Source of the DNA: a virus | DNA: 64,000 bases | Virus record (IMG/VR): IMGVR_UViG_3300021437_000011 | Span: 28,247 to 92,246 of that record | Reading direction: 5' to 3' (one strand) | Shown: positions 1-64,000 of the stretch, piece after piece | Numbering within the stretch: position 1 is the first letter of the stretch | How the letters are laid out: every line of letters begins with the position of its first letter | The notes under the pieces: generated by a model | What the model was told of the DNA's origin: nothing | Databases searched by the model: none | What the model saw: the letters and a program-made list of their open reading frames with translations, nothing else | Translations under genes and position numbers: made by a program

Positions 1-980
1 ATGGCGGCGGCGTTGTCGACGAAAATGTTGGCGCTCGCTGGGTCTCCCGCCATGACGCCTCCGGCTGGAACGGGCGAAGCTTGAGTGGCTGGGGCTTGAT
101 CCGGCGTCGGCGCGGAGGGAACCATGGCGGAAACCGCTTTGAGGTGAGCCTTCAGCTCGACTTCAGCGGTCTGCAGGGCGACGGCGAGCTTGCCTGGGTC
201 CGTTGAGGCGATCGAAGAGGCGGTCTCCGGAAGCGCTTGCGATGACGTTTGAAGTGCGGTGGCCAGCGCGCCGACGGCGATTCCGAAGAGCGGGTTGCTC
301 GATTCAAGGGCGGGGACAAGGAGCGGCGCAACAACTCTGGCGAGCCCAAGAAGCGGAGACAGGTCGGACATGGATTTCCCTTTTTCGATATGAGCAAGCG
401 CTGGAGTAAGGGGGTGCGGGGGAACGACAACGCCGCAAAGCGCATGAGATTGAGCGCGAACGCCGTCTAAACGCTTTTGCCAGCCATGGCCGAACGTCGG
501 CCATAGAGCCTCCCCCGTCTTGGAGTTCCTGGCGACATGCAGGAAGGCCAAGCGAAAATTCAACATCTCATCGATCAGGGGGGATGGAGACGCCCCTTTG
601 GCGGCGGCTATGGTTTTTGGACCGCACGCCCCATCGACAGAGATAGCCTCATTCCCGCTTAATTGGTTGATCGCCTCTTGCAGCCAGCGGACCCCGCGGC
701 GATCTCCAGAGTTAACATCTCCGTCAAATAAGCAATTGGCGACGCCTTGATCCAGATCTCCGCATCTTGTGGCGTCCCAATACTCTATCTTGTATATTTC
801 CGTGGCCTCATCGTGTGAAATATTACGCACGGATTGGCGTGGGAGCCCTTTTCTGTCGCGGAATCGGTCGTATTCATCTTGAATCACGCCGAGGTTTGTT
901 GCGCCTCCCGCGTCATGAGGATTATCCCCAAAGCCTCCTTCCCACTCCAGAAGATGCTGTAAACTTATTTCAAAGCTCAT
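1..980 (-). CDS. GH108-type endolysin with hydrophobic C-terminal extension (partial)
   Basis: Peptidoglycan-degrading endolysin, cut by the left window edge; at least 326 codons. The start at 978-980 follows GGGAAAG. Residues 12-33 carry the GH108 signature (WEGGF, then DAGGATNLGV), making E14 the likely catalytic acid. Residues about 85-126 resemble the small peptidoglycan-binding domain usual in this family (DVNSGDRRGVRWLQ, then VDGACGPKT). The family is normally about 170-190 aa. Here an Ala/Leu-rich stretch (about 207-240) and a Pro/Ala-rich tail follow. An internal ATG at 369-371 (M204), preceded by AAAGGGAAATCC, could start a separate holin-like product. It is divergent from the structural operon. 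Lysozyme assignment is firm; the role of the extension is unknown. Confidence 0.88.
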   Translation of the reverse strand, partial: MSFEISLQHLLEWEGGFGDNPHDAGGATNLGVIQDEYDRFRDRKGLPRQSVRNISHDEATEIYKIEYWDATRCGDLDQGVANCLFDGDVNSGDRRGVRWLQEAINQLSGNEAISVDGACGPKTIAAAKGASPSPLIDEMLNFRLAFLHVARNSKTGEALWPTFGHGWQKRLDGVRAQSHALCGVVVPPHPLTPALAHIEKGKSMSDLSPLLGLARVVAPLLVPALESSNPLFGIAVGALATALQTSSQALPETASSIASTDPGKLAVALQTAEVELKAHLKAVSAMVPSAPTPDQAPATQASPVPAGGVMAGDPASANIFVDNAAA

Positions 981-1145
981 TTCTTTCCCAAACGAACAGT
1001 TTTCCGAACTTTATCTTTATAATAAAGGTCGGTAAAGGTCAAAATGCTTGAGTTTATAATTTGTCAATGATAATTTTCAAAAAAACCGCATACGTCTTGT
1101 AATGTTTCCTAAGCGGATTCTGTTCATGCAATGGAGAGCGAGCGT
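981..1145. promoter_or_regulatory. AT-rich divergent intergenic region between lysis and structural genes
   Basis: This 165 bp stretch separates the leftward endolysin gene from the rightward structural operon, so it should hold promoters for both. It is clearly more AT-rich than its flanks. No -35/-10 pair stands out well enough to assign. Confidence 0.4.
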
Positions 1146-1604
1146 ATGGCAAGAAACCCAGTCTGTTTAGCGGATCGTGTTGAAATGTACGTTCAACACC
1201 AGGATTCTTCAGCGAATATCCTCTCCGCAACGGCTACGGCTGCGACGTCACTTACAAGCTCAGATCAGACGAACACCGTCCAGAAGGGCGCTGTTTTCTA
1301 TGTAACCGTGACTTCCCTGACAGTTAACAGCGCCACACTCGGGATTAACGTGAACGGCAAGGATGCGGTGTCGGGCGCGTATTTCCCCGTGGGGCGCGTC
1401 TCCATCGATGGCGTCGTCGCCTCTGGGCTGTACACCGGCATCATCTATCCAGGGATTGGAACGGCCGGCCTCCCAGCTAACGCCAACGCCGCGAATGGCG
1501 TCCTCCCCGCTACTTTTCAAGTCCAGGCGAGTCTCACAATCACGACCACCGCCAGCATGAGCGGAACGCTGGGCGTAAGGATGGGCATGTCTAAGATTTT
1601 GTAG
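1146..1604 (+). CDS. hypothetical virion-associated protein, beta-rich
   Basis: 152 aa; family not recognised. Start taken at ATG 1146 because GGAGAGCGAG lies just upstream; an in-frame ATG at 1131 is the alternative. The body is rich in Thr, Ser, Val, Ala and Gly with alternating hydrophobic residues, as in beta-sandwich decoration or fibre proteins. There is no signal peptide or membrane segment. It is the first gene of the rightward late operon, just before three tiny basic proteins and TerL. Structural role is inferred from position and composition only. Confidence 0.6.
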   Translation: MARNPVCLADRVEMYVQHQDSSANILSATATAATSLTSSDQTNTVQKGAVFYVTVTSLTVNSATLGINVNGKDAVSGAYFPVGRVSIDGVVASGLYTGIIYPGIGTAGLPANANAANGVLPATFQVQASLTITTTASMSGTLGVRMGMSKIL

Positions 1605-1612
1605 GGAACACA

Positions 1613-1780
1613 ATGACTAAGCAGACAAAAAAGGCCGCGAAGGTCGCAAAGGTCATGCACGAATACAAGCATGGCGGGCTCCATAGCGGGTCAAAGCAGG
1701 GGCCAAAGGTCACGAGCAGGGAACAGGCGATCGCAATCGCGCTCAGCGAGGGGCGCAAAGCTGCGAAAGGCAAGAAATGA
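1613..1780 (+). CDS. small basic protein, DUF6496-like
   Basis: 55 aa, Lys/Ala-rich. The central pattern VMHEYKHGGLHSGSK followed by TSREQAIAIALSEGRKA matches the small phage and bacterial family I know as DUF6496, whose function is unknown. Its stop overlaps the start of the next gene (ATGA), showing translational coupling. It begins a run of three tiny basic proteins directly before TerL, a place where nucleic-acid-binding or packaging accessory proteins would fit. That role is inference. Confidence 0.7.
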   Translation: MTKQTKKAAKVAKVMHEYKHGGLHSGSKQGPKVTSREQAIAIALSEGRKAAKGKK

Positions 1781-1956
1781 AAAGCCATGACAAGACGCAC
1801 GCCTATCCAGGCGGCTACTCGCCCATTGCGGGTGAAGAGAATGTCCACGGGAAACCAGGCATGAAGCAAGGGACAACGAAAGCCGTAAAGGCCAACAAGG
1901 CCGCCGAGAAGAAGGCCAGCGCGACGACGCCGAAACGCAAGGGCAGGGGGCGGTGA
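1777..1956 (+). CDS. small basic protein before terminase
   Basis: 59 aa with a very basic Lys/Arg/Ala-rich C-terminal half (KKASATTPKRKGRGR). It overlaps its upstream neighbour by ATGA, and its stop overlaps the next start by one base. The N-terminal half (HAYPGGYSPIAGEENVHGKP) resembles nothing I know. The basic tail suggests nucleic acid binding. Not recognised. Confidence 0.6.
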   Translation: MKSHDKTHAYPGGYSPIAGEENVHGKPGMKQGTTKAVKANKAAEKKASATTPKRKGRGR

Positions 1957-2075
1957 TGGCGAAAAAAGACCCAGAGTTCAAGGCTGTTCAGAAAAAGGGC
2001 TCTACCGACAAGGGCGTCAAGATCGCGCCAAAGGCCCCGAAGTCTCCGCCGAAGACGCCGAAAGGCAAGTGCTGA
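1956..2075 (+). CDS. tiny Lys/Pro-rich protein
   Basis: 39 aa, strongly basic (APKAPKSPPKTPKGKC). Its start overlaps the preceding stop (TGATG), and TerL starts three bases after its stop. The coupled arrangement supports real translation. Function unknown; basic composition and position suggest a DNA-associated or packaging accessory protein. Confidence 0.5.
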   Translation: MAKKDPEFKAVQKKGSTDKGVKIAPKAPKSPPKTPKGKC

Positions 2076-2078
2076 CGC

Positions 2079-4730
2079 ATGACTTCGGTCAAAACCAAAA
2101 CTGTATGGTCTCCCCAGCCTGGGCCTCAGACGACGCTTCTGAGATGCCCAGTATTTGAAGTTTTGTATGGTGGCGCTCGTGGTGGGGGCAAAGCCGTTCT
2201 ATATAAAGAACGGATTTTAACGCCATTTGGATGGAAGGACTTCCATGGTCTGGAAGTGGGGTCAAGCATATGTTCGACAGAAGGAACAGTCCAAAAGGTA
2301 ATTGGGGTTTATCCACAAGGGAAACGCCCTGTATACAAACTAGTATGGAGCGATGGTTCGGAGACAATCTGCGATGAGAACCATATCTGGCTCGCTTGGC
2401 TGAGCAATCAGTCCAGAAAAGCTGTGGGGTCTCGCTTGAGCGGAGAAGAGTCCGCCAAAAAATGGACAACAAAGCAGATCGCTGCCCATTACGAGAAGAC
2501 GCAGAAGACTAGGCGGCGGATTGGCATTCCCATTATCAAGAAGCCAGTTGTCTTTACAGTTCAAGGTGAAGCTCAAGGCCCAGGGAAACACATATCGAGA
2601 GTCATACCTCCGTATGCGCTTGGCGTCCTTCTTGGCGACGGTTGTATAACAGGAAAGAGCGTTTCGTTCTGCAAACCTGACAGGGAAATCGCCGAAAAAG
2701 TACAAGATCAGATCTTCAAAGCATTTGGCGAGTCGGCTGTGTTGAGGGAGAGTAGGGACCTGACCCATACTCCAGTGTGGTTCATCCCCTCAAAAATAAT
2801 GATTCCTCACCTTGAGGACCTGGGCCTCATGGGGCTCTACTCCTATGAAAAGTTCATTCCCCGTATTTACCTGTTCGCTCCGGAAGAAGACCGTTGGGAG
2901 CTTCTTCGCGGCCTCATGGACACTGATGGATGGGTCGAGGATGACGGAGATTGCTACTATTGCTCGACATCTGAGCAGCTCATAGAGGATGCGCGCCATC
3001 TCGCCAGATCAATGGGCGCTATTGTCACCCTCAGGGGAAAGACACCCCACTACACCTATAAGGGCGGGCGTCGCGAAGGGCGTCCGGCGCAAACGATCCG
3101 CATCAAGATGCGCGATCCTGAGCGCATGTTTAGCCTCCCTCGTAAGGCCGATCGCTGCTGCGGAAAAATCCCGCAAAGCATGGCGATCTGGCTCGAAAGC
3201 ATTGAACCAGCCGGTGAAGAGGAGACGGTTTGCATTGCTGTTTCTCACCCTAACTCTTTGTATATCATAGATAATTTCATCGTCACTCACAACACCGACG
3301 CAATGCTCGGGGACTTTGTGAAGCACGCCGGGCAATACGGAGAAGATGCGATAGGGCTGTGTGTTAGACGCGAACGCACCCAGTTAAAGGAGATGATAGA
3401 GAGGTCGCGACAAATATATGGACCAATAGGAGCAAAATATTCAAGCCAAGATAAACAGTGGAGATTTCCAGATGGCGCACGTTTAACTTTCGCTTATCTT
3501 GAAAACGACGCAGATGCTGAAGCATACCAAGGGTGGAATACAACTCGTGTCTACGTAGAGGAAATGGGAAACTTTCCTCGTCCTGAGCCTATATTCAAAC
3601 TCATGGCCACGCTTCGTTCTGGGAATCCCGACGTCAGAGTCGGTTTCCGCGCAACCGCGAATCCAGGCGGGCCAGGTCATCTGTGGATTCGCGCGCGCTA
3701 TATTGATCCAGCGCCCCGCGGTCTCAAAATCCTGACCGACAAGTTTATCAACCCCTTCACCAAGGAAGAGAAGGGTATCGAGAGAGTTTATATCCCTTCT
3801 AAAGTAACGGATAATCGTTTCTGCAACAATACCGATTACATTGCGCGCCTCCAGCTTGCCGCTGGGACGAAGCTCTTGCAGGCGTGGCTGCATGGCGACT
3901 GGGACTTGATTGAGGGGGCCTTCTTCTCCGAGTGGGACGATTCCAAGCACATCATCAAGCCATTCGCGATCCCCACCAACTGGACGCGTTTCGTCTCGGC
4001 GGACTGGGGCTCGGCCGCGCCATTCTCAATCGGCTGGTGGGCGGTTGTTTCGGACGACTACGAGGACATCTTCGGCCCCAGGGCTCATGATGACGGCCAA
4101 GCCGCATATGCAGGAGGGCTTCCGCGCGGCGCGATCGTCCGTTATCGGGAGTGGTATGGCTCGCCAAATCACAACAATGTTGGCCTGAAGCTTTACGCCG
4201 AACAGGTTGCGGCCGGAATTGTCGAGCGCGAGCGCGATGAGCCGCGCAATCACGGCGGCGCAGCACGAATCGCCTACCGCGTCATAGACCCCGACGCCTG
4301 CCGCGAAAAAGGGGGGCCTTCCATTGCTGAACGCATGAGCTGGGCGCCGCATCGTATTTTCTGGCGTCCGGCCGACAACGCCCGCGTCGGCCGACGCGGA
4401 GCAATGGGGGGATGGGACGCTGTTCGAGCTAGGCTCAAGGGCGAGGATGGCGTCCCCATGCTCTACATCTTCGACAATTGCATTGACCTCATCCGGTGTC
4501 TGCCGGTGGCGCAGCATGATCCAGACAATATGGAAGATATTGACGATTGCGAAGATCACGCGATTGACGACCTGCGCTATGCGTGCATGAGCAGGCCATA
4601 TGTCGCGACTGCTGATAAAGAGAAAAAAGACAAATACTTTACAATTGGTCCGGAAAGCAAAGTAACTCTTAATGATATACTTGAACAGTATGACCACAGG
4701 ACGCCAAAATCATATGAAAGAATACGCTGA
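2079..4730 (+). CDS. terL: terminase large subunit interrupted by an intein
   Basis: DNA-packaging motor ATPase and nuclease. The 883-aa precursor has extein residues 1-38 and 406-883, joining to a 516-aa TerL. Walker A GGARGGGK (31-38) is split from its next residue T406 by the intein, so splicing should be needed for ATPase activity. Walker B is VYVEEMGNF. The C-terminal RNase H-like nuclease has D642 (SADWGSA) and a late acidic patch (DDCEDHAIDDLRYA). A 516-aa product is a normal size for phage TerL. The stop shares one base with the portal start. TerS lies at the other end of the window, on the opposite strand. Confidence 0.95.
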   Translation: MTSVKTKTVWSPQPGPQTTLLRCPVFEVLYGGARGGGKAVLYKERILTPFGWKDFHGLEVGSSICSTEGTVQKVIGVYPQGKRPVYKLVWSDGSETICDENHIWLAWLSNQSRKAVGSRLSGEESAKKWTTKQIAAHYEKTQKTRRRIGIPIIKKPVVFTVQGEAQGPGKHISRVIPPYALGVLLGDGCITGKSVSFCKPDREIAEKVQDQIFKAFGESAVLRESRDLTHTPVWFIPSKIMIPHLEDLGLMGLYSYEKFIPRIYLFAPEEDRWELLRGLMDTDGWVEDDGDCYYCSTSEQLIEDARHLARSMGAIVTLRGKTPHYTYKGGRREGRPAQTIRIKMRDPERMFSLPRKADRCCGKIPQSMAIWLESIEPAGEEETVCIAVSHPNSLYIIDNFIVTHNTDAMLGDFVKHAGQYGEDAIGLCVRRERTQLKEMIERSRQIYGPIGAKYSSQDKQWRFPDGARLTFAYLENDADAEAYQGWNTTRVYVEEMGNFPRPEPIFKLMATLRSGNPDVRVGFRATANPGGPGHLWIRARYIDPAPRGLKILTDKFINPFTKEEKGIERVYIPSKVTDNRFCNNTDYIARLQLAAGTKLLQAWLHGDWDLIEGAFFSEWDDSKHIIKPFAIPTNWTRFVSADWGSAAPFSIGWWAVVSDDYEDIFGPRAHDDGQAAYAGGLPRGAIVRYREWYGSPNHNNVGLKLYAEQVAAGIVERERDEPRNHGGAARIAYRVIDPDACREKGGPSIAERMSWAPHRIFWRPADNARVGRRGAMGGWDAVRARLKGEDGVPMLYIFDNCIDLIRCLPVAQHDPDNMEDIDDCEDHAIDDLRYACMSRPYVATADKEKKDKYFTIGPESKVTLNDILEQYDHRTPKSYERIR
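2193..3293 (+). mobile_element. class 3-like intein with LAGLIDADG homing endonuclease
   Basis: 367 aa (precursor residues 39-405) inserted between K38 and T406 of TerL. It begins with Ala instead of Cys or Ser and ends FIVTHN, followed by Thr. Two LAGLIDADG-type motifs are visible (LGVLLGDGC at about 181; LLRGLMDTDGW at about 275), so an endonuclease domain is present. NHIW (W104, two residues after H102), TVCIAV (C385) and THN (T403) match the W-C-T triplet of class 3 inteins, in which the block F cysteine is the first nucleophile. The Ala start agrees. Splicing activity is inferred. Confidence 0.88.
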
Positions 4731-7450
4731 TGGTCATGACCTGTGAAGAGATACTTGATGATTTTGATGTTTCGCGCAGGCTCGCGGCCTACTGGAAGTC
4801 TCAGATCCAGTCTGTCGACGAAGCCAATTCGCGCTGGCACAAGCGCGGCGACAAGATCATCAAGCGCTATAAAGACGAACGCGACCAAGCCGCAGAGGAA
4901 GGCAATCGCCGCCTCAACATGCTGTGGTCCAATGTGCAGATACTCCAGCCAGCCATCTATGGACGTCGGCCACAGCCCATCGCCGAACGCCGGTTTCTGG
5001 ACCCGGACCCGGTTGGCCGCCTGAGCGCCCAGATGATGGAGCGAGCCCTCAGAAATGAGATAGAAGAGAACGGCTACCACGCAGCGATGAAACGCTCCGT
5101 TCAGGATTACCTGCTCCCAGGGCGGGGCCAATGCTGGATTCGCTATGAGCCTGAGATCGGCCCTGGCTTGTCTCTGACGCCGTCCTCTCCTCTCGACATG
5201 CGCGACGCTCAAGGAGTGATCGCCGAGGACGAAGGCGAAGGCGAGGAAGATGAAAAAACCGAAAAGCTCGAAGAGACCGGAGAGCAGATCTTATCGGAAA
5301 GTTGCCCTGTAGATTATGTCCAGTGGAAAGACTTCTACATGTTTCCTGCCCGAGCCAGGACATGGTCTGAAGTAACAGCTATCGCAAAGAAGGTATATCT
5401 ATCAAAGACAGAGTGTATTGAAAGATTTGGAGAAAGTGTAGGCAAAGATATTAAGCCTGATGCTTCAATTTCTGTTGCTGAACGCCAAGAAAACCTTTCA
5501 ATTACTACATTGCATGACCAGAATGAGCGCAAGAGGATCGTTCATGAGATTTGGAACAAGGCTGATCGGCGTGTTTACTGGGTTTCTACTGGTTATGATT
5601 ACCTATGTGATCTTGTTGACGATCCTCTTGAATTAAGGGCGTTCTTTCCATGTCCTGAGCCATTAAGCGCAACTCTGACGAATGACAGTCTTATCCCTGT
5701 CCCTGACTACATCGAGTATCAGGATCAAGCGCTCCAAATTGATGAGCTTACACAACGCATCGCCTTGTTAACGAAGGCGTGCAAGGTCGCAGGCGTTTAT
5801 GACGCCGCGAATCGGCCCTTGAAGCGACTGCTCGATGAGAGCGTAGAGAATGAGCTGATCCCCGTTGATGACTGGGTGCGCTATGGGGATAAAGGCGGCG
5901 TCGCCGGCGCAATTTCCTTTTTGCCCTTAAAGGAGGTCATGGAGACGATCGATGTCCTGATGAGCGTAAAGGAGAAGATGCTCCAGGATCTTGACCGGGT
6001 GACGGGCATTTCTGACGTGCTACGCGGGACCACCGACGGCCGCGAGACTATGGGCGGAACGCGCCTTAAAACAAACAACGCAGGCACGCGCATTGATGAG
6101 CGGCGCAATGAAGTCGCCAGGTTCGCCCGCGACATCGTCCGGCTGATCGCCGAGGTCATCGGAAAACACTTTTCGGCGAAGAGCATTATTGAGATCTCCG
6201 GGGTTCTCTATGAAGAAGAGTTCTCTCCAATCCAGAAAATACAAGAGCTTATATCCGAAATGGCGTCACAGGGCGGCCCTGGAGACGGGATGGTGGGGGG
6301 GCAGCCCCCCCAGTCGGCATTGCCGCCTCCAGGGGGCGCTCCCATCGCGCCCCCTGCGCCGGGCGCCGCTCCGCCATCAAGCCTAATGATGGCCGGAGCG
6401 CTCACGGGGCCAGGGGCTCCGGCCGCTCCGCCCCAAGCGCCCCAGCAACCCGCTCCGCCGTCTCCGCTCGCCGCGATCATGGAGCTGCAGCACCCCATTG
6501 AGGCGTTGCTATCCAGGTTGGGAAAGGCTCTTTCCCTGCTCCGGAGAGACATTCCGCGCGGCTACCGCATCGACATCGAAATCGACTCCACGATCTCTGG
6601 AGACGCGCAGGAGGAGCGCGCCGACTCCGTGGAGTTCCTTGGTTCCGTCACCAAATTTATCGAGACCGCCGGCATGATCGGCGCGCAACAGCCGGCCATG
6701 ATCCCGCTTCTTGGGAAAATGCTCCAGTTCGGGGTTCGCAAGTTCCGCACGGGGCGCGACCTGGAGAGCGCCATCGATGATTTCTGCGATCAGGCTGAGA
6801 AAAAAGCTAAGGCGTTGGCCGCCAACCCACAGGCAAAAGGCCCTAGCCCTGAAGAGCTGAAAATGCAGGCCGACGTGGCAAGGCATCAGGCTGAAATCGC
6901 CAAGAGTCAGTTGGAGGCCCAAGCCGCCGCCGCGAACGACCAGCGCGATCGCGAGAGGATGGCGATGGAGCATCAGGCGCGACTCCAACAGATGAAGATG
7001 GAAATGGAGCAAAAGCGCGAGGAGCATCAGATGCGCCTTCAGGAGATTCAGGCCGCAAAGATCGCCAAGGAAATTGCTCATCATCAAGACATTCAGCGCG
7101 CGGCCGATCCCACATCGCAAAACATTGAGGTGATCAAAGCGCATTCGACGGCGGCCAAGGCGCAGGCAGAAATTGCCAAGGCGCAGCTCGAAGCGCAGAC
7201 GGCTGAGAAAACACATCATCTTGACCGCGAACGCGCTCAAGCCGAGCACGAGAACCGTCTCCAGGAAATGCAGATGGCGCGTGAGCTCAAGCTGGCGGAG
7301 CACCAGGCCAAGCTCACTCATTTGCACCATGAGAGGTTGAGCGCGCATGAAGATCACATGTTCAAGATCGATCACCTTGACCACCAGCGCGCGGTGTTGC
7401 GCGAGAAAGCCGCCGCCGACCGCCGAGCGGCTAAACAAACGGTGGCGTGA
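4730..7450 (+). CDS. phage portal protein with long coiled-coil C-terminus
   Basis: 906 aa; forms the dodecameric DNA channel at the capsid vertex. The N-terminal region with a charged helix and PAIYGRRPQP, and the central DRVTGISDVLRGTTDGRETMGG, resemble large podovirus-type portals. Position directly after TerL supports this. Residues about 495-560 are a Pro/Gly/Ala-rich linker. Residues about 680-906 are a long Gln/Glu/Lys/Ala coiled coil with two similar blocks (AEIAKSQLEAQ and AEIAKAQLEAQ), longer than in most portals and perhaps a barrel or internal extension. ATG 4730 overlaps the TerL stop; a second ATG lies at 4736. Confidence 0.87.
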   Translation: MVMTCEEILDDFDVSRRLAAYWKSQIQSVDEANSRWHKRGDKIIKRYKDERDQAAEEGNRRLNMLWSNVQILQPAIYGRRPQPIAERRFLDPDPVGRLSAQMMERALRNEIEENGYHAAMKRSVQDYLLPGRGQCWIRYEPEIGPGLSLTPSSPLDMRDAQGVIAEDEGEGEEDEKTEKLEETGEQILSESCPVDYVQWKDFYMFPARARTWSEVTAIAKKVYLSKTECIERFGESVGKDIKPDASISVAERQENLSITTLHDQNERKRIVHEIWNKADRRVYWVSTGYDYLCDLVDDPLELRAFFPCPEPLSATLTNDSLIPVPDYIEYQDQALQIDELTQRIALLTKACKVAGVYDAANRPLKRLLDESVENELIPVDDWVRYGDKGGVAGAISFLPLKEVMETIDVLMSVKEKMLQDLDRVTGISDVLRGTTDGRETMGGTRLKTNNAGTRIDERRNEVARFARDIVRLIAEVIGKHFSAKSIIEISGVLYEEEFSPIQKIQELISEMASQGGPGDGMVGGQPPQSALPPPGGAPIAPPAPGAAPPSSLMMAGALTGPGAPAAPPQAPQQPAPPSPLAAIMELQHPIEALLSRLGKALSLLRRDIPRGYRIDIEIDSTISGDAQEERADSVEFLGSVTKFIETAGMIGAQQPAMIPLLGKMLQFGVRKFRTGRDLESAIDDFCDQAEKKAKALAANPQAKGPSPEELKMQADVARHQAEIAKSQLEAQAAAANDQRDRERMAMEHQARLQQMKMEMEQKREEHQMRLQEIQAAKIAKEIAHHQDIQRAADPTSQNIEVIKAHSTAAKAQAEIAKAQLEAQTAEKTHHLDRERAQAEHENRLQEMQMARELKLAEHQAKLTHLHHERLSAHEDHMFKIDHLDHQRAVLREKAAADRRAAKQTVA

Positions 7451-8238
7451 TGCGGGTTGCTCTTTGGGCCGTCAACCTCGCGCCGGCCGTCCCAAGCTTG
7501 GCGGCGTGGCTCGAAATAGTCAGATCTCGCGTTGACGAAGCTGTACGGGTCGGCGCGGAAATTCTGATCATGCCCGAATATGCGTGCATGGCTTGGCTCG
7601 ACCACAAACCGCGCGACTGCGACGCGTCGCATGAAATCGCATGGATGGGCGAGCAGGCTCCCAAGGTCATGGGAGAAATCAAGGACATGGCGGCGGCTCG
7701 GCGCATCGCAGTTTTGCCTGGGACGTGGCCTGCTCCTGGCCGCCATGAGGGGTGGGTCAACCGGGCCTGTCTGATGCTTCCCGATGGCCGGAGCCTGATT
7801 CAGGACAAGCTCCATCCCATTCCGACGGAGCGTGATCACGATGGCTGGATGATTGAGCCTGGAGAGGACTTCAACGTTATCACTTGGCGAGGAGTTCGCA
7901 TCGCAATCATGATTTGCCATGACGTGCAATCAGTTGAGCTCGCGAAGCGCGCGGCGTTTATCGGAATAGACCTCGTGCTTGTCCCCACTATGACGGAGCA
8001 CGAGAAGGGACTAATGGGCCACAAGGCGATATTCGCGGCGGCAAAAACTCATGCTGAAAAATATAAAAGATCGGTATGCGCCGTTGGGGCTATTGGGACT
8101 CAGGTATTGCTTGATCGCCATGAACCCAATATTGGCGGAGCTGCTGTATACAAATGGAAAAGCGTTATCGCTAATATTGGCCCTTCATCAAATAGCGCTA
8201 ACACATTCGGGCCTATGATTATAGGGAATATTTCATGA
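7450..8238 (+). CDS. nitrilase-superfamily carbon-nitrogen hydrolase
   Basis: 262 aa, the usual length for this superfamily, which hydrolyses or transfers amides and nitriles through a Glu-Lys-Cys triad. The triad is visible: E43 (MPEY), K120 (QDKLHP) and C156 (IMICHD). The fold pattern (early GAEILIMPEY, later IDLVLVPT and GGAAVY) is complete, so the enzyme looks active. ATG 7450 overlaps the portal stop. Lying between portal and scaffold, it is translated with virion genes. The substrate cannot be read from sequence; amide chemistry on a small metabolite, a sugar or a virion protein is all possible. Confidence 0.85.
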   Translation: MRVALWAVNLAPAVPSLAAWLEIVRSRVDEAVRVGAEILIMPEYACMAWLDHKPRDCDASHEIAWMGEQAPKVMGEIKDMAAARRIAVLPGTWPAPGRHEGWVNRACLMLPDGRSLIQDKLHPIPTERDHDGWMIEPGEDFNVITWRGVRIAIMICHDVQSVELAKRAAFIGIDLVLVPTMTEHEKGLMGHKAIFAAAKTHAEKYKRSVCAVGAIGTQVLLDRHEPNIGGAAVYKWKSVIANIGPSSNSANTFGPMIIGNIS

Positions 8239-8268
8239 TAAATGCTTCGAAGCTGATTGGGGACCGAC

Positions 8269-8871
8269 GTGGTTAATTATTTACTGAGCCCTGACTATTT
8301 CATTATGACCGAACTCGGTCATAGACTTACTGACGGCGCGGGAAGCGCAATCCTTATCTATGACATTCCCGCGGCTCTTTTGGATGATGATGACGCAAAC
8401 ATAGTCCGGAAGCCCTCACGCCCCAAGATTAGGCCGGACTATTCCATTTACAACAATCCAGGACCACGGAAACAACCCGAAGCGCTTGCTGATGGAGAGA
8501 TCGGAGAGGGGTGGCCTGAGATTGAGTCTCTCAGCGGCCCCGAACTCGCTGAGGCCCCAGAACCGCCTCCAAGCGAAACGCTCCACTCACAGCCGGTCAA
8601 TGTGGCGGCGCTTTTGCCAGCAGAGCATCTTAATCTTCTCGCAAAATCGTGGGCGCACGCCGTTTATCAGCCAAAAGTAGAGCCAATTTTCCAGTTGCCG
8701 CCCCAGCGGGTGAACCAGCACGCCGACAGCGCATTTTCCTCAATTGTTCACATGGCGCTGAATGCTCCGAAACGGGAAACTTTTCAACCGTGGACGTTGA
8801 GAGGCGCTCTCTGGGCGCATGAATGGGGAAAAATCGTGGGACATGTGAAAAAGTCAGGGAGGCGGAAATAG
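8269..8871 (+). CDS. hypothetical protein of the head operon
   Basis: 200 aa from GTG 8269, chosen for TTGGGGA upstream; TTG 8257 would add four residues. The N-terminal part (VNYLLSPDYFIM, GSAILIYDIP) is folded-looking. The middle is a Pro/Glu-rich linker (PELAEAPEPPPSE), and the end is basic (GHVKKSGRRK). No known domain recognised. It lies between the nitrilase-like gene and a small gene preceding the scaffold, so a head-assembly role is possible. Confidence 0.6.
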   Translation: MVNYLLSPDYFIMTELGHRLTDGAGSAILIYDIPAALLDDDDANIVRKPSRPKIRPDYSIYNNPGPRKQPEALADGEIGEGWPEIESLSGPELAEAPEPPPSETLHSQPVNVAALLPAEHLNLLAKSWAHAVYQPKVEPIFQLPPQRVNQHADSAFSSIVHMALNAPKRETFQPWTLRGALWAHEWGKIVGHVKKSGRRK

Positions 8872-8873
8872 CA

Positions 8874-9194
8874 ATGACGACATGGGTTTATCGCCCTGAT
8901 CATCCACAGGCGAGCGAGCGGGGCATGGTTCGCAAAGACATTTTAGAAGGATATGCTCCATACGGAGAGTCTGCCTACGTAATATCCGATATTATGGATT
9001 TAACACGGCACATGGCCACGGGTAAATACCATACAAGCAAGTCAGAATTCAGGAAAGATACTCGGAACAGCGGCTGCATTGAGGTCGGAAACGATACTGG
9101 ATGCATGCTCAAGCCGAGAGCGCCCCTTACGCCAAGTAGAGAAGAACGAAGACATCACATACAACAAGCAATAAATTACTTGCGTTCAAAATAG
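8874..9194 (+). CDS. hypothetical small protein before scaffold
   Basis: 106 aa from ATG 8874 with GGGAGGCGG upstream. Mixed charged composition, no membrane segment or signal peptide. Contains RNSGCIEVGND and a C-terminal charged helix. Not recognised. It sits two bases after its upstream neighbour and just before the scaffold gene, in the head-assembly operon. Confidence 0.6.
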   Translation: MTTWVYRPDHPQASERGMVRKDILEGYAPYGESAYVISDIMDLTRHMATGKYHTSKSEFRKDTRNSGCIEVGNDTGCMLKPRAPLTPSREERRHHIQQAINYLRSK

Positions 9195-9214
9195 AATAAG
9201 CATATTTTCCAAGA

Positions 9215-10510
9215 ATGACTGACGAAAAACAGCAAATTGACGCTATCGTTCCGGCAGAAGAGAAGGCTCCCCCACAGGGCTCCTCTCAAAAAGCCGACAT
9301 TTCTCAGGGCAAACCCCAAAGTTTGCGCGAGACTTTGCGCGAGACGATCCTTGCGGCCAAGAAGGAAGCCGAGAGCAAATCGGAGCAGCAAGCCGAGAAA
9401 GCCAAGGAACCCGAAAAATCGGAGAAGTCTGAGGCTGATCCGCCCGAGAAAGAAGTCAAAAAAGCTGAAACGCCAGCTCCAGCCGATGAGGCCGACAAGC
9501 CAAAGGGCGATGAGCTCAAGTCAAAAGTTTCAGACGAAAAGGAAGAAGGGGCTAAGGGACAGGAGAAATCCACTCTTAAACCTCCAGCGTCCTGGTCGAA
9601 AAGTAGTCGCGCCGAATGGGACACTCTCCCAGAATCAATACAAAAAACGATTCTGAAGCGGGAGGAAGACACCGCACGAGGCGTTGAGGAATTAAGGAAG
9701 AAACAGCAAGACGAGATCAGTTCCTGGAAAACCAGACATTCCGATGTTGAGGAAGCTATACGCCCGTACGAAGACGCCATCCAACAATCAGGACGGACAA
9801 AAGGCCAAGTTGTCAAGGACCTGCTTGATTGGAATATGGCTCTTGTTGGGCCGCATAAGCTTCAGGCGTTCCAGGCGCTAGCGAGATCGTTTGGCGTTGA
9901 TATGTCTCAACTCTCCGGTGTAGCTGCTGCGCATAGCGCCTTAGATGCATCGCAAACCGACTCGCCTCCCCCCGTTCAGGCTCCAGTTGTTGACCGTTCC
10001 TGGGAGCCTGCTATCCGAAGCGTAGCGCAACGTCTTGAACAGTTCGAACAGGCCACTGCCGCACAACGGCAGGCAGCCGCCGAACAGGTCGTTCATAACT
10101 GGGCGAAGGACAAGACGCACTTCGAACGAGTACGTGTACTGATGGCTCAACTGGTGGACAACGACGCTAAGATGGGCGGCGTCCGATTCCTAAGGAACGG
10201 ACAAATCGACATGGATGCGGCGTATGAAGCAGCAGTATGGGCCGACCCTGAAGTGCGCGCCGATCTTCTGAAAGAGCAGCGGGAGGAGCATGAGGCCGCG
10301 GTGAAAACCGCCGCAGAAAAAGCGAAAGCCGACGCCGACGCCAGATTGCTGGCGGAAAAAGCGAAAGCCGACGCTGAAAAGGCAAGGAGGGCGGCTGTAA
10401 GTCTGCGCCCGAGCGCCCCAATTTCGGGGGTTAACGGTGCGGCGCCCGGAACTATCGCCACGCGAGAAACGGTTCGCGACAGCATCAAGAGGGCTTTGAG
10501 CGGCATGTAA
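9215..10510 (+). CDS. capsid scaffolding protein
   Basis: 431 aa. Extremely charged (Lys/Glu/Ala) with a long disordered N-terminal half and helical coiled-coil segments (about 130-170 and 350-395, with the repeated AEKAKADA pattern). It lies immediately upstream of the major capsid gene. Composition, length and place are those of podovirus scaffolds, which guide procapsid assembly and are then released. The end (SIKRALSGM) could contact the coat protein. No protease motif was seen. The call rests on context and composition rather than a sequence signature. Confidence 0.75.
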   Translation: MTDEKQQIDAIVPAEEKAPPQGSSQKADISQGKPQSLRETLRETILAAKKEAESKSEQQAEKAKEPEKSEKSEADPPEKEVKKAETPAPADEADKPKGDELKSKVSDEKEEGAKGQEKSTLKPPASWSKSSRAEWDTLPESIQKTILKREEDTARGVEELRKKQQDEISSWKTRHSDVEEAIRPYEDAIQQSGRTKGQVVKDLLDWNMALVGPHKLQAFQALARSFGVDMSQLSGVAAAHSALDASQTDSPPPVQAPVVDRSWEPAIRSVAQRLEQFEQATAAQRQAAAEQVVHNWAKDKTHFERVRVLMAQLVDNDAKMGGVRFLRNGQIDMDAAYEAAVWADPEVRADLLKEQREEHEAAVKTAAEKAKADADARLLAEKAKADAEKARRAAVSLRPSAPISGVNGAAPGTIATRETVRDSIKRALSGM

Positions 10511-10537
10511 CCCGGCGTATCGGAACGGGAAAAGAAC

Positions 10538-11569
10538 ATGGCCGTACCTGGCCTTTCAGAAATCGTGACAACCACGCTGCGAAACCGCACCGGGGTGTTG
10601 CAGGACAACGTCAGTAGGAATAATGCGTTACTGGCTCGTCTCAACAAAAAAGGTCGAGTGAAGACGTTTTCAGGCGGTAGAACTATTGTTCAAGAGCTTG
10701 ATTACGCCAACAATCAGACCTTCGTCTGGTATAGTGGGTATCAGACGCTAAACATTAACCCAAGCCAAGTATTCACGGCTGCTGAATTCCCGATTCGTCA
10801 AGCTGCTCTTGCTATCTCCATCTCTGGCCTTGAGGAGATACAGAACAGCGGCGAAGAGGCTATTATTGATCTGCTTGAATCCCGTATCGAGAACGGCGAA
10901 CGCACGTTCCTGAACGGGCTGAGCATGGGCATTTACGGAGACGGCTCGACCGCCAACTCAATTGGCGGGCTGCAGCTTCTTGTCGCAGCCTCTCCAGCGA
11001 CGGGGACCGTCGGCGGCATTGACCGCTCCCAATGGCCATTTTTCCGTAATATCTCGTTCTCGGCGCTGACGAATGGCGGCGCGGCGGCGAGCGCGGCGAA
11101 TATCCTCTCGTACATGGATAGCTTGTGGGTGCAGTTGATTCGTGGTCGCGACGCCCCGGATCTGATCGTCGCCGACAACAATATGTACAAATACTACCTC
11201 CAGGCGCTTCAGTCTATTCAGCGCATCACAACTGAGGGCTCTGCTCCCGAGCTGGCCGAGGCTGGCTTCCAGACTCTAAAGTACATGTCTGCTGACGTGG
11301 TGTTGGATGGTGGATATCAGGGCCAAGCTACTGATCCACTCCCATATAAAATGTCCACAGACACCAGTGCAGTTGGCGGTTCTCCGGCTAACACCATGTA
11401 CTTCCTTAATACAAACTACCTGCACTATAGACCTTCTGCTCAGAGAAACATGGTTCCACTTGATCCAGATAGGTTTTCTGTGAACCAGGATGCTATGGTA
11501 AAGCTTATCGGCTGGGCAGGTAACATGACGCTAAGTAACGCGTTCCTGCAAGGTCTCATAACTACATAA
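10538..11569 (+). CDS. major capsid protein
   Basis: 343 aa; builds the icosahedral shell. The N-terminal TTLRNRTGVLQDNVSRNNAL, the central LESRIENGERTFLNGLSMGIYGDG and SIGGLQLLV are typical of HK97-fold coat proteins of podovirus-like phages. It directly follows the scaffold, with GGAACGGGAAAAG before the ATG. There is no sign of an N-terminal prohead-cleavage region, consistent with a separate scaffold. Likely the most expressed gene of the operon. Confidence 0.88.
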   Translation: MAVPGLSEIVTTTLRNRTGVLQDNVSRNNALLARLNKKGRVKTFSGGRTIVQELDYANNQTFVWYSGYQTLNINPSQVFTAAEFPIRQAALAISISGLEEIQNSGEEAIIDLLESRIENGERTFLNGLSMGIYGDGSTANSIGGLQLLVAASPATGTVGGIDRSQWPFFRNISFSALTNGGAAASAANILSYMDSLWVQLIRGRDAPDLIVADNNMYKYYLQALQSIQRITTEGSAPELAEAGFQTLKYMSADVVLDGGYQGQATDPLPYKMSTDTSAVGGSPANTMYFLNTNYLHYRPSAQRNMVPLDPDRFSVNQDAMVKLIGWAGNMTLSNAFLQGLITT

Positions 11570-11619
11570 TACTACTCGGTGTGTATTATGTACAATACTT
11601 TGGTGCAAAGGAAAATACT

Positions 11620-12171
11620 ATGTCCGTCCGTACGAGATGGTACACCGAGGACAACAAACTCGGTGTAGACCTTAACAATACAGAGGCGGCGATCGCGGTT
11701 ACAACGTATCCCGAGTTCCCCGCCAACAGGATCGCCCTGGGCGAGCAGGTTCAGGGCGTTGGCGGATCGCGGTGGATGTATGTCGTCGCGTCGGCCACCG
11801 TGAGCGCGAACAACCTTATTGCGATCAGTCCGGCTGGCGCGACGGAGTTTCATGCGGAGAGCCTTACATCCGCGCATGTCGCCTCCGGAATCTACTCGTT
11901 CGGGATTTCCCAGATGTCAGTCGCGGCGGCGGCTACGGGGGAGGCGTTCTGGGCGCTTCTGGAGGCCCGCTCGGGGGCTGCGATCAACTGCGTGTCCTCG
12001 TGCGTCGCTGGCGCTCAGCTCTATCTGTATCCGGGGCAAGCCGGGAAGATCACCACAACGGCTACCGGGTATTTCATTCTGGGACTTTATGCAGTCAGCC
12101 CGATGACGGTGACAACTGCTACGGTTGACGTTGTCGTCTTGAGAGAAATCTACGTTACGGCATCAGCATAA
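11620..12171 (+). CDS. probable capsid decoration or stabilising protein
   Basis: 183 aa from ATG 11620, preceded by AAAGGA. The sequence is rich in Ala, Val, Thr and Ser with alternating hydrophobicity and ends in a long beta-like stretch (TTATGYFILGLYAVSP). Small beta-rich proteins directly behind the coat gene often bind the outer capsid surface. No named family recognised. A surface protein here would be a reasonable acceptor for the modification suggested by the two DUF115 genes that follow, but that is inference. Confidence 0.6.
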   Translation: MSVRTRWYTEDNKLGVDLNNTEAAIAVTTYPEFPANRIALGEQVQGVGGSRWMYVVASATVSANNLIAISPAGATEFHAESLTSAHVASGIYSFGISQMSVAAAATGEAFWALLEARSGAAINCVSSCVAGAQLYLYPGQAGKITTTATGYFILGLYAVSPMTVTTATVDVVVLREIYVTASA

Positions 12172-12180
12172 GGCGTTATC

Positions 12181-13059
12181 GTGAGCGAAGCAAAAGAATT
12201 GCCGTTCGTTCTACTGGCTGGAGTCAACACTGTTGCGGCGACTCCAGCCGATATTTCGAAGCAAAATATTCCGGTCAACATAGCGAGAGGCCATACGCGT
12301 CTTCATATGTTGCCGGAGTTTCAAAAAGTAAAAGGTGAAAATGTACCGATCGCCCTTGTTGGCGGCGGTCCATCCATTAAGGACACTATTGACGAAGTAA
12401 GGAGTTTCAGGCACGTCATAGCGTGCGGATCTTCACATGATTATCTGGTGGAAAGTGGGATTGTTCCGGAGTATTGCGCTATATGTGATCCAGATCCGAT
12501 CATGGCTAACTATTTGAGAAAACCACAGACAGAGACAAAATATCTTGTGGCTAGCAGTTCAGACGCATCCGTGTTCGACGCGTTGGCTGGAATGCAGATA
12601 GTTTTGTGGCATTGCGCCCCAGTGGACAAAGAGTTTATGGATGAAGTTGATCCTGGTTGGCACATGGTTGGCGGAGGATGCACGGTGGGTTTGAGGGCAA
12701 TCTCAATTTCTATCGTGCTTGGTTATACAAATATTCACTTTTTTGGATTTGATAGCTGTCTTGGCGAAGATGGAAGCCATCACGCGTATAGCTTTACTGA
12801 TGAAAGTGAATCTCTGGGGGATATATTCTGCGTTAAGATTGGATCTTCCATGAGTGGTCCAGATGAAGACTCTAACATGTTCAGATGCGCTGGATATCAG
12901 CTTGCGCAAGCTGATCACTTCAAAAAATTTGTGGAGATGTACGGCAAGATATTCACGCCGACATTCCACGGAACAGGGCTGCTCCCCGCATTGTGGAGCG
13001 ACATAAAGGCCAAAGCCGAGGCAATGACGGCAACTGAAGTTCATGAGGAATTACAATGA
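12181..13059 (+). CDS. Maf/MptE-like DUF115 protein (putative glycosyltransferase), copy 1
   Basis: 292 aa from GTG 12181. PIALVGGGPSIKDTIDEV, then VIACGSSHDYL, VPEYCAICDPD and VGGGCTVGLRA with IHFFGFD are the Rossmann-like motifs of the DUF115 domain. That domain occurs in Maf flagellin glycosyltransferases, which add nonulosonic acids to Ser/Thr, and in MptE-type pterin pyrophosphokinases. The protein is one domain only, shorter than bacterial Maf proteins (over 600 aa). It lies right behind the capsid genes and overlaps the next gene by ATGA. With the nonulosonate operon at 32-39 kb, sugar transfer to virion proteins is the preferred role; pterin chemistry is the alternative. Confidence 0.78.
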   Translation: MSEAKELPFVLLAGVNTVAATPADISKQNIPVNIARGHTRLHMLPEFQKVKGENVPIALVGGGPSIKDTIDEVRSFRHVIACGSSHDYLVESGIVPEYCAICDPDPIMANYLRKPQTETKYLVASSSDASVFDALAGMQIVLWHCAPVDKEFMDEVDPGWHMVGGGCTVGLRAISISIVLGYTNIHFFGFDSCLGEDGSHHAYSFTDESESLGDIFCVKIGSSMSGPDEDSNMFRCAGYQLAQADHFKKFVEMYGKIFTPTFHGTGLLPALWSDIKAKAEAMTATEVHEELQ

Positions 13060-13826
13060 GTTATGGAGAGGCTCTTCCCACCCATACTGCGATCGATTGG
13101 AAAGGCCACGTCGGCTTGGCCCAATATGGGGACGACTCGCGCACGATTGCGCTGTTTTACAATCGATCCGTACACAACCCGATCAAATCGGAGCATGCGG
13201 GGACGCCGATCCATGACGACGTGGATTATGTGCGCATTCACCAGCCTGGCGAGCGCCTCAATATCATTGACCGGCCAGTGACAGCGGCTGACCGCGCCCG
13301 CTTTCCCCGTCAGTGGTCTGATTATATTGGGAATAGAGAGCAAATCCCCGATGGAACCCCGATTGATTTGCTGTTCCCTGCGCATCCCAACGTGGGGGCC
13401 AATCTTCGCGGCGTCGGCGTCCATACGATTGAGCAGTGCGCCAAGCTCAGCGGACACGCCATGGATGTTATTGGGATGGGCGCTCAGGAATATGTCAATC
13501 GGGCCACTGAGTATTTGGAGAACGCGGAGAAGGGCGTGGGGCTGCACAAGCTGCATCGGGAGCTGGAGGAGCGCGACTCTCAGATCAGAATCCTCCATTC
13601 GCAAGTGGGCTCGCTCAAGGGACAGCTCGACCAATTGTTGAGCTCGATCCAAAGCGCCAGCGTCAATCCTGTGGCGCTCAGGATGATTCCTGCAGAGATC
13701 GCTGGGGCCGTCGCCGCTCCACCTGGCACGGCTCAGCACGATTTCATGACGCCCCCCGGCTTCGGCAAGCGAAAGGGGCGAGGAAAAACGTCAACAGGGC
13801 CTTCCGAGAGCGAGGCGGCGCAGTGA
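13056..13826 (+). CDS. hypothetical protein between the two DUF115 genes
   Basis: 256 aa. The N-terminal two thirds (WKGHVGLAQYGDDSRTIALF; DDVDYVRIHQPGERLNII) look like a compact domain. Residues about 165-205 form a coiled coil (LHRELEERDSQIRILHSQVG), and the tail is basic and disordered. Start and stop both overlap the flanking DUF115 genes by four bases, so the three are co-translated. Not recognised; its place suggests a partner or target of the DUF115 enzymes, or a head protein. Confidence 0.65.
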   Translation: MSYGEALPTHTAIDWKGHVGLAQYGDDSRTIALFYNRSVHNPIKSEHAGTPIHDDVDYVRIHQPGERLNIIDRPVTAADRARFPRQWSDYIGNREQIPDGTPIDLLFPAHPNVGANLRGVGVHTIEQCAKLSGHAMDVIGMGAQEYVNRATEYLENAEKGVGLHKLHRELEERDSQIRILHSQVGSLKGQLDQLLSSIQSASVNPVALRMIPAEIAGAVAAPPGTAQHDFMTPPGFGKRKGRGKTSTGPSESEAAQ

Positions 13827-14623
13827 AGCGGCTTGACGGCGTGAACGTTGTCGCCGCCGCCTCTCCCGAGGTTTTCTCGGCGAATATCGCGGCGAATTGC
13901 CGCCGCGAATTGCCCGATATTCATGAGCTTCCAGAGTGGCGGGAGCGCATGCCCATCGCGCTGGTCGGCGGCGGTCCGTCGCTTGCAGGACATCTGGATG
14001 AGCTGAAGCGCTACAACCTGATCATGGCGTGCGGTTCGGCGCATGACTACGTCGCCAGCCAAGGCGTTGAGCCCCGATGGGCGGTCTGTTGTGATCCGGA
14101 CCCGGCTGCGGCGGCGTATTACAGGAAACCAGTAAAATCATGCACCTATCTCATAGCGTCGGCGTGTTCCGGGGCAGTGTTCGACGCCCTGAAGGGGCAT
14201 CATGTGGTGCGGTGGCATTCGGGCGGGTCCAACTTGTCGTCAGAGGTCTGGGGAGACGGCCGGAAAATCATCGTCGGCGGCGGCTGCACCGTTGGGACGC
14301 GCGCCTTCATGCTCGCGATCTGCTTCGGCTTTTCGACCATCCACTTTTTCGGCTTTGACGGCTGCGTGAGCGATGAACGTCACCACGCCTACGATTTCGC
14401 CGCAGATGATCCATTTGATGTGGGCGAGATGGTTGACGTGCGGCTCGGCGCTCCTGATGGCCCAGCCTATCGAATGGCTGGCTACATGCTTGGGCAACTC
14501 TTTGATTTTGACAGGCTCATCGGAAAATTTGGGGGCCGAATGGATCTGACCGTACACGGCGGCGGACCGTTGTTCGATCTCGTAAAATACGCAAAGGAAA
14601 AGAAAAATGCCGAAGAAGAGTGA
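13823..14623 (+). CDS. Maf/MptE-like DUF115 protein (putative glycosyltransferase), copy 2
   Basis: 266 aa from GTG 13823, overlapping the previous stop. Shares the motif order of copy 1 (PIALVGGGPSLAGHLDEL, IMACGSAHDY, CCDPDP, VGGGCTVGTRA, IHFFGFDGC, HHAYDF) but diverges between motifs, so it is an old duplication or a second acquisition. The two copies may serve different acceptors or form a heteromer. Assignment to DUF115 is firm; donor sugar and acceptor are inferred. Confidence 0.78.
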   Translation: MKRLDGVNVVAAASPEVFSANIAANCRRELPDIHELPEWRERMPIALVGGGPSLAGHLDELKRYNLIMACGSAHDYVASQGVEPRWAVCCDPDPAAAAYYRKPVKSCTYLIASACSGAVFDALKGHHVVRWHSGGSNLSSEVWGDGRKIIVGGGCTVGTRAFMLAICFGFSTIHFFGFDGCVSDERHHAYDFAADDPFDVGEMVDVRLGAPDGPAYRMAGYMLGQLFDFDRLIGKFGGRMDLTVHGGGPLFDLVKYAKEKKNAEEE

Positions 14624-15002
14624 CTTGATGGGCCTCGGTATGCCCGTGTTCCTGGCTCAGAGGATGGCGACGGAGCCCAGCTTAGTTACGGCCGCAGGCG
14701 TCACCCGCGCCAGCGCTACGCCGATCAATGGGGATCAGTATCTTGTTGTGATGATTGGCTCGAATGCTGGCGGCGGGTTTCAGTTGCCCTCGATTGGCGG
14801 CCAGAACGGGTGTTTGCTGGGCGACGATTTCACTATCAACGCGCTGTACGCAACGGCAAGCCTTTACCCAGGCCCTGGCTGCACGATTTCCATCGGCGCG
14901 GGAAGTTATTCCACAGGAACCGCTGTTCCCATTGAGCTGCATACCGCCTCCTCGTTTTATCCCGTCACCGCGACCCAGTGGATCGGGGTGAAGGGAGGAT
15001 AA
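14607..15002 (+). CDS. hypothetical virion protein
   Basis: 131 aa overlapping the upstream gene by 17 bases, with an AAGGAAAAG ribosome site. Gly/Ala/Thr-rich with short hydrophobic beta-like runs (YLVVMIGSNAGGGF; CTISIGAGSYSTGT). Follows the DUF115 pair and precedes the adaptor. Probably a head or head-tail accessory protein; family not recognised. Confidence 0.6.
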   Translation: MPKKSDLMGLGMPVFLAQRMATEPSLVTAAGVTRASATPINGDQYLVVMIGSNAGGGFQLPSIGGQNGCLLGDDFTINALYATASLYPGPGCTISIGAGSYSTGTAVPIELHTASSFYPVTATQWIGVKGG

Positions 15003-15005
15003 TCA

Positions 15006-15968
15006 ATGGCTGCGCCCAAGACTCTGCTGCAAATTGTAAACACAGCTCAGCAAGAGCTTGGGCTGCCTCAGTCCTCTGCCGTTATAGGCAATACGGATTT
15101 TACGACTATTCAAATGCTTGCCTTGCTCAATGCGGCGGGAGAGGAGTTGCGCGATCACCCTGAGGGCGGTTGGACGCAGATGCGCACCGAGTTCAATCTG
15201 GTTGTCACCGTCCCGATAACAACGACTGGGGACACAACGGTGAACTCGGCCGTCATTGTGAATATTCCGAGCACCACGGGATTGGCCGCTGGCTCCTGGA
15301 TGTGCTCGGGGCCGAATATTCCAACAGCCGCGCGCATCAAGAGCGTGGACAGCGCCACGCAGGTGACGCTGACGATGAATGTAACTGGGACTGCGCCAGG
15401 GGTCTCGCTTGTCTTCTCCAACGACACATATTCGCTGCCAGCCGATTTTAAGTCCTACATCAACCGAACATGGTGGGACAGGACGAATCGTTGGGAGTTG
15501 CTCGGCCCTGACAGCCCGCAAATGGATCAGTGGCACCGATCTGGAATTGTCGTGACTGGCCCCAGACGGCATTGGCGGCAACTGGGAAAAGTCGGGGCGC
15601 AATATCGGATCTGGCCTCAGCCGTCGGAGATCTCCACCCCTCTCCAGCTCGTTTATGAATATCTTAGCGACTCGTGGGTCAATGTTGGCGGCCTCGGGCA
15701 GCAATTCTCAGCCGCATTTACATCAGATACGGACACGCCGGTCCTTGATGACCGAGCTCTTATCTTATCGCTCAAATACAGGTTTTGGGGGCAGAAAGGC
15801 TTCAATTATCTCCCTATGCAACAAGAGTATGTTGACTGGGTTGATAGACTTGTGGGCCGTGATGGAGGTTCTGGAAGCATAAGTTTGGTAAAACGCCAGC
15901 ATCCTTTGTTTATATCTCCTTCTGCTGTGCAGGATGGGTTCTTCCCAGGCCCGGTTTCACCTCCATAA
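15006..15968 (+). CDS. head-tail adaptor (tail tubular A / gp4-like)
   Basis: 320 aa. The helical N-terminus (TLLQIVNTAQQELGLPQSS, then MLALLNAAGEELR) is the pattern of podovirus adaptor proteins that dock under the portal. Typical adaptors are about 200 aa; here a Thr/Val-rich insert (about 65-135, GDTTVNSAVIVNIPSTTG) resembles a small Ig-like decoration. The C-terminal part returns to adaptor-like sequence (YRIWPQPS, LQLVYEYLSDSWV). The nozzle gene follows directly. Confidence 0.75.
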   Translation: MAAPKTLLQIVNTAQQELGLPQSSAVIGNTDFTTIQMLALLNAAGEELRDHPEGGWTQMRTEFNLVVTVPITTTGDTTVNSAVIVNIPSTTGLAAGSWMCSGPNIPTAARIKSVDSATQVTLTMNVTGTAPGVSLVFSNDTYSLPADFKSYINRTWWDRTNRWELLGPDSPQMDQWHRSGIVVTGPRRHWRQLGKVGAQYRIWPQPSEISTPLQLVYEYLSDSWVNVGGLGQQFSAAFTSDTDTPVLDDRALILSLKYRFWGQKGFNYLPMQQEYVDWVDRLVGRDGGSGSISLVKRQHPLFISPSAVQDGFFPGPVSPP

Positions 15969-15974
15969 TGCGTC

Positions 15975-17609
15975 ATGAGAGTCCCAAAAACACTGGCAAA
16001 ATTTGCGCATTTGGCTCCTGAAGTGCAGGCAGTTTCGGTGGATGCGCCCGTGGGCGGCTGGGATGCGATCAGCCCGCTGGCGAAGATGGACCCGCGGTAT
16101 GCGGTTACTCTCGACAACTGGGTGCCAAGGACCGCCTATATAGAGTTGCGCAAGGGATACCAGACGTGGTGTCAGGGTTTGGCCACAACGCCTGTGGAAA
16201 CCCTCATGACCTATCGGCCAGAAGGCGCTCCAGAGGCCATGTTCGCGGCGTGCAATGGCGCAATCTGGAATGTTTCTGGGCAAGGGAGCCCCGTGCGCGT
16301 CGTGACGGGACTGAGCTCCAACAGATGGCAATATATCAATTTCACGCCTGCTGGCGGCGCAAATTACCTCTATGCCGTCAATGGCATAGATACCCCTCTC
16401 TTGTGGAATGGCGCAATCTGGACCAACCCGGTTATCACCGGGGTGACGGCGGCGACGCTGCGGGGCATTTATGTGCACAAGCGCCGGATCTGGTTTGTTC
16501 AAAACCAAGCCACGAGCGTTTGGTATTTGGGGACCGACGCGATCCAGGGAGCGGCGACGCAGCTCGACCTTGGCGCGCTGATGAGCAAGGGCGGCTATCT
16601 TGTCGGCGTTGGCACGTGGACGATTGACGGCGGCCTGGGGCCTGACGATTACGCCGTCTTCGCCTCAAGCCGCGGCGAGCTCATCATTTATAAGGGAACC
16701 GATCCGTCCAGCGCCACCGCCTGGTCTCTTGTGGGCGTTTTCGATTTTCCTCCGGCGTTGGGTTATAGGTGTTTTTATCGGATGGGGTCAGATCTGTGGA
16801 TGATCACAACTCAGGGCGTCATCCCCGTGTCGCAAGGTCTCCCCTTCGACCCGGCCGGCTCGCGCTCGGCCGCGATCACGAGTCGTATCCAAAACGCAAT
16901 GCTCCAATCTGGCGCGGCTGGGCAATATCTCTTTGGCTGGCAACTCATCAGCTATCCAAACGAAGCTTTGGCCCTGTTGAATGTGCCTATTCTGGAGAAT
17001 GTCAGCCAGCAACAGTATGTAACAAATCTTCTTACTGGGGCATGGTGTCGGTTTACCGGGTGGAATGCGAATACGTTTGAAATATTCAATGATAAACTGT
17101 ACTTTGGAGACAATACCGGTAATGTAAATCTTGCCTATAGCGGATCTACAGACCTCATAACACCCATCAATGCGGACCTGAAGTGCGCGTTTAACTATTT
17201 TGGAGACCCAAGCCGACTCAAGCGCATGAGCATGGCGGAGCCGCTCATGGTGACGAGCGGAGCAATTACGCCTACCCTGGCTGTTGATGTGGATTTTTCG
17301 GACACAAGCCCCAGCGCTCCGATCAATAACATTGTTCCTCAAGGGTCTGCTTACGACGCATCTGTTTATGACACCGGGATTTACGCTGCTGGAAACGTTT
17401 CTCTTGTGAGCTGGCTCTCGACTGAAGCACAGGGACGCGCTCTTGCGCTTCGAATGAAAGTAAATCTTCTTCCTCTCATAGTTTCAAACCAGTCTATATT
17501 TGATACTGGCGTGTTCGATGCTTTAATCTTCGATGGGCTTAGTTCATCTGACGTGACTCTTCAGCTTAACGCCTTCAACGCTTTAGTGGAGTTTGGAGCC
17601 AATGTATAA
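15975..17609 (+). CDS. tail nozzle / tubular protein B-like
   Basis: 544 aa. Begins with DAPVGGWDAISPLAKMDPRYA and LDNWVPRTAYIELRKGY, the usual start of nozzle proteins in podovirus-like phages, followed by a repeated beta-strand region (about 60-350) consistent with a propeller. The C-terminal section (DTGVFDALIFDG) has short repeats of Asp-Thr-Gly-Val/Ile. Sits between adaptor and internal proteins, the standard order. Forms the tube end below the adaptor. Confidence 0.75.
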   Translation: MRVPKTLAKFAHLAPEVQAVSVDAPVGGWDAISPLAKMDPRYAVTLDNWVPRTAYIELRKGYQTWCQGLATTPVETLMTYRPEGAPEAMFAACNGAIWNVSGQGSPVRVVTGLSSNRWQYINFTPAGGANYLYAVNGIDTPLLWNGAIWTNPVITGVTAATLRGIYVHKRRIWFVQNQATSVWYLGTDAIQGAATQLDLGALMSKGGYLVGVGTWTIDGGLGPDDYAVFASSRGELIIYKGTDPSSATAWSLVGVFDFPPALGYRCFYRMGSDLWMITTQGVIPVSQGLPFDPAGSRSAAITSRIQNAMLQSGAAGQYLFGWQLISYPNEALALLNVPILENVSQQQYVTNLLTGAWCRFTGWNANTFEIFNDKLYFGDNTGNVNLAYSGSTDLITPINADLKCAFNYFGDPSRLKRMSMAEPLMVTSGAITPTLAVDVDFSDTSPSAPINNIVPQGSAYDASVYDTGIYAAGNVSLVSWLSTEAQGRALALRMKVNLLPLIVSNQSIFDTGVFDALIFDGLSSSDVTLQLNAFNALVEFGANV

Positions 17610-20600
17610 TGGCGCCCCGCTCTCATCTCAATTTGGCGAATTCGACCCAAATAACGCGGACATTGTCAACGCGTTGAACGGGTCTCAGCCGATGTTCAGT
17701 GGCCAAAATCCTCAGACGCAAGCGCTGATGAGCGCGATCTCCGGGCAGCTCCCGCAACCAGGGCGAGACACGGGCGGATGGTCGACTCTTGACGCGATGT
17801 CGGGATATGGGGATACGGAGCCGACGCAAGCGCCGCTGGCGCGTCGGCCGTGGGGCATGCTCACGCCAGAGCAGGGGCGCGTTGAAGTCGCTGGGGCGTT
17901 GCCCGGATACGCCAGAACCGCAGTCGCCCGCGAAGTGGAGGCGAAAGAGGCTCGGGCTCGGCCCGCCGAGGCTCCCGCGCTCTCGTATATGGGCATGCCC
18001 CTGATCAGCGCCCAGGAAGCCAAGGACGCCGCAGAACGGGAGCTTGCGGCGGCGCAGGCGAAGAAGGCCCACGCTGAGGCGCAGCTCGCTGGAGAAGCCG
18101 CCTTGCCGACGACGACGCCGCTCCGGAATGCGGCGGAGAATGCTTTCCAGGCTGCTGGGGCAAGCTACGCCGCTGTTCCAAAATTCGCCGGATACATTGG
18201 GGGATGGCTCGCCAACGAAGCTGGCTCCGAGGTCCCCCCTACGGACAACGCTGTCTTCCACTTGGGCGACGCGGCCGACAAATGGTCCAAGGCGGCTTTT
18301 CCTGGAGACCCGGAAAGAGCTGACGAATTCGGGACCAAGGCCGCACACCTGACCGGATTCCTCGCGACTCTCTACGGAGCTGGGGGCGTGAAGGCGATGA
18401 CCGAGGGCGGCCCCGAGCTGGCGGCCAAGATCGGGACCGCAGTCACAAAGGGGTCTCAGGCGGCGCTTGCCGTGGGGACTGGCGGCATGGGCCAGTTTGA
18501 GGCGGCCACGGCGGCGATGGAGGCTGGCGAGGGGCGGCATCCGATGCCTGGGGTCACGATCACGCCGCAGGGCCTGCCGGTAAGCGAGCGGGACCGGGCG
18601 TTGGCGACGCTGCTCGGCGCGGGTGTCGGGCTCACTAGCCTCATTCCCATGGCGTCGGCGACAGCCACCGCTGGCGAGCGCGAGATCGGCGCGGTCATGG
18701 CGAAGGCGCTGGAAGGATCTGGCGTCAATGCAGGCCAGATGGCGGCGTTCAATGTGTTGAACAACGCGATAGCGCGAGAGATTTATGACCCAGAACGGTC
18801 TCTCGCACAGGGGATGAATGAAGACGTTGCGCTTGGGGCGCTTGCTGGCGGAGTTGCTCATGGGCTAGCCGCCGCTACTGGACCAAAACGGCTGTCGACG
18901 CCAGAGGAAATCCAGGCGTTTATTGATGCGGCTCGGCGGCATGACACAGACCCAGCGAAGGCCGCCTACTGGCAGAATATGCGCCGATGGGCTGACGACA
19001 CGCTTCTTCTTCCCGCGCCAAACGCGGGAGCTCCAGGAGCCGCTCCGCCTACGCCGATCCCCGCGCCAGTTGCGCCAAACGCGCCTAATGTGGCTCCGGC
19101 CGAAGAAGCTCCACGGGAGGTCGAAACTTCGGCTGCGCCAGAACCTGTAAAACTTGGCGAGGCAGGGCCATATGCGCTTCGCGATGCAACGAATTGGAGG
19201 GAGGAAGCCCATGGGGACAGACCACCAGCAGGTCGCGGAGAGAGCGCTCAAAATATCGGAGCAAGCGAGGAAGTTGGGCCACCACGAGACAGAGCAGTAC
19301 TACCGAGCGAAGGCGGAAAGGCACTTGGCCCGCGCCCAGTGGTTGGAACGGAGACGTTTGGCTACCGCGACAAAGACGGCTCCCCAGTCGTAGGCGCGAT
19401 CAATAATGAAAAACCAGCAACGGACTATAGGGGCCGACTGGTTTTTCGTGCTTACCCAGAAGGGACGACCATACAGCGCAACGAAAGTCCGGCGCGCAAG
19501 CTTGGCGAGCCCCTTGCCAAAGTCACCTTGAACCAACACCCCGACGGTTCGTGGGAAGTCGGGATGATGGAGACACATCCCGACCAAGGAGGCCGCCACC
19601 TCACCGGCAACATGCTCAACGCCATTGAAGATCGCCTTGGGCAGAAGCTCAAAGCCCCTGGCACGTTCTGGCCTGATGGATACCGCCTCTGGAGCAAGCG
19701 CGATCCTGAAGCCGTGCAACACCATCAGGAAGTAGATGGAGAGCATCTTAGCCCTGCGACGATCAAACGCCGCATCGACAAAAATCAGGAGGATATGACC
19801 GCCGCCGATCCCATCAGGGATTGGGAATACATCTCCGACCTGCAGAAAGAAAACAAACGCCTGACAGCGGCGTTTGAGCGCGTTCCAGAGCATGCGCGGA
19901 CGCCAGAGGCGCTAGCGGGGCAATTTGCCCTGCGCGGCGTCCATGCGACAGAAGCTGATTTCGATCGCTTCGATCCAGAGAAGTCGGGCTCGCGCTTCAA
20001 TCTCAACTTTTGGGGGAATGGCGTCTACATGACGCCGCTGGAGCATGCGCAAGAGTTGGGAAAGGCTGGAGAGGCGGGAACTTACTATGGAGAAGCCGCG
20101 CCTGGGCCTGGCGCTAAGCATTATCTGCTGTCACTCGACGCCAAGAAGCCGTTTGTCATTGATCACGCCTTAGATGAATTGGGCGATGTCCATTCGGCGA
20201 AGGCTGACTGGGGGTCGCTCAAGCCGCACGGATGGGAGCACGAGATGCCCCCCGTGATGGCCTGGCGAGACCCAAAGGCCCTGGAGAGCGCCCGCGCCGC
20301 CATTCCCGATGCGGCCCGTAGGGACGCGCGGGAGGCAGAGCAAGCCCGCGACGCAGCCATAGACCAGATGTGGGCGCTAGATCCGAGACATGGGACGCCC
20401 CCGGAAGATATCGCGGAGGCTAAGCAAAAGGTCGACGACCTTAGCCAAAAGGCGTTTGAGGCGCGGAGGAAAGCGCATCCGCCCGCAGTTCTTGCCGAGA
20501 AATTCACTCAAGCGTTGAAGTCCGCTGGCTATGACTCGGTTATCGTTAAGCAAAATGGCAAACCCTATGAGATGCTTGCCGTTGAGCCTGGAACTGTCAC

Positions 20601-23199
20601 GGCGGCTCATGGCGGCGAAGAGATGTACGCCCTGCGCGGCTTCTATCGGCCTGATCTTGCTGCGGCGAGGAATTTCCCACAGGACAGAGCGACGGCGGGT
20701 CAGTGGGTGGCGGGCCTGACGAAGACGCCAGGGGCTAAGCGCTGGCTTGACCTGATCGGATTTAATGACTGGGCGAACCAGCAAAAGGGCTCAATCTCTC
20801 GCGACGATGTTTTGACTTTCATGCGTATGAATGATGTTCACGTCACTGAACGGCAACTCGGCGAAGGCGGAGAGGAGTACAAGGATATAGTTGAGAAGTT
20901 GAACAGAATAAAAATGGAGAAAGCTCAGTCTCCAACTTCTCAAAGGCGGAATGAACTTGTTTCACAGGAGCAAGACCTCAGGGAAAAGCTCCAGGAAGTT
21001 AGTGATGCGTTCCGTAATGCCTCCATCCCTGGGGGAGTTAACTATAGAGAGATGCTTATCGAAGTCCCTGAACTTAAGCGTCAGGGGTGGACGTCTCCCC
21101 ATTTCGAAGGGCAGGACGTCATCCATCTGCGAGCCGATGACCGCACCATGCCAAATGGAGACTTGGTCCTTTTCCTGCATGAGCTGCAAAGCGACCTTCA
21201 TCAAGCAGGGCGAAAGCACGGTTATAGACAAGACATTGATAAGATCATGTCCGATAAAACCGATGAGTACGAGAAGGCTATGGCGGAATGGGAGGCGCGT
21301 CAATCAGAGTGGAAGCCGCTGGAGCGCAAACTAACCAAGGCTATTGATTTGGTTTCTGGCAAGCTGTACTACGATGGAAGATGGATTGATCTGTCAAATC
21401 AAAGCAGAGAAATAACTAGCACAATAGGTCAACTTGATCCATCTTCAACTGAAGATGTGAAGTGGGTTTTACAACGAGGTGATACTCTTCCAGGCGCATT
21501 TTTGCCATATTATGATGTGGTAAAATCTCTTTTAACTCCAGAAGAGATTTATTCTTATCAGGATTTGGTCAATAAAGAGATACGCCATGAGTCTGACGCC
21601 GAACCGCGCCGACCTGACCGAGACACGGTTCTGGAGGAGGTGGAGCATATGCCTCCGGAGGCTCCTTTTAAGGGAAACTGGTGGTCAGAGCTTGGGATAA
21701 AATATCTCATCCAAAGGGCTGTCGCTGATGGATATGACGCTTTCGCGCTGCCAAGAGCGGACCAGATTGAGCCTCGTGTCCTTGCGGAGCCGGGGTCTTT
21801 GAAGAAATTCTATGACGAAAATCTCCCAAGATTCGTTGAAAAATACGTAAAAAATCTTGGCGGAAAAGTAGAAGACGTACCGTCAAAATATTTGAGTAAC
21901 TTAACAGAATACAAGACAGATAAGGAGTTGGTGGGAGACGTTCTCGATGACCTCAGGCGTAACCCTCGTGACCTGTCTCTATCTGAGGTAAGAGAAATCG
22001 TCTCCGCCATAAGATACTTCAGCGGAAATACTCTTGAAGACACTCTTGGCAGTCTCTCTGAACGGGTAAGGGATCGCATCTTGAAAGATGCTGAAGAGAG
22101 GGGCAAACCAAAAACGAATAAGATCGTTCGCATTACCCAGGAGATGTTTGAAAAGATCCTTGGCAAAGGCCAAGCCATGGCGCTGACCCCAGAGCGCGTG
22201 GCGAAGATGATGGAGACGTCTCTTAACGCTGGGAAGCCAGTTAATGTCTCCACGTCGGCGATAAATCAAGTCCACGAGGCGATTGCGCCAATGCGCCATG
22301 TGGTTCCGGATGACACTGGCGTCCATGTGCTGTCGCGGATTGAGCCGCAAAAAGATGGGACACTTCTCGCGACATTCACAGATCGGGATGGTAAGCCTTT
22401 TCAATTAGTCGCCGACGCCTTCTCGGACCTTTCGAATCTGCGCGGCCTTAGCGCCGAGGACGGAGCCAAGATCGTCATCGCGAACTTCGGGTCCGGCCAG
22501 CGAGCGCATGAGGCTTTCCCAGCCGGCGCCCGTGAGATTGGGGCTGATGACCCCCATATGGGAGTCTTTTTTCACGAGGGGGTTCACTCCCTCTATCGGC
22601 GCGGGCTTATCCCGGCTGACGACTGGTCCAGGCTTGCGCAGCATGCCGCTTCCCTTAATTTGATGGATATGCCTATAGGCCAATATCTTACCAGCATTGG
22701 AGAAAAAATCAATGCTGGCGCTGACGTTCCGCTGAGAGTCATCTATGAGAACGCCTACAGGGATCTGTCAGCCAACGAGGCGTGCGGACTCATTGAGGAA
22801 GAAGAGCCAGTCGCCCATATGATGGAGCTTTTCCATCATGGCCATTTCGCGGGCAGTGAGATGCGGCCGATCGCTGACCTTCTTCACAAATTCATGAGCG
22901 GAGGGTACGCCAAGCCGTCAGTCAAGGCGGAGTCGGGGCAATCCCTTGAGGACATCCAAGGCGAGCTGGAGAAGGGGATAAAGGGCCTTTACGCCAGCGA
23001 ATTTCCAAAGAAAGACGTCGAGGATTGGGGAACCCATGGCTGGTGGGCGCTCGGCGAGGGGAAGAATACGTATGGCGATCAAGATGTATTAAACCGGGTT
23101 AAGGAGAGATTCCCCGACCTTGTTGATAAGTATGGAAAGGCTTATAAATCCAGACGAGAAGCTCGCATAAAGGGAATTCTCGGAGAAGTTGCTGAATGA
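17602..23199 (+). CDS. giant polyvalent virion protein (ART-like, zincin-like and other domains)
   Basis: 1865 aa from ATG 17602, overlapping the nozzle gene by eight bases; an in-frame TTG lies at 17593. Probably injected with DNA. Visible parts: Gly/Ala-rich hydrophobic stretches (about 180-430); a GNAT-like segment near 590-690 (WEVGMMETHPDQGG); an ADP-ribosyltransferase-like region near 774-890 (LRGVHATEADFDRF, FWGNGVYMTP); a region near 1146-1394 with FLHELQSDLHQAG and APFKGNWWSELGIKYL, seen in polyvalent phage proteins; and an HEGVH zinc-peptidase motif at about 1658. Such proteins are described as multi-enzyme cargo acting early in the host. Domain activities are inferred. Confidence 0.8.
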   Translation: MYNGAPLSSQFGEFDPNNADIVNALNGSQPMFSGQNPQTQALMSAISGQLPQPGRDTGGWSTLDAMSGYGDTEPTQAPLARRPWGMLTPEQGRVEVAGALPGYARTAVAREVEAKEARARPAEAPALSYMGMPLISAQEAKDAAERELAAAQAKKAHAEAQLAGEAALPTTTPLRNAAENAFQAAGASYAAVPKFAGYIGGWLANEAGSEVPPTDNAVFHLGDAADKWSKAAFPGDPERADEFGTKAAHLTGFLATLYGAGGVKAMTEGGPELAAKIGTAVTKGSQAALAVGTGGMGQFEAATAAMEAGEGRHPMPGVTITPQGLPVSERDRALATLLGAGVGLTSLIPMASATATAGEREIGAVMAKALEGSGVNAGQMAAFNVLNNAIAREIYDPERSLAQGMNEDVALGALAGGVAHGLAAATGPKRLSTPEEIQAFIDAARRHDTDPAKAAYWQNMRRWADDTLLLPAPNAGAPGAAPPTPIPAPVAPNAPNVAPAEEAPREVETSAAPEPVKLGEAGPYALRDATNWREEAHGDRPPAGRGESAQNIGASEEVGPPRDRAVLPSEGGKALGPRPVVGTETFGYRDKDGSPVVGAINNEKPATDYRGRLVFRAYPEGTTIQRNESPARKLGEPLAKVTLNQHPDGSWEVGMMETHPDQGGRHLTGNMLNAIEDRLGQKLKAPGTFWPDGYRLWSKRDPEAVQHHQEVDGEHLSPATIKRRIDKNQEDMTAADPIRDWEYISDLQKENKRLTAAFERVPEHARTPEALAGQFALRGVHATEADFDRFDPEKSGSRFNLNFWGNGVYMTPLEHAQELGKAGEAGTYYGEAAPGPGAKHYLLSLDAKKPFVIDHALDELGDVHSAKADWGSLKPHGWEHEMPPVMAWRDPKALESARAAIPDAARRDAREAEQARDAAIDQMWALDPRHGTPPEDIAEAKQKVDDLSQKAFEARRKAHPPAVLAEKFTQALKSAGYDSVIVKQNGKPYEMLAVEPGTVTAAHGGEEMYALRGFYRPDLAAARNFPQDRATAGQWVAGLTKTPGAKRWLDLIGFNDWANQQKGSISRDDVLTFMRMNDVHVTERQLGEGGEEYKDIVEKLNRIKMEKAQSPTSQRRNELVSQEQDLREKLQEVSDAFRNASIPGGVNYREMLIEVPELKRQGWTSPHFEGQDVIHLRADDRTMPNGDLVLFLHELQSDLHQAGRKHGYRQDIDKIMSDKTDEYEKAMAEWEARQSEWKPLERKLTKAIDLVSGKLYYDGRWIDLSNQSREITSTIGQLDPSSTEDVKWVLQRGDTLPGAFLPYYDVVKSLLTPEEIYSYQDLVNKEIRHESDAEPRRPDRDTVLEEVEHMPPEAPFKGNWWSELGIKYLIQRAVADGYDAFALPRADQIEPRVLAEPGSLKKFYDENLPRFVEKYVKNLGGKVEDVPSKYLSNLTEYKTDKELVGDVLDDLRRNPRDLSLSEVREIVSAIRYFSGNTLEDTLGSLSERVRDRILKDAEERGKPKTNKIVRITQEMFEKILGKGQAMALTPERVAKMMETSLNAGKPVNVSTSAINQVHEAIAPMRHVVPDDTGVHVLSRIEPQKDGTLLATFTDRDGKPFQLVADAFSDLSNLRGLSAEDGAKIVIANFGSGQRAHEAFPAGAREIGADDPHMGVFFHEGVHSLYRRGLIPADDWSRLAQHAASLNLMDMPIGQYLTSIGEKINAGADVPLRVIYENAYRDLSANEACGLIEEEEPVAHMMELFHHGHFAGSEMRPIADLLHKFMSGGYAKPSVKAESGQSLEDIQGELEKGIKGLYASEFPKKDVEDWGTHGWWALGEGKNTYGDQDVLNRVKERFPDLVDKYGKAYKSRREARIKGILGEVAE

Positions 23200-23624
23200 C
23201 AAAGATTATTGTTGGTAATGATTTGGTTGTTGCTAATTGGGCTTTTGAGATAACAAACTCAAAACCAATGTTGTATAACATGGCTGTCGGAATTGCTGAT
23301 GATGATGATAATATCTGCGGAGCTTTCATGTTCACGGGGTACAATGGATCGGATATGGAAGTGCATTACTATGGGCCAGGGACGCTAAAAAGAAGGATAT
23401 TGAAAGAAATCTTTATTTTTGCATTGAAAGTGTTTAATGTTAACCGACTAACAGTCAGGACCCGAAAAGAATCCATGTCTCGCGGCGTCAAAAAGCTGGG
23501 AGCCGTTTATGAGGGAACTATGCGGAGGGTCTACGGGCCGACCGATGGCGACAGCGACAAAGCTGAACAATGGGCGTTTTTTCGAGAGCGCATGGCGCAG
23601 ATCGCCGGTTTAGAGAGGATGTGA
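23196..23624 (+). CDS. GNAT-family N-acetyltransferase-like protein
   Basis: 142 aa, start overlapping the giant gene's stop (ATGA). The C-terminal half follows the GNAT order: a helix after GPGTLKRRILKEI, the strand VNRLTVRTRKES, then GVKKLGAVYEGTMRRVYG, the usual acceptor-side loop. It has no clear RxxGxG acetyl-CoA loop, though GPGTLKR may serve. Small GNATs next to ejected proteins are common in podoviruses; the substrate is unknown. Confidence 0.7.
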   Translation: MTKIIVGNDLVVANWAFEITNSKPMLYNMAVGIADDDDNICGAFMFTGYNGSDMEVHYYGPGTLKRRILKEIFIFALKVFNVNRLTVRTRKESMSRGVKKLGAVYEGTMRRVYGPTDGDSDKAEQWAFFRERMAQIAGLERM

Positions 23625-23628
23625 GCAC

Positions 23629-24309
23629 ATGTGCGGCTCGTCGCCAAACACAGCAGGATCAGACTTGCGCTGGTCGCCAGCCGGGCAGCCCCAGGGCGTC
23701 GGGTTTAGCGCTCGCCAGCCCGTGACGAACATGCCCACGGTTTCTCTTCCTGGAGGGACTCCGCCTCCCGTTCCTCCAGGGTCGCTTCCTTCGGCTCCCC
23801 CTGGCGCATTTCCGGGCGCGCCATCTGGCGCTCCGCCTTCCGGAACCCCTCCGTCGCCAACGCCAATGCCAGGAGGAGGCACATTTCCAGCTCAAGGCGC
23901 GCCGACGCCCACAGACATAGCTGCTGGCGGCTATCAGGGCGGGGGCCTGTCGCAATGGCGCAGAATGGATGTTCCGGCAGGCGCTACCTTTAGGACAAGC
24001 CCGCCGCCAAGCGGAGCGGCCGGAGTGATGCCGTATTCGGCTTCCCCGATGGGCGCTCCCGCTCCCGCGCCTGCTCCTGCTCCAGCGCCAACAGGAGGCA
24101 GCGCGCCGACTCCAGCGCCGACGTCTTCATGGATGACTCCCGATATGGCCGCGAGATTTCGCGCCTGGAACCAGGAAGCGCCTCCAGCTACGTGGTCGCC
24201 GCCAAATCCCAGCTTTGGCCAATCGCCTTACGGCCAAGCTCCTGGCGGCCAAGCTCCTGGCGGCGGATATTCTCCCTATATCCAAGCTATAAGAGGCGGG
24301 GGGTACTAA
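23629..24309 (+). CDS. Pro/Gly/Ala-rich low-complexity virion protein
   Basis: 226 aa, mostly disordered and proline-rich with short repeats (PAPAPAPAPTGG; YGQAPGGQAPGGGY). It begins MCGSSPN, as the next protein begins MCGSTS; the shared MCGS start suggests related N-terminal anchoring or a shared origin. There is no hydrophobic signal before the Cys, so a lipoprotein is unlikely. Likely an internal or tail-tip virion component. Confidence 0.6.
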   Translation: MCGSSPNTAGSDLRWSPAGQPQGVGFSARQPVTNMPTVSLPGGTPPPVPPGSLPSAPPGAFPGAPSGAPPSGTPPSPTPMPGGGTFPAQGAPTPTDIAAGGYQGGGLSQWRRMDVPAGATFRTSPPPSGAAGVMPYSASPMGAPAPAPAPAPAPTGGSAPTPAPTSSWMTPDMAARFRAWNQEAPPATWSPPNPSFGQSPYGQAPGGQAPGGGYSPYIQAIRGGGY

Positions 24310-24312
24310 CCC

Positions 24313-25305
24313 ATGTGTGGCTCGACCAGCGCTCCAACACCCACTGATCCCAAGCAGACGGCGCAGATTCAGCAGGGATACAATATCGCGACTGGCAACG
24401 CGACGCAGGCGGCCAACGCGATCAATCAGTCAACTCCGTTTGGCTCCCTGCAATATACGCCGGTCACGGGAGCCGACGGGATAACCCGTTACACCGCGAC
24501 ACAGACGCTTGACCCGAAGAATCAAGCGCTTTTGGACAGCCTCTACGGGACAAAAAATGTCGCTGGCCAAGGGGCGACGAATGTCCTCCAGGGAGCCTAC
24601 ACGGGCGCGCCGAATATCCTTGGAACGGCCAACAGCGCGACGAATCAGATGATGGCGGGGGAGATGGGCTATTTGCAGCCTTTCTTCAGCCAGCAGACAA
24701 ACGCGCTTGACAACCAGCTCCGCAACCAGGGGCTTATGCCGGGGACGCCGGCCTACGACAATGCGATGAACTCAATGCGGCAGAGCCAGGGGCAGACGGT
24801 TTCTGGAGCGATTGCGCAATTCCAACCGCAGGCGTTCCAGGAGGCGATAGCGGCGTACAACCTGCCAGCCGACACCGCCGCCAAGCTCGCGGGGCTCGGC
24901 GCGCCCATGGGGCTGAGTTTGACGAATACGCCAACGACGAACTACCAGCCGGCCAATTACACGGGCGCCGTAGCATCTGCGGATCAAATGGCGCAGCAAA
25001 CCTATCAGGCGCAGATGGCGCAGCAGTCGGCCATGATTCAGGGCTTGGCGGGGATGGCAGGCAGCATTGGCGGCGCAATGCTGATGTCCGACAGGCGCGC
25101 CAAGACCGATATTGAGCCCGTTGGCGAACTGTTCGACGGAACGCCCATCTATCGCTTCCGCTATAAAACTGGCGGCCCAGTCCAAATCGGCGTCATGGCG
25201 CAGGATATCGAGAAAACCAATCCAGGAGCGGTCTTCGAGGTCAGTGGCGTCAAATTCGTTGACTATAGCAAGGCGACCGAGGCCGCCGCGCGGATCGCGG
25301 CGTAG
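24313..25305 (+). CDS. virion protein with C-terminal S74-type chaperone domain
   Basis: 330 aa. Residues 1-255 are Gln/Ala/Asn-rich and helical with tail-protein character. Residues 257-330 contain SDRRAKTDIEPVGELFDG, IYRFRYKTG and IGVMAQDI, the intramolecular-chaperone (Peptidase_S74) motif that helps trimerise fibres and then cleaves itself off. The Ser of the SDRRAK motif is present. The domain is short, so cleavage is uncertain. It lies among internal virion genes rather than beside the receptor-binding fibres. Confidence 0.78.
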   Translation: MCGSTSAPTPTDPKQTAQIQQGYNIATGNATQAANAINQSTPFGSLQYTPVTGADGITRYTATQTLDPKNQALLDSLYGTKNVAGQGATNVLQGAYTGAPNILGTANSATNQMMAGEMGYLQPFFSQQTNALDNQLRNQGLMPGTPAYDNAMNSMRQSQGQTVSGAIAQFQPQAFQEAIAAYNLPADTAAKLAGLGAPMGLSLTNTPTTNYQPANYTGAVASADQMAQQTYQAQMAQQSAMIQGLAGMAGSIGGAMLMSDRRAKTDIEPVGELFDGTPIYRFRYKTGGPVQIGVMAQDIEKTNPGAVFEVSGVKFVDYSKATEAAARIAA

Positions 25306-25313
25306 GGGGAGCC

Positions 25314-27842
25314 ATGGCTGACTTTGATCTGAGCAATCTCTTGCCGACTCCCATAACGTCGGCCACGCCAGAGCAGATCCAGAGCATGCGCGAGTACGCC
25401 ACGGCCATGATGAAGGGGCAGCCCCATCAGGGTCCGTACACCTGGGCGAATGCGCTTGACACGATATCGAGCAAACTGCTCGGCGCGGCAATGTGGCGCC
25501 GAGCTGGAGAGTTACAAAAGGGCGGCCTGGAAGAGGGCGCGAAGTCAATCCCGACGTTTGACGCCAGCTCGTCGGCAGGCGCGGGAACAGCCCCCACGCC
25601 AACAGCCCCTGCGGCCTCTGCCCCTCCCGCTACGGCTCCAAGCGCCGACCAAACGGCGGCAACGCCAGAAGGAGGAGTAGCGTCTTCAGCGCGCGCGCCT
25701 ACGCCTATGGAGGCGAATGACACCCTTGGTTTTATCAAGAAGTGGGAGGGGTTTGACTCTACCGCCAAGTGGGATTATAAGCAATACAGCGGCGGATATG
25801 GAAGCCGCGCAGAGAAAGGCCAAACATTTACGCCGGAAACCGCTCACGCCGCGCTTGTCGATTCTGTCCAGCCGATCTCAAAATTTATTGGCGAGAATGT
25901 CAAAGTTCCTCTCTCTCCAGGTCAGCGGACGGCGCTTACCAGCTTTGCATACAATGTTGGGACTGGGGATGGCGGCCTAAGCGATTTGATCCCCGATATC
26001 AATAAGGGAGATTGGCCTTCCGTCGCAGCAAAAATGCAGCATTACAATCATGCTGGCGGAAAAGTTAAGGTAGATCTCACGCGTCGGCGCGCTGATGAAG
26101 CGCGAATGATTGCGTTTGGAGCTCCTCCCGCCGCGCCATCCCCCCAAGCGATCGGCCCCATTGTCAACGCCCTTGCCGGGCCTTCTGGCGCCACCACTAC
26201 CTTTCCCATGGCCCCAGGAGCCCCAGGGGCTCCTGGGGGGCTGACCGGGCCAACTGGCGCATCAATAACTCTCCCGGCGAATTCTTTGGCTCAGGGAGCG
26301 GCTCCTGGAGGCAATGCCCCGCAATCAATTGGCGGAATGATAAAATATATGGGCGGCGTCCCAAGCCCCGCCCTCTCGCCGACAGGGGCTCTGGCGCCGC
26401 AGCAGGCGGCTGTCAATGCAATCGCAGGGGGCGGGGGGCCTGCTCTAGCCGGAGGACCGGGGCAGACGGCGATGACGAGCGCGATTGCGGGGGGCTCCCC
26501 CCGCGCTGCGACGCCGCAAGCCACTCCAGATTTCATGCCTCCGACGCCCGGACTCCCCCCGCTCCCAACGCCAGCGGAAATCCAGGCCGGGCTCCGCAGT
26601 AATATTCCGCAATACGTAGAGATAGCGAAGGCTAACCAGGAATATCGACTAAAGGCGTTGGCTCCAACGCAATACGTCGATCCACGGGATGGAACAGTAT
26701 GGTTTGGGAACCAATACACTGGATTCCATAGGTCTCCCATGAGAGGTCTCCCGCAAACCCAAATGCTCCCAATAGAAGCTGGAGGAGTGAAAATCCAACA
26801 GCCTTATACTTGGGGAACAGGGGCTCAAGGGCAACCTGTTCTGAACCCCGTCCAGACAATGACGCATCCTGCTATGCCCGGAGCTGCGCCAAGCGCGCCC
26901 GGAGCCACTGATGAGTTCCCCACGGGCGGAAGCGTCGGGGAAATGGTGGAATGGGCTAACCGCCAAAAGACCCGACTTGCCGAGCAGGAAGGCTACGCTA
27001 GGAAGACTGGAGAGACCTACGCCACAAAGCAAGGGATTATCGAGAAGCGGGCGGCTGACGCCCAGGACGAGCTTCCCCAGCTCCAGACGCTACAGAAAGT
27101 GATTCATGATCCTGCCTTCTATTCTGGATGGAAGGCGGGAAACGTGGAGGCGATGAGCTCTGCCCTCCGGATGGTTGGTTACTCAGGAGACACCGCCAGC
27201 CTCATGCAGTATGCGAAGAAACTTGGGTCGGCCGCCAGCTTGGAAAACATTCGAGAAATGGGCGAGTCCGGGGCGGTCCGTATCCCAGAAATGCATATGA
27301 TCGAAAAATCAAATTTCGATATCGAAAACACTCCTGCGGCTAACGCCGCCATTGTTGATATCCGGATGAGGATTGCCCAGCGGCAGCTCGAAACAGCGAA
27401 TCTCGCCAATCAATACGCCAATAAACATGGCGGCGTTCTTGATCGTGGCTTCGATCAGATCAAGCGTGATTACTACGAAGCTAACCCACTGTTTTCGAAA
27501 GCTGAAATTGATAGATACGACCACATCCTAACGAATAGAAAGCCCCCAGAGGGCGGCCAAGCGGCTGTGGCGAACGCCAACGCCGCGAACGTTCCTCCCG
27601 CTGCCATAGCCCAGCTTGGGGCCAATCCCACTCCTGAGCGCATGTCAGAATTTGAAAGACATTTCGGTCTTCATCCTGGGACGGCAATGGAGATGTTGAA
27701 GCGTCTTCCTGCCCGCCCGGCGCCGCCGCAGGCTCCCCTCCCAGGACCTGCGGGTCCTGTTCAGGTCATTCCCAAACCCGCAGGCCCTGCCGCTCCTCAG
27801 GCCCCAGCTTCTCCGCCCCTTGACCTGATGGGAAGCCCCTAA
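25314..27842 (+). CDS. internal virion protein with GH24 lysozyme domain
   Basis: 842 aa. Residues about 135-265 are a GH24 (T4-type) muramidase: catalytic E145 in KKWEGF, then GGYG, SPGQRTALTSFAYNVG and RRRADEARM. The rest is Pro/Gly/Ala-rich linker (about 270-430) and a helical C-terminal half. A lysozyme embedded in a large virion protein normally opens peptidoglycan during DNA entry, separate from the GH108 endolysin used for release. The start follows GGGGGAGCC. Confidence 0.85.
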   Translation: MADFDLSNLLPTPITSATPEQIQSMREYATAMMKGQPHQGPYTWANALDTISSKLLGAAMWRRAGELQKGGLEEGAKSIPTFDASSSAGAGTAPTPTAPAASAPPATAPSADQTAATPEGGVASSARAPTPMEANDTLGFIKKWEGFDSTAKWDYKQYSGGYGSRAEKGQTFTPETAHAALVDSVQPISKFIGENVKVPLSPGQRTALTSFAYNVGTGDGGLSDLIPDINKGDWPSVAAKMQHYNHAGGKVKVDLTRRRADEARMIAFGAPPAAPSPQAIGPIVNALAGPSGATTTFPMAPGAPGAPGGLTGPTGASITLPANSLAQGAAPGGNAPQSIGGMIKYMGGVPSPALSPTGALAPQQAAVNAIAGGGGPALAGGPGQTAMTSAIAGGSPRAATPQATPDFMPPTPGLPPLPTPAEIQAGLRSNIPQYVEIAKANQEYRLKALAPTQYVDPRDGTVWFGNQYTGFHRSPMRGLPQTQMLPIEAGGVKIQQPYTWGTGAQGQPVLNPVQTMTHPAMPGAAPSAPGATDEFPTGGSVGEMVEWANRQKTRLAEQEGYARKTGETYATKQGIIEKRAADAQDELPQLQTLQKVIHDPAFYSGWKAGNVEAMSSALRMVGYSGDTASLMQYAKKLGSAASLENIREMGESGAVRIPEMHMIEKSNFDIENTPAANAAIVDIRMRIAQRQLETANLANQYANKHGGVLDRGFDQIKRDYYEANPLFSKAEIDRYDHILTNRKPPEGGQAAVANANAANVPPAAIAQLGANPTPERMSEFERHFGLHPGTAMEMLKRLPARPAPPQAPLPGPAGPVQVIPKPAGPAAPQAPASPPLDLMGSP

Positions 27843-29938
27843 TGGCGGGAGAGCAAGCACAATTCGGCGCTCCCGCTGCTCCGGGAGCCACTGCTTTCTC
27901 TGAATGGGCGAAGGCTGGCGGGAAAGCTCCCGCCAGCGAATGGGACAAGTTTGGCCCCGCCGTCGCTCAGGCGCCCGCCAGCGAATGGGACCAATTTGGC
28001 CCCGCCGTCTCCCCAGAGACGGGAAAACCAAAAACATGGGGCGAATACGCCAAGGGCGTTGGCAGGTCGGCGGAGCAAGGGCTAACCTTTGGCTTCGGCG
28101 ATGAGATTAACGCCAATGCCCGCCACTACATCACCGGCGAGGACTACGACCAGGCGCTGGCTGATGAGCGGAGCAAACTCGCTCAGTTCAGAATATCGAA
28201 CCCTTATTCAGCATACGGGGCCGAGATCGGCGCGGGCATGGTCCTCCCCATGGGGGCGGCCGGAGGCGCAATGCGCGCCGGCGCAACTCTTGGGACTGCG
28301 GCCAAGGCTGGCGCCCTCACCGGAATGGGCCAAGGCGCTGCGTATGGCTTTGGCGCTGCTGAGGGGGGCGTTTTGCCCCGCGTCGCCGGTGCGGTTGAGG
28401 GCGGCGCGATTGGAGGCGCGGTAGGCGCGGCGGCTCCTGTCGTCGGCGCGGCTATTGGCGCTGGGGCGGGGGCTCTCGGCCGCGCTGCTGGGACGATTCT
28501 TAGCCCGACCGCCACCGCGGAGCGCTCTGCGGCCGAAGATATAGCCCATATGATCCAGCAAAGCGGCCTCGACCCGGCTGAGATAGCTGCGAATATGCGT
28601 CAGGGGCGTACTGGCTCGGCTGTTCCATTCAATGTGATTGACGCAGCGACCCAAACCGCTCGTGAAGCTGGTCGGCCTGGCGCTGACGTCGGACTTATCA
28701 ATGCGGCGCGAAACGCCGCAGGGACTGGCGGCCCTGCAGAGGCGATGGCCAGAGAGGCCCTCGAAACGCGCTTAGTAGACCAGCCCGCGCGTCTGCAGGA
28801 TCTTTTCTCTCGCGTAACAGGAGGACGCGATCTCGAAAGCGAGATGACGCGGCTTGATGCGGAAATCAATCAGAATGCTGGGACACGGTATCAGCAAGCA
28901 TACGCGAACGCGCGCGATTTCGACATTACGGCGGAAATGGGGCAATTTCTCGCGGGCAATGGCGAGATTCTCAAGACAAACTCCGGTCTTGGCGCTTCCG
29001 CACGCCAAGCCATCAGAATGTTTCTGGAGCGGCCAGACGCCATGGGCCGGGTTCGGCCCATCAGGACCGTCCCTGAATACATGGCCGTAAGGCGGTCTCT
29101 AGACGACATGATAGCCAAATCCATGGGCGCCAACGGCAGAGCCACTCCAGAGACACGGCTGCTGATGGACCTGCGTTCATCGATGAACGCGCCGAATGGC
29201 CCCGTAATGTCGGCTAATCCGCAGCTTGCGGCGGCGGACGCCATCTTTTCTGGCGCCAGGAGCGCTCAGGATGTGATGGCCCTTGGCGCTGGCGCGGTGA
29301 TGAAGGCTGGAGAGGAGCAACGCAGAGCTCTGACCCAGTTCGGCAGAATGACGCCTCCGCAGCAAGAGGCGTATCGCATTGGCGTCATGCAGAAGTTTGA
29401 CGACATGGTCACCTCGCAACGGTATCAGTCAACCATGCCAGCGAAGCAGTTTAACACCGAAGCGACTGAGAATTTTATTCGACGCGTATTCCCCCAAAAC
29501 CAAGCAGATAGGCTTTGGGGGGAAATCCAGCGCGAAAATATTGGAACGCGGACATTTGAAGGCGTTTTTAGCGGATCGCGTACAGCTCCAATGTTGTACC
29601 AGACCGAATACCGGGAATTGGCCCCAAGGATCGCTGGCAAGCTCGCATCCCTTGATATCCCCGGAACGATAAAAGCTATTGGAGACCTCGCCACCAAAAA
29701 TTACGGCGCGCAGAGGTCGCAAGAGCTGGTGCGCCAGCTTACCAGCATTGATCCCGCCGTCGCTCGCAATGCAGCCCGGACCATCGCGCAGATACCAGCC
29801 CGGACAGCAGCGGAAGAGGCAACTCGCCGTCGCGTTCGCTCCGCCCTGATCGGCGCCGCCCCAAAGATCGCAACGGAACAGCCTGCGTCCAGCAATGATC
29901 GCCAATACCAGATTAACGCCTTGAGGGGGCTAAGGTAA
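27842..29938 (+). CDS. internal virion / DNA ejection protein with membrane-active segments
   Basis: 698 aa, start overlapping the previous stop (TAATG). The N-terminus has a tandem motif APASEWD(K/Q)FGPAV. Residues about 120-220 are a very Gly/Ala-rich hydrophobic stretch (GAAAPVVGAAIGAGAGALG), as in ejected proteins that span the cell envelope. The remaining two thirds are helical and charged (LFSRVTGGRDLESEMTRLD). The place after the lysozyme-bearing protein fits the ejectosome. Family not recognised by name. Confidence 0.7.
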   Translation: MAGEQAQFGAPAAPGATAFSEWAKAGGKAPASEWDKFGPAVAQAPASEWDQFGPAVSPETGKPKTWGEYAKGVGRSAEQGLTFGFGDEINANARHYITGEDYDQALADERSKLAQFRISNPYSAYGAEIGAGMVLPMGAAGGAMRAGATLGTAAKAGALTGMGQGAAYGFGAAEGGVLPRVAGAVEGGAIGGAVGAAAPVVGAAIGAGAGALGRAAGTILSPTATAERSAAEDIAHMIQQSGLDPAEIAANMRQGRTGSAVPFNVIDAATQTAREAGRPGADVGLINAARNAAGTGGPAEAMAREALETRLVDQPARLQDLFSRVTGGRDLESEMTRLDAEINQNAGTRYQQAYANARDFDITAEMGQFLAGNGEILKTNSGLGASARQAIRMFLERPDAMGRVRPIRTVPEYMAVRRSLDDMIAKSMGANGRATPETRLLMDLRSSMNAPNGPVMSANPQLAAADAIFSGARSAQDVMALGAGAVMKAGEEQRRALTQFGRMTPPQQEAYRIGVMQKFDDMVTSQRYQSTMPAKQFNTEATENFIRRVFPQNQADRLWGEIQRENIGTRTFEGVFSGSRTAPMLYQTEYRELAPRIAGKLASLDIPGTIKAIGDLATKNYGAQRSQELVRQLTSIDPAVARNAARTIAQIPARTAAEEATRRRVRSALIGAAPKIATEQPASSNDRQYQINALRGLR
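27926..28012 (+). repeat. two 42 bp tandem copies encoding APASEWD(K/Q)FGPAV
   Basis: Copies at 27926-27967 and 27971-28012, offset 45 bp and nearly identical in bases, encode two copies of a 14-residue motif inside the ejection protein. A degenerate third copy (FSEWAKAGGK) lies upstream. This is a recent in-frame duplication. Confidence 0.75.
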
Positions 29939-30714
29939 TGCCACGCAATTCCACAGGGGCTTACAGTCTGCCGATTGGGGCGTTTTCGCCTGGGGGCCTG
30001 ATCAAGGCGACGGATCATAATAGCAATTACAGCGACATCGCCACGGCGCTCACTCAATCCCTGGCGACGACTGGCGTTTCTCTAATGACTGGGCCATTCA
30101 AGGCCGCATCGGGCGTCGTTACCGCGCCATCGATCACATTCAGCTCGTCTCCAACCACAGGATTTTACCTCGCGGGGGCCAATCAGATCGGCTGGGCGGC
30201 CTCGGGGGTGCAGGCTGGCTGGTTCAATTCGGATGGGACCGTTGGTTTCGCTGGGAACGTCACTTTTAGCTCAAACGTCATCGTCACTGGAAGCATAACG
30301 ACCGGAGGCGCGACCGTGACGGCGTTTGCGTCTGGAACGAGGACCTTCTTCGCCCAAGCGGCGGCTCCGGCTACGTGGACGCAAATTGTCGCCTACAACG
30401 ATTACGCCCTGCGGCTCATATCCGGAGCAGGAGGGGGGACGCACGGCACGAAAGGGTTCTCATCGATTTTCAACGTATCGATCACAAACCTAGCGTCTCA
30501 CAATCACACCCTTACCGATCCCGGTCATACCCACACTTACGACCATGGCAATATCGGGACAAGCGGCGGTTCGGGCGGCACTGATTGGTATAGCGTCTAT
30601 ACGGCGTCCACAGGGGCGACGGCGACGGGAATATCTCTCGCGGCCGCTGGCGGTGGAGCGTGGATATCATTCGACGTGCTTTATCTGGATATCATCCTTT
30701 GCCAGAAGAATTGA
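29938..30714 (+). CDS. tail fibre / collar-like protein
   Basis: 258 aa overlapping the previous stop (TAATG). The N-terminus YSLPIGAFSPGGLIKATDHNSNY is the attachment pattern of short tail proteins. Repeated beta-like segments follow (FYLAGANQIGWAASG; VGFAGNVTFSSN). The C-terminal part has NHTLTDPGHTHTYDHG, the histidine-rich metal-binding motif of collar domains. A receptor-binding or fibre-tip role is likely. Confidence 0.78.
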   Translation: MPRNSTGAYSLPIGAFSPGGLIKATDHNSNYSDIATALTQSLATTGVSLMTGPFKAASGVVTAPSITFSSSPTTGFYLAGANQIGWAASGVQAGWFNSDGTVGFAGNVTFSSNVIVTGSITTGGATVTAFASGTRTFFAQAAAPATWTQIVAYNDYALRLISGAGGGTHGTKGFSSIFNVSITNLASHNHTLTDPGHTHTYDHGNIGTSGGSGGTDWYSVYTASTGATATGISLAAAGGGAWISFDVLYLDIILCQKN

Positions 30715-30717
30715 TCA

Positions 30718-31074
30718 ATGACAAGAAAAATACCGCGCGGCGACGAAAACCTTATCTGCCGCTATCATAAGCTTCCGATGTCGGAAGTATGCCATACATG
30801 CGATTCCTGGACGCATCTGCAAGGCCGCAACCCCAATACTGGGGAAATCATTGATGACTGGAAATGCGCGGACTCGTGGATTCCTGTCCTACTCCTTGAG
30901 ATCGCGCAGAAGGCGCACGGGGTGAGCGCCGAGATTGGAAGCCTCCGCGGCGAGATGGGCAAAGCCCACGAGGAGGCTATGAGCGCGGCGCGTGGCGTGG
31001 CGGTGATGACCGCGCTCCCCATGAGGGGCGCTCCGCGACTGCTTGAAACGAAAAACAGCTCCGAGGGCGACTGA
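30718..31074 (+). CDS. small phage protein with conserved Cys motif
   Basis: 118 aa. The N-terminal part has C, CHTCDSW, then NPNTGEIIDDWKCADSW, a four-Cys set that may bind zinc; the C-terminal half is a helix. Similar small proteins sit beside phage tail genes, function unknown. Its stop overlaps the next start by one base. Confidence 0.65.
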   Translation: MTRKIPRGDENLICRYHKLPMSEVCHTCDSWTHLQGRNPNTGEIIDDWKCADSWIPVLLLEIAQKAHGVSAEIGSLRGEMGKAHEEAMSAARGVAVMTALPMRGAPRLLETKNSSEGD

Positions 31075-32210
31075 TGCCGTTTACTGGCAATACGTATACA
31101 GGCCCAGCCGGGTCAACCAACGCCACAGCCGGACAGGTTGTCCAGAGCGCGATTTGGAACGCCATCCATGGCGATCTGGCTACCGCCCTTACCACTTTGA
31201 TGACGCAGGCGAATACAAATGCGCCAGGATTCCAAAACGTCATGGCTCCGAATGGCAGCTTCCTGATCTGGCAGCGAGGGCTATCGATCGCCGTCCCAGC
31301 GTCAACGATAGCCTATACGGCCGATCGATGGTATCTGGCGACGGGGGCCACCGAGGCCAGCATTGTCGCCGCTGTTGCAGATCTTTCCGCAGGAGCGACG
31401 CCAAACTGCGCCGCCAAGGTTACGCGCAACTCCGGGCAGACCGGAACGGCGGTGGTGTCGTTTGGCTATCCATTTGACACTGATGAGATTTATAGGATGA
31501 GAGGGAGCCTGCTGTCGTTTAGCTGCGCGGTAAAATCTGGCGCCAACTGGTCTCCAGCCTCCGGGACGCTAACCGTCACGGTAGCATTCGGAACCGGGAG
31601 CGTGGGAAAGCGGGTGAACGGCTTTACTGCTGAAACCGTTGTCCTCACGATACCGACCAACCTCGCGGTAAGCAGCCCTAGAACAGTCATATCAGGAACA
31701 AGCACTGTAATAGTTCCTGTAAATTCTGGTCAGGGAGAAGTTCAGTTTACGTGGACTCCATCAGGCACCGCTGGCGCTGACGACAGCATCTCAATAGATG
31801 AGTGTTGCTTGGTTACTGGATCTCTTATCCAAAGCTTCACTGATATACCATTCCAGACCAGTCTTGATATGTGCAAAAGGCACTATCAGAAAACGTTCCC
31901 CTACGCCACTGCTCCGGCGCAAAACGCGGGAACCCAGGGCGCGTTGAGTCTGATCTCCGCGACATCAAAAGTCGGCCTGTTCTGGAAATTTGCGGACGAG
32001 ATGCGCGCTGCGCCGTGGGCTATCACCACCTATTCGCCAGGCGGGGCCACGGCGAACTGGTATGACCTCACGGGAGGCGTCAGTCTCGTCACTGTTGTCG
32101 ATGTGACCAACAGCGGCAGCACTATGGGGATTATGCTCTACAGCGCGGCGACTGCAGCCGCGGCTGACCACCTCATTTATCTTCACGCCGACGCCAACGC
32201 CTCAATTTGA
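31074..32210 (+). CDS. tail fibre, probable receptor-binding protein
   Basis: 378 aa, last gene of the rightward late operon. The N-terminus (TYTGPAGSTNATAGQVVQSA) is a fibre attachment segment. The middle has NGSFLIWQRGLS and YTADRWYLATG, the pattern that starts carbohydrate-binding beta-sandwich domains of phage fibres. The end is beta-rich. It converges on the nonulosonate operon, overlapping its last gene by nine bases. Confidence 0.75.
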   Translation: MPFTGNTYTGPAGSTNATAGQVVQSAIWNAIHGDLATALTTLMTQANTNAPGFQNVMAPNGSFLIWQRGLSIAVPASTIAYTADRWYLATGATEASIVAAVADLSAGATPNCAAKVTRNSGQTGTAVVSFGYPFDTDEIYRMRGSLLSFSCAVKSGANWSPASGTLTVTVAFGTGSVGKRVNGFTAETVVLTIPTNLAVSSPRTVISGTSTVIVPVNSGQGEVQFTWTPSGTAGADDSISIDECCLVTGSLIQSFTDIPFQTSLDMCKRHYQKTFPYATAPAQNAGTQGALSLISATSKVGLFWKFADEMRAAPWAITTYSPGGATANWYDLTGGVSLVTVVDVTNSGSTMGIMLYSAATAAAADHLIYLHADANASI

Positions 32211-32630
32211 TGGAGGCGTCCACTTGTATGTGTTCTGAATGTGCGTGAAATTAAGCATCTCGAACATGCCAATCGATGGGTAGTTTCGCGGGTTGATGTT
32301 GGCGAAGAGAGGCGCGTTCGACCTCTGCTGGAGCCTGACGACGGCTCGTGGCCCGCGCCCCTTTCCACGATATCGCCGAAGCAGGAAGAGCCCAACTTCA
32401 TTCGCCTTGGAAAGGTACATGGCTCCGACGCGCACGCCGTCGTCAACGAGCAACCACCAGTCCTTGTATGGGCGTCCCAAAACAAAATCAACGTGTGTGG
32501 GACGGCCTGGCATTGAAATGTGGCTGATATTGGTGGTCTCGTCTCTCTCAGCGAGCAGATCGTAGAGAAAATCAAGCGTCTCTGAGGGGGGCTCCCCCTC
32601 TTGCGGGTAGATGCTCACCAATTCGATCAC
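32202..32630 (-). CDS. GNAT-family acetyltransferase of the nonulosonate operon
   Basis: 142 aa if started at GTG 32630, which overlaps the methylase stop (GTGA); ATG 32654 would add eight residues. Acetyl-CoA loop RRYRGKGRGPRAV, then NYPSIGMFEMLNFTHIQNTY, the usual GNAT end. By context it could be the PseH-like step acetylating the 4-amino sugar before nonulosonate synthesis, or modify the finished sugar. Last gene of the leftward operon. Confidence 0.75.
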   Translation of the reverse strand: MIELVSIYPQEGEPPSETLDFLYDLLAERDETTNISHISMPGRPTHVDFVLGRPYKDWWLLVDDGVRVGAMYLSKANEVGLFLLRRYRGKGRGPRAVVRLQQRSNAPLFANINPRNYPSIGMFEMLNFTHIQNTYKWTPPSN

Positions 32631-33244
32631 GGCTGCTTCTCCAGAAGATGCCAAGTCACGTTATCGAGCCCAGTGGCGGGCTTCCACTCAAAGCCATAGG
32701 CGATGCATCTGAGGTCCGGGAATCGCTCCAGATAGAGCGAGCCGTAGTCGGCCTTCCATAGCGCGCCAGCGCGCCCTCGATATTCGACCGCCGTCACCTC
32801 CGGGCTGAAATATTCGATGGCGGCGATCCAGTGACTGGAAACCCGGTGAATCTCGTCCATGGCCGCCCCAAGCTTCGCAGGGGGGATATGAATCAGGACT
32901 CCTGAAGTGAAGACAAAATCATTCGAGGCGTCCTGAAGCGGAATTTGGCCAGCGCAGCCGCTCAGGACCTCCGCCCCGATATTGGTTTTCATGTACTCCC
33001 TAGCGCGCTGGTTGGGCTCGATGGCGGTCAACGCCACGGTGGGGCCAACCATATATCTGAGCGCTTTCAGGTTGGCTCCACATCCCGCGCCAATCTCAAC
33101 CGCCGATCTGATCTTTTCTTTCATCGCTCCAACGATTTTGAGAAGGAGTCGGCGGCGAGCCTCAATATTTTCGAACGAAGAGCAGTTCCTCTCGGTATAG
33201 TCATCGCCAAACTGACCTTCCCACAGCTTAAGATTATCATCCAT
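32627..33244 (-). CDS. pseudaminic acid biosynthesis-associated methylase
   Basis: 205 aa, SAM-dependent methyltransferase. The start LWEGQFGDDYTERN is the signature of the methylase family tied to pseudaminic acid clusters (TIGR03587). SAM motif I is VEIGAGCGANLKAL; IPLQDASNDFVFTSGVLIHI is the post-motif. Likely O- or N-methylates the nonulosonic acid or its precursor. Overlaps both neighbours in the operon. Confidence 0.85.
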   Translation of the reverse strand: MDDNLKLWEGQFGDDYTERNCSSFENIEARRRLLLKIVGAMKEKIRSAVEIGAGCGANLKALRYMVGPTVALTAIEPNQRAREYMKTNIGAEVLSGCAGQIPLQDASNDFVFTSGVLIHIPPAKLGAAMDEIHRVSSHWIAAIEYFSPEVTAVEYRGRAGALWKADYGSLYLERFPDLRCIAYGFEWKPATGLDNVTWHLLEKQP

Positions 33245-33875
33245 TCGACGACCTCAATATATCTTCAAGTCTCTTTATGTCTTCGGGGAAGTCTACACAG
33301 TAGTTAATGTCGGAAACATTGACCTTAGCCGCCAGTGTCCCTATGTCAAGGCGTTTATTATTTTGCATCCAGGGAGTTACGTGCTCCCTATCGTACGGAT
33401 CAGATGCCTCTCCGCTTGCCGCCTCCAGGCAACCCATGGTAAAGCATTCGCAATCGAACCCTTTTGGAAATGTCCTGGTGGGATGCACGTTCGATGCGTA
33501 GTCAAGATCCTCTTTTTTAAGCATCTCAAGCACGAGTTCGCATAACGCAGGATCAATGAACGGACAGTCCGCTGTCAAGCGCATGATGATATCGGCTTTG
33601 ACATCCTTGGCCGCCTCTTGATAGCGGCCGAGGACGTCATCCTCATCTCCAGCGAAAGCAAGAACGCGCATCTCTCGGCATAGGTTCAGGATGGGCAAGG
33701 ACGCCTCATCCTCTGGGAACGCGCACACCACTTTATCAATCCCAGAAATAAGTTTGGCCCTCGTTAGGACATGCTCCAGAACAGGCTTCCCGTCGAGAAG
33801 CGCCATGGTTTTTCCTGGAAATCTTCTTGAAGTCATCCTCGCTTGTATAATGCACGCGCTTACAATTCCGGTCAT
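33237..33875 (-). CDS. SpsF-like cytidylyltransferase (CMP-nonulosonate synthase candidate)
   Basis: 212 aa. IIQARMTSRRFPGK is the nucleotide-binding loop of the SpsF/CMP-sugar synthetase family. GDEDDVLGRY and MRLTADCPFIDP are its metal and sugar motifs. In nonulosonate clusters this family activates the sugar with CMP for transfer. Overlaps the upstream gene by ATGA and the downstream gene by eight bases. Confidence 0.83.
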   Translation of the reverse strand: MTGIVSACIIQARMTSRRFPGKTMALLDGKPVLEHVLTRAKLISGIDKVVCAFPEDEASLPILNLCREMRVLAFAGDEDDVLGRYQEAAKDVKADIIMRLTADCPFIDPALCELVLEMLKKEDLDYASNVHPTRTFPKGFDCECFTMGCLEAASGEASDPYDREHVTPWMQNNKRLDIGTLAAKVNVSDINYCVDFPEDIKRLEDILRSSNG

Positions 33876-34618
33876 CCTGCCAGCCTTGTGTTAATCCCAT
33901 GGTCATGGAGATAGCGCCGCGCCCCCTGCGGCGTCATCTCGGCAAAAAGAAACCCCGCGCCAACGGCCACCGCGTCGGCGCCAACTTCGAACGCCTCAAG
34001 GAGATGAGCGTAATTCCCAGCGCCGCCAGCCGCGATAACGGGAACGCTGACGGCGGTCGAAACCTTTTGGATCAAATCACGATCAAATCCCGCCTCGCCG
34101 CCATCATGGGGAATGCTGGTTAAAATGATCTCTCCAACGCCATCTTCAACAGCGGCGCGCGCCATACATTCTGGACGTATATTATTGATTTTATTGCCAC
34201 ATTCCGTAATAACGCGATCATGGGCGACATCGATCGCGGCGACTATGGCCTGGGCGCCAAAGCGCTCAGACGCCGCGCGGATCAAAACACGATCAAATAA
34301 TGCGGAACCGAGCACAACCTTATCCGCGCCGGCGCGAAGGAGCTCGCGGATATGCTCCAACGTCGAAACCCCGCCTCCGATCGCTACGGGCATGAAGCAT
34401 TCAGCAGTGAACTCCCTCAGCTCGGCGAAGCGCGGCTCGCGGGCCTCTGGCGTCGCCGCGACATCGAGAATGACCAGCTCATCGATCTGACGCCGGTCAC
34501 ACACCCGGATAGCCTGCATAAGGGAGCCAACATGGCGCCGGTTGTGGAACTGCTTTCCCTTCACCAAGGATTTGCCATCCCACAAAAGCGTGGTGATAAC
34601 CCGCCTCTTGATCATCAC
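33872..34618 (-). CDS. HisF-like cyclase subunit of sugar amidination
   Basis: 248 aa TIM barrel resembling imidazole glycerol phosphate synthase HisF: N-terminal RVITTLLWDG, PVAIGGGVSTLEHI, then VIAAGGAGNY and AVAVGAGFLF. Beside an N-acetyl sugar amidotransferase it matches the HisF2 paralogues that help convert an acetamido to an acetamidino group on surface sugars. The usual glutaminase partner (HisH2) is not in this window. Overlaps the preceding gene by ATGA. Confidence 0.82.
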   Translation of the reverse strand: MMIKRRVITTLLWDGKSLVKGKQFHNRRHVGSLMQAIRVCDRRQIDELVILDVAATPEAREPRFAELREFTAECFMPVAIGGGVSTLEHIRELLRAGADKVVLGSALFDRVLIRAASERFGAQAIVAAIDVAHDRVITECGNKINNIRPECMARAAVEDGVGEIILTSIPHDGGEAGFDRDLIQKVSTAVSVPVIAAGGAGNYAHLLEAFEVGADAVAVGAGFLFAEMTPQGARRYLHDHGINTRLAG

Positions 34619-35736
34619 GCGACCTCAAAAAGCGGCGTAGGACGCGGCGCGCTCAGGGACAAACTGAAGATCTGCTTGTTCGTGAATCGATCGGCCACAT
34701 TCACAAAATCATTGAGATTCAGGCCGAGGGGGCCGACGATTTCATGGAGCGGCTTTCCCAAGTAGGTCCAAGGGAACGCCCCGTCACGCTCCCTGACCAA
34801 GGCGACGGCTTCACTGCGTGCGAGTCTCCCGCGGCGGATATGGTTGCAGGCTATGTCGGTGGCGCGGCCGTAACCGTATTTCACCCACCGTAGATAATCA
34901 CGGCCGCCAGTGCAATAATTATCAAGATTCTCATAACCATAAAGGCTGCCTTCGATGTGACCGTCAATGTATTCAAATCCGCTTTGCTCTGCTATAACAA
35001 AGTTCTCATACCCATCCCATGGGAAATATCTCCCAAGCCATACGGATTGTATGCCTTTTTCCGAAAGAATGTCGCTAGACGGGAACCTATACATAGCCAT
35101 GTCATCGCATGACAGCCCTAAAATTTCCTGAACATCATCAACGCGCAGACCCAAAAGCCCAGCAAATTCCTCAATATAGCGACGCGTCATGCGTGGCGTA
35201 TCTTCGGAGCCAGCGGGGCCTGCTCCGTATTCGTCCTGAGATAGCTCGCCAAAGACGATTGTTGGGATATTCCACTTCACGGCTGCCTGGAAGGGAATGG
35301 TGTGGATTAGCACATGCTCCGGCCACGACCAGTCGCCCACCTCAGTCAGAGCCAAGCGCATGATCCGATGGCGGACCTCATCATTGGGGTGAAATTCGAC
35401 GAGATCGCACATCCGGCCGATATTGTCCAGATTGCGTCGCCCGATTGGCGTCAACATGTCAGTCCGCGCGTTGACGGCGAGGACCCGGAAACCAAGATCC
35501 TTGCATTTCACAACCTGCGCCGTGCTATCCTTTCCGCCGCTGACGGGGACAATCACGAGGGGCTCCCCCTTATGCCGCCAGCTCAGCTCCACCGTCTTCG
35601 CGAATTCCACGGCCCTGGCGGCCCAGTCGACGGCTTGGCGGCGGTCATAATTCTGGCAGGCGGAACACAGGCCATCTTCATCAAAGCGAAGGTCTGGTTT
35701 CAGTTCGGGGTAAACGCAGCGTATGCAGTATCTCAT
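34615..35736 (-). CDS. N-acetyl sugar amidotransferase (WbpG/PseA-like)
   Basis: 373 aa. N-terminal zinc motif CIRCVYP with CSACQNY, then the PP-loop VPVSGGKDST that activates the substrate with ATP, and TIVFGELSQDEYG. This is the TIGR03573 type (WbpG, PseA) forming acetamidino groups on nonulosonic acids and other sugars. Full length. It works with the HisF-like product of the next gene; ammonia would need an unseen glutaminase. Confidence 0.86.
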   Translation of the reverse strand: MRYCIRCVYPELKPDLRFDEDGLCSACQNYDRRQAVDWAARAVEFAKTVELSWRHKGEPLVIVPVSGGKDSTAQVVKCKDLGFRVLAVNARTDMLTPIGRRNLDNIGRMCDLVEFHPNDEVRHRIMRLALTEVGDWSWPEHVLIHTIPFQAAVKWNIPTIVFGELSQDEYGAGPAGSEDTPRMTRRYIEEFAGLLGLRVDDVQEILGLSCDDMAMYRFPSSDILSEKGIQSVWLGRYFPWDGYENFVIAEQSGFEYIDGHIEGSLYGYENLDNYCTGGRDYLRWVKYGYGRATDIACNHIRRGRLARSEAVALVRERDGAFPWTYLGKPLHEIVGPLGLNLNDFVNVADRFTNKQIFSLSLSAPRPTPLFEVA

Positions 35737-35748
35737 AAAATTTACCCC

Positions 35749-36762
35749 TTATTCGAACATTCCCTCTGACAATGCTGTTCCCTTATCGAGGTCTCTTCTA
35801 GATTTTTTTCCCAGAACTCCAGAATATTTGCTAGGGTCCAACCCATATCCTGGACGTATTACTTTAACATTGTCACACGTGAAACATTCTCCTTTTTTTA
35901 TGTCTTCGACGACGTAGATTGACCTTTTCATTTGCATGCTGGTTTCTTCGCTTCTTGGAGCCTCGCATTGCATGGCGGCCCATGCCATTTCGACGGAGCT
36001 GACGAAGTCGCGGAAGCGCTCCGGGCGGCAGGCAAAGTCCTCGTCAGCGCTCCCGCGCTCTCCAATGTGCTTTTCAATGACGCGCACCCCGCACGCAACG
36101 GCGGCGATCGCCGTGATGTTGTTGATGGTATGGTCGCTGAAACCAATCTCATGGCGAGAAAAGCGGCTCTGCAGATTCCTGATAGACCACAGATTGGCCT
36201 CCCGAACTGGTGTGGGGTAGCCCGACACACAGTGCAGAATGACGACGTCGCGCCCATAGAGGGCGTCCAGAGCCGCATTGATGTCATAGAGGCTTGCCAT
36301 GCCCGTGGAGATAATGACGGGCTTCTGCGTCTCGCGAACGCGCTCCAAAAGCTGAAAATGGTTGATCTCGGCCGATGCGATTTTATAGGCGGGGCAGTCG
36401 ATTTCCTCTAGAAAATCAACATCCTCAACCGAGAACGGGCTGGAGAAAATCGGAACGCCCAAGCCTTCCGCAGCATCAAAAAGCGGCCTGTGCCACTCGC
36501 GAGGCGTCATCGCCTCGCTGTACAGGTCATAGAGGTTCCGCCCTTTCCAGGCGCCGCCCTTGATCTCGAAGTCCGGGCCATTGCACTTGATCGTCAGGCT
36601 ATCGGGAGTGTAGGTCTGGATCTTGATCGCCCCAGCGCCGGCGCGCGCTGCGTCAACGACAAGCTCTTGGGCCTGCTCCAGGTCGCCACAGTGACCGCTT
36701 CCGATCTCCGCAATGGTAAGGGGCGGGCGGTTGAGCCCGAAGTCGTACCCAAGGATATTCAT
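35749..36762 (-). CDS. pseI: pseudaminic acid synthase-like NeuB-family enzyme
   Basis: 337 aa. Condenses a 6-deoxy-hexosamine with phosphoenolpyruvate to make the nine-carbon acid. NeuB barrel motifs: IAEIGSGHCGD, AIKIQTYTPDSLT, FSSPFSVEDVDFLEEIDCPAYKIAS (in parts), VIEKHIG; the SAF domain follows (RSIYVVEDIKKGE, IRPGYGLDP). NLYDLYSEAMTP is typical of the PseI branch over sialic or legionaminic synthases. Complete, so likely active. Confidence 0.88.
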   Translation of the reverse strand: MNILGYDFGLNRPPLTIAEIGSGHCGDLEQAQELVVDAARAGAGAIKIQTYTPDSLTIKCNGPDFEIKGGAWKGRNLYDLYSEAMTPREWHRPLFDAAEGLGVPIFSSPFSVEDVDFLEEIDCPAYKIASAEINHFQLLERVRETQKPVIISTGMASLYDINAALDALYGRDVVILHCVSGYPTPVREANLWSIRNLQSRFSRHEIGFSDHTINNITAIAAVACGVRVIEKHIGERGSADEDFACRPERFRDFVSSVEMAWAAMQCEAPRSEETSMQMKRSIYVVEDIKKGECFTCDNVKVIRPGYGLDPSKYSGVLGKKSRRDLDKGTALSEGMFE

Positions 36763-37373
36763 TTGAAGATCTCCAACATCGACAAATCTGGATATTGATC
36801 GTTATGCAGATCAGGATTGCATCGAGGCAGGGAATGGAGCTTCAACAGCCCCTGGGCAGATGTTGATGGATTCATATAGCAATGCCATCCCAGCATAGGA
36901 AAAGCGTCGTTTTTCGGGGCTACGCCCTCAGTCCGGCCATCAAATCGCGCGCGGCGGAACCAAGCGTCAGCCTCGGGATCATCATGAAGGATAGCGCCGC
37001 CCTGCTCTAGCCCCAGGATCTTGGAAGCGTGGAAAGAGACGCAAACATACTTGTAGTCCTCCTCGCGCCCCGTGGTTGCGAACATCCTCCACGTAAAGCG
37101 CCTAGCAGCATCGTAAATTCTGTGCGGCCACAGCCGGTAAGCGCCCCTCCATGGTCTATCCTCAAATTTAACCGTTCCTCCAGCATGGATAATGCTCATG
37201 GGGACACTGACATATGTACGTTTTGGGATAATAACTTCGCCTACGCATTTATATTTACAGCATAAGAATAGAGCCATTGTGCACGAATTCACAGCAACGG
37301 CGTAAGGAGCGCCAGTATATTCGCATAGCGCTTCTTCGAAATCTTTCGTTACCTGATGTGGGTTGCGCGTCAT
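36759..37373 (-). CDS. short DegT/DnrJ-type aminotransferase (PseC-like)
   Basis: 204 aa from ATG 37373; an upstream in-frame start would overlap pseB. PLP sites: AVAVNSCTMALF (cofactor loop), IYDAARRF (Asp) and SFHASKILGLEQGGAI (Lys). The family is usually about 380 aa, so the C-terminal domain is missing. The gene overlaps pseI by four bases and follows pseB by one base, with no frameshift debris, so this compact form seems intended. Expected role: 4-amination of the keto sugar from PseB. Confidence 0.75.
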   Translation of the reverse strand: MTRNPHQVTKDFEEALCEYTGAPYAVAVNSCTMALFLCCKYKCVGEVIIPKRTYVSVPMSIIHAGGTVKFEDRPWRGAYRLWPHRIYDAARRFTWRMFATTGREEDYKYVCVSFHASKILGLEQGGAILHDDPEADAWFRRARFDGRTEGVAPKNDAFPMLGWHCYMNPSTSAQGLLKLHSLPRCNPDLHNDQYPDLSMLEIFK

Positions 37374-37374
37374 C

Positions 37375-38334
37375 TTAAACGGACCCAAGCAGCATCTTCA
37401 GGTCATCCGTCGACAGCCACTTATCATTGCGCTCCGAACTCAGCGAGAAACCCTCTTCCATGGGCTCGCTGGGCAAGAGCCAAGGCGGGCAGACGACGAA
37501 GGCGTATTCGTTCTGCGTCGCCGTCCGCCCCTCGTGGACAGTGATAATATCCTCGTGGAGCTTTTCTCCTGGTCGAACGCCAATGATTTCGCACGGGTAA
37601 TCATCCTGGCCATAGATTGCGGCGGCCAGATCCGAGATGCGAAAGCTGGGCATCCGCGGGATGAAGACCTCGCCGCCTTGCATTACGCCCAGACCATTCA
37701 GGACAAACTCCACGGCGTCTTGAATTGTAATCCAAAAGCGGGTCATGTCGAGGTGAGTGACGGGCAACGGCCTGCCCAGGGCGGACAGGAAGCGCCACCG
37801 GGGGATAACGGACCCGCGCGAGCCCGAAACGTTGCCGTAGCGAACGACCGAAAAGGCGGGGCCTCCCGCGCTGGTGAGATTGTTGGCGGCGACAAACAGC
37901 TTCTCGGCTGAGAGTTTCGTGGCTCCGTAAAGATTCGCTGGAGAAACAGCCTTATCCGTGGACAGAGCTATGACTTTAGCTACGCCGCAGGCCAGGGCGG
38001 CGCTTATGACATTGGACGCGCCTCCAATGTTGGTTTTAATCGCTTCAATGGGGTCTTTTTCGCATGCTGGGACGATCTTCATCGCCGCGGCGTGGATCAC
38101 GACGTCCACGCCCTTGAACGCCATTTTGAGACGATTCTCATCACGAACATCGCCAATATAAAACCGGAGCCGATCATCGGCGAGGGACTCCGGCCGCGCC
38201 AACGCCATAGCCTCTTGCTTCTGTTCGTCGCGCGAATAGATGGCGATTTTGGCGATGTTCCGGTCAAGGAGCAGCCTATCCACGATCGCTTGGCCAAAAG
38301 TGCCGGTTCCGCCAGTAATGAGAACGCTGTTCAT
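37375..38334 (-). CDS. pseB: UDP-GlcNAc 4,6-dehydratase (PseB-like)
   Basis: 319 aa from ATG 38334, preceded by GGAGG and overlapping the previous stop (ATGA). First step of pseudaminic-type sugar synthesis. Rossmann motif LITGGTGTFGQA; FYIGDVRDENRL; HAAAMKIVPACEKDP; YGATKLSAEKLF with the catalytic Tyr/Lys pair; STDKAV. The HAAAMK...CE pattern matches the inverting dehydratase PseB/FlaA1. Complete. Confidence 0.9.
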   Translation of the reverse strand: MNSVLITGGTGTFGQAIVDRLLLDRNIAKIAIYSRDEQKQEAMALARPESLADDRLRFYIGDVRDENRLKMAFKGVDVVIHAAAMKIVPACEKDPIEAIKTNIGGASNVISAALACGVAKVIALSTDKAVSPANLYGATKLSAEKLFVAANNLTSAGGPAFSVVRYGNVSGSRGSVIPRWRFLSALGRPLPVTHLDMTRFWITIQDAVEFVLNGLGVMQGGEVFIPRMPSFRISDLAAAIYGQDDYPCEIIGVRPGEKLHEDIITVHEGRTATQNEYAFVVCPPWLLPSEPMEEGFSLSSERNDKWLSTDDLKMLLGSV

Positions 38335-38723
38335 GCGCCAGCCTCCTTTTGCTCGGGAATCCCGACCATCCACGCCGGGGGGAGGACAAAATCATAATGG
38401 AGGGGGCGCCAGAGATGGAGGCAGTTGACGTGGTTGTTGATATGGTCGGATTCGGCGACATGGAATTGAACCGCTACCTCATGGGGCAGGAAAAACGCCC
38501 TTTTGATGAATTCCATTTCGATCCAATTGGGAACCCGGTTCTTGCGGCTCACGGACACATGGTCCCAACCTTCTCCAGAAGAAGCGATGACGCACATAAA
38601 CGCTTTATCAATGGGCGACATGAGGAAGAATCGCCCGCAGGAATCATCCCCATATCCGCCGTATATTGCAATGACATCACGAGACCTGTCCCTAAATTGG
38701 TTCAGGTCATTCAAGTTCCGCAT
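38331..38723 (-). CDS. conserved phage protein heading the nonulosonate operon
   Basis: 130 aa from ATG 38723 (GGAG upstream). Has GWDHVSVSR, MEFIKRAFF, HINNHVNCLHLWRP and PPAWMVG, a small phage family I would place with DUF7694, function unknown. Similar proteins are widespread in phages without sugar operons, so it may not take part in sugar synthesis. Its stop overlaps the pseB start. Confidence 0.7.
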   Translation of the reverse strand: MRNLNDLNQFRDRSRDVIAIYGGYGDDSCGRFFLMSPIDKAFMCVIASSGEGWDHVSVSRKNRVPNWIEMEFIKRAFFLPHEVAVQFHVAESDHINNHVNCLHLWRPLHYDFVLPPAWMVGIPEQKEAGA

Positions 38724-38996
38724 GCGTGTACTCCAATGCCAGCGCAAGGCGCGCTAAAATACTTCGTATTGGAGGAGGGGGTCCAATCCAGGAGCTTTCC
38801 GTCATGGAATCTTAAAAGTCAATCTATTTTAATGACTTGTCTGGGGAAATTAGTTCGTGAGCTGATTAATAGGAACTTGGTTACGACAAAAAGTAGATAA
38901 AAATCAACAAAAACAGTAAACGTTTCTTGATATATGTGGTAACACCGCTCATGTTACGAGCGAGTATATTCTAAATTTCCAAAGGGACATGAGAGA
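38724..38996. promoter_or_regulatory. divergent intergenic region with inverted repeat
   Basis: Separates the leftward nonulosonate operon from the rightward His-rich gene. AT-rich near 38880-38935. CGCTC and GAGCG arms around a 7-base centre at 38947-38963 could bind a regulator of the rightward gene. No convincing promoter pair was assigned. Confidence 0.35.
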
Positions 38997-39209
38997 ATGA
39001 CTAGCACTCATCACGACCATCTCGCCGATCACAAGGATCATCATCACAACTCCGCGCATCACCAGCTTACGTATGTCGTGGAGGCCGGAAATCATGCGAT
39101 GACGCATCTGGCGAAGAAGACGCCTGAAGATCGTGCAATCGCCAAGGACATCATCGGGCATCTGATTTCAAGCGTAAGCGCCCTTGAGGCCCACGCCGAG
39201 CATCTCTGA
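38997..39209 (+). CDS. small His-rich protein
   Basis: 70 aa. The first 23 residues hold nine His among Asp, Ala and Ser (HHDHLADHKDHHHNSAHHQ), a likely metal-binding tail. The rest is a helical domain (KKTPEDRAIAKDIIGHLISS). AAAGGGAC precedes the ATG, and a strong terminator follows at once, so it is a single-gene transcript next to the CRISPR array. Not recognised. Confidence 0.65.
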   Translation: MTSTHHDHLADHKDHHHNSAHHQLTYVVEAGNHAMTHLAKKTPEDRAIAKDIIGHLISSVSALEAHAEHL

Positions 39210-39216
39210 AAAATAA

Positions 39217-39259
39217 CCCGAGCCGCTGAGCCATCACCAGCGGCTCGGGTTGCATTTTT
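39217..39259 (+). terminator. rho-independent terminator after the His-rich gene
   Basis: A perfect 12-bp stem (CCCGAGCCGCTG at 39217-39228 and its complement at 39238-39249) with a 9-base loop, then TTGCATTTTT. Insulates the CRISPR region from the gene on its left. Confidence 0.9.
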
Positions 39260-39618
39260 CATGGGAGCGTTGATTCGTGCCGGAATATGCCTGGGCAAGT
39301 CGTCTCGTACGCAAATGGTCCCATCAGTTCACTTCGTGCATACGCATAAGGTAGACGTATCCGACGTGCGCTTCATGCAGTAAATATCCCGTGCGATCTT
39401 GCTTGTGTTGGCCCATGTCGAGATGGACGTGCTTCGTGCAGCGGGCGTCACTTAAGCGTACTAGCCGTCTTTGCAAATCGAGCTTAAGCGCTGGGAATCA
39501 ATTGGATCGCTCGTGCTTTTTCACGGCGCGCCTCTTCGTGCAAGCATGAGAGCCAGCGAAGGCGCGTGCATCCCAGCCCGCATTGAAGTTGCTGGCCTAG
39601 CCGGATCGAACATGTAGT
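39260..39618. other. non-coding stretch with decayed repeat-like motifs
   Basis: No credible gene in 359 bp. CGTGC, the first bases of the CRISPR repeat, recurs at about 39276, 39335, 39390, 39428, 39512 and 39565, with the last three steps near 53-54 bp before the first recognisable repeat at 39619. This fits worn-out repeats at the old (trailer) end of the array; chance cannot be excluded. Confidence 0.4.
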
Positions 39619-40133
39619 CGTGGATCGTGCTCGCGTGGAAGATATAGGCTATTCGCTAATACCCCTGTAATTATTACTCGTGCCTCCGTGCTCGCGTGGA
39701 GGATACCGATCTATGACAATCACATTTGATCACCTCCGCCGTGCATCCGCGTTCGCGTGGGGGATACACGATATTCGATTTGTAGGCGAAGCCCCACGCC
39801 CGTGCATCCGCGTTCGCGTGGGGGATGCTATAAACTTTGTTGCGGTATGCCATAGGATTCCCGTGCATCCGCGCTCGCGTGGAGGATACTATTAATTTTC
39901 TTGCAGCGATGTTATACCCTGCCGTGCATCCGCGCTCGCGTGGAGGATACGGGATCACCCATTGATCCGGGCCGTTATTCGCCCGTGCATCCGCGCTCGC
40001 GTGGAGGATACACCTCCGCATCCCATTTCGGGCCAGATCGGGCCCGTGCATCCGCGCTCGCGTGGAGGATACTAAAGCTCGATGGCGTCGGCGACGGTGA
40101 GGGCCCGTGCATCCGCGCTCGCGTGGAGGATAC
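39619..40133 (-). CRISPR. phage CRISPR array, type I-E-like repeats, 9 repeats and 8 spacers
   Basis: Repeats start at 39619 (degenerate, 27 bp), 39679, 39740, 39801, 39862, 39923, 39984, 40045 and 40106, each 28 bp. The period is exactly 61 bp from the second on; spacers are 33 bp. Counting the C before most repeats gives 29 + 32 bp, the type I-E dimensions. On the + strand the repeat reads CGTGCATCCGCGCTCG then CGTGGAGGATAC; CCGCG and CGTGG form a 5-bp stem with a 4-base loop. It matches the E. coli I-E repeat at about 20 of 29 positions. The last five copies are identical and the first ones worn, so the leader should lie to the right with transcription leftward. No cas1, cas2 or Cascade genes are in the window. 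Confidence 0.95.
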
Positions 40134-40409
40134 CCTTCCGCGTAAGCGTATGATCCATATATCAAAGAGCACGGATAGCTTCGCCCACCACCACAGGAAC
40201 GCTTTATTCCCCCGTCTTCGTGCGCCGACTCGTAGACCGCGAATACACACGTTCCGCCGCCAAGCTACACTCTAGTGCCGTTGCCTTGCTGTCGGCTCAC
40301 TCCCCCGAGGGTTTGTGCTGCGCACCCGCTTGGCCTTACACGGCAGCCCCCTGAAACCTCAGCTTCAGAGGGCGGGCAGTTACTTTCCCCCGCACGCGAG
40401 GGTAGGGGA
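40134..40409 (-). ncRNA. candidate leader and structured RNA between effector-like gene and array
   Basis: Region from the end of the TnpB-like gene to the array, on the inferred transcript strand. It holds a hairpin at 40347-40372 (CCCCCTGAA and TTCAGAGGG arms with one mismatch), GC-rich pairing at 40387-40407, and a repeat-like CGTGC...GAATAC near 40219-40245. TnpB guide RNAs lie exactly here, at the 3' end of the gene, and CRISPR leaders lie next to the newest repeat. Either or both may apply; the boundaries are not determined. Confidence 0.45.
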
Positions 40410-41831
40410 TCAATCCCAAGCTCGTTTGAGCTGGCTAGCCGCCTTGGCGATCTGGCCTTGCTCATATTCATTTTGCGCGGCGTTGGCTTGCCGCGAAACG
40501 TAATTACCGCAATCGCATATTAGCATGCGCTTTTCAAGAGGCATGTAATGGAGTTTCCCACACCGCGAGCATTTTTGCACCTCGGGAAAGAGCGTATGCG
40601 TTTCGTTGTACGTGCGACCGCGGTCGACAGCCTTGTATCCAAGGTAGCCCCGGAACTGCGCCATGGCGGCGCGCTTGTTCGCTTTTGTCAGGATTTTAGG
40701 AACTCTTTCAACATCTCCCGTCTGTTTGTTAACCCTTTTTGTCGTCATGAGCGATTTAACATCCATCTTATGCACAGTTATCGTGTCGAACTGCTTAACG
40801 ATCGCGTCAGAGACCTTATGCAGCATATCGTCGCGTCGATTGCGCTCCTTGGCGTGGAGATTCGCCAATTCGTCGGCTGTCTTGTAATAATCCTTCGTCC
40901 CCTTATGGCGGCGCGCCAAACGTCGGTTAGCGAGCCTGATGCGCCGCGCCAGCTTCCTGTCCTCTTTCATCGGCGGCGTTTGCTGGATTTTTTCCCCGTC
41001 GAATGTGGTCGCCAGAATGCTGGCGGAGATCTTGACGCCGCATTCGCGCCCGAAGTGTGGATAGGGTTTGGGGTCAGGGACTTCGAATTGACAAGACAGC
41101 CACCACTGCTCTCCCAGACGCCAGATGCGCCCTCCCTGCAGCTTGCCGTCAATAGGGACGCCCTCTTGCCTGAAGGTGATAGCTTGTTTCAGCTTCGGCA
41201 GCTTCACCTCTCGGGCTTTGTGGTCAAATATTGTTTGAGTGTTGACCATATAGACGCTCCCTACGGCATAGCGCGACTTTTTGAAGCGGGGGAACCCTGT
41301 GTCTCTTCCTCCAGCCCCGTCTTTGCGCTTCTTCCGCTCAAGGAGCATGGTTTTTATGGCTTTGACGACATCCTTACAGACCTGCTGAGAGGAGTGTGAG
41401 GGAAGCGCCTCAATCCATTTCATGGTCGGATTCTCCTTGAGACGAGCCATGATCTTCTGAAGATCGCTTTCCCAAATAAAAAGTTTGGGAGGCTCTCCAT
41501 CCACAGAGGAACCGGAAATTTTTTGGTAATGGTCTTGCGGCGGCTCTACAGGCTCCTTCCCTTCTCCAGGTTTTTTCTTAACAATTCCATACTTTGTTTT
41601 CTTGCCATATTTCCAGGAATGGAGAGCATCCGCATATCCCTCCTTAACGACTTGCGCCCAAATCTCGCGCCAGCGTAATTCTGGGCGGAATTTTGATCCG
41701 TCGTAGGCCGCCTGCTCCATCCCAAGCAGCAAATTCCACAGGTTTATGCCTCCTCGACGCCACCGATCCATGGTCCTCGCCTGCTCGGGCGTCGGCTTCA
41801 GCTTTATCTTAACCCCACGCATTACCGCCAT
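40410..41831 (-). CDS. nuclease-dead TnpB/Cas12-like RNA-guided protein
   Basis: 473 aa. Order matches TnpB and small Cas12 proteins: N-terminal HTH region (KIKLKPTPEQARTMDRW), GFPRFKKSRY (179-188), RuvC core, bridge-like Arg/Lys helix (about 292-335) and a zinc ribbon C421, C424, C439, C441. RuvC I is CGVKISASILATTFDG with K267 where Asp is expected (GxD). RuvC II is ITVHKMDV with H354 for Glu. RuvC III is SRQANAAQNE with Q448 for Asp. All three catalytic acids are lost while flanking residues are kept, as in TldR-type repressors. It lies just upstream of the CRISPR array on the array's inferred strand. Probable role: RNA-guided DNA binding without cutting. Confidence 0.9.
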   Translation of the reverse strand: MAVMRGVKIKLKPTPEQARTMDRWRRGGINLWNLLLGMEQAAYDGSKFRPELRWREIWAQVVKEGYADALHSWKYGKKTKYGIVKKKPGEGKEPVEPPQDHYQKISGSSVDGEPPKLFIWESDLQKIMARLKENPTMKWIEALPSHSSQQVCKDVVKAIKTMLLERKKRKDGAGGRDTGFPRFKKSRYAVGSVYMVNTQTIFDHKAREVKLPKLKQAITFRQEGVPIDGKLQGGRIWRLGEQWWLSCQFEVPDPKPYPHFGRECGVKISASILATTFDGEKIQQTPPMKEDRKLARRIRLANRRLARRHKGTKDYYKTADELANLHAKERNRRDDMLHKVSDAIVKQFDTITVHKMDVKSLMTTKRVNKQTGDVERVPKILTKANKRAAMAQFRGYLGYKAVDRGRTYNETHTLFPEVQKCSRCGKLHYMPLEKRMLICDCGNYVSRQANAAQNEYEQGQIAKAASQLKRAWD

Positions 41832-41879
41832 TTATTCCCTGCCTTTAGCCATTGCCGTGATTTTATGAATGTGTGAACA

Positions 41880-41896
41880 TATGGTATGCAACCATA
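41880..41896. promoter_or_regulatory. inverted repeat between divergent genes, candidate operator
   Basis: TATGGT and ACCATA arms around a 5-base centre, lying between the leftward TnpB-like gene and the rightward Cys-rich gene (41926). Placed so that a bound protein could control both; a site for a regulator or for self-control by the dead effector is possible. Confidence 0.5.
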
Positions 41897-41925
41897 CTTG
41901 TCATCCAACCAAAGTGGAGGAGTTT

Positions 41926-42156
41926 ATGCGCTGCGCATACACGGTGGTTATAGAGTGCGGAGAAATAACATGTAATGAAAGAGAAAAATCATGCGTTTTC
42001 TTAGCGATAAGGCGAACAGGCTCAGAGGCTGTCTGCTTATTTCCTCACGGCGGACCCCTTAATGGCAAGAGGGTCACTCCCCTGCGGACAAGAGAGGGGT
42101 GGGTCATCAGATCCGAGGACTGCAAAGACGCTTTCAAGGTTGTCGATAGCGAGTAG
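41926..42156 (+). CDS. small Cys-containing hypothetical protein
   Basis: 76 aa from ATG 41926, chosen because GTGGAGGAG sits five bases upstream; upstream in-frame ATGs lack a ribosome site. Five Cys, no signal peptide. VVIECGEITCNEREKSCVFLAI and GEAVC-like spacing suggest a compact, perhaps metal-binding, domain. Divergent from the TnpB-like gene. Not recognised. Confidence 0.55.
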   Translation: MRCAYTVVIECGEITCNEREKSCVFLAIRRTGSEAVCLFPHGGPLNGKRVTPLRTREGWVIRSEDCKDAFKVVDSE

Positions 42157-42205
42157 CGCATTAAGAAATAACCATATTCCAGGCAAAATATGCATAGGTA
42201 TCAAG

Positions 42206-44038
42206 ATGAGTGCGAATGCAAGTTACAAGAATAAGGTAGAAATTCCGCGCATAAAACCAAAAAAAAACCAGAAAGAACCGCAATTTATTTTCACTGATAA
42301 CGCAGGCAATAAAAGACGCGTTAACTATGTACTAAAAAATGACTCATATTTTTTCAGAGCTTGTGATGTTTGGTCTGCATGCACTTTATATGAAAAAGGA
42401 TTTTTAATTTCACATCTTAAATCAGTCGGCGACGTAGAGAAGATTCTCTTTGATAAAAATTCATGGTGTCCGTCCACGCGACCAACATATGCAATAACCC
42501 TTCAGCAAGCCCTCAAAGCGTGCAACGAACTGCCAGGGGGGCCTCATGGCGTTGAAACGTGGCTCAGGGACAACTTCCTCTCTCCAGAGGCAAGGAATCA
42601 AAGCCCCCTCCTCGTCATTGCCGCAGCGGACCCCATCCCAATCGCTCCCCCCGAGACGCCCGCCGCCGCGCTAATCACTTCCGCCAATGGCGAGATATCC
42701 TATGTGTTGCGCTGCAGGCAGGATGCGCCGCGCCAAGCGTGGCGGTTGCCAGCCGTAAAGCATGGCGAGACGGTCTTTTGGCCAGAACGCCTAGGCGTTG
42801 ATATCAATGACATCAACGAGATATTAGGCGTTGATGTCGTCGATTCCGTGCAGAACCGCTTATGGGCGCATCGGGACGTCCAGGATCAGACGCATCGCCT
42901 GATCGACAGCCCCTGCTGGGATAAAATGAAGGCGCTCCCCGCGATCCGCAACGCTAACCCTGACCTAGTCGCGGCGTATAGCGCGCTCTTCGCGTTGAGC
43001 GTGGGGGGAAATGGAGCGCAAGAGACCGTTAATGGAGAATCTGAAGCCAAGCAAGGAGTCTCCCAGCAAAAGAAAGCGGACGCAGGCGATCAGCCAGCGA
43101 TAGTCGCTTGGCCCCTTGCGAGCAAATCTCTCGCCCCTCCTGCGGAAGCCCCTCTCTCCCCCATGCAGTCGCGTTCCTTTGACTTCTCCACAGCTACCCA
43201 TCATGTAACGCATGTTTATGCGGCTATGGACGACGAAGGGCGGCTCTGGGTGTCAAGACCGTCCTTGAATAACGTTTTTGGGGTCGTACAGGGATGGCCG
43301 CTCGCTGCAAGGAACGCTCCAAGAAGACAGATCCTTTGCGAAGGAGAAAGCGTGGCGGCCATCTGCGAGACTAACATTCCCCTGCTGGTCGGAGGCCAGG
43401 AGGGGAAGAACAAGATTTTGGGACTGGATTTTGAGCATTGGCTGGCGGCGGAGGTTTCTCCAGCATTCATCGACTCAGCCCCTCCGTCAGCCATTATGAA
43501 GATAGAGGGCAAGGAGGCTTCTTTCTTTTTTCAAGGGTTCAGTTACCTGATCCGCGTAGCTAAAGATGAGGAAGAAGATCTCTGGGTGGCTATCTCCGAT
43601 GTTGAGAGGCTACTCGACCATCCTCTCAAAAATTGGCAAGGAGGCGCCCGAACCTCTCCCCGGCGTCTGATATCCCTAAATGGGACGACATTTCCAGCCA
43701 TATCGGAAGAGTGGATCGAAAGTATCGCAGCGGGAGCGCCGCCCAGTCGGAAAAACAGATCGAAGGCTTTCGTTCAATGGTGGACCGATAGCGTATGGCC
43801 CATGTTTAGCGCCCAGCCTAGCGCCACGCCATCTCTCGCGCCAACGCTCGCGCCAACGCTCGCCAGCCAGGCGCGAGAGGCCGCGCGCCTGCTGGTCCTG
43901 TTGGCCGACGAATCCGATGCTCTGCGCGCAGAAAATGCTCAGTTGAAGGCTGAGAACGCGGATGTAAAGGAGATGAAGACGACGCTCGCGAAAAAAATCG
44001 CGAGCGTTCAGGAAGCGCTTGGAAAAATAATAGCCTAG
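42206..44038 (+). CDS. large protein with tandem Bro/KilA-like modules and coiled coil
   Basis: 610 aa from ATG 42206; the frame is open upstream but lacks a start with a ribosome site. Three or four similar segments seem to occur: YFFRACDVWSAC (about 50), VFWPERLGVDINDI (about 190), GRLWVSRPSLNNVFG (about 345) and EDLWVAISDVERLLDHP (about 455). Each has the aromatic-xx-D-V pattern of Bro-N or KilA-N antirepressor domains, but is diverged. The C-terminus is a coiled coil after a short LAPT repeat. A regulator or antirepressor is possible; confidence in the family is low. Confidence 0.55.
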   Translation: MSANASYKNKVEIPRIKPKKNQKEPQFIFTDNAGNKRRVNYVLKNDSYFFRACDVWSACTLYEKGFLISHLKSVGDVEKILFDKNSWCPSTRPTYAITLQQALKACNELPGGPHGVETWLRDNFLSPEARNQSPLLVIAAADPIPIAPPETPAAALITSANGEISYVLRCRQDAPRQAWRLPAVKHGETVFWPERLGVDINDINEILGVDVVDSVQNRLWAHRDVQDQTHRLIDSPCWDKMKALPAIRNANPDLVAAYSALFALSVGGNGAQETVNGESEAKQGVSQQKKADAGDQPAIVAWPLASKSLAPPAEAPLSPMQSRSFDFSTATHHVTHVYAAMDDEGRLWVSRPSLNNVFGVVQGWPLAARNAPRRQILCEGESVAAICETNIPLLVGGQEGKNKILGLDFEHWLAAEVSPAFIDSAPPSAIMKIEGKEASFFFQGFSYLIRVAKDEEEDLWVAISDVERLLDHPLKNWQGGARTSPRRLISLNGTTFPAISEEWIESIAAGAPPSRKNRSKAFVQWWTDSVWPMFSAQPSATPSLAPTLAPTLASQAREAARLLVLLADESDALRAENAQLKAENADVKEMKTTLAKKIASVQEALGKIIA

Positions 44039-44050
44039 ATCGACAGGTTA

Positions 44051-44080
44051 GGGACGGATGCGAACCGTCCCTCCTTACCT
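44051..44080. terminator. terminator between convergent genes
   Basis: GGGACGG at 44051-44057 pairs with CCGTCCC at 44065-44071 across a 7-base loop, followed by a T-rich run on the + strand. It separates the rightward 610-aa gene from the leftward virion-like genes. Confidence 0.65.
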
Positions 44081-44086
44081 TTTGCC

Positions 44087-44578
44087 TTACGGGACCACAA
44101 TGGTGTCTGGACGGAAATGGAGCTGCGTCGCGCTTACGGCGAAGCCTAGCGGCTGATCCATGTTCGGGTTGCCAGGGGCCGCCAAAGTAACTTTCCCTAT
44201 GGCCGCTGCGTCCAGAAAGACCGGAGCGCCAATGGTGAGCCCAGACAGATTGGTGTTCTCGCCAGAGAAATACACCGTGGCGGTCTCGCCGACGGAGACG
44301 TTGTCTTTGATGAACCCCTGAGCCTGGGTCGCCAGGCTCGAAGCCACGGCGAGGGCGATCTTGCCCGCCGAGTTGATGTAAACCATCGCGCCTATGGAGG
44401 CCGTAACGACAACTGAGACGTCTAGGGACGCTACAAAGGTCCCCCCCAGCATGGAGGCGTCAATGGCTCCAGTTCCGTCGAGCGCTACGACTTGGTTCGC
44501 ATTCCCCGCGCCGCCAGAAGCGGTGGCGGATCTGACGGTGAGAACGCCGCCGACAAGATCAACAAAAGTTTTAGCCAT
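44087..44578 (-). CDS. probable capsid or fibre decoration protein
   Basis: 163 aa. Rich in Ala, Val, Gly and Thr with strands such as VYFSGENTNLSGLTIGAPVF and LGFAVSATQLHF, a pattern seen in head-fibre or capsid-stabilising proteins. Third of three leftward genes that form a second virion-like group away from the main operon. Also resembles the beta-rich protein at 11620 in character. Exact family uncertain. Confidence 0.62.
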   Translation of the reverse strand: MAKTFVDLVGGVLTVRSATASGGAGNANQVVALDGTGAIDASMLGGTFVASLDVSVVVTASIGAMVYINSAGKIALAVASSLATQAQGFIKDNVSVGETATVYFSGENTNLSGLTIGAPVFLDAAAIGKVTLAAPGNPNMDQPLGFAVSATQLHFRPDTIVVP

Positions 44579-44589
44579 GACTTACCCCT

Positions 44590-45111
44590 TTATGATAAGA
44601 CGATAGGATGCTCGATATTGATGATCATTTTCGTCGAACTGGCGACATAGCCAAGTTTAACGAATACTCCTGACGTTGGAACAACTTGAGTTATGGTCCC
44701 GTTCGCGCCGAGATACATTTCCCCAGCGACCAAACCTGAAGGCGTAGCGATTTCACCTTTCACGATTATCTGCATTTGGTCGCCAGCGGCTGTGAAAACG
44801 TCCGTCATTCCCAATACCTTCAGGCACTTATTGATATCCGTGGGGTCAGCCTTATCGGCTGTAACTCCATCAATATCGTAGACGATCCTGAAATGCTCAA
44901 TTCCGGGGCCAGCGGCGGCTGTCCTGAACCATACCAGGGAGTTCCCTACGCCAATGGGGACGGCTCCCGCAGTCCCCGTAATGTACATAGGCCCCGCCGC
45001 GACGCCATTACCGTCCACGATTTCGATGAAGCCGCCTGACATGCCGATGGCGAGACCGGCGTCGAAATCAGCTTGAGTCATGCGATGGGTGACGCAATAG
45101 CCCGTGTTCAT
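44590..45111 (-). CDS. hypothetical virion-like protein
   Basis: 173 aa. HRMTQADFDAGLAIGMSGGF, then GPMYITGTAGAVPIG and a C-terminal VKGEIATPSGLVAGEMYLG give a beta-rich profile. It lies 11 bases from each neighbour, so the three leftward genes form one operon. No named family recognised. Confidence 0.6.
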   Translation of the reverse strand: MNTGYCVTHRMTQADFDAGLAIGMSGGFIEIVDGNGVAAGPMYITGTAGAVPIGVGNSLVWFRTAAAGPGIEHFRIVYDIDGVTADKADPTDINKCLKVLGMTDVFTAAGDQMQIIVKGEIATPSGLVAGEMYLGANGTITQVVPTSGVFVKLGYVASSTKMIINIEHPIVLS

Positions 45112-45122
45112 GATGCTCCCCC

Positions 45123-46457
45123 CTATTGTAGAACAAGTTCAACATTTTGGAGGGTTCCGCCGCTATCCCAGGTGATAAGGAGAGCCTCGCCCGCGCCAAT
45201 GGTCAATGGACTCGACAGCACGATCCGCTCCGCGCCGAGCTCCGAACTCGAATAGGTGTGCGCCGGGATCGTCATCGTCGCGCACTGACCGCTGTTGATA
45301 TTGACCAGCTCGACGATTGTGGGCGTCACGCAGGGGACGCCAGCCTCAAAAGTCGCCATCGTGTATGTCTTGGCGTCGAGGTGGTAAACGCCCCCGGAAG
45401 CCGACAACGGCCGGCAGCGGCCTCGCGCCAGGGCCGGAGTCTGCGGCCCGGCGCCCGTGAATGAAGTCACGACGGCGCGCATATGCCATCCAGTAATGAC
45501 GCGCGTCCCACCTCCTTCGAGGGGGATCGCCAAGGACTGGCTTGTCCAATCCGAAGGTATCGCCCATCGAATATGGAAGAGCTGAGGCGGGTCCGAAAGC
45601 GTAGCTGGCCCATTCTTCATCCAGGTAGACGGATCGCTCAAGTTGGGAAGCGCTTTCCAGGTCAGGTCCGACGCATAGTATTGGAGCGCCATATCGCGCA
45701 CATTCGCGGACTTGCGATGGACCATCAGATCCAGGCCGAAACCAGCGGAGGGGAATGTAAAAAGTTGAGCCTGGCCGACATCGTAAACCACATCGGGGAC
45801 GGTTCCAAAGCTCCCGTCCGTCATCGCGGCGTTAAACACCAGGGTTTGGTCGTCATAGCCGCTGTTGGTCCCTAGCATGTACATGATCGACATCTTGGGA
45901 GATGTCCCAGGGGCGGTCAGCGATTCCGGCTTTACGACAATCCATTTCCGGGATGTGATGAAGCTGGGGACGGGGGAAAAGGCGACGCGATCTGAAGAAG
46001 GCGTAGCCCACTCAACGATGTAGGTGCCAGGACCGTTACGAAAACCATCCGACTGATCAAGCGTGACAGTGAGCTGCCGGTCCGCCTCTATGCCGTTGGT
46101 GCTATCCCAGACCTGGAGGCCAGGGCCAGTCCAAACCCCTGGAGTGTCAATTGTAAACCGGAGCTGCGCGACATCTTCCGTGGATGCGACATAAACAGAA
46201 TCGCCAGCGGAAAATGTCGCATTGGTTCCCCAAGGCATAAATGCATTCGGGCCATCATGACCTGAGGCGGCGCTGCTGTAATCCGTGAACTCAATGTTCA
46301 AACCCGCCAAGTCCACGTTATAAGCGTATACATCTTCAGCTTCTTCAATACTACTATATGCGTCAGTAAAATGGACCTGATCGGTTTGTCCGCGCACAAT
46401 GCCATCGGAGTTGTTTCCAGCCGAATCCGATATCTCGGCTATTGAAATCGTAAACAA
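45123..46457 (-). CDS. hypothetical large virion-like protein
   Basis: 444 aa, first gene of the leftward virion-like operon. Thr/Ser/Gly/Ala-rich and beta-strand rich, with several similar segments around short Trp-containing strands (WTGPGLQVWDS, YIVEWATP, WIVVKPESL). No signal peptide or membrane segment. Appearance is that of a multi-domain fibre or baseplate-like protein. Not recognised. Confidence 0.6.
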   Translation of the reverse strand: MFTISIAEISDSAGNNSDGIVRGQTDQVHFTDAYSSIEEAEDVYAYNVDLAGLNIEFTDYSSAASGHDGPNAFMPWGTNATFSAGDSVYVASTEDVAQLRFTIDTPGVWTGPGLQVWDSTNGIEADRQLTVTLDQSDGFRNGPGTYIVEWATPSSDRVAFSPVPSFITSRKWIVVKPESLTAPGTSPKMSIMYMLGTNSGYDDQTLVFNAAMTDGSFGTVPDVVYDVGQAQLFTFPSAGFGLDLMVHRKSANVRDMALQYYASDLTWKALPNLSDPSTWMKNGPATLSDPPQLFHIRWAIPSDWTSQSLAIPLEGGGTRVITGWHMRAVVTSFTGAGPQTPALARGRCRPLSASGGVYHLDAKTYTMATFEAGVPCVTPTIVELVNINSGQCATMTIPAHTYSSSELGAERIVLSSPLTIGAGEALLITWDSGGTLQNVELVLQ

Positions 46458-46579
46458 CTAAAAACCTCCCTGAGGCTCCCCATGAAATTCGATTGATCAT
46501 GATTTATCATAATGTCAAGAGCCAATATACTGAATTTTTAATTTTTTATGAAAAATTTTGTTGATACATTTAAAGAACA
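46458..46579. promoter_or_regulatory. AT-rich promoter region
   Basis: 122 bp, very AT-rich, upstream of the 444-aa leftward gene. Contains TGATCATGATTTATCATAAT, a partly palindromic stretch. No -35/-10 pair assigned with confidence. Confidence 0.35.
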
Positions 46580-46888
46580 TCATGTTCCCTTAGGCTTCCC
46601 AAACCAGTACTCCTTCATTTCCAGAAGAAACTCCCGAGATTGAGCCGCGCCAGCAGGCAAAACGCTGCTTTCCCCGCAATGAGGGCAAAGAGCCGTTAGC
46701 CCTTTGTCTGTCCACTTCGTGATCTCTTTGGGGGAAAAAGTCTCAAGACAAGAGAAGCAATAGGCTTTGTGCGAGATTTCGAGAACGTGCAAATTGTGAA
46801 TGCTGCGCCTGCGCGCGAGAATAAGGGGATAGTCTTTTGGAACGGACATCTGGACCTCGGGATTGACAACGAGGGAGATGTCTGACAC
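46580..46888 (-). CDS. small zinc-ribbon cytoplasmic protein
   Basis: 102 aa. CFSCLETF and CPHCGESS form a zinc ribbon near residues 44-73; the end EFLLEMKEYWFG is a helix. Resembles small zinc proteins found in bacteria and phages with no known role. Leftward, single gene. Confidence 0.65.
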   Translation of the reverse strand: MSDISLVVNPEVQMSVPKDYPLILARRRSIHNLHVLEISHKAYCFSCLETFSPKEITKWTDKGLTALCPHCGESSVLPAGAAQSREFLLEMKEYWFGKPKGT

Positions 46889-47092
46889 CGTGGAGGAAAT
46901 GCAAGGAAACCCGACATCCCCCCATATCGAAGGGGAGGGGAACCCGCTCCTCTCGTGAGGAAGAGAAGCGGGCTTTGGGAAGTCGGCTGGAACATCTCGC
47001 CGACTGCTTGGCGAGTAGAGCTATAGCCCTTGCACGCAACCAGCGCAAGAGAAAACGCACTATTCATTATGAGGAGTATAGTAAATGAAAAG

Positions 47093-47112
47093 ATAAAACG
47101 TATACGTTTTAT
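47093..47112. promoter_or_regulatory. 20 bp perfect palindrome, candidate operator
   Basis: Ten-base arm ATAAAACGTA followed by its exact complement. A homodimeric regulator would suit it. Lies between the leftward zinc-ribbon gene and the rightward SLOG gene. Confidence 0.6.
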
Positions 47113-47158
47113 TTACGAATTCATCTGATGTATGGATATGGTCGCGGGAATAGAAGCG

Positions 47159-47195
47159 GGAGCCGTAGCCGCCGGTGGGGTTAAGCTACGGCTCC
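47159..47195 (+). terminator. strong hairpin upstream of the SLOG gene
   Basis: An 11-bp perfect stem (GGAGCCGTAGC and its complement at 47185-47195) with a 15-base loop, followed by AACTTTG. Either a terminator with a weak T-run or an attenuator in the leader of the gene at 47264. Confidence 0.55.
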
Positions 47196-47263
47196 AACTT
47201 TGCCAGATCGCCCAGCAGTAGAAACCAGTACTTAAGTATCAAATGAGCCGAGGAGAGTCAAGC

Positions 47264-47638
47264 ATGTCATTGGCAGCGATCCTATGCGGAGGGAAAAACT
47301 TTAAAGATTACGCCGTCTTGAAAGAATGTCTTGATAAAGAACATGAGCGCTATGGACTTGAAATCATCATTCATGGCGCCGAAGGCGGCGGCGTTGATGA
47401 TCTCGCCGACAAATGGGGGCGGCTTAATGGCGCTCTCGTCATCCCCATCCCCGCCTGGTGGAAGAGGTACGGAGCCACCGCGGGGACGATAAGAAATGGG
47501 GTGATGGTGAAACTGCTCAAGATCATCCCCACTGAGAGAAAGGCCGTCATCGCCTTCCCTGGTCGGGATATGACCATGGTTGAGCTCGCCGAGAAAGAAA
47601 GCGAGAGCGGGATCAAGCTGATCAAGATCGGGTGGTGA
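47264..47638 (+). CDS. SLOG-fold (YspA/cpYpsA-like, DUF2493) nucleotide-binding protein
   Basis: 124 aa from ATG 47264 (GGAGAG upstream). IIHGAEGGGVDDLADKWG replaces the usual HGgArGaD loop, followed by KRYGATAGTIRNGVMV and KAVIAFPGRDMTMVELA. This small Rossmann family binds nucleotides or related ligands and appears in phages and near defence genes; the reaction is unknown. Followed by a strong terminator. Confidence 0.8.
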   Translation: MSLAAILCGGKNFKDYAVLKECLDKEHERYGLEIIIHGAEGGGVDDLADKWGRLNGALVIPIPAWWKRYGATAGTIRNGVMVKLLKIIPTERKAVIAFPGRDMTMVELAEKESESGIKLIKIGW

Positions 47639-47642
47639 GGTC

Positions 47643-47678
47643 AGCGTGAGAGCGAGGTTCGGGGCTCGCTCTCACGCT
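47643..47678. terminator. bidirectional terminator between convergent genes
   Basis: A 14-bp perfect stem (AGCGTGAGAGCGAG at 47643-47656; complement at 47665-47678) with an 8-base loop, followed by ATTTAG on the + strand. Ends both the SLOG gene and the leftward secreted-protein gene. Confidence 0.85.
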
Positions 47679-47680
47679 AT

Positions 47681-47929
47681 TTAGCACCTACAGGTCGGGC
47701 TGTACGCGCCATCGCAGCACACATCGCGGCCGGCCGAGCATCCGCAGACCCCTCCGTGATGGGAGCAACATCCTTGTTGTTTTTGCGTCTGCGCGGCGAG
47801 CCTTTTGCAAAAGGTTACGGAGCAAGACGGTTTTCCCTGCATTATTTCGTCAAAGCTGACGGCGCGCTCCTTGGCCGACGCCCAAGAAAGGCATAAGGCC
47901 AAAGCTGACAAAAAGATAACAATCCTCAT
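47681..47929 (-). CDS. secreted small Cys-rich protein
   Basis: 82 aa from ATG 47929 (GGGGGATAT upstream). Signal peptide RIVIFLSALALCLSWASA, cleaved near residue 19. The mature part has ten Cys, including CCSHHGGVCGCSAGRDVCC and SPTCRC, so it should be disulfide-bonded in the periplasm or outside. Related Cys-rich secreted proteins occur in proteobacteria; phage carriage suggests lysogenic conversion or host surface change. Function unknown. Confidence 0.72.
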   Translation of the reverse strand: MRIVIFLSALALCLSWASAKERAVSFDEIMQGKPSCSVTFCKRLAAQTQKQQGCCSHHGGVCGCSAGRDVCCDGAYSPTCRC

Positions 47930-47948
47930 ATATCCCCCTGTTTTTCTA

Positions 47949-48042
47949 CCGCTGTCTCGTGAGAGAGCCCAAGCCAGTTTCATGATTCCTGTTATGGCGG
48001 ACCCAAGACCGTCTATGCAAGAGCTCTCTCACGAGACAGCGG
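47949..48042. repeat. 20 bp perfect inverted repeat around a 54 bp segment
   Basis: Arms at 47949-47968 (starting CCGCTGTCTCGTG) and 48023-48042 are exact complements, 54 bp apart, just upstream of the leftward secreted Cys-rich gene. Could be a large stem-loop, a pair of recombinase sites around an invertible promoter, or a transposon remnant. Confidence 0.7.
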
Positions 48043-48051
48043 GGCAAGTGT

Positions 48052-48094
48052 GGGGCGTCCTTTTGACATCCTGGAGGATGCGAAAGGACGCCCC
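48052..48094 (-). terminator. hairpin after the YadA-like gene
   Basis: A 12-bp stem (GGGGCGTCCTTT at 48052-48063; complement 48083-48094) with a 19-base loop, 41 bases past the stop of the leftward YadA-like gene. It lacks a T-run on that strand, so it may stabilise the transcript end rather than terminate alone. Confidence 0.55.
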
Positions 48095-48135
48095 AAAACC
48101 GCGTGGGGCTTGGGGGAAGCGCGCGGAGTCAGAAC

Positions 48136-49197
48136 CTACCACTGGCCGACAAGTCCAACCGTTCCGCCAGAAGCGCCCCCTTTAAAGCCAGCTCCTCCAG
48201 AGGCGTTGACTTGCCAGTTCTTATCAATCCGGAACGCCAGACCGCCAGCGAGCGCGCCCGTCCCATCGAAATCCGCGACGTTGACGGAAATGCCGAAGGT
48301 CTTGCCGGTCTCCAGGCTGGGGACTTTGGAGGCCATCGCCAGGGCGACGCCGCCTTCAACCTTGTCCATACGACCCTGCAGGTTTGAGATCTGCGCCGCG
48401 GCGACATCGCGCCAGCCTTCCAGCGAACTCAGCCGGCCGCCATAGCGGGAAAGCGTCGTGTTGACGTCATTACGCCAACTGTCGACGCCAGAAGCCCAGG
48501 TCTCGATGGTTCCGCCCGTGCCGTTGAACGCGTCCAGCGAGCCGCCGACGTCGCGTCCGCCAGCTATAACTTTGCCCGCCGTGACTGTCCCGGTCGACGT
48601 CACGTCGCCGCCTGCGATCGTGGTGGAGCCCTTCGCGTCGGTGAAGGACGCGCCGCCCGCCGTGACTGAGCTGCTAGCGCCAGCTTTTGTATTGACAACG
48701 GTGACGCCATTCGCGGAGAAAACGCTTTTATTGTCCCCAGAGGCATCAATCGATGTTACGCCGTTGGCCGTCCTTGTCGTCGAAGCGCCAGCGCCATTGG
48801 TCATGGTCGATGACGTGAGCACATTGCCATTGGTTGTTGTCGTGCTTACGCTGTCCCCCGTCGTCGTATCAGTGAGAGTCCGCGCCCGGCGAGCCGTTTT
48901 CCCGTCGAACTTGGCGGCGTTGGCGTCGGCGGCGATGGCGTCGAGCTGAGGCTGGGTCAGGTTTATGGGATCAATCCACCCACACGTGGCGCAGGATTTG
49001 AAGGAGCCATCTGGATTGATCTGACTGACGTCGACAGGCGCGTTGTTGTTGGCGAAATCAACAGCGACAAGATTCGCCGAGCTGGTTTTTTGCTCCGAGA
49101 CGAAGCCAACGGCGGGATCGTAATCCGCCGCCCAGGCCCCGCTTGCCCCCGCGCCGATCATAAGCGCCAATGCCGAAACTTTGTATTTGTATCCCAT
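48136..49197 (-). CDS. YadA-type trimeric autotransporter adhesin
   Basis: 353 aa from ATG 49197. Signal peptide YKYKVSALALMIGAGASG with a cleavage site after AWA (residue 23). The passenger (about 90-260) is a Thr/Ser/Gly/Ala repeat region (DGKTARRARTLTDTTTGDS; TTIAGGDVTSTGTVTAGK). The final 100 residues hold the coiled stalk (LSSLEGWRDVAAAQISNLQG) and the YadA anchor (KVPSLETGKTFGISVNV, ending GTVGLVGQW), which forms the 12-strand outer-membrane barrel as a trimer. A phage-borne outer membrane adhesin suggests lysogenic conversion or blocking of other phages; less likely a virion fibre, because of the signal peptide and barrel. Confidence 0.83.
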   Translation of the reverse strand: MGYKYKVSALALMIGAGASGAWAADYDPAVGFVSEQKTSSANLVAVDFANNNAPVDVSQINPDGSFKSCATCGWIDPINLTQPQLDAIAADANAAKFDGKTARRARTLTDTTTGDSVSTTTTNGNVLTSSTMTNGAGASTTRTANGVTSIDASGDNKSVFSANGVTVVNTKAGASSSVTAGGASFTDAKGSTTIAGGDVTSTGTVTAGKVIAGGRDVGGSLDAFNGTGGTIETWASGVDSWRNDVNTTLSRYGGRLSSLEGWRDVAAAQISNLQGRMDKVEGGVALAMASKVPSLETGKTFGISVNVADFDGTGALAGGLAFRIDKNWQVNASGGAGFKGGASGGTVGLVGQW

Positions 49198-49329
49198 GAA
49201 GCCATCCCCTTTTTGACATCCAAAAAGGGTTATCGTCCCGCCATGGTTGCGCCGCAATCATAATCGTTCCAAATCAGTGTGAAGACCACACTTCTGTGTC
49301 ATTTGGGTAACGTTAACGTTTTCCGAAGG

Positions 49330-49542
49330 TTACTGGTTGAGGCCGCCTTCCTTGGTCTTCGTCCATGATTCAGGAGCTCCCGTCATGGGGTTGGGGATGA
49401 CGATCTCACCCCCAATTTCAAGATCGGCGATGTTGGCGTAAAGCCATTCGATCGCCACGCCCCGCGCTATCTTGAGCTTGTCTTCGTCGCCAGTGTCGAA
49501 CATGTCGAAGATGCGCTGGGGGCAGACGATTTTGCGGCTCAT
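49330..49542 (-). CDS. hypothetical small protein
   Basis: 70 aa with a compact acidic fold-like sequence (IFDMFDTGDEDKLKIARG; ADLEIGGEIVIPNPMTG). The start overlaps the upstream HAD-like gene stop by four bases. No domain recognised. Confidence 0.55.
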   Translation of the reverse strand: MSRKIVCPQRIFDMFDTGDEDKLKIARGVAIEWLYANIADLEIGGEIVIPNPMTGAPESWTKTKEGGLNQ

Positions 49543-50150
49543 GACTTAGCCTCGACGCTGTCGTAATCCCGAAACGGCTTAAACGCCTTAATCTCTTCGG
49601 GCGTGGGAAACTTTCCACAAAAGCAGTAGGCTCTATCGTCAATCAAGAGGACGGCGGGAGGCTTCCCGACTGAGAAGACAAGGGAATCATACAGCTTGCC
49701 TCCCTCCACGATTCCGAAGGCGTCGCAAAGCCAGAGCAAGACCCAGGATCGCGTCGCGGCGTCGCCTTCGGCGCAGGACAAGCGCGAAGAAACGATCCAG
49801 ACCTCAAGGCCAGCTTCGATATAACCCTTCAGCGCCTCCATGGCCCCATGCACAGGCAACCCATCAAGAACGTCAGCGGCTTTCCATTTCACATAGCGGT
49901 GGAGGACGCCATCAACATCTATGGCGACAATGGGCTTGTGCGGGTGAATGAAGCCGCCACGCCACGTCGCCTGCTCCGGCGTGGTCTTTAAAGCCGACGC
50001 GGAGGGCGGCCGGTTCGCTTCAAGGGCGACGATCATCTCCCTGGCGGCGGATGCGATGTTGAAGGACCATTCCTCTGGAACGTCGAGGATCTCCCTCATC
50101 ATCTCAATGGCGCTCAGGCGGGTGCGCTCGCGATCTTCCTCACTGGCCAT
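49539..50150 (-). CDS. HAD-superfamily phosphatase-like protein
   Basis: 203 aa from ATG 50150 (GGAGGGCC upstream); an ATG four codons earlier is possible. The HAD core is PIVAIDVDGVLHRY (nucleophile Asp in DVDG), EVWIVSSRLS (motif II) and AVLLIDDRAYCF (motif IV). The N-terminal 70 residues are an extra helical region. Phage HAD proteins often dephosphorylate nucleotides or nucleic acid ends; with an RNA ligase encoded 2 kb away, RNA end-healing is a possible role. Coupled to genes on both sides. Confidence 0.78.
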   Translation of the reverse strand: MASEEDRERTRLSAIEMMREILDVPEEWSFNIASAAREMIVALEANRPPSASALKTTPEQATWRGGFIHPHKPIVAIDVDGVLHRYVKWKAADVLDGLPVHGAMEALKGYIEAGLEVWIVSSRLSCAEGDAATRSWVLLWLCDAFGIVEGGKLYDSLVFSVGKPPAVLLIDDRAYCFCGKFPTPEEIKAFKPFRDYDSVEAKS

Positions 50151-50355
50151 CTGGCCCTCCATTCATCCATTCACGCAGCTTGCCCCATGCGGTCAGAAGA
50201 AGACCCGCGAAGGCTCCAATCCCAAGAGAGATAAAACCTATGATTCTGAAGTCGTCATGGCCGTAGATTGTTCCCAATAAGGCGAAGCAGAATCCAGCGC
50301 CAGTCATCTGGATGGCCCCAGTCTGGAGGAATTCTTCAAATTTACTCAATTTCAT
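50140..50355 (-). CDS. small membrane protein, possible holin
   Basis: 71 aa with two hydrophobic helices (about 13-30 MTGAGFCFALLGTIYG; 38-57 IIGFISLGIGAFAGLLLTAW) and charged ends. The two-helix shape suits a class II holin or small phage membrane protein. It is far from the endolysin and overlaps its neighbours in a leftward operon. Holin role is a guess. Confidence 0.6.
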   Translation of the reverse strand: MKLSKFEEFLQTGAIQMTGAGFCFALLGTIYGHDDFRIIGFISLGIGAFAGLLLTAWGKLREWMNGGPDGQ

Positions 50356-50591
50356 TGCTTCATGGCGGGAGCTTTGGGCGACCGCCCCTCGTTTTTCGCG
50401 ATGAATTCTTTCATGGCGACAAGCATATCCTTGCGGTCAGCGTTGCAGATATAGTTCATCCGGCCTGGCGCGTCGTTGAGGGGGAACACCAGGAGACAGA
50501 AGCCGCAGCCCTCAAACGCCGCGCTCAGGAGATGGCCGAGCTCGTTCATGCGCTCATGGTGCTCAGCCTCAATCGCTTGGTGGTCAGTCAT
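50352..50591 (-). CDS. hypothetical small protein
   Basis: 79 aa, first gene of a leftward operon driven from the 50592-50707 control region. MTDHQAIEAEHHERMNELGH, then FCLLVFPLNDAPGRMNYICN. A small phage protein type seen with this last motif; function unknown. Overlaps the next gene by ATGA. Confidence 0.6.
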   Translation of the reverse strand: MTDHQAIEAEHHERMNELGHLLSAAFEGCGFCLLVFPLNDAPGRMNYICNADRKDMLVAMKEFIAKNEGRSPKAPAMKQ

Positions 50592-50614
50592 GCTTCCCGC
50601 TTTTTAAAAGTTTC

Positions 50615-50690
50615 TTTCGCAACAAAAATCCTTTAACGAAGTTTACGCGCTTTCGCGACAAAAAACTGTCGCGATTCCCGTTTCGCGACA
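50615..50690. promoter_or_regulatory. operator cluster: TTTCGCGACA repeats between divergent genes
   Basis: TTTCGCAACA at 50615, TTTCGCGACA at 50651 and 50681, plus the inverted TGTCGCGA at 50667-50674; the 50653-50674 pair forms TCGCGACA/TGTCGCGA arms. They lie between the leftward operon at 50591 and the rightward gene at 50708, so one repressor could control both directions. Confidence 0.7.
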
Positions 50691-50707
50691 GTTTTGAATG
50701 GAGGCGA

Positions 50708-50869
50708 ATGATGACGATTGAGCAACGGCTCCAAGAGATGGAGAGCCAGATAACCTATTTAGTCCATCGCGAATATAGGTTATCGTCGGCTGTTCGGGGC
50801 ATAAGCCTTGTTGTCACGCTCACTCTGGCGTTCACCCTCATCGAGCTGATAGCTTTGTCAGCGCGGTGA
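50708..50869 (+). CDS. small single-pass membrane protein
   Basis: 53 aa (ATG 50708 or 50711), with GGAGGCGA upstream. An N-terminal amphipathic charged helix (IEQRLQEMESQITYLVHRE) is followed by a hydrophobic segment (ISLVVTLTLAFTLIELIA). Divergent from the leftward operon and controlled by the repeat cluster just before it. Might be a host-takeover or lysis-timing peptide. Confidence 0.55.
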   Translation: MMTIEQRLQEMESQITYLVHREYRLSSAVRGISLVVTLTLAFTLIELIALSAR

Positions 50870-51124
50870 TCAGGAAGTCTTCTCCGCGAAGTCTCCGCAC
50901 CAATTATCGAAAGGCGTCAGCGGCCAGAACGCCTCCATATCGACAAGGGAAAGTCCTGTTTGGATATCTTTCCTGTAGAGCGCGCTCAACTCCGCCCTCG
51001 CTTTCCTCACAACGATTTCGAAGATCGGGGATGGGGATCGTCTCTTACAAAATCCATAGTGTTCAAAGCCGTCGTTTACGTGGTCCGGTTTCCAATAACG
51101 GCAATTCTCACAAGTCGCTTTCAT
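50870..51124 (-). CDS. small zinc-finger-like phage protein
   Basis: 84 aa from ATG 51124 (GGAGGC upstream). CENCRYW near the start, FCKRRSPSP in the middle and WCGDF at the end are the pattern of a small phage protein family with four conserved Cys that likely bind a metal. Function unknown. Confidence 0.68.
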   Translation of the reverse strand: MKATCENCRYWKPDHVNDGFEHYGFCKRRSPSPIFEIVVRKARAELSALYRKDIQTGLSLVDMEAFWPLTPFDNWCGDFAEKTS

Positions 51125-51137
51125 TTTACAGCCTCCT

Positions 51138-51383
51138 TTAGCGCACAATGGCGCCACAGCAGCCGCGGCGCTGGCGAGGGTCAATGCGATTGAGCTGCTC
51201 ATCGGTAATGTGCTCGCCATCAACCCAAATCCACCACATGCAGTGTGAGCCCAGGCAGCAACACTCCTTGTAAAAACTAGCGGCGGCATACCGGTTAACT
51301 GAATAACTTCCATTATCCGTCATGGACTCGGGACACCACTTCTCAGCGGCCTCCGCCTCGGTGACGATCATCGTTTGAGCCAT
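51138..51383 (-). CDS. conserved small phage protein with Cys/Trp pattern
   Basis: 81 aa. VTEAEAAEKWCPES, CLGSHCMWWIW and RGCCGAI occur in order, as in a family of phage proteins of unknown role. Six Cys, no signal peptide, so an intracellular metal site is likely. Overlaps the YkgJ-like gene by 16 bases. Confidence 0.68.
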   Translation of the reverse strand: MAQTMIVTEAEAAEKWCPESMTDNGSYSVNRYAAASFYKECCCLGSHCMWWIWVDGEHITDEQLNRIDPRQRRGCCGAIVR

Positions 51384-51793
51384 TTTCCTACCTCTCTGCT
51401 AATGTCAGCTTTCCCGACATTAGCAGAGAGGGACGGATATGTCAAAGCCAAGCGACGCTTGCCCTCTGCGATCACAGGATCATCGCCGCACGCCCCGAGA
51501 CTGGGGCGGCTCAGAACGAAGGCGGCGCAATCGAACGCCTTGCACACGGCTGGTCGCGTCGCATAGACGGCGCAGCCCTTTTTCGTGAGGTTGACGCAGT
51601 CGCCGTTGCGCTTCACCTTGAGCTGGCGGACGCGGAGTTCGCCATAGTCGCGCCATTCCCAGTCGCCGCGGGTCTCGGAAACATCGTCGCCAGCGGTTTC
51701 ATCGAGAATGATCACCATGCGCCGGCAGCAGGCGCGACAGGCCCCGCAGTCGACCCTGCAGGTCATCCCCCGCGGAAGTCCAGGCAGCGTCAT
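51368..51793 (-). CDS. YkgJ-type Cys-cluster protein
   Basis: 141 aa from ATG 51793, overlapping the upstream stop by four bases. CGACRACCRRM, then GDCVNLTKKGCAVYATRPAVC and FDCAAF make the eight-Cys cluster of the YkgJ family, thought to bind zinc or iron. No signal peptide. Function unknown; common in phage and proteobacterial genomes. Confidence 0.78.
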   Translation of the reverse strand: MTLPGLPRGMTCRVDCGACRACCRRMVIILDETAGDDVSETRGDWEWRDYGELRVRQLKVKRNGDCVNLTKKGCAVYATRPAVCKAFDCAAFVLSRPSLGACGDDPVIAEGKRRLALTYPSLSANVGKADISREVGKWLKR

Positions 51794-52029
51794 GAGGGCT
51801 CCTGGGCTGCGAGAATGCACTCCTTGAAGTACTCCATGGCGGCGGCGGAGGCGGTCTTAAGCATCTCCCGCGTCTCCGGGTCAAGGCAGGCCAAGACCTT
51901 CCTCGCCGGGGTTCCTGGCGGGCGCTGCACGCCGATAATGGCCTCAGCGATGCGCACGGCGAGCTCGGCCTGATCAATGGGCGCGATGAGCTTGACCGCG
52001 GCGTGGGCCTTTATCTCAGTCCTGTCCAT
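51790..52029 (-). CDS. hypothetical small helical protein
   Basis: 79 aa from ATG 52029, with a start inside the end of the RNA ligase gene (14-base overlap). Mostly helical (AELAVRIAEAIIGVQRPP; ETREMLKTASAAAMEYFK). Not recognised; coupled to both neighbours. Confidence 0.55.
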   Translation of the reverse strand: MDRTEIKAHAAVKLIAPIDQAELAVRIAEAIIGVQRPPGTPARKVLACLDPETREMLKTASAAAMEYFKECILAAQEPS

Positions 52030-52594
52030 TTTGGCCCCTTTTGAAACCGAAGTCCCGGAGCTTGATTTTGGCCATCCGCCCGTCATCGCAGCGCCAGACG
52101 ACGCCTTCAATGTCGGGACCAGCCGCGAACCACGTCTGGAGCCCGGAGAAGGTCCGGGGCGTCTCCTCTGGGTTGAGGAAAAGCAGCCAGGAAGAATCGT
52201 GCGCGACCAGCGTATGCGAGGCGCAGCCCTCGGGATTGCCCTGCACCTTGGGGCCGATGAGCTCATAGGTTCCGGGGCGCTGGAGAGGAAGAGCCGCGAA
52301 GGCTTCACGATGCAAGGCGTCTTCGGGGCCATCGCCGACGGGGAGCCAGCCGACGGTCTTTCCGGTCCTCTCGTCATGATCCGAGAGGCGGAACCCTTCA
52401 GGGGCGAAAACCCCCTTCTTGAGCTCGCGACGTTTCCACAAAATCCCATCGGCTATCATACAGCAGGTCCCATCGAGCTTGCGAGTCGGCCAGCCTTCGC
52501 CGGAGAGAACCCATTGGCAGACAGGATTGACGATGTCGATGACGCGGCTCCGGTTGGAAGGGTCGCGCTGGAAGAGCGTGGGGATTTTTTTCAT
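52016..52594 (-). CDS. phage RNA ligase
   Basis: 192 aa from ATG 52594, overlapping the previous stop by ATGA. Motif I is TRKLDGTCC with the adenylated Lys (K39). It continues with ILWKRRELKKGVFAPEGF, GTYELIGPKVQGNPEG, DIEGVVWRCDDGRMAKIK (motif IV-like EG and motif V KIK). This is the small phage ligase type I know as DUF5565. It would seal breaks in RNA, for example tRNAs cut by host anticodon nucleases; the tRNA-Gln gene nearby fits that. Confidence 0.83.
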   Translation of the reverse strand: MKKIPTLFQRDPSNRSRVIDIVNPVCQWVLSGEGWPTRKLDGTCCMIADGILWKRRELKKGVFAPEGFRLSDHDERTGKTVGWLPVGDGPEDALHREAFAALPLQRPGTYELIGPKVQGNPEGCASHTLVAHDSSWLLFLNPEETPRTFSGLQTWFAAGPDIEGVVWRCDDGRMAKIKLRDFGFKRGQNGQD

Positions 52595-52878
52595 GAAGAC
52601 CATCCAATGACAGCCTTGAGGCGCGCAATCTCCCCCCCGAGCTCAATAATTTGCCGCCTTTGCGAGGCGGTGGAAAAGGCTTCATTCGCGTATTTGACGT
52701 AGTATTCGGCGCTTAATTTAGCGAGACGAGTAACGATCGCTAAAACGATCTCGTTAGCGTCTGATCGGTGCGGAGGTTTATGGAGAGTTATGTGCGTTAC
52801 CGTAATGCACATCTTAATAAATTCTTCAGGATCGGTTTTCTCAATGTCAGGAATATCGAGATCATCTGTATTTATCAT
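52591..52878 (-). CDS. hypothetical helical protein
   Basis: 95 aa from ATG 52878, chosen to avoid overlapping the HTH gene; a longer start at 53013 is open. Acidic start (INTDDLDIPDIEKTDPEEFI), then a helical C-terminal part (AKLSAEYYVKYANEAF; LGGEIARLKAVIGW). Coupled to the ligase gene. Not recognised. Confidence 0.5.
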   Translation of the reverse strand: MINTDDLDIPDIEKTDPEEFIKMCITVTHITLHKPPHRSDANEIVLAIVTRLAKLSAEYYVKYANEAFSTASQRRQIIELGGEIARLKAVIGWSS

Positions 52879-52915
52879 AAATCTATCCAGGGTGATGTCG
52901 GGAAAGCCGACTTTG

Positions 52916-53518
52916 TCAATCGTCGAGCATGGAAACGCCCGCGTCGTAGGCGTCGTAGGTTCTGCCAGCAAGGCGCTTGGAGAGCTTTTCGCGCTGTTCA
53001 GCCTCACGCGCAAGCACTTCGACGAGGCGACGCGCCGCGGCTATGGCGTCTCCCCCAGCGGCGATGAGGCTGATGAAGCTGCCGCCGCCCGAGAGCGCGC
53101 GGTTGAGGGACCGGGAGCCGGGCTTTATATTCGACGAAGCGAATACCTCAGCGGCGCGCGATAAGCCGCAGAGCCTTGAGAAGTTTTCCCTTGACAGAGT
53201 TTTCCCGGATTTCCAGTCATAGACCGCCTGGCGGGTGACGCCCGTCATGGTTGCGATGTCCGATATGCTGCAATCCAGGGCCTCCATGATGGCGTCGACG
53301 CTGTACGAGAATTGGTCGGGAGCCTCCTCCAGGGGCGTGAATATGCGTTGAACGCGATATCCAAGCGCATGGGCGACGGTTTCGCTAAGCTGGCGGCGGC
53401 CGAGGATGATGTCATTGACATATTGCGGCGACACGCCATGGGCTATCGCCCACGCCTTCTGGCCGCCTGCGTTGGCTGCGGCGGTCCGGAGAAGGGCGAT
53501 GAGATCGGCTTCAGTCAT
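52916..53518 (-). CDS. transcription regulator with two helix-turn-helix domains
   Basis: 200 aa. The first HTH is GGQKAWAIAHGVSPQYVNDI with ILGRRQLSETVAHAL, the Cro/Cdc-like pattern; the second is CSISDIATMTGVTRQAVYDW with KSGKTLSRENFSRL. The C-terminal third is helical and charged (RRLVEVLAREAEQREKLSKR). A phage repressor-type regulator; the leftward genes after it and the repeat cluster at 50.6 kb are candidate targets. Confidence 0.8.
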   Translation of the reverse strand: MTEADLIALLRTAAANAGGQKAWAIAHGVSPQYVNDIILGRRQLSETVAHALGYRVQRIFTPLEEAPDQFSYSVDAIMEALDCSISDIATMTGVTRQAVYDWKSGKTLSRENFSRLCGLSRAAEVFASSNIKPGSRSLNRALSGGGSFISLIAAGGDAIAAARRLVEVLAREAEQREKLSKRLAGRTYDAYDAGVSMLDD

Positions 53519-53528
53519 AAGAGTCTCC

Positions 53529-53602
53529 TGGCTGGGAGGAAGGGTTTCGAACCCCCATCTCTTGGCTCAAAACCAAGGGTCCTGCCGTTAGACGACCTCC
53601 CA
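53529..53602 (-). tRNA. tRNA-Gln (anticodon UUG)
   Basis: 74 nt on the - strand with a 7-bp acceptor stem (TGGGAGG / CCTCCCA), discriminator G and encoded CCA at 53529-53531. The anticodon stem CTTGG / CCAAG encloses the 7-base loop TTTTGAG, so the anticodon is UUG, reading CAA. The T-arm loop TTCGAAA is present. Its 5' 15 bases overlap the end of the methyltransferase gene. Confidence 0.93.
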
Positions 53603-54544
53603 GGAAAGCATGGATTGCATGATGGCTGCGGCGACTTGAGGGCAGATGGCGTTGCCCGCAGCTTTTAGTCTAGCCATCCTTTGGGGTATCCCAGCAGCCA
53701 CAAGCTGAATTCCGGATTCAGGCTTCGGGACGCGCCGAGTTTTGCCGTCGGCGCAGCGGAGGAGCCCCCCATCTGAAGATTCGCCGCATGGAGCACCTGG
53801 GAGGGGAGAGGCATATCCCCATTGCCGTAGCGCTGGTTCGGCCCTCCCTTCGGCCCGTCTGACGCCTTGGGGCTCGCCCAAAACGCTGAAACCTGATAGC
53901 CATTCCCGTTGGCGTTCGTCGATGTGGGCGCCGCCCACATGGTCACGACCTCTGAACGAGGTCGTGCGTTCCGCGCCATCGTCTCTGGGGACGCCTTCCC
54001 CGACCTCCAGTCGCGAGCCGACGGCGCGGGCCACGATCCAGATGCGCCTCCGGAGGATCGGGGCGTTGACGCCGCAAGCCGGAATTTCAAACGCCCGCCC
54101 TTCGTAGCCGCTGTCTTCCAGGTCAGCAAGGATTCGGTCGAGGACCAGTTTCTTGTCATCAAGGCCAGGGACATTTTCGCCAAGCACCCAAAGGGGGCGG
54201 GCTCCTTGGATGAGGCGAAGCATGTCTGGCCAGAGGAAACGGTCATCGCGATCGCTTCCACGCTTCCCGGCAAGGGAGAAGGGTTGACAGGGGAAGCCGC
54301 CCGTGAGGATCGAGAAGTCTTCCGGGAGACCGGCGAGCTTGGCGGCGAGGCCAAATCCGCCGATCCCAGCGAACAGGTGTAGCTGGCGGTAAGAAGAGAG
54401 GTCTGAGGGCTGCACAGACTGGATTGGACGCTCGTCAATATGTCCATGAGGCAAGCTTCCGTCTTGGACCCGCCGGCGGAGGACGCCGCAGCAAAAAGGG
54501 TCGATTTCGTTGTAGTAGGTCATGAGAGGCAGCCATGTGTTCAT
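53588..54544 (-). CDS. DNA cytosine-C5 methyltransferase
   Basis: 318 aa. Motif I LHLFAGIGGFGLAAKLAG, motif IV GGFPCQPFSLAG with the catalytic Cys, motif VI GENVPGLDD, motif VIII RRRIWIVA, and motif X-like GIPQRMARLKAAGNAICPQV near the end. The target-recognition region is short. Likely masks phage DNA from host restriction. The stop lies inside the tRNA-Gln gene (53588-53590). ATG 54523 is an alternative start. A second conserved-looking frame overlaps its C-terminal half. Confidence 0.85.
   Translation of the reverse strand: MNTWLPLMTYYNEIDPFCCGVLRRRVQDGSLPHGHIDERPIQSVQPSDLSSYRQLHLFAGIGGFGLAAKLAGLPEDFSILTGGFPCQPFSLAGKRGSDRDDRFLWPDMLRLIQGARPLWVLGENVPGLDDKKLVLDRILADLEDSGYEGRAFEIPACGVNAPILRRRIWIVARAVGSRLEVGEGVPRDDGAERTTSFRGRDHVGGAHIDERQREWLSGFSVLGEPQGVRRAEGRAEPALRQWGYASPLPGAPCGESSDGGLLRCADGKTRRVPKPESGIQLVAAGIPQRMARLKAAGNAICPQVAAAIMQSMLSWEVV
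53665..54447 (-). CDS. overlapping-frame protein inside the methyltransferase gene
   Basis: 260 codons in another frame of the same strand. Its second half has STESLLTWKTAATKGGRL, FRLAASTPRSSGGASGSWPA and SLNPEFSLWLLGYPKGWLD, text I recognise from phage proteins carried next to or overlapping Dcm-type genes, where LNP.FSLWLMG.P.W is a known ending. The first half looks like a shadow of the methyltransferase, so true translation probably starts internally. If real, both frames are selected in one stretch of DNA. Confidence 0.5.
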   Translation of the reverse strand: MDILTSVQSSLCSPQTSLLTASYTCSLGSADLASPPSSPVSRKTSRSSRAASPVNPSPLPGSVEAIAMTVSSGQTCFASSKEPAPFGCLAKMSLALMTRNWSSTESLLTWKTAATKGGRLKFRLAASTPRSSGGASGSWPAPSARDWRSGKASPETMARNARPRSEVVTMWAAPTSTNANGNGYQVSAFWASPKASDGPKGGPNQRYGNGDMPLPSQVLHAANLQMGGSSAAPTAKLGASRSLNPEFSLWLLGYPKGWLD

Positions 54545-54576
54545 ATTTTTTCATGCGAGACCTCATTCAGCAAACA

Positions 54577-54876
54577 TCAGTAAGATTCCTCGCGGGTTAT
54601 CTCCGAAAGAATTTTGAGAATGTTCCGATCACGCTCAACAAGGCTAAGAATTCGCAAAGCCATGGGATGAGGCGGGATGCAGCGTTGAGTAGAACCGCGC
54701 CATGTCGAGATCGCCTCCGCCGAGACGCCAAGGAGGCGCGCAAACTCGCTCACAGAAATGGGGATGGCCTCCATTCGAGACTTGAACCTAGCGCAGTGAT
54801 CGCGGCGGAGGCTGAAGTCAATGAGGTCTCTTACCTTCGTGGAATTGATGTGTCTGGTGACTATAACGGCGCACAT
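54577..54876 (-). CDS. small helix-turn-helix protein
   Basis: 99 aa. SVSEFARLLGVSAEAISTWR is the HTH, followed by PPHPMALRILSLVERDRNIL, the usual packing helix of Cro-like regulators. The N-terminal 40 residues are an unusual addition. Near the start of the leftward accessory region, so it may control that transcript. Confidence 0.72.
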   Translation of the reverse strand: MCAVIVTRHINSTKVRDLIDFSLRRDHCARFKSRMEAIPISVSEFARLLGVSAEAISTWRGSTQRCIPPHPMALRILSLVERDRNILKILSEITREESY

Positions 54877-55309
54877 TTAAATATGTTTCCCCGTGTTTTT
54901 TCGTAGGTCTCATGTATAGTAGCGTAGGACACCAGCATTGTGAAGGGAGAAAATTGGAAATTTTTGAAAAAATGGAGAAAAATTCGAGAAAAGAGGCCGG
55001 GAAAGGGGGCTGAAAACGTAGGTCCTGCGGGAATACGGGGTCTCCAAGCGGCAAAACGCGAGAGAAACGCAAGTCCTACGGAGATTTTGGGTGGGGAAGA
55101 GGGGGTTAGATGATATTCGAGAATTTGAATATTTTGGATTTTTGGGATTTTTGGGAAATTGGGAAATTGGGATGAGAGAGGGTGCCTGAAAACGGACCCG
55201 ATGGGACCCGCAGGCGACCATTTTTCTTTTTCCGTGTTTTTGGCGGTTTTTATGTTTTTCAGCGTTTTGAGGGGGTTTTACGCCCCTCTCCACAGATAAC
55301 TCATTGATA
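54877..55309. other. non-coding region with strand-biased G/T repeats
   Basis: 433 bp between an HTH gene and a recombinase gene. The + strand is purine- and T-rich with short direct repeats (GGGATTTTTGGGATTTTTGGG, in part; GGGAAATTGGGAAATTGGGA, in part, 55138-55170) and two related motifs around 55017 and 55070 (GTAGGTCCTGCGG; GCAAGTCCTACGG). A leftward open frame exists but looks non-coding. An origin of replication or recombination site is possible, not shown. Confidence 0.35.
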
Positions 55310-55867
55310 TCACTCATCCTTTCTGTGCAAGATGCGATGCACAGAACCTGCACCTATGCCTAGCTGCTTAGCTATAGCCGCCATGCTCAGCCCTTGTGCT
55401 CTCAGTGACGCTACGTTGCCCGCCAGCGCCTGTGCAGTTTTCGCCCTACCCTTGTACCTGCCAGCAGCTTTAGCGGCCTGTATGCCCTCCCTTTGCCGTT
55501 CTAGCATGATCTCACGTTCGAACTGCGCCACACTGGCGAAAATGTTCAGCGTGAGTCGCCCTGCTGGCGTGCTCGTGTCCATCGATGGGCTGAGGATGCG
55601 CAGCGCCACGGTTTTGCGTTCCAGCTTATCCGCTATCTCAATAAGATTGCGTATGCTTCTGGCGAGCCTATCGATTTTAGTTACAATGAACACGTCCCCC
55701 TCCCGCACGAACTCCAACGCGGCGTCAAGCTGGGCGCGCGTGGCGTCCACAGAGCTCAATTGCTCACTGAAAACCTTCTCAGCGCCAGCAAGCGCTAGGT
55801 CGCGAAGCTGGGCGTCGAGCCCCGCAACCTGTTCAATCGTTGATGTGCGCGCATATCCCACTTTCAT
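55310..55867 (-). CDS. serine recombinase (resolvase/invertase family)
   Basis: 185 aa, normal length. YARTSTIEQ holds the catalytic Ser (residue 9); FIVTKIDRLARSIRNL, SPSMDTSTPAGRL and ASVAQFEREIMLERQREGI are the other conserved motifs. The C-terminal HTH is LSMAAIAKQLGIGAGSVHRI. It acts on inverted or direct site pairs. Candidate sites are the inverted repeats upstream at 55901-55962; the 20-bp pair at 47949-48042 is a more speculative one. Confidence 0.9.
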   Translation of the reverse strand: MKVGYARTSTIEQVAGLDAQLRDLALAGAEKVFSEQLSSVDATRAQLDAALEFVREGDVFIVTKIDRLARSIRNLIEIADKLERKTVALRILSPSMDTSTPAGRLTLNIFASVAQFEREIMLERQREGIQAAKAAGRYKGRAKTAQALAGNVASLRAQGLSMAAIAKQLGIGAGSVHRILHRKDE

Positions 55868-55900
55868 GCTATCCTCCGTTCCACTGTTGTCTTAGACACA

Positions 55901-55962
55901 TTGGAATATGGCGTTCCAAAAGTCAAGACCTATTTCTGCGGAACGCTGGGCGTACATTCCGC
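55901..55962. promoter_or_regulatory. paired inverted repeats upstream of the recombinase, candidate res/operator sites
   Basis: TTGGAA (55901-55906) with TTCCAA (55914-55919), and GCGGAA (55938-55943) with TTCCGC (55957-55962). Two dyads of the form GGAA...TTCC lie in the divergent promoter region between the recombinase and the J-domain gene. Resolvases bind such paired half-sites in their own promoter. Confidence 0.5.
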
Positions 55963-56006
55963 TAGGGCTTGCCCTATTGGAAAGTTATCCACAGCTCTCT
56001 CATTTT

Positions 56007-56041
56007 TATGTGTTGACATAGCCACGAAGAACCGCTAGATT
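56007..56041 (+). promoter_or_regulatory. ATGTGTTGACATA promoter, copy 1
   Basis: TTGACA at 56013-56018, 17-base spacer, then TAGATT at 56036-56041, 40 bases before the J-domain gene. The -35 is inside the dyad ATGT-gttg-ACAT. Copies 2 and 3 have the same spacing. Confidence 0.75.
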
Positions 56042-56080
56042 TATTTCAACGAGGCGAGAAACACCAAGCGGAGACGGACA

Positions 56081-56629
56081 ATGGCTAAGATGAGCGAGAG
56101 AATGAATATCCTCAAGGGAGAAAAAGACCGGATCAAATCTGACCGTGAGAAAGTACAGGATAAGATTAATGAGTTGAAATCCAAGCTGGATAGTCTCAAA
56201 GCAGAGGCGGATAACCTAAAAGAGCAAGCGGCTAGCAATAAACAAGACATTAAAGACGAGAAAGAAGCGGAGAAGGGAAGGAAAGAGGCGGCGAAGCAGA
56301 AGAGACAGGAAGAAAAATCCGCCAAGCCCAAGAGAAAGCCGAGAGAAAAGAAAGAAAAACCTCAGCCCAAGCAGGAAACGCCAAGAGAAAGCCCTAGGGA
56401 ATTTGAAGACAGGATTGCAAGAGAAGTCGCGAGAGAGTTAGTTAACGTATACGGGCTCACCGATTACTCTACGTTAGAAGAAATAAAGGCAGCACACCGC
56501 AAATTCAACTTTGATAATCATCCTGACCGTGGCGGTGCCACGACGCGATGCAAAATTGGAAATATGTATCTTCAGGCAATGATGCGCAGAGCTGGGAAGG
56601 CGCACCCTGAATACGCCAAAGCGGCGTAA
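56081..56629 (+). CDS. coiled-coil protein with C-terminal J-domain
   Basis: 182 aa. Residues 1-75 form a coiled coil (KDRIKSDREKVQDKINELKS), 76-115 are a Lys/Glu/Pro-rich linker, and the C-terminal 60 residues resemble the end of a J-domain: YSTLEEIKAAHRKFNFDNHPDRG (in parts) keeps the HPD triad, which stimulates Hsp70 (DnaK). The family usually has the J-domain at the N-terminus. The phage could recruit host DnaK for replication or assembly. First gene of the early small-gene run. Confidence 0.75.
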   Translation: MAKMSERMNILKGEKDRIKSDREKVQDKINELKSKLDSLKAEADNLKEQAASNKQDIKDEKEAEKGRKEAAKQKRQEEKSAKPKRKPREKKEKPQPKQETPRESPREFEDRIAREVARELVNVYGLTDYSTLEEIKAAHRKFNFDNHPDRGGATTRCKIGNMYLQAMMRRAGKAHPEYAKAA

Positions 56630-56638
56630 ACGGATCGG

Positions 56639-56663
56639 GGGAGGGGAGTTAGAAGCCCCTCCC
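56639..56663 (+). terminator. hairpin after the J-domain gene
   Basis: GGGAGGGG (56639-56646) pairs with CCCCTCCC (56656-56663) across a 9-base loop, nine bases past the stop codon. It has no T-run, so termination may be partial. Confidence 0.55.
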
Positions 56664-56799
56664 AGCCAGCCTACTAATCTACAAATGTCATAGTGTAACA
56701 TCCTACACTAGAATAATTCTAAATTCTTATTTTTCTCTTATTTTTGATTTAGAGAAATCGAAAAAGAGAAAAATATTCAACAATTTCAAGGATTTACTC

Positions 56800-57069
56800 A
56801 TGAACACGCCGCAAAGTGCAACTCACATAAAAGACCGCTGCAATCGCGCCAAGACGCTTGTTTCCTACTATTCCTCGGACAAGGTCACGGTTGACCAGCT
56901 TGAGATGTTGATGCTGTCCTGTGAATCCCGAATGGAACGCTACGCCAGTGAAGAAGCTTATGTGGAGGATGCATTCTTACTGCAATGCATGGAAGTTGCC
57001 CTTAACGAGAAATGCGCTCCCCTGGAAATACCTGATGCGCTAATTGCTGAGTTCCTGACTGAAGAATAG
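56800..57069 (+). CDS. hypothetical early protein
   Basis: 89 aa, acidic and helical (EMLMLSCESRMERYASEEA; LIAEFLTEE). Start follows CAAGGATTTACTC. Not recognised. Part of the run of small early genes; proteins of this kind often act on host functions. Confidence 0.6.
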   Translation: MNTPQSATHIKDRCNRAKTLVSYYSSDKVTVDQLEMLMLSCESRMERYASEEAYVEDAFLLQCMEVALNEKCAPLEIPDALIAEFLTEE

Positions 57070-57108
57070 CCGTGGGGGCGGAAAGCTGAATTCACACTGG
57101 AGACTGAC

Positions 57109-57309
57109 ATGATCAAAGCCAAACCTTACCTGACTCTTGAAGGATGCGCGAAGCGTTGCAGCTTTGAGTCCGCTTATTCCAAGACACATATCTACAGCCC
57201 TGTACGCTTTCTGGATGGCGTTCGTGATGGCGGGCAATTCGATCCGGCTCTTGATAAGGCCAAGCGCTACACGTGGCGGATTGAAAAAGAGAAGCGGCGC
57301 AAGGCTTAA
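57109..57309 (+). CDS. hypothetical basic early protein
   Basis: 66 aa, basic C-terminus (KAKRYTWRIEKEKRRKA). GGAGACTGAC precedes the ATG. Not recognised; could bind nucleic acid. Confidence 0.55.
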   Translation: MIKAKPYLTLEGCAKRCSFESAYSKTHIYSPVRFLDGVRDGGQFDPALDKAKRYTWRIEKEKRRKA

Positions 57310-57359
57310 CTGCTCTAGCTATATTTTCTCGTATATAGCGCTTACCTTTGGAGACGCAC

Positions 57360-57566
57360 ATGAGACACAGTGATGATCCTGACGATTGTTACCGCACGAA
57401 CAACGAATTGCGCGGGATTTACCAGTCATCTGGCGACGAACTTCAACGTGCTGACATACTAGCGATACTGACAGAGCGTTTCGAATATGATGCAGACTTT
57501 TACGGAACGACAGGAGATCCGGCGGAATACGCTAAGTGGTATGTGGCGCAACCAATCGGAAGCTGA
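57360..57566 (+). CDS. hypothetical acidic early protein
   Basis: 68 aa from ATG 57360 with TTGGAG upstream. Acidic, Asp/Tyr-rich (RHSDDPDDCYRTNNELRG; FEYDADFYGTTGD). Not recognised. Acidic small phage proteins can mimic DNA, but nothing here shows that. Confidence 0.55.
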   Translation: MRHSDDPDDCYRTNNELRGIYQSSGDELQRADILAILTERFEYDADFYGTTGDPAEYAKWYVAQPIGS

Positions 57567-57656
57567 TGAACAATATGGGGGCGGATTACTCTCTGATTCT
57601 CCCCCTAAACCTTCATAACTTACTGTAAATACTCACCTTTTGCTAGGAAAATCATC

Positions 57657-58025
57657 ATGATTGATCAAAATTCCATCGACGAATACAGGACACGCAGCAT
57701 TTATCCTAATCATACTCTTAACGGCCATGGGACTGTCATCGATGGCTCTAAGTGGCGCAATGAACATTGGAGCTCCATTCTCTTGTGGGACTTGCATCTG
57801 CAACAAGCTTTGAGCGGCGTTAGTGACTGGTCTCATGTTGGCCTAGGCTACTGGATGCTCGTTAAGCTTGACGGCCCTACCCTCGTTTCTCTCGGCCTTG
57901 CTGACTGTGAAAACTGTTGGGTTGAAATCCACGAACGCGATGAAGGCGAGATGGAGACGTCCTATTGGACTGATACAGAAGCTTCCGAACGCATTAAGGA
58001 GCTGGACGAACTGTGCTCCGACTGA
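57657..58025 (+). CDS. hypothetical acidic early protein
   Basis: 122 aa, acidic and Trp-rich (SKWRNEHWSSILLWDLHL; ETSYWTDTEASERIKELDEL). The leader AGGAAAATCATCATG matches those before 58391 and 60232. Not recognised. Confidence 0.6.
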   Translation: MIDQNSIDEYRTRSIYPNHTLNGHGTVIDGSKWRNEHWSSILLWDLHLQQALSGVSDWSHVGLGYWMLVKLDGPTLVSLGLADCENCWVEIHERDEGEMETSYWTDTEASERIKELDELCSD

Positions 58026-58087
58026 CGCCAAGCGTGGGGCGGGAGATTGTCTTTCGCCCTTCCTATCCCCTATCTGGAGACCTTATC

Positions 58088-58342
58088 ATGACAACTCGCT
58101 GGCAAATTGTAGTCCGTAACGGAACGCCTCGCATGACCATCCAGCTTCAATTCAGCGCCCGCAAAACCAAACACGCCCTATTCTGTGCCCTACTGGACAA
58201 TGGCCACATGATCGCAGACTTGACCAAGTTGCCCGAGGATGGGGGCTTCACCTGGAACGCCAAGGCCCAAGCCTGGGAGTATGGCGCCTGGCAGGTTTGC
58301 TTTAGCGGCCTTATCGAGCTTGACGCAAAACGAGGCGGATAA
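58088..58342 (+). CDS. hypothetical early protein
   Basis: 84 aa from ATG 58088 (CTGGAGACC upstream). TRWQIVVRNGTPRMTIQLQF and GGFTWNAKAQAWEYGAWQV suggest a small beta sheet. Not recognised. Confidence 0.55.
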   Translation: MTTRWQIVVRNGTPRMTIQLQFSARKTKHALFCALLDNGHMIADLTKLPEDGGFTWNAKAQAWEYGAWQVCFSGLIELDAKRGG

Positions 58343-58390
58343 ACTCATCTAAACTACTGCAATTATTAGAAAAACTCAAGGAAAATCGTC

Positions 58391-58762
58391 ATGAACAAAC
58401 GCTCAATTTCCGCCATAGAAAAAGCTCTGAAAGACAACGGAGAAGAAGATAACAAAATCTATACTGAAGATAATAGAGTAGAAATCACCTTATACTGCTC
58501 AGGAACTGATGAAGATGGCGAATTCTCGTTTGTTACTGGGGTTATACATGTTCATAAGTTGAAAGATGGCAGGTGGATGCGGGCGCATTGGAGCACTAAA
58601 AATCTGGAATGGCAGTCGTCTGATTTTACCCACGGGTACGCAAAAATTAACCCGAACGCTTGCTATTGCTTTGCCAGAACTCTCGAAGCTCTTGCTGGGG
58701 ATATAAAAACCTATCCTTCCGCCATTAAGGCGATACGCGCAGCTTTCCCTTCGTTCCCGTAA
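58391..58762 (+). CDS. hypothetical early protein
   Basis: 123 aa. Basic start, then DNGEEDNKIYTEDNRVEITL and a Trp-rich middle (DGRWMRAHWSTKNLEW). Leader AGGAAAATCGTCATG is shared with 60232. Its stop is seven bases before promoter copy 2. Not recognised. Confidence 0.6.
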   Translation: MNKRSISAIEKALKDNGEEDNKIYTEDNRVEITLYCSGTDEDGEFSFVTGVIHVHKLKDGRWMRAHWSTKNLEWQSSDFTHGYAKINPNACYCFARTLEALAGDIKTYPSAIKAIRAAFPSFP

Positions 58763-58763
58763 T

Positions 58764-58798
58764 TATGTGTTGACATAATATCCAAGCTGCTGTACAGT
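58764..58798 (+). promoter_or_regulatory. ATGTGTTGACATA promoter, copy 2
   Basis: TTGACA at 58770-58775, 17-base spacer, TACAGT at 58793-58798; drives the gene at 58836. Same ATGT...ACAT dyad over the -35 as the other copies. Confidence 0.78.
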
Positions 58799-58835
58799 TA
58801 TCTGCATATCAACCCTAACGGACAGGACGATAGCC

Positions 58836-59111
58836 ATGAACCAACCTAACAATGACTTTGCTCCGCACATCAAATCCCTCTTAGAAGCTGGTCTAACCAT
58901 CCTTAAGCAAGATGAAAGACCCATTACTCTGCAATTTGCCGCCATGGACCTCGCATGGCTGGACGCCCACCGAGCTTACCACGAGAATAGAGGGGGAGAC
59001 TCGCTGAAATCTCTCGGTTCATTCTGGAACATCTACCTAGGTTTCCTCAGCGAAGAACCTGAATACGCCGCGAAAGCAAAACATATCTTCCAAGGCCATA
59101 TTCGGCTCTAG
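58836..59111 (+). CDS. hypothetical early protein
   Basis: 91 aa. HIKSLLEAGLTILKQDERPI, then MDLAWLDAHRAYHENRGGDS; a small alpha-rich protein. First gene after promoter copy 2. Not recognised. Confidence 0.58.
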   Translation: MNQPNNDFAPHIKSLLEAGLTILKQDERPITLQFAAMDLAWLDAHRAYHENRGGDSLKSLGSFWNIYLGFLSEEPEYAAKAKHIFQGHIRL

Positions 59112-59162
59112 AAAAACCAACCTAATTTACCGATAAATAAAGCAAAACACAAGGGTTATCTT

Positions 59163-59630
59163 ATGATTTACACCGCAAATATCAATAAGGATACTGGGAT
59201 ATCCTTTGGCTATATCAGCTCTGGCGCTCTTCATCCTGACGTAATCGACGCCCTATTTCAAAACGGGTCCGATCGTGTCGCGGAGGAAGCCTACAAGGAG
59301 TGGCGCGCCACGAAGGTGGACATGCTTCTTGACACTGACGCGATGTACGAAACCATTGAGCAAGCCACAGAAGCCGCTGGCGAGCTCTCCTATGAGTTCT
59401 GGGAGAGCTACAGCCCTGATGAACCTAACGTTGAGGGCGTTCACGAGGGCGTCACTTACGCCTCGTCATGGCTAGGCGGCGCCCTTAACTTCTTCATCTG
59501 TGAGTCCCCTGTGATCACCGAGCATGCGCGCAGGGCCTCACCCTGCGTTCCCAACGCAGGGATACTGGATACGCTTGATGGCGACGTCCAGTGTTATGAC
59601 GTTCCCGCCGCTTGGCGCCGGGGCGAATGA
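59163..59630 (+). CDS. hypothetical acidic early protein
   Basis: 155 aa, acidic. SFGYISSGALHPDVIDALF, EQATEAAGELSYEFWESYSP and TYASSWLGGALNFFICESP suggest a compact domain. Not recognised. A short hairpin follows at 59636. Confidence 0.6.
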   Translation: MIYTANINKDTGISFGYISSGALHPDVIDALFQNGSDRVAEEAYKEWRATKVDMLLDTDAMYETIEQATEAAGELSYEFWESYSPDEPNVEGVHEGVTYASSWLGGALNFFICESPVITEHARRASPCVPNAGILDTLDGDVQCYDVPAAWRRGE

Positions 59631-59635
59631 CGCGT

Positions 59636-59651
59636 GGGGGAGAAATCCCCC
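59636..59651 (+). terminator. short hairpin after gene 59163
   Basis: GGGGGA and TCCCCC around GAAA, seven bases past the stop; followed by AACTTATTC. A weak terminator or transcript stabiliser. Confidence 0.5.
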
Positions 59652-59685
59652 AACTTATTCAACACATTAACTAATGGTGATCAAT

Positions 59686-59874
59686 ATGAAGTGGAAACCA
59701 GCCGAGGACGCCCAAAAAGGGAGCGGTCCCTTCTTCTTCAGAATCAAGGACCAAATAGTCACCATATGGCTAGGTGGACCTATTGAGCCTGACAGGGAAT
59801 TCGTCATGCAATTTCATGCCGATTATCTTCTCGACATCATAGCAACGCTCAAGATGATTGAGCGTAAAACCTAA
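59686..59874 (+). CDS. hypothetical early protein
   Basis: 62 aa from ATG 59686, preferred over ATG 59674 because GGTGATC precedes it. KWKPAEDAQKGSGPFFFRIK and TIWLGGPIEPDREFV. Not recognised. Confidence 0.5.
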   Translation: MKWKPAEDAQKGSGPFFFRIKDQIVTIWLGGPIEPDREFVMQFHADYLLDIIATLKMIERKT

Positions 59875-59885
59875 GGATACGCCCC

Positions 59886-60170
59886 ATGAAAAAACCTTTG
59901 CCGTTCGACGAATACGCATCCAATGCCGCCATCATTTTGAAAATCGCTAAACGAGCATCGAAAATTCTTTCTGAACAAGGCGTAATGCGCTCTACGATGG
60001 ACATTGCAATGGACCTTACCGCCTGCCATGTCTCAACTCCTTTGCGGCTTGAAGACCTTCTGAGCGCTGATGACTTCAACCTTATCCATGATGTTTTAGG
60101 TATTTTCCGGCATCTCAATAGGAATACAGGAAGGATCGATGGGAACTTCCTTCCTCGGTTTTCCAGGTGA
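59886..60170 (+). CDS. hypothetical early protein
   Basis: 94 aa, helical (SNAAIILKIAKRASKILSEQG; RLEDLLSADDFNLIHDVLGI). Starts 11 bases after the preceding gene. Not recognised. Confidence 0.55.
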   Translation: MKKPLPFDEYASNAAIILKIAKRASKILSEQGVMRSTMDIAMDLTACHVSTPLRLEDLLSADDFNLIHDVLGIFRHLNRNTGRIDGNFLPRFSR

Positions 60171-60231
60171 GAATCTCACGTAAACCTAGTTAACATACAG
60201 TAAACGCTAAACATTTTCCAGGAAAATCGTC

Positions 60232-60522
60232 ATGCGCCAAGAAAATAAACACACCCTGATCCGTTTCCGTAGCGCTAACCTTGTCCACGGCGCAGTAAAC
60301 GCTGTTGGCGTTGCGCACTCCCTATATGATCATGGCAAAGCTATGCTTGATGCTGGATGGGGTACAGACCGGATAAACGCAGATCCAGCTATCCGCATTA
60401 TTGTTATGGGCCTTTCCAGGATATGTGGACTCACTATCGATCACGAGGAATACGCCCTAACCTATAAAGCCCTTGGCGTCCTTCGCGGCAGGCTCGAATT
60501 AGAAGGCCACGACGTTCCATAA
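60232..60522 (+). CDS. hypothetical early protein
   Basis: 96 aa, alpha/beta (HGAVNAVGVAHSLYDHGKAM; IRIIVMGLSRICGLTIDHEE). The leader CAGGAAAATCGTCATG is shared with 58391. Not recognised. Confidence 0.57.
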   Translation: MRQENKHTLIRFRSANLVHGAVNAVGVAHSLYDHGKAMLDAGWGTDRINADPAIRIIVMGLSRICGLTIDHEEYALTYKALGVLRGRLELEGHDVP

Positions 60523-60551
60523 TCAAACTAGCATGAAGTAAATACCCATAT

Positions 60552-60586
60552 TATGTGTTGACATAGTCACGAAAATACGTTACATT
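60552..60586 (+). promoter_or_regulatory. ATGTGTTGACATA promoter, copy 3
   Basis: TTGACA at 60558-60563, 17-base spacer, TACATT at 60581-60586; 24 bases before the start at 60611. Same dyad and spacing as copies 1 and 2. Confidence 0.78.
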
Positions 60587-60610
60587 TACTTACAACCACA
60601 GGAGCACTCC

Positions 60611-60904
60611 ATGACAATATTTGCTGAACCTGAAAAGCATTACATCTCTAGCTGTTATCTCTCCGCCTTGATCAATGGAGATTACTCATCCTTTGATTAC
60701 GACTATAACGACGAAGGGGAGCGCGATCGCGCCATTGAAGAGTTCGACGCTTGGGTGAAGGAATCCCGGAACGGCCGACAAGGCCATTGGAGCTCAGACA
60801 ATGACGCTATGGAATACTTCCTCACCTGCGAAGTCAGTGGGACGCCGGGTTCATGCGTTGAAGTAAAGTTCCACCCAATTCTCGATAACAAGCCTGAATG
60901 CTGA
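60611..60904 (+). CDS. hypothetical acidic early protein
   Basis: 97 aa, strongly acidic (GDYSSFDYDYNDEGERDRAI). CAGGAGCACTCC precedes the ATG. Followed at once by a strong hairpin, so it is a single-gene transcript from promoter copy 3. Not recognised. Confidence 0.6.
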   Translation: MTIFAEPEKHYISSCYLSALINGDYSSFDYDYNDEGERDRAIEEFDAWVKESRNGRQGHWSSDNDAMEYFLTCEVSGTPGSCVEVKFHPILDNKPEC

Positions 60905-60915
60905 CAAAAGACGAG

Positions 60916-60948
60916 GGAGAAGGCCAAGCGCCAGCAAGGCGCTTCTCC
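60916..60948 (+). terminator. strong hairpin terminator
   Basis: GGAGAAG (60916-60922) pairs with CTTCTCC (60942-60948), with an inner GCGCC/GGCGC stem. Followed by GTTCTAT. Separates gene 60611 from promoter-like copy 4. Confidence 0.7.
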
Positions 60949-60962
60949 GTTCTATCCATGGT

Positions 60963-60977
60963 TATGTGTTGACAAAT
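60963..60977 (+). promoter_or_regulatory. ATGTGTTGACA element, copy 4
   Basis: TTATGTGTTGACAAATA with TTGACA at 60969-60974, but only 24 bases before the start at 60999 and without a good -10 at 17 bases. Either a promoter giving a very short leader or a binding site for the factor that recognises the other three. Confidence 0.5.
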
Positions 60978-60998
60978 AAAGAAAGGAATGCGAACGCC

Positions 60999-61325
60999 AT
61001 GCTTGCACAACCCGAAACAACTGTGGCCAAATCTGGGAAAAATCATCTCTTGATCCACAATGACGCCTACCAGATAGACGTTTATTTCCACGATTACCCA
61101 GACTCCGCGAAAACCCCCATCGCCAGTTATCGCTTTGACCGCCTCGGCTCAGAGGACGTCGTTCCTATTCGCTTTCAATATGTCCGCAACGTCAAAGACA
61201 TGGCTCACGCCGAAAAGATCGGGCGTTGCTTCCTCCGCCATTGGTCTCGCCAGCATGCAGAGGCAGGGATAACGGGCTGCGTTCCCCCTGAAGAGCTGCT
61301 GCTTCCAGATGAGAAGGCCGCCTGA
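60999..61325 (+). CDS. hypothetical early protein
   Basis: 108 aa from ATG 60999. LLIHNDAYQIDVYFHDYPDS and MAHAEKIGRCFLRHWSRQH; alpha/beta. Not recognised. Followed by a GC-rich terminator hairpin. Confidence 0.57.
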   Translation: MLAQPETTVAKSGKNHLLIHNDAYQIDVYFHDYPDSAKTPIASYRFDRLGSEDVVPIRFQYVRNVKDMAHAEKIGRCFLRHWSRQHAEAGITGCVPPEELLLPDEKAA

Positions 61326-61336
61326 CGCCAGCGAGA

Positions 61337-61358
61337 GGGGCGGGAAGCCGCCCCTTCC
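61337..61358 (+). terminator. GC-rich hairpin terminator
   Basis: GGGGCGG (61337-61343) pairs with CCGCCCC (61348-61354) across GAAG, then TTCC. Eleven bases past the stop of gene 60999. Confidence 0.65.
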
Positions 61359-61387
61359 ATATCCCAACTCATCATGGAGCGCTTCTA

Positions 61388-61714
61388 ATGCCAGTTTATT
61401 ACGCCTACACCCGCAACGGCGACCAATTCGATGGAACTGTTGCATTAAATGCTCAAAACGCAGAGCAGATAATTAGATACAGGTACAGCAACACCAAGAA
61501 TGGTATGCATTTTGTTGGTGATCGTGAGCAGACAGCAGAAGAACTACTCGACGGTATGCGCATTGAGCACATGCCGCATATTTTAGAAGCGGATCACCTG
61601 ATCGTAGAGCAACGTGCGGAAGAAGATGCGGCAGTTAGTTCAGACAAGACCTTACGGAGGGTGCTCGGAGCCATCAATGACCAAACCAGCCGCTTACAAG
61701 AGCGCGCCGAATAG
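61388..61714 (+). CDS. hypothetical early protein
   Basis: 108 aa. VYYAYTRNGDQFDGTVALNA, then an acidic helical C-terminal half ending in RRVLGAINDQTSRLQERAE. GGAGCGC precedes the ATG. Not recognised. Confidence 0.57.
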   Translation: MPVYYAYTRNGDQFDGTVALNAQNAEQIIRYRYSNTKNGMHFVGDREQTAEELLDGMRIEHMPHILEADHLIVEQRAEEDAAVSSDKTLRRVLGAINDQTSRLQERAE

Positions 61715-61882
61715 TTGCTGATTAGGCTGGATTATTGGGAATATGCCTGCAATGTTTACTTGCTCGACCCCGCCATGAACGATGGGGACGCTTTCGATGG
61801 TTCCGCCGAAGAAGAGAAAGAGCTCGTGGAAAGAGTCTGCGCGTTTATGACGACTCGCGCAGGCGAGATCACAACGCCATAA
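61715..61882 (+). CDS. possible small acidic protein with TTG start
   Basis: 55 codons directly after the TAG of the preceding gene; no ATG until 61796. Sequence LIRLDYWEYACNVYLLDPAM and EEEKELVERVCAFMTT looks protein-like rather than random. Reading through or re-initiation from the preceding gene would supply it; otherwise a 28-aa product starts at ATG 61796. Uncertain. Confidence 0.38.
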   Translation: MLIRLDYWEYACNVYLLDPAMNDGDAFDGSAEEEKELVERVCAFMTTRAGEITTP

Positions 61883-61936
61883 TTAGAAACTTTCCAAAAA
61901 CCAACAACTGCATGATTTTACAGAGGAAATCGTAAA

Positions 61937-62344
61937 ATGAGCGCCCTTAACAAACGCATTTTGGAACTGGAAGCCCGTGCACACCGAGGCCACTATGGCT
62001 TTGGCGCGGAGCAGAACGCCGCTTGGGAGAGCGCTATCGAAGAATTCGAGAGGGAGAAGCTTAACGCCCCGGAAGCATGGGCTGAAATTGAAGCGCAGCG
62101 CCAGAAAAAGGATAAGATTGATCGCCAATACGCTAAACGAAAGATGGAACAGCGCGAGCGTAAAAATGCCAGGGAAAAGGCTGAAACTGATCGCCAATAT
62201 GCCAAACTTGAAAGGTTAGCTATTGAGAAAGCCGGAGGTCTCGCAGCATGGGGAGAGTTGACGGAGCATGAACGCATCGCGTTTCGCGAATACATTAATT
62301 CGTCTCTGGAGCACCCTTTATTCATTTCGCATTGCACGTCGTAA
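61937..62344 (+). CDS. hypothetical coiled-coil early protein
   Basis: 135 aa, highly charged and helical, with an internal near-repeat (DRQYAKRKMEQRERKNARE and DRQYAKLERLAIEKAGG). GAGGAAATCGTAAA precedes the ATG. Likely an extended coiled coil. Not recognised. Confidence 0.6.
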   Translation: MSALNKRILELEARAHRGHYGFGAEQNAAWESAIEEFEREKLNAPEAWAEIEAQRQKKDKIDRQYAKRKMEQRERKNAREKAETDRQYAKLERLAIEKAGGLAAWGELTEHERIAFREYINSSLEHPLFISHCTS

Positions 62345-62372
62345 TCCCCCCCAGAGAGGTTGAAAGGATAAC

Positions 62373-62636
62373 ATGTATACAAAACAAGCTATCGAGAAAA
62401 CGCGGAATGACGCTAATGCGCAGCAAGAAGATGAGCTGCGCGAAAACGTCCGCCGCGCCAGAAAGGCATGCGATGCAGCCCGGATGAATGTGAAAACGGT
62501 TCACGATCCTCTGTACGGCATGGATGGCGAACGCCCTAAGCCTACGAAAAAGCAACAAGAGGACATTGATGCGGCAGCTTTACATCTTAAGCAGTGCATA
62601 GATTCTCTAGATGCATTCTTGAGATGCATCAGATAA
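62373..62636 (+). CDS. hypothetical helical early protein
   Basis: 87 aa, charged and helical (EDELRENVRRARKACDAARM; DAAALHLKQCIDSLDAFLRC). GAAAGGATAAC precedes the ATG. Last gene of the rightward early run. Not recognised. Confidence 0.57.
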   Translation: MYTKQAIEKTRNDANAQQEDELRENVRRARKACDAARMNVKTVHDPLYGMDGERPKPTKKQQEDIDAAALHLKQCIDSLDAFLRCIR

Positions 62637-62804
62637 TGTATCGATCCGAGAGCAAAGGGAACTATAAAGTGGCTTTTTCGGCCATCAATCCATGCGTTCT
62701 TGGGTCTTGTGTCACTATGATGGGGGCAGCGCACGTTAGGCCAGCGGGAGGTTGGTCGTGGTAAGCGATGCCGAATAGTTGACCGCCCCACCTTCTCCCC
62801 TTCG

Positions 62805-63497
62805 TTAACCGGCCTTGGGCGTGACAGCGGCTAGCCAATCCTCTGTTGTCGCGTCCTGGGGCGGCGCTTCCACGACGTAATTCGTTTTCTGCTCTACCTT
62901 TTCAACCATTAGCCCGTGCAGCTTCGCCTTAGCCTGAACCGCCTGAATCATGATGGCGGCTTGCTTTGTTTCGCGCGCCATAGTCATAGCTTCTTCCAGC
63001 TCGTCTGTGAGGCTTTCGATCGTGACAAACGTGCGTTTGGCCAACTCATCCCTTAGGGCTTGTATTCTTGCATGCAGCTTGGGATTAGCCAACATGCGAC
63101 AGCCTTGCTCGTGGATTGTTGAGGGCTTGTAGTTCGCGGTGTTGTACGCTGCGCGGTATGCGTCGCTGGCGTTAGCGCCGGCCACATAGGCCACGGCGAA
63201 CGCTTCTTGCTTGCTAGTCAGCGAGTTGGGATCACGTTTCGGCCTAGCCTTCTTAATCTTCTCGACTGGACTGGCGCCTGCCTTGATCACCGCATCCTTG
63301 AGCTTCGCAATGGTGGCTTCTGGCGGCTGATTTGGGCCTGGGCGGCTTCTCCCCTTGGGGAGATGCTTCGCCTGTCTTGGGGCTCCCTTGGGCGTCTGGC
63401 GCGGCATCTTGGGAGAGACCTGGTTGGTCATGCCAGGACGGATAGGGACGATTTTTTCGTCGCCTTCTTCCTGCGCTGGCTTCTCTCCGCTTTGCAT
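62805..63497 (-). CDS. terS: terminase small subunit
   Basis: 230 aa from ATG 63497. Binds the packaging site and loads TerL. The core is LTSKQEAFAVAYVAGANASD, AYRAAYNTANYKPSTIHEQG, CRMLANPKLHARIQALRDEL, the Terminase_2 pattern with its HTH. A Pro/Arg/Lys-rich N-terminal extension (about 1-85) is unusual. It is on the opposite strand and about 60 kb from TerL in this window, though the two may be closer on a circular map. Confidence 0.83.
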   Translation of the reverse strand: MQSGEKPAQEEGDEKIVPIRPGMTNQVSPKMPRQTPKGAPRQAKHLPKGRSRPGPNQPPEATIAKLKDAVIKAGASPVEKIKKARPKRDPNSLTSKQEAFAVAYVAGANASDAYRAAYNTANYKPSTIHEQGCRMLANPKLHARIQALRDELAKRTFVTIESLTDELEEAMTMARETKQAAIMIQAVQAKAKLHGLMVEKVEQKTNYVVEAPPQDATTEDWLAAVTPKAG

Positions 63498-63507
63498 TTG
63501 CGCGCTC

Positions 63508-63753
63508 CTATTCGACCGTGGCCCAGTCCTCGGCCAAAATATCATGCTGCGACGCCAACCATGGGACACGGCATCCGTTCGGGTGCGCCGTATGCCCCTT
63601 GGGATACTCCATGTACACATAGGGCAATGTCATGTAGCTGGCGGGATCTGGCAATTGAAGCTTGAGCCACATGCCCTTGCCGTTCCAGCCAGACCTAGCG
63701 ACTTTGCCGCCCTTGCGCAGCTCCTTGAGAGCTTTGCCAAAATCGAAATTCAT
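63508..63753 (-). CDS. Tad2-like (DUF2829) anti-Thoeris protein
   Basis: 81 aa, family size. FGKALKELRKGGKVARSGWN, GKGMWLKLQLPDP and the ending SQHDILAEDWATVE match the DUF2829 domain closely. Members called Tad2 bind and sequester the signal nucleotides made by the Thoeris defence system. Starts with an ATGA overlap and sits 10 bases before terS, so it shares its transcript. The ligand of this member is unknown. Confidence 0.85.
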   Translation of the reverse strand: MNFDFGKALKELRKGGKVARSGWNGKGMWLKLQLPDPASYMTLPYVYMEYPKGHTAHPNGCRVPWLASQHDILAEDWATVE

Positions 63754-64000
63754 GCGCCTTGCCCTTTGGGTTTAATCGCGCAACCTTGAAACATAAACGA
63801 TTGCCCCAACGCGTCAACCTCAAGAAACGGACGTCTCGTCTTCAGGCAAAGTTCGTGCAATTCGCAGTATGCTTGCGCCCATACGGGCCAGTCGAGACAC
63901 ATTTTAGCTGGGAAAAGCTCATTCTTGAGATGCTGGCTTATTTTTTCGAGCGTCGGGAAAAACCATAACGATTGATACAGATCGATCTTCTTTTGCTCCA
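63750..64000 (-). CDS. hypothetical protein, cut by right edge
   Basis: The last 83 codons of a leftward gene that begins beyond the window. Ends QGCAIKPKGQGA with its stop overlapping the Tad2 start. Visible part: EKISQHLKNELFPAKMCLDW and QAYCELHELCLKTRRPF. Not recognised; coupling makes it a partner of the Tad2-terS transcript. Confidence 0.6.
   Translation of the reverse strand, partial: EQKKIDLYQSLWFFPTLEKISQHLKNELFPAKMCLDWPVWAQAYCELHELCLKTRRPFLEVDALGQSFMFQGCAIKPKGQGA

Follow-up and report, generated by a model that had tools for sequence, protein, structure and literature searches.

A phage protein of the TnpB/Cas12 kind, in which all three catalytic residues of the RuvC site are replaced, is the probable effector of a phage-borne type V system that would silence mainly competing phages by RNA-guided binding and that, in related loci, is joined to spacer acquisition of the type I-E kind. 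The window, the entire stretch of DNA analysed, is 64,000 nucleotides long and derives from a 92,246-nt IMG/VR phage contig; genes for a terminase, portal, major head protein and endolysin on this record bear out the phage-borne location claimed in a first-pass annotation. The effector gene and its key positions are as follows.

40410 to 41831, minus strand: RuvC-dead TnpB/Cas12-like effector of the PADLOC Cas12_x2 family, 473 aa (HMMs, AF2 model, PDB fold matches, tree)
41031 to 41033, minus strand: K267 codon at the RuvC-I Asp position; Lys in seven of seven family members (alignments)
40770 to 40772, minus strand: H354 codon at the RuvC-II Glu position; Gln or Pro in relatives (alignments)
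40488 to 40490, minus strand: Q448 codon at the RuvC-III Asp position; Asn or Thr in relatives (alignments)
40509 to 40571, minus strand: zinc ribbon, C421, C424, C439 and C441, intact (invariant alignment columns)

The open reading frame is intact, running on the minus strand from an ATG at 41831 to a stop at 40410 (473 codons). Judged by HMM matches, the product is a member of the TnpB/Cas12 superfamily. It matches NCBIfam guided_TnpB (E=1e-42), Pfam OrfB_IS605 and Cas12f1-like_TNB, and the PADLOC profile Cas12_x2 (E=2e-109, 365 bits, split over two stretches). With Cas12_x2, ordinary viral TnpBs do not exceed about 50 bits, and the Cas12u1 (V-U1) profile gives the effector 33 bits as opposed to 365. 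The kinship with TnpB and small Cas12 and the open frame, both proposed at first pass, are upheld by these results. An AlphaFold (AF2) model, a check suggested at the same time, has a mean pLDDT of 85.7 and contains the expected RuvC elements; a PDB fold search with this model gives TnpB complexes as the best matches, then Cas12p, Cas12f and Cas12m. In the predicted structure K267 is placed in RuvC strand 263-268 and H354 in strand 350-355, with Q448 at the start of helix 447-472.

Aligned with ISDra2 TnpB (PDB codes 8bf8 and 8h1j) and four other TnpBs, the effector has K267, H354 and Q448 precisely in the columns of the catalytic Asp, Glu and Asp, and the neighbouring columns are unambiguous. 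The three replacements first read from the sequence therefore stand. In a control set of 80 viral TnpB-like matches, aligned automatically, two carry a substituted catalytic column (Asp to His in L055, Glu to Asn in L086), and a few further proteins lack one catalytic column through truncated or unaligned ends. At L086 5266-6324 and 6428-6600 (plus strand) a phage TnpB-like protein is encoded beside three CRISPR-like repeats; its Asn occupies the RuvC-II Glu position and it stops before the zinc ribbon.

Piecewise scans of the effector identified the regions that hold the Cas12_x2 signal. A scan with residues 140-190 retrieved IMG/VR contigs L162, L163 and L164, and an alignment of these retrieved L167, L169 and L170. 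The six relatives share 37-46% identity with the window protein, and Cas12_x2 scores are 719 bits for L162, 498 for L163 and 701 for L164. Alignments that included generic TnpBs recovered generic TnpBs only, and scans of the viral_contigs and genome_contigs collections with the full window protein and its C-terminal part gave no matches. The Cas12_x2 profile gave no match at E<=1e-15 in approximately 1,000 sampled cellular genomes, a set that holds no positive control, the window record being recovered separately. At least L162 and L164 are phage contigs on the basis of hallmark genes, and L164 represents a temperate phage with an integrase.

The first catalytic position is occupied by Lys in all seven family members. 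At the second there is His in the window protein, Gln in L162, L164, L167 and L169, and Pro in L170; at the third Gln in the window protein, Asn in L162, L164 and L169, and Thr in L167 and L170. The L163 protein is truncated after the first site and can be read only there. Wherever the second and third sites of the relatives are readable, neither Asp nor Glu occurs. In a maximum-likelihood tree the seven dead proteins form one clade with support of 100/100. The sister protein, L171, retains Asp, Glu and Asp, and neither a CRISPR array nor cas1-cas2 was found at its locus. Values of dN/dS for close pairs are 0.114 (L163-L164) and 0.147 (L167-L170), by which measure these pairs of the clade are under purifying selection. 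The support for the dead clade, its sister with an intact triad and the dN/dS of close pairs together indicate that RuvC inactivation is old, shared and maintained. The earlier supposition of a triple catalytic loss under selection thus extends to a whole clade, with the dN/dS range of 0.11-0.15 applying to the close pairs. The window effector itself lacks a central insertion of about 40-60 aa present in its relatives and sits on a long branch relative to them. The L169 effector (5971-8103, plus strand) has 711 aa, with a large N-terminal insertion holding two similar cysteine-rich segments that are absent from the relatives.

The locus is arranged on the minus strand in the order effector, RNA, array, tail and terminator. 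The last three are:

39617 to 40133, minus strand: CRISPR array, repeat GTATCCTCCACGCGAGCGCGGATGCACG(G), 28-29 nt, spacers 32-33 nt (repeat analysis)
39280 to 39616, minus strand: array tail with only the 3' pentamer of the repeat, GCACG (Markov comparison)
39215 to 39251, minus strand: intrinsic-terminator-like hairpin, 15 pairs and a T-rich tail, ending the predicted transcription unit (hairpin analysis)

The array, correctly noted at first pass as adjacent to the effector, is directly downstream of it and consists of eight clear repeats and a ninth, degenerate one, with a strict period of 61 nt. The repeats are identical at the effector-proximal end and worn at the distal end, and the array is therefore taken to be oriented along the strand of the effector gene. 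The repeat was sought elsewhere and no other occurrence was found. An ORF at 39674-40165 (minus strand) was rejected as a gene, being a translation of the array. Arrays of the five relatives, with few exceptions, combine 28-nt repeats with 33-nt spacers, and each has the same 61-nt period.

In the tail, GCACG occurs nine times in 417 nt, compared to a Markov expectation of 1.2 and a maximum of 6 over 2000 simulations. It is absent from the other strand; the copies are irregularly placed, 7-77 nt apart, and stop just short of the terminator. They could represent minimal repeats accompanied by short guides, or else the outcome of selective decay. No such tail was seen in the five relatives. A similar pattern is found at the unrelated phage TnpB-like locus L055 (5300-5830, plus strand), the protein with His aligned to the first catalytic Asp; here full repeats with a 66-nt period are followed by 19 copies of the repeat end GGCAC (1.8 expected), mostly 15-25 nt apart, that reach the start of the effector gene.

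Several other genes in the window, and one element in a relative, merit description. Adjoining the CRISPR locus, at 33237-38373 (minus strand), is a sugar-biosynthesis cassette encoding NeuB, a DegT-type aminotransferase, Polysacc_synt_2, a cytidylyltransferase and a His_biosynth-family protein, which suggests nonulosonic acid synthesis by the phage. Upstream of the effector, on the opposite strand (42062-44038, plus strand), an ORF of 658 aa has no Pfam, PHROGs or NCBIfam match. The terminase large subunit (2079-4730, plus strand, 883 aa) has terminase profiles flanking a LAGLIDADG domain at residues ~274-324, an arrangement, as far as the profiles indicate, such as would be expected for an intein. 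In L164 a type II hammerhead ribozyme (11546-11623, plus strand, 58.6 bits, E=6e-10) is located about 2 kb beyond the CRISPR array.

Effector and array in the window are separated by about 276 nt of non-coding DNA, assigned as follows.

40134 to 40409, core 40207 to 40348, minus strand: tracrRNA-like structured RNA/leader, leader-end motif CTCTTTGA (six-locus alignment, covariance model)

The gap before the array, which follows the effector in the window and cas2 in the relatives, is conserved in all six loci and holds an RNA of ~270 nt in the five relatives. With a covariance model trained without the window, 40207-40348 (minus strand) scores highest of all sites beyond the loci used for training (541 kb, E 0.02). 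Of the 72 pairs predicted by RNAalifold, 35 have both partners altered in one or more sequences, a proportion which with six sequences is indicative only. Near the array there is an anti-repeat zone, where pairing with the cognate repeat beats every other assignment (1/720 permutations), the cognate mean being -32.6 as opposed to -23.5 kcal/mol. In the five relatives this pairing is better than nearly all shuffles and the zone covaries with the repeat. In the window the anti-repeat pairs no better than shuffles, the folding energy of the 282-nt region is not below that of shuffles and the Rfam matches in the RNA region are all below threshold. Given the covariance match and the shuffle-level pairing, the window is considered to retain the RNA core, with no anti-repeat detected.

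In five relatives (L162, L164, L167, L169 and L170) Cas1 and Cas2, the RNA and the array come after the effector in that order, and from the effector to the end of the array nothing else is encoded save one small ORF in L162. Curated models identify the pair in L162 and L164 as type I-E, with TIGR03638 for Cas1e (E=1e-88) and TIGR01873 for Cas2e, and the Cas1 and Cas2 of the other three contigs are homologous to these. A Cas1 profile search was positive in the five contigs and found nothing in the 92 kb of the window phage or in the truncated L163 contig; cas2 is likewise missing from the window. The motifs LRG-I/L-EG, GFVHE and D-V/I-ADLY carry what we take to be the usual catalytic Glu, His and Asp of Cas1. 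The nearest annotated Cas1e sequences, 59-65% identical, are on Sphingomonas, Azospirillum and Bosea plasmids and belong to alphaproteobacterial type I-E loci. Profiles for the Cascade proteins Cas7e and Cas6e matched in none of the seven contigs, which leaves the dead type V protein as the only effector found, and searches of the 92 kb with the Cas1, Cas7e and Cas6e profiles revealed no other cas gene. The 61-nt period common to the window and its relatives suggests that the window array was built by a similar Cas1-Cas2 pair, either its own or that of a host.

Does the window copy still yield usable guides? The absence of cas1, the degenerate array tail and the shuffle-level anti-repeat mean that it could be partly decayed. 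A stronger version, in which the family is functional and this copy a remnant no longer able to supply guides, would also account for the missing cas2, the degenerate distal repeats and the long branch. We consider this unlikely, since the 473-codon frame is intact, several identical repeats adjoin the leader, the RNA core is in place and a terminator directly follows the array tail.

One spacer informs on what the guides might be directed against.

39768 to 39799, minus strand: spacer 6, 29/32 match to a phage DNA methyltransferase gene (spacer comparison)

The target gene belongs to Mesorhizobium phage vB_MloP_Lo5R7ANS. Comparison over 2.4 Mb, arrays excluded, with the full-length spacers of the window and of five relatives gave no second match at seven or fewer mismatches. 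With a single protospacer no PAM can be derived, the flank offering none that is usable, and there is little in the way of target statistics. No phage match was obtained with the L162 and L164 arrays and only weak ones, at chance level, with the L167 and L169 arrays; scans of IMG/VR with parts of spacers 1 and 6 gave nothing. In the phage's own 92 kb no window spacer has fewer than 11 mismatches out of 32. Seed matches of 16 nt to the same genome occur for 4 of 19 guides at two mismatches, compared to 0 of 60 in a small null, and end at the seed. Of the targets envisaged at first pass, rival phages thus gain support from the spacer 6 match, as a putative target of programmable binding or silencing, and the host and the phage itself gain none here.

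These observations bear on the idea that the effector is a regulator in the manner of TldR, whose guides would turn down host genes or the phage's own, in lysogeny control or host remodelling, rather than those of rivals. Dead TnpB-like proteins of temperate phages do act in this way (PMC13418256), the L164 phage is temperate with an integrase, and a huge-phage Cas14 that lacks a catalytic residue has been proposed as the repressor of a host gene (PMC7162821). However, the own genome has no spacer match below 11/32 mismatches, the sole target identified is another phage, and the relatives, having Cas1e-Cas2e and long arrays in which the spacers are distinct, fit changing targets better than a single fixed one. 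Such regulation is, in our judgement, decidedly unlikely to be the main role.

We find it harder still to credit that the dead effector marks its target for destruction by a separate nuclease of host or phage origin, such as a host Cas3, which it recruits. Linkage of a Cas12m with a Cas3 is on record (PMC10910872), and the closest Cas1e sequences come from alphaproteobacterial type I-E loci, hence a host system of that type could be present; but from the effector to the array end of the five loci there is no conserved nuclease gene, and Cas7e and Cas6e are absent. Least credible of all is an anti-CRISPR decoy that sequesters crRNAs or Cas1-Cas2 of the host, a role proposed for a dead Cas9 that is encoded by a phage and has a tracrRNA of its own (PMC10910872, PMC11656645), for although the repeats are G+C-rich and of I-E size, that Cas9 has no CRISPR array, whereas this family possesses a tracrRNA-like RNA fitted to its own repeats and its own Cas1e-Cas2e, and one spacer targets a phage.

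Silencing by binding alone remains the most economical reading, by likeness to Cas12m and TldR. The array would yield guide RNAs on its 61-nt period and, in the family, the tracrRNA-like RNA encoded just upstream would serve as scaffold. The effector ribonucleoprotein would then bind matching DNA, chiefly in competing phages, blocking expression or replication without cleavage. In the relatives the phage-encoded type I-E Cas1 and Cas2 would add spacers; in the window phage they may have been lost or never present, leaving an array that is fixed or serviced by the host. The sequences show the dead site across the family, purifying selection, the layout of the locus, the adaptation genes, the conserved RNA, an anti-repeat that covaries in five relatives and one phage protospacer; binding to RNA and to DNA, silencing, the uptake of spacers in vivo and the identity of the hosts we infer.

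How does this arrangement compare with known systems? Nuclease-dead type V effectors are already known, among them Cas12m, Cas12c, Cas12k and TldR. The present family has also been seen before, since a PADLOC profile exists: Cas12_x2 (PDLC01226, filed under type V-F) covers both the window protein and its relatives, the window sharing with them the adjoining array of 61-nt period and lacking their cas1/cas2. In the searchable literature there is no description of a dead site in Cas12_x2, of its Cas1e-Cas2e, tracrRNA-like RNA or phage location, or of the combined architecture. A classification published in 2025 counts roughly 50 cases in which TnpB is associated with an array or an adaptation module, and names V-C, V-M, V-O, V-P and Cas12b3 as dead type V groups, V-O and V-P being predicted as such (PMC12669027); the lineage may already be listed there. 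In comparison of the family profile with PDB sequences, Cas12p (25 bits) and Cas12m (UnCas12m4a, 22 bits) are both weak matches and Cas12o is absent among the matches listed.

Cas12m (type V-M; GoCas12m, MmCas12m2) is a small, non-cutting Cas12 effector whose RNA-guided binding silences phages and plasmids and so protects against them (PMC11013384, PMC10442227), as is predicted for the window effector against phages. Cas12m is distinguished by a single crRNA, a REC2 insertion and H-D-D, N-D-D or D-E-D triads, and the window effector falls outside that family, with 33 bits for Cas12u1 as opposed to 365 for Cas12_x2. V-U systems are typically without acquisition genes (PMC11013384).

TldRs are RuvC-dead derivatives of TnpB, phage-borne and RNA-guided, that repress by binding and are coupled to genes of non-transposon origin, fliC for example (PMC13418256). 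The TnpB-like protein with an inactivated RuvC site is common to both, but TldR guides are of the TnpB type and involve no CRISPR array, whereas the window effector has an array and a tracrRNA-like RNA, with cas1-cas2 in its relatives. No neighbour related to a target in the fliC manner adjoins the window effector, with sugar-biosynthesis genes downstream and the 658-aa ORF without family upstream. The parallel with TldR suggested at first pass is, as an origin, not supported; the protein belongs to a separate, CRISPR-associated Cas12_x2 family with arrays, the tracrRNA-like RNA and, in five members, Cas1e-Cas2e. With type I-E the family has in common Cas1e, Cas2e and array units of 28+33 nt, and differs in that Cas7e and Cas6e are absent from the seven contigs. 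Tn7-like transposition genes, a feature of V-K/CAST, are not among the annotated neighbours of the window effector.

Phage-borne type V systems with a TnpB-like effector beside an array include V-U2 of cyanophage CL131 and CasPhi (PMC6293099), and some effectors of landfill phages lack RuvC motifs (PMC12607003). Surveys found CRISPR-bearing phages to be almost all without spacer-acquisition genes (PMC7162821, PMC12607003). Five contigs here differ from other phage type V systems in possessing such genes, the landfill effectors being compared by description only. Opinion is evenly balanced as to whether the family constitutes a distinct phage CRISPR lineage, in which type I-E acquisition is combined with a wholly RuvC-dead, TnpB-derived effector for the adaptive, reprogrammable and non-cleaving shutdown of competitors. 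A whole phage clade with a dead effector, most members of which keep Cas1-Cas2 from another CRISPR type, suggests that silencing which adapts but does not cut is a stable strategy among competing phages. It makes immunity by acquisition plus binding directly testable and offers compact, natural, predicted DNA binders with a separate guide scaffold.
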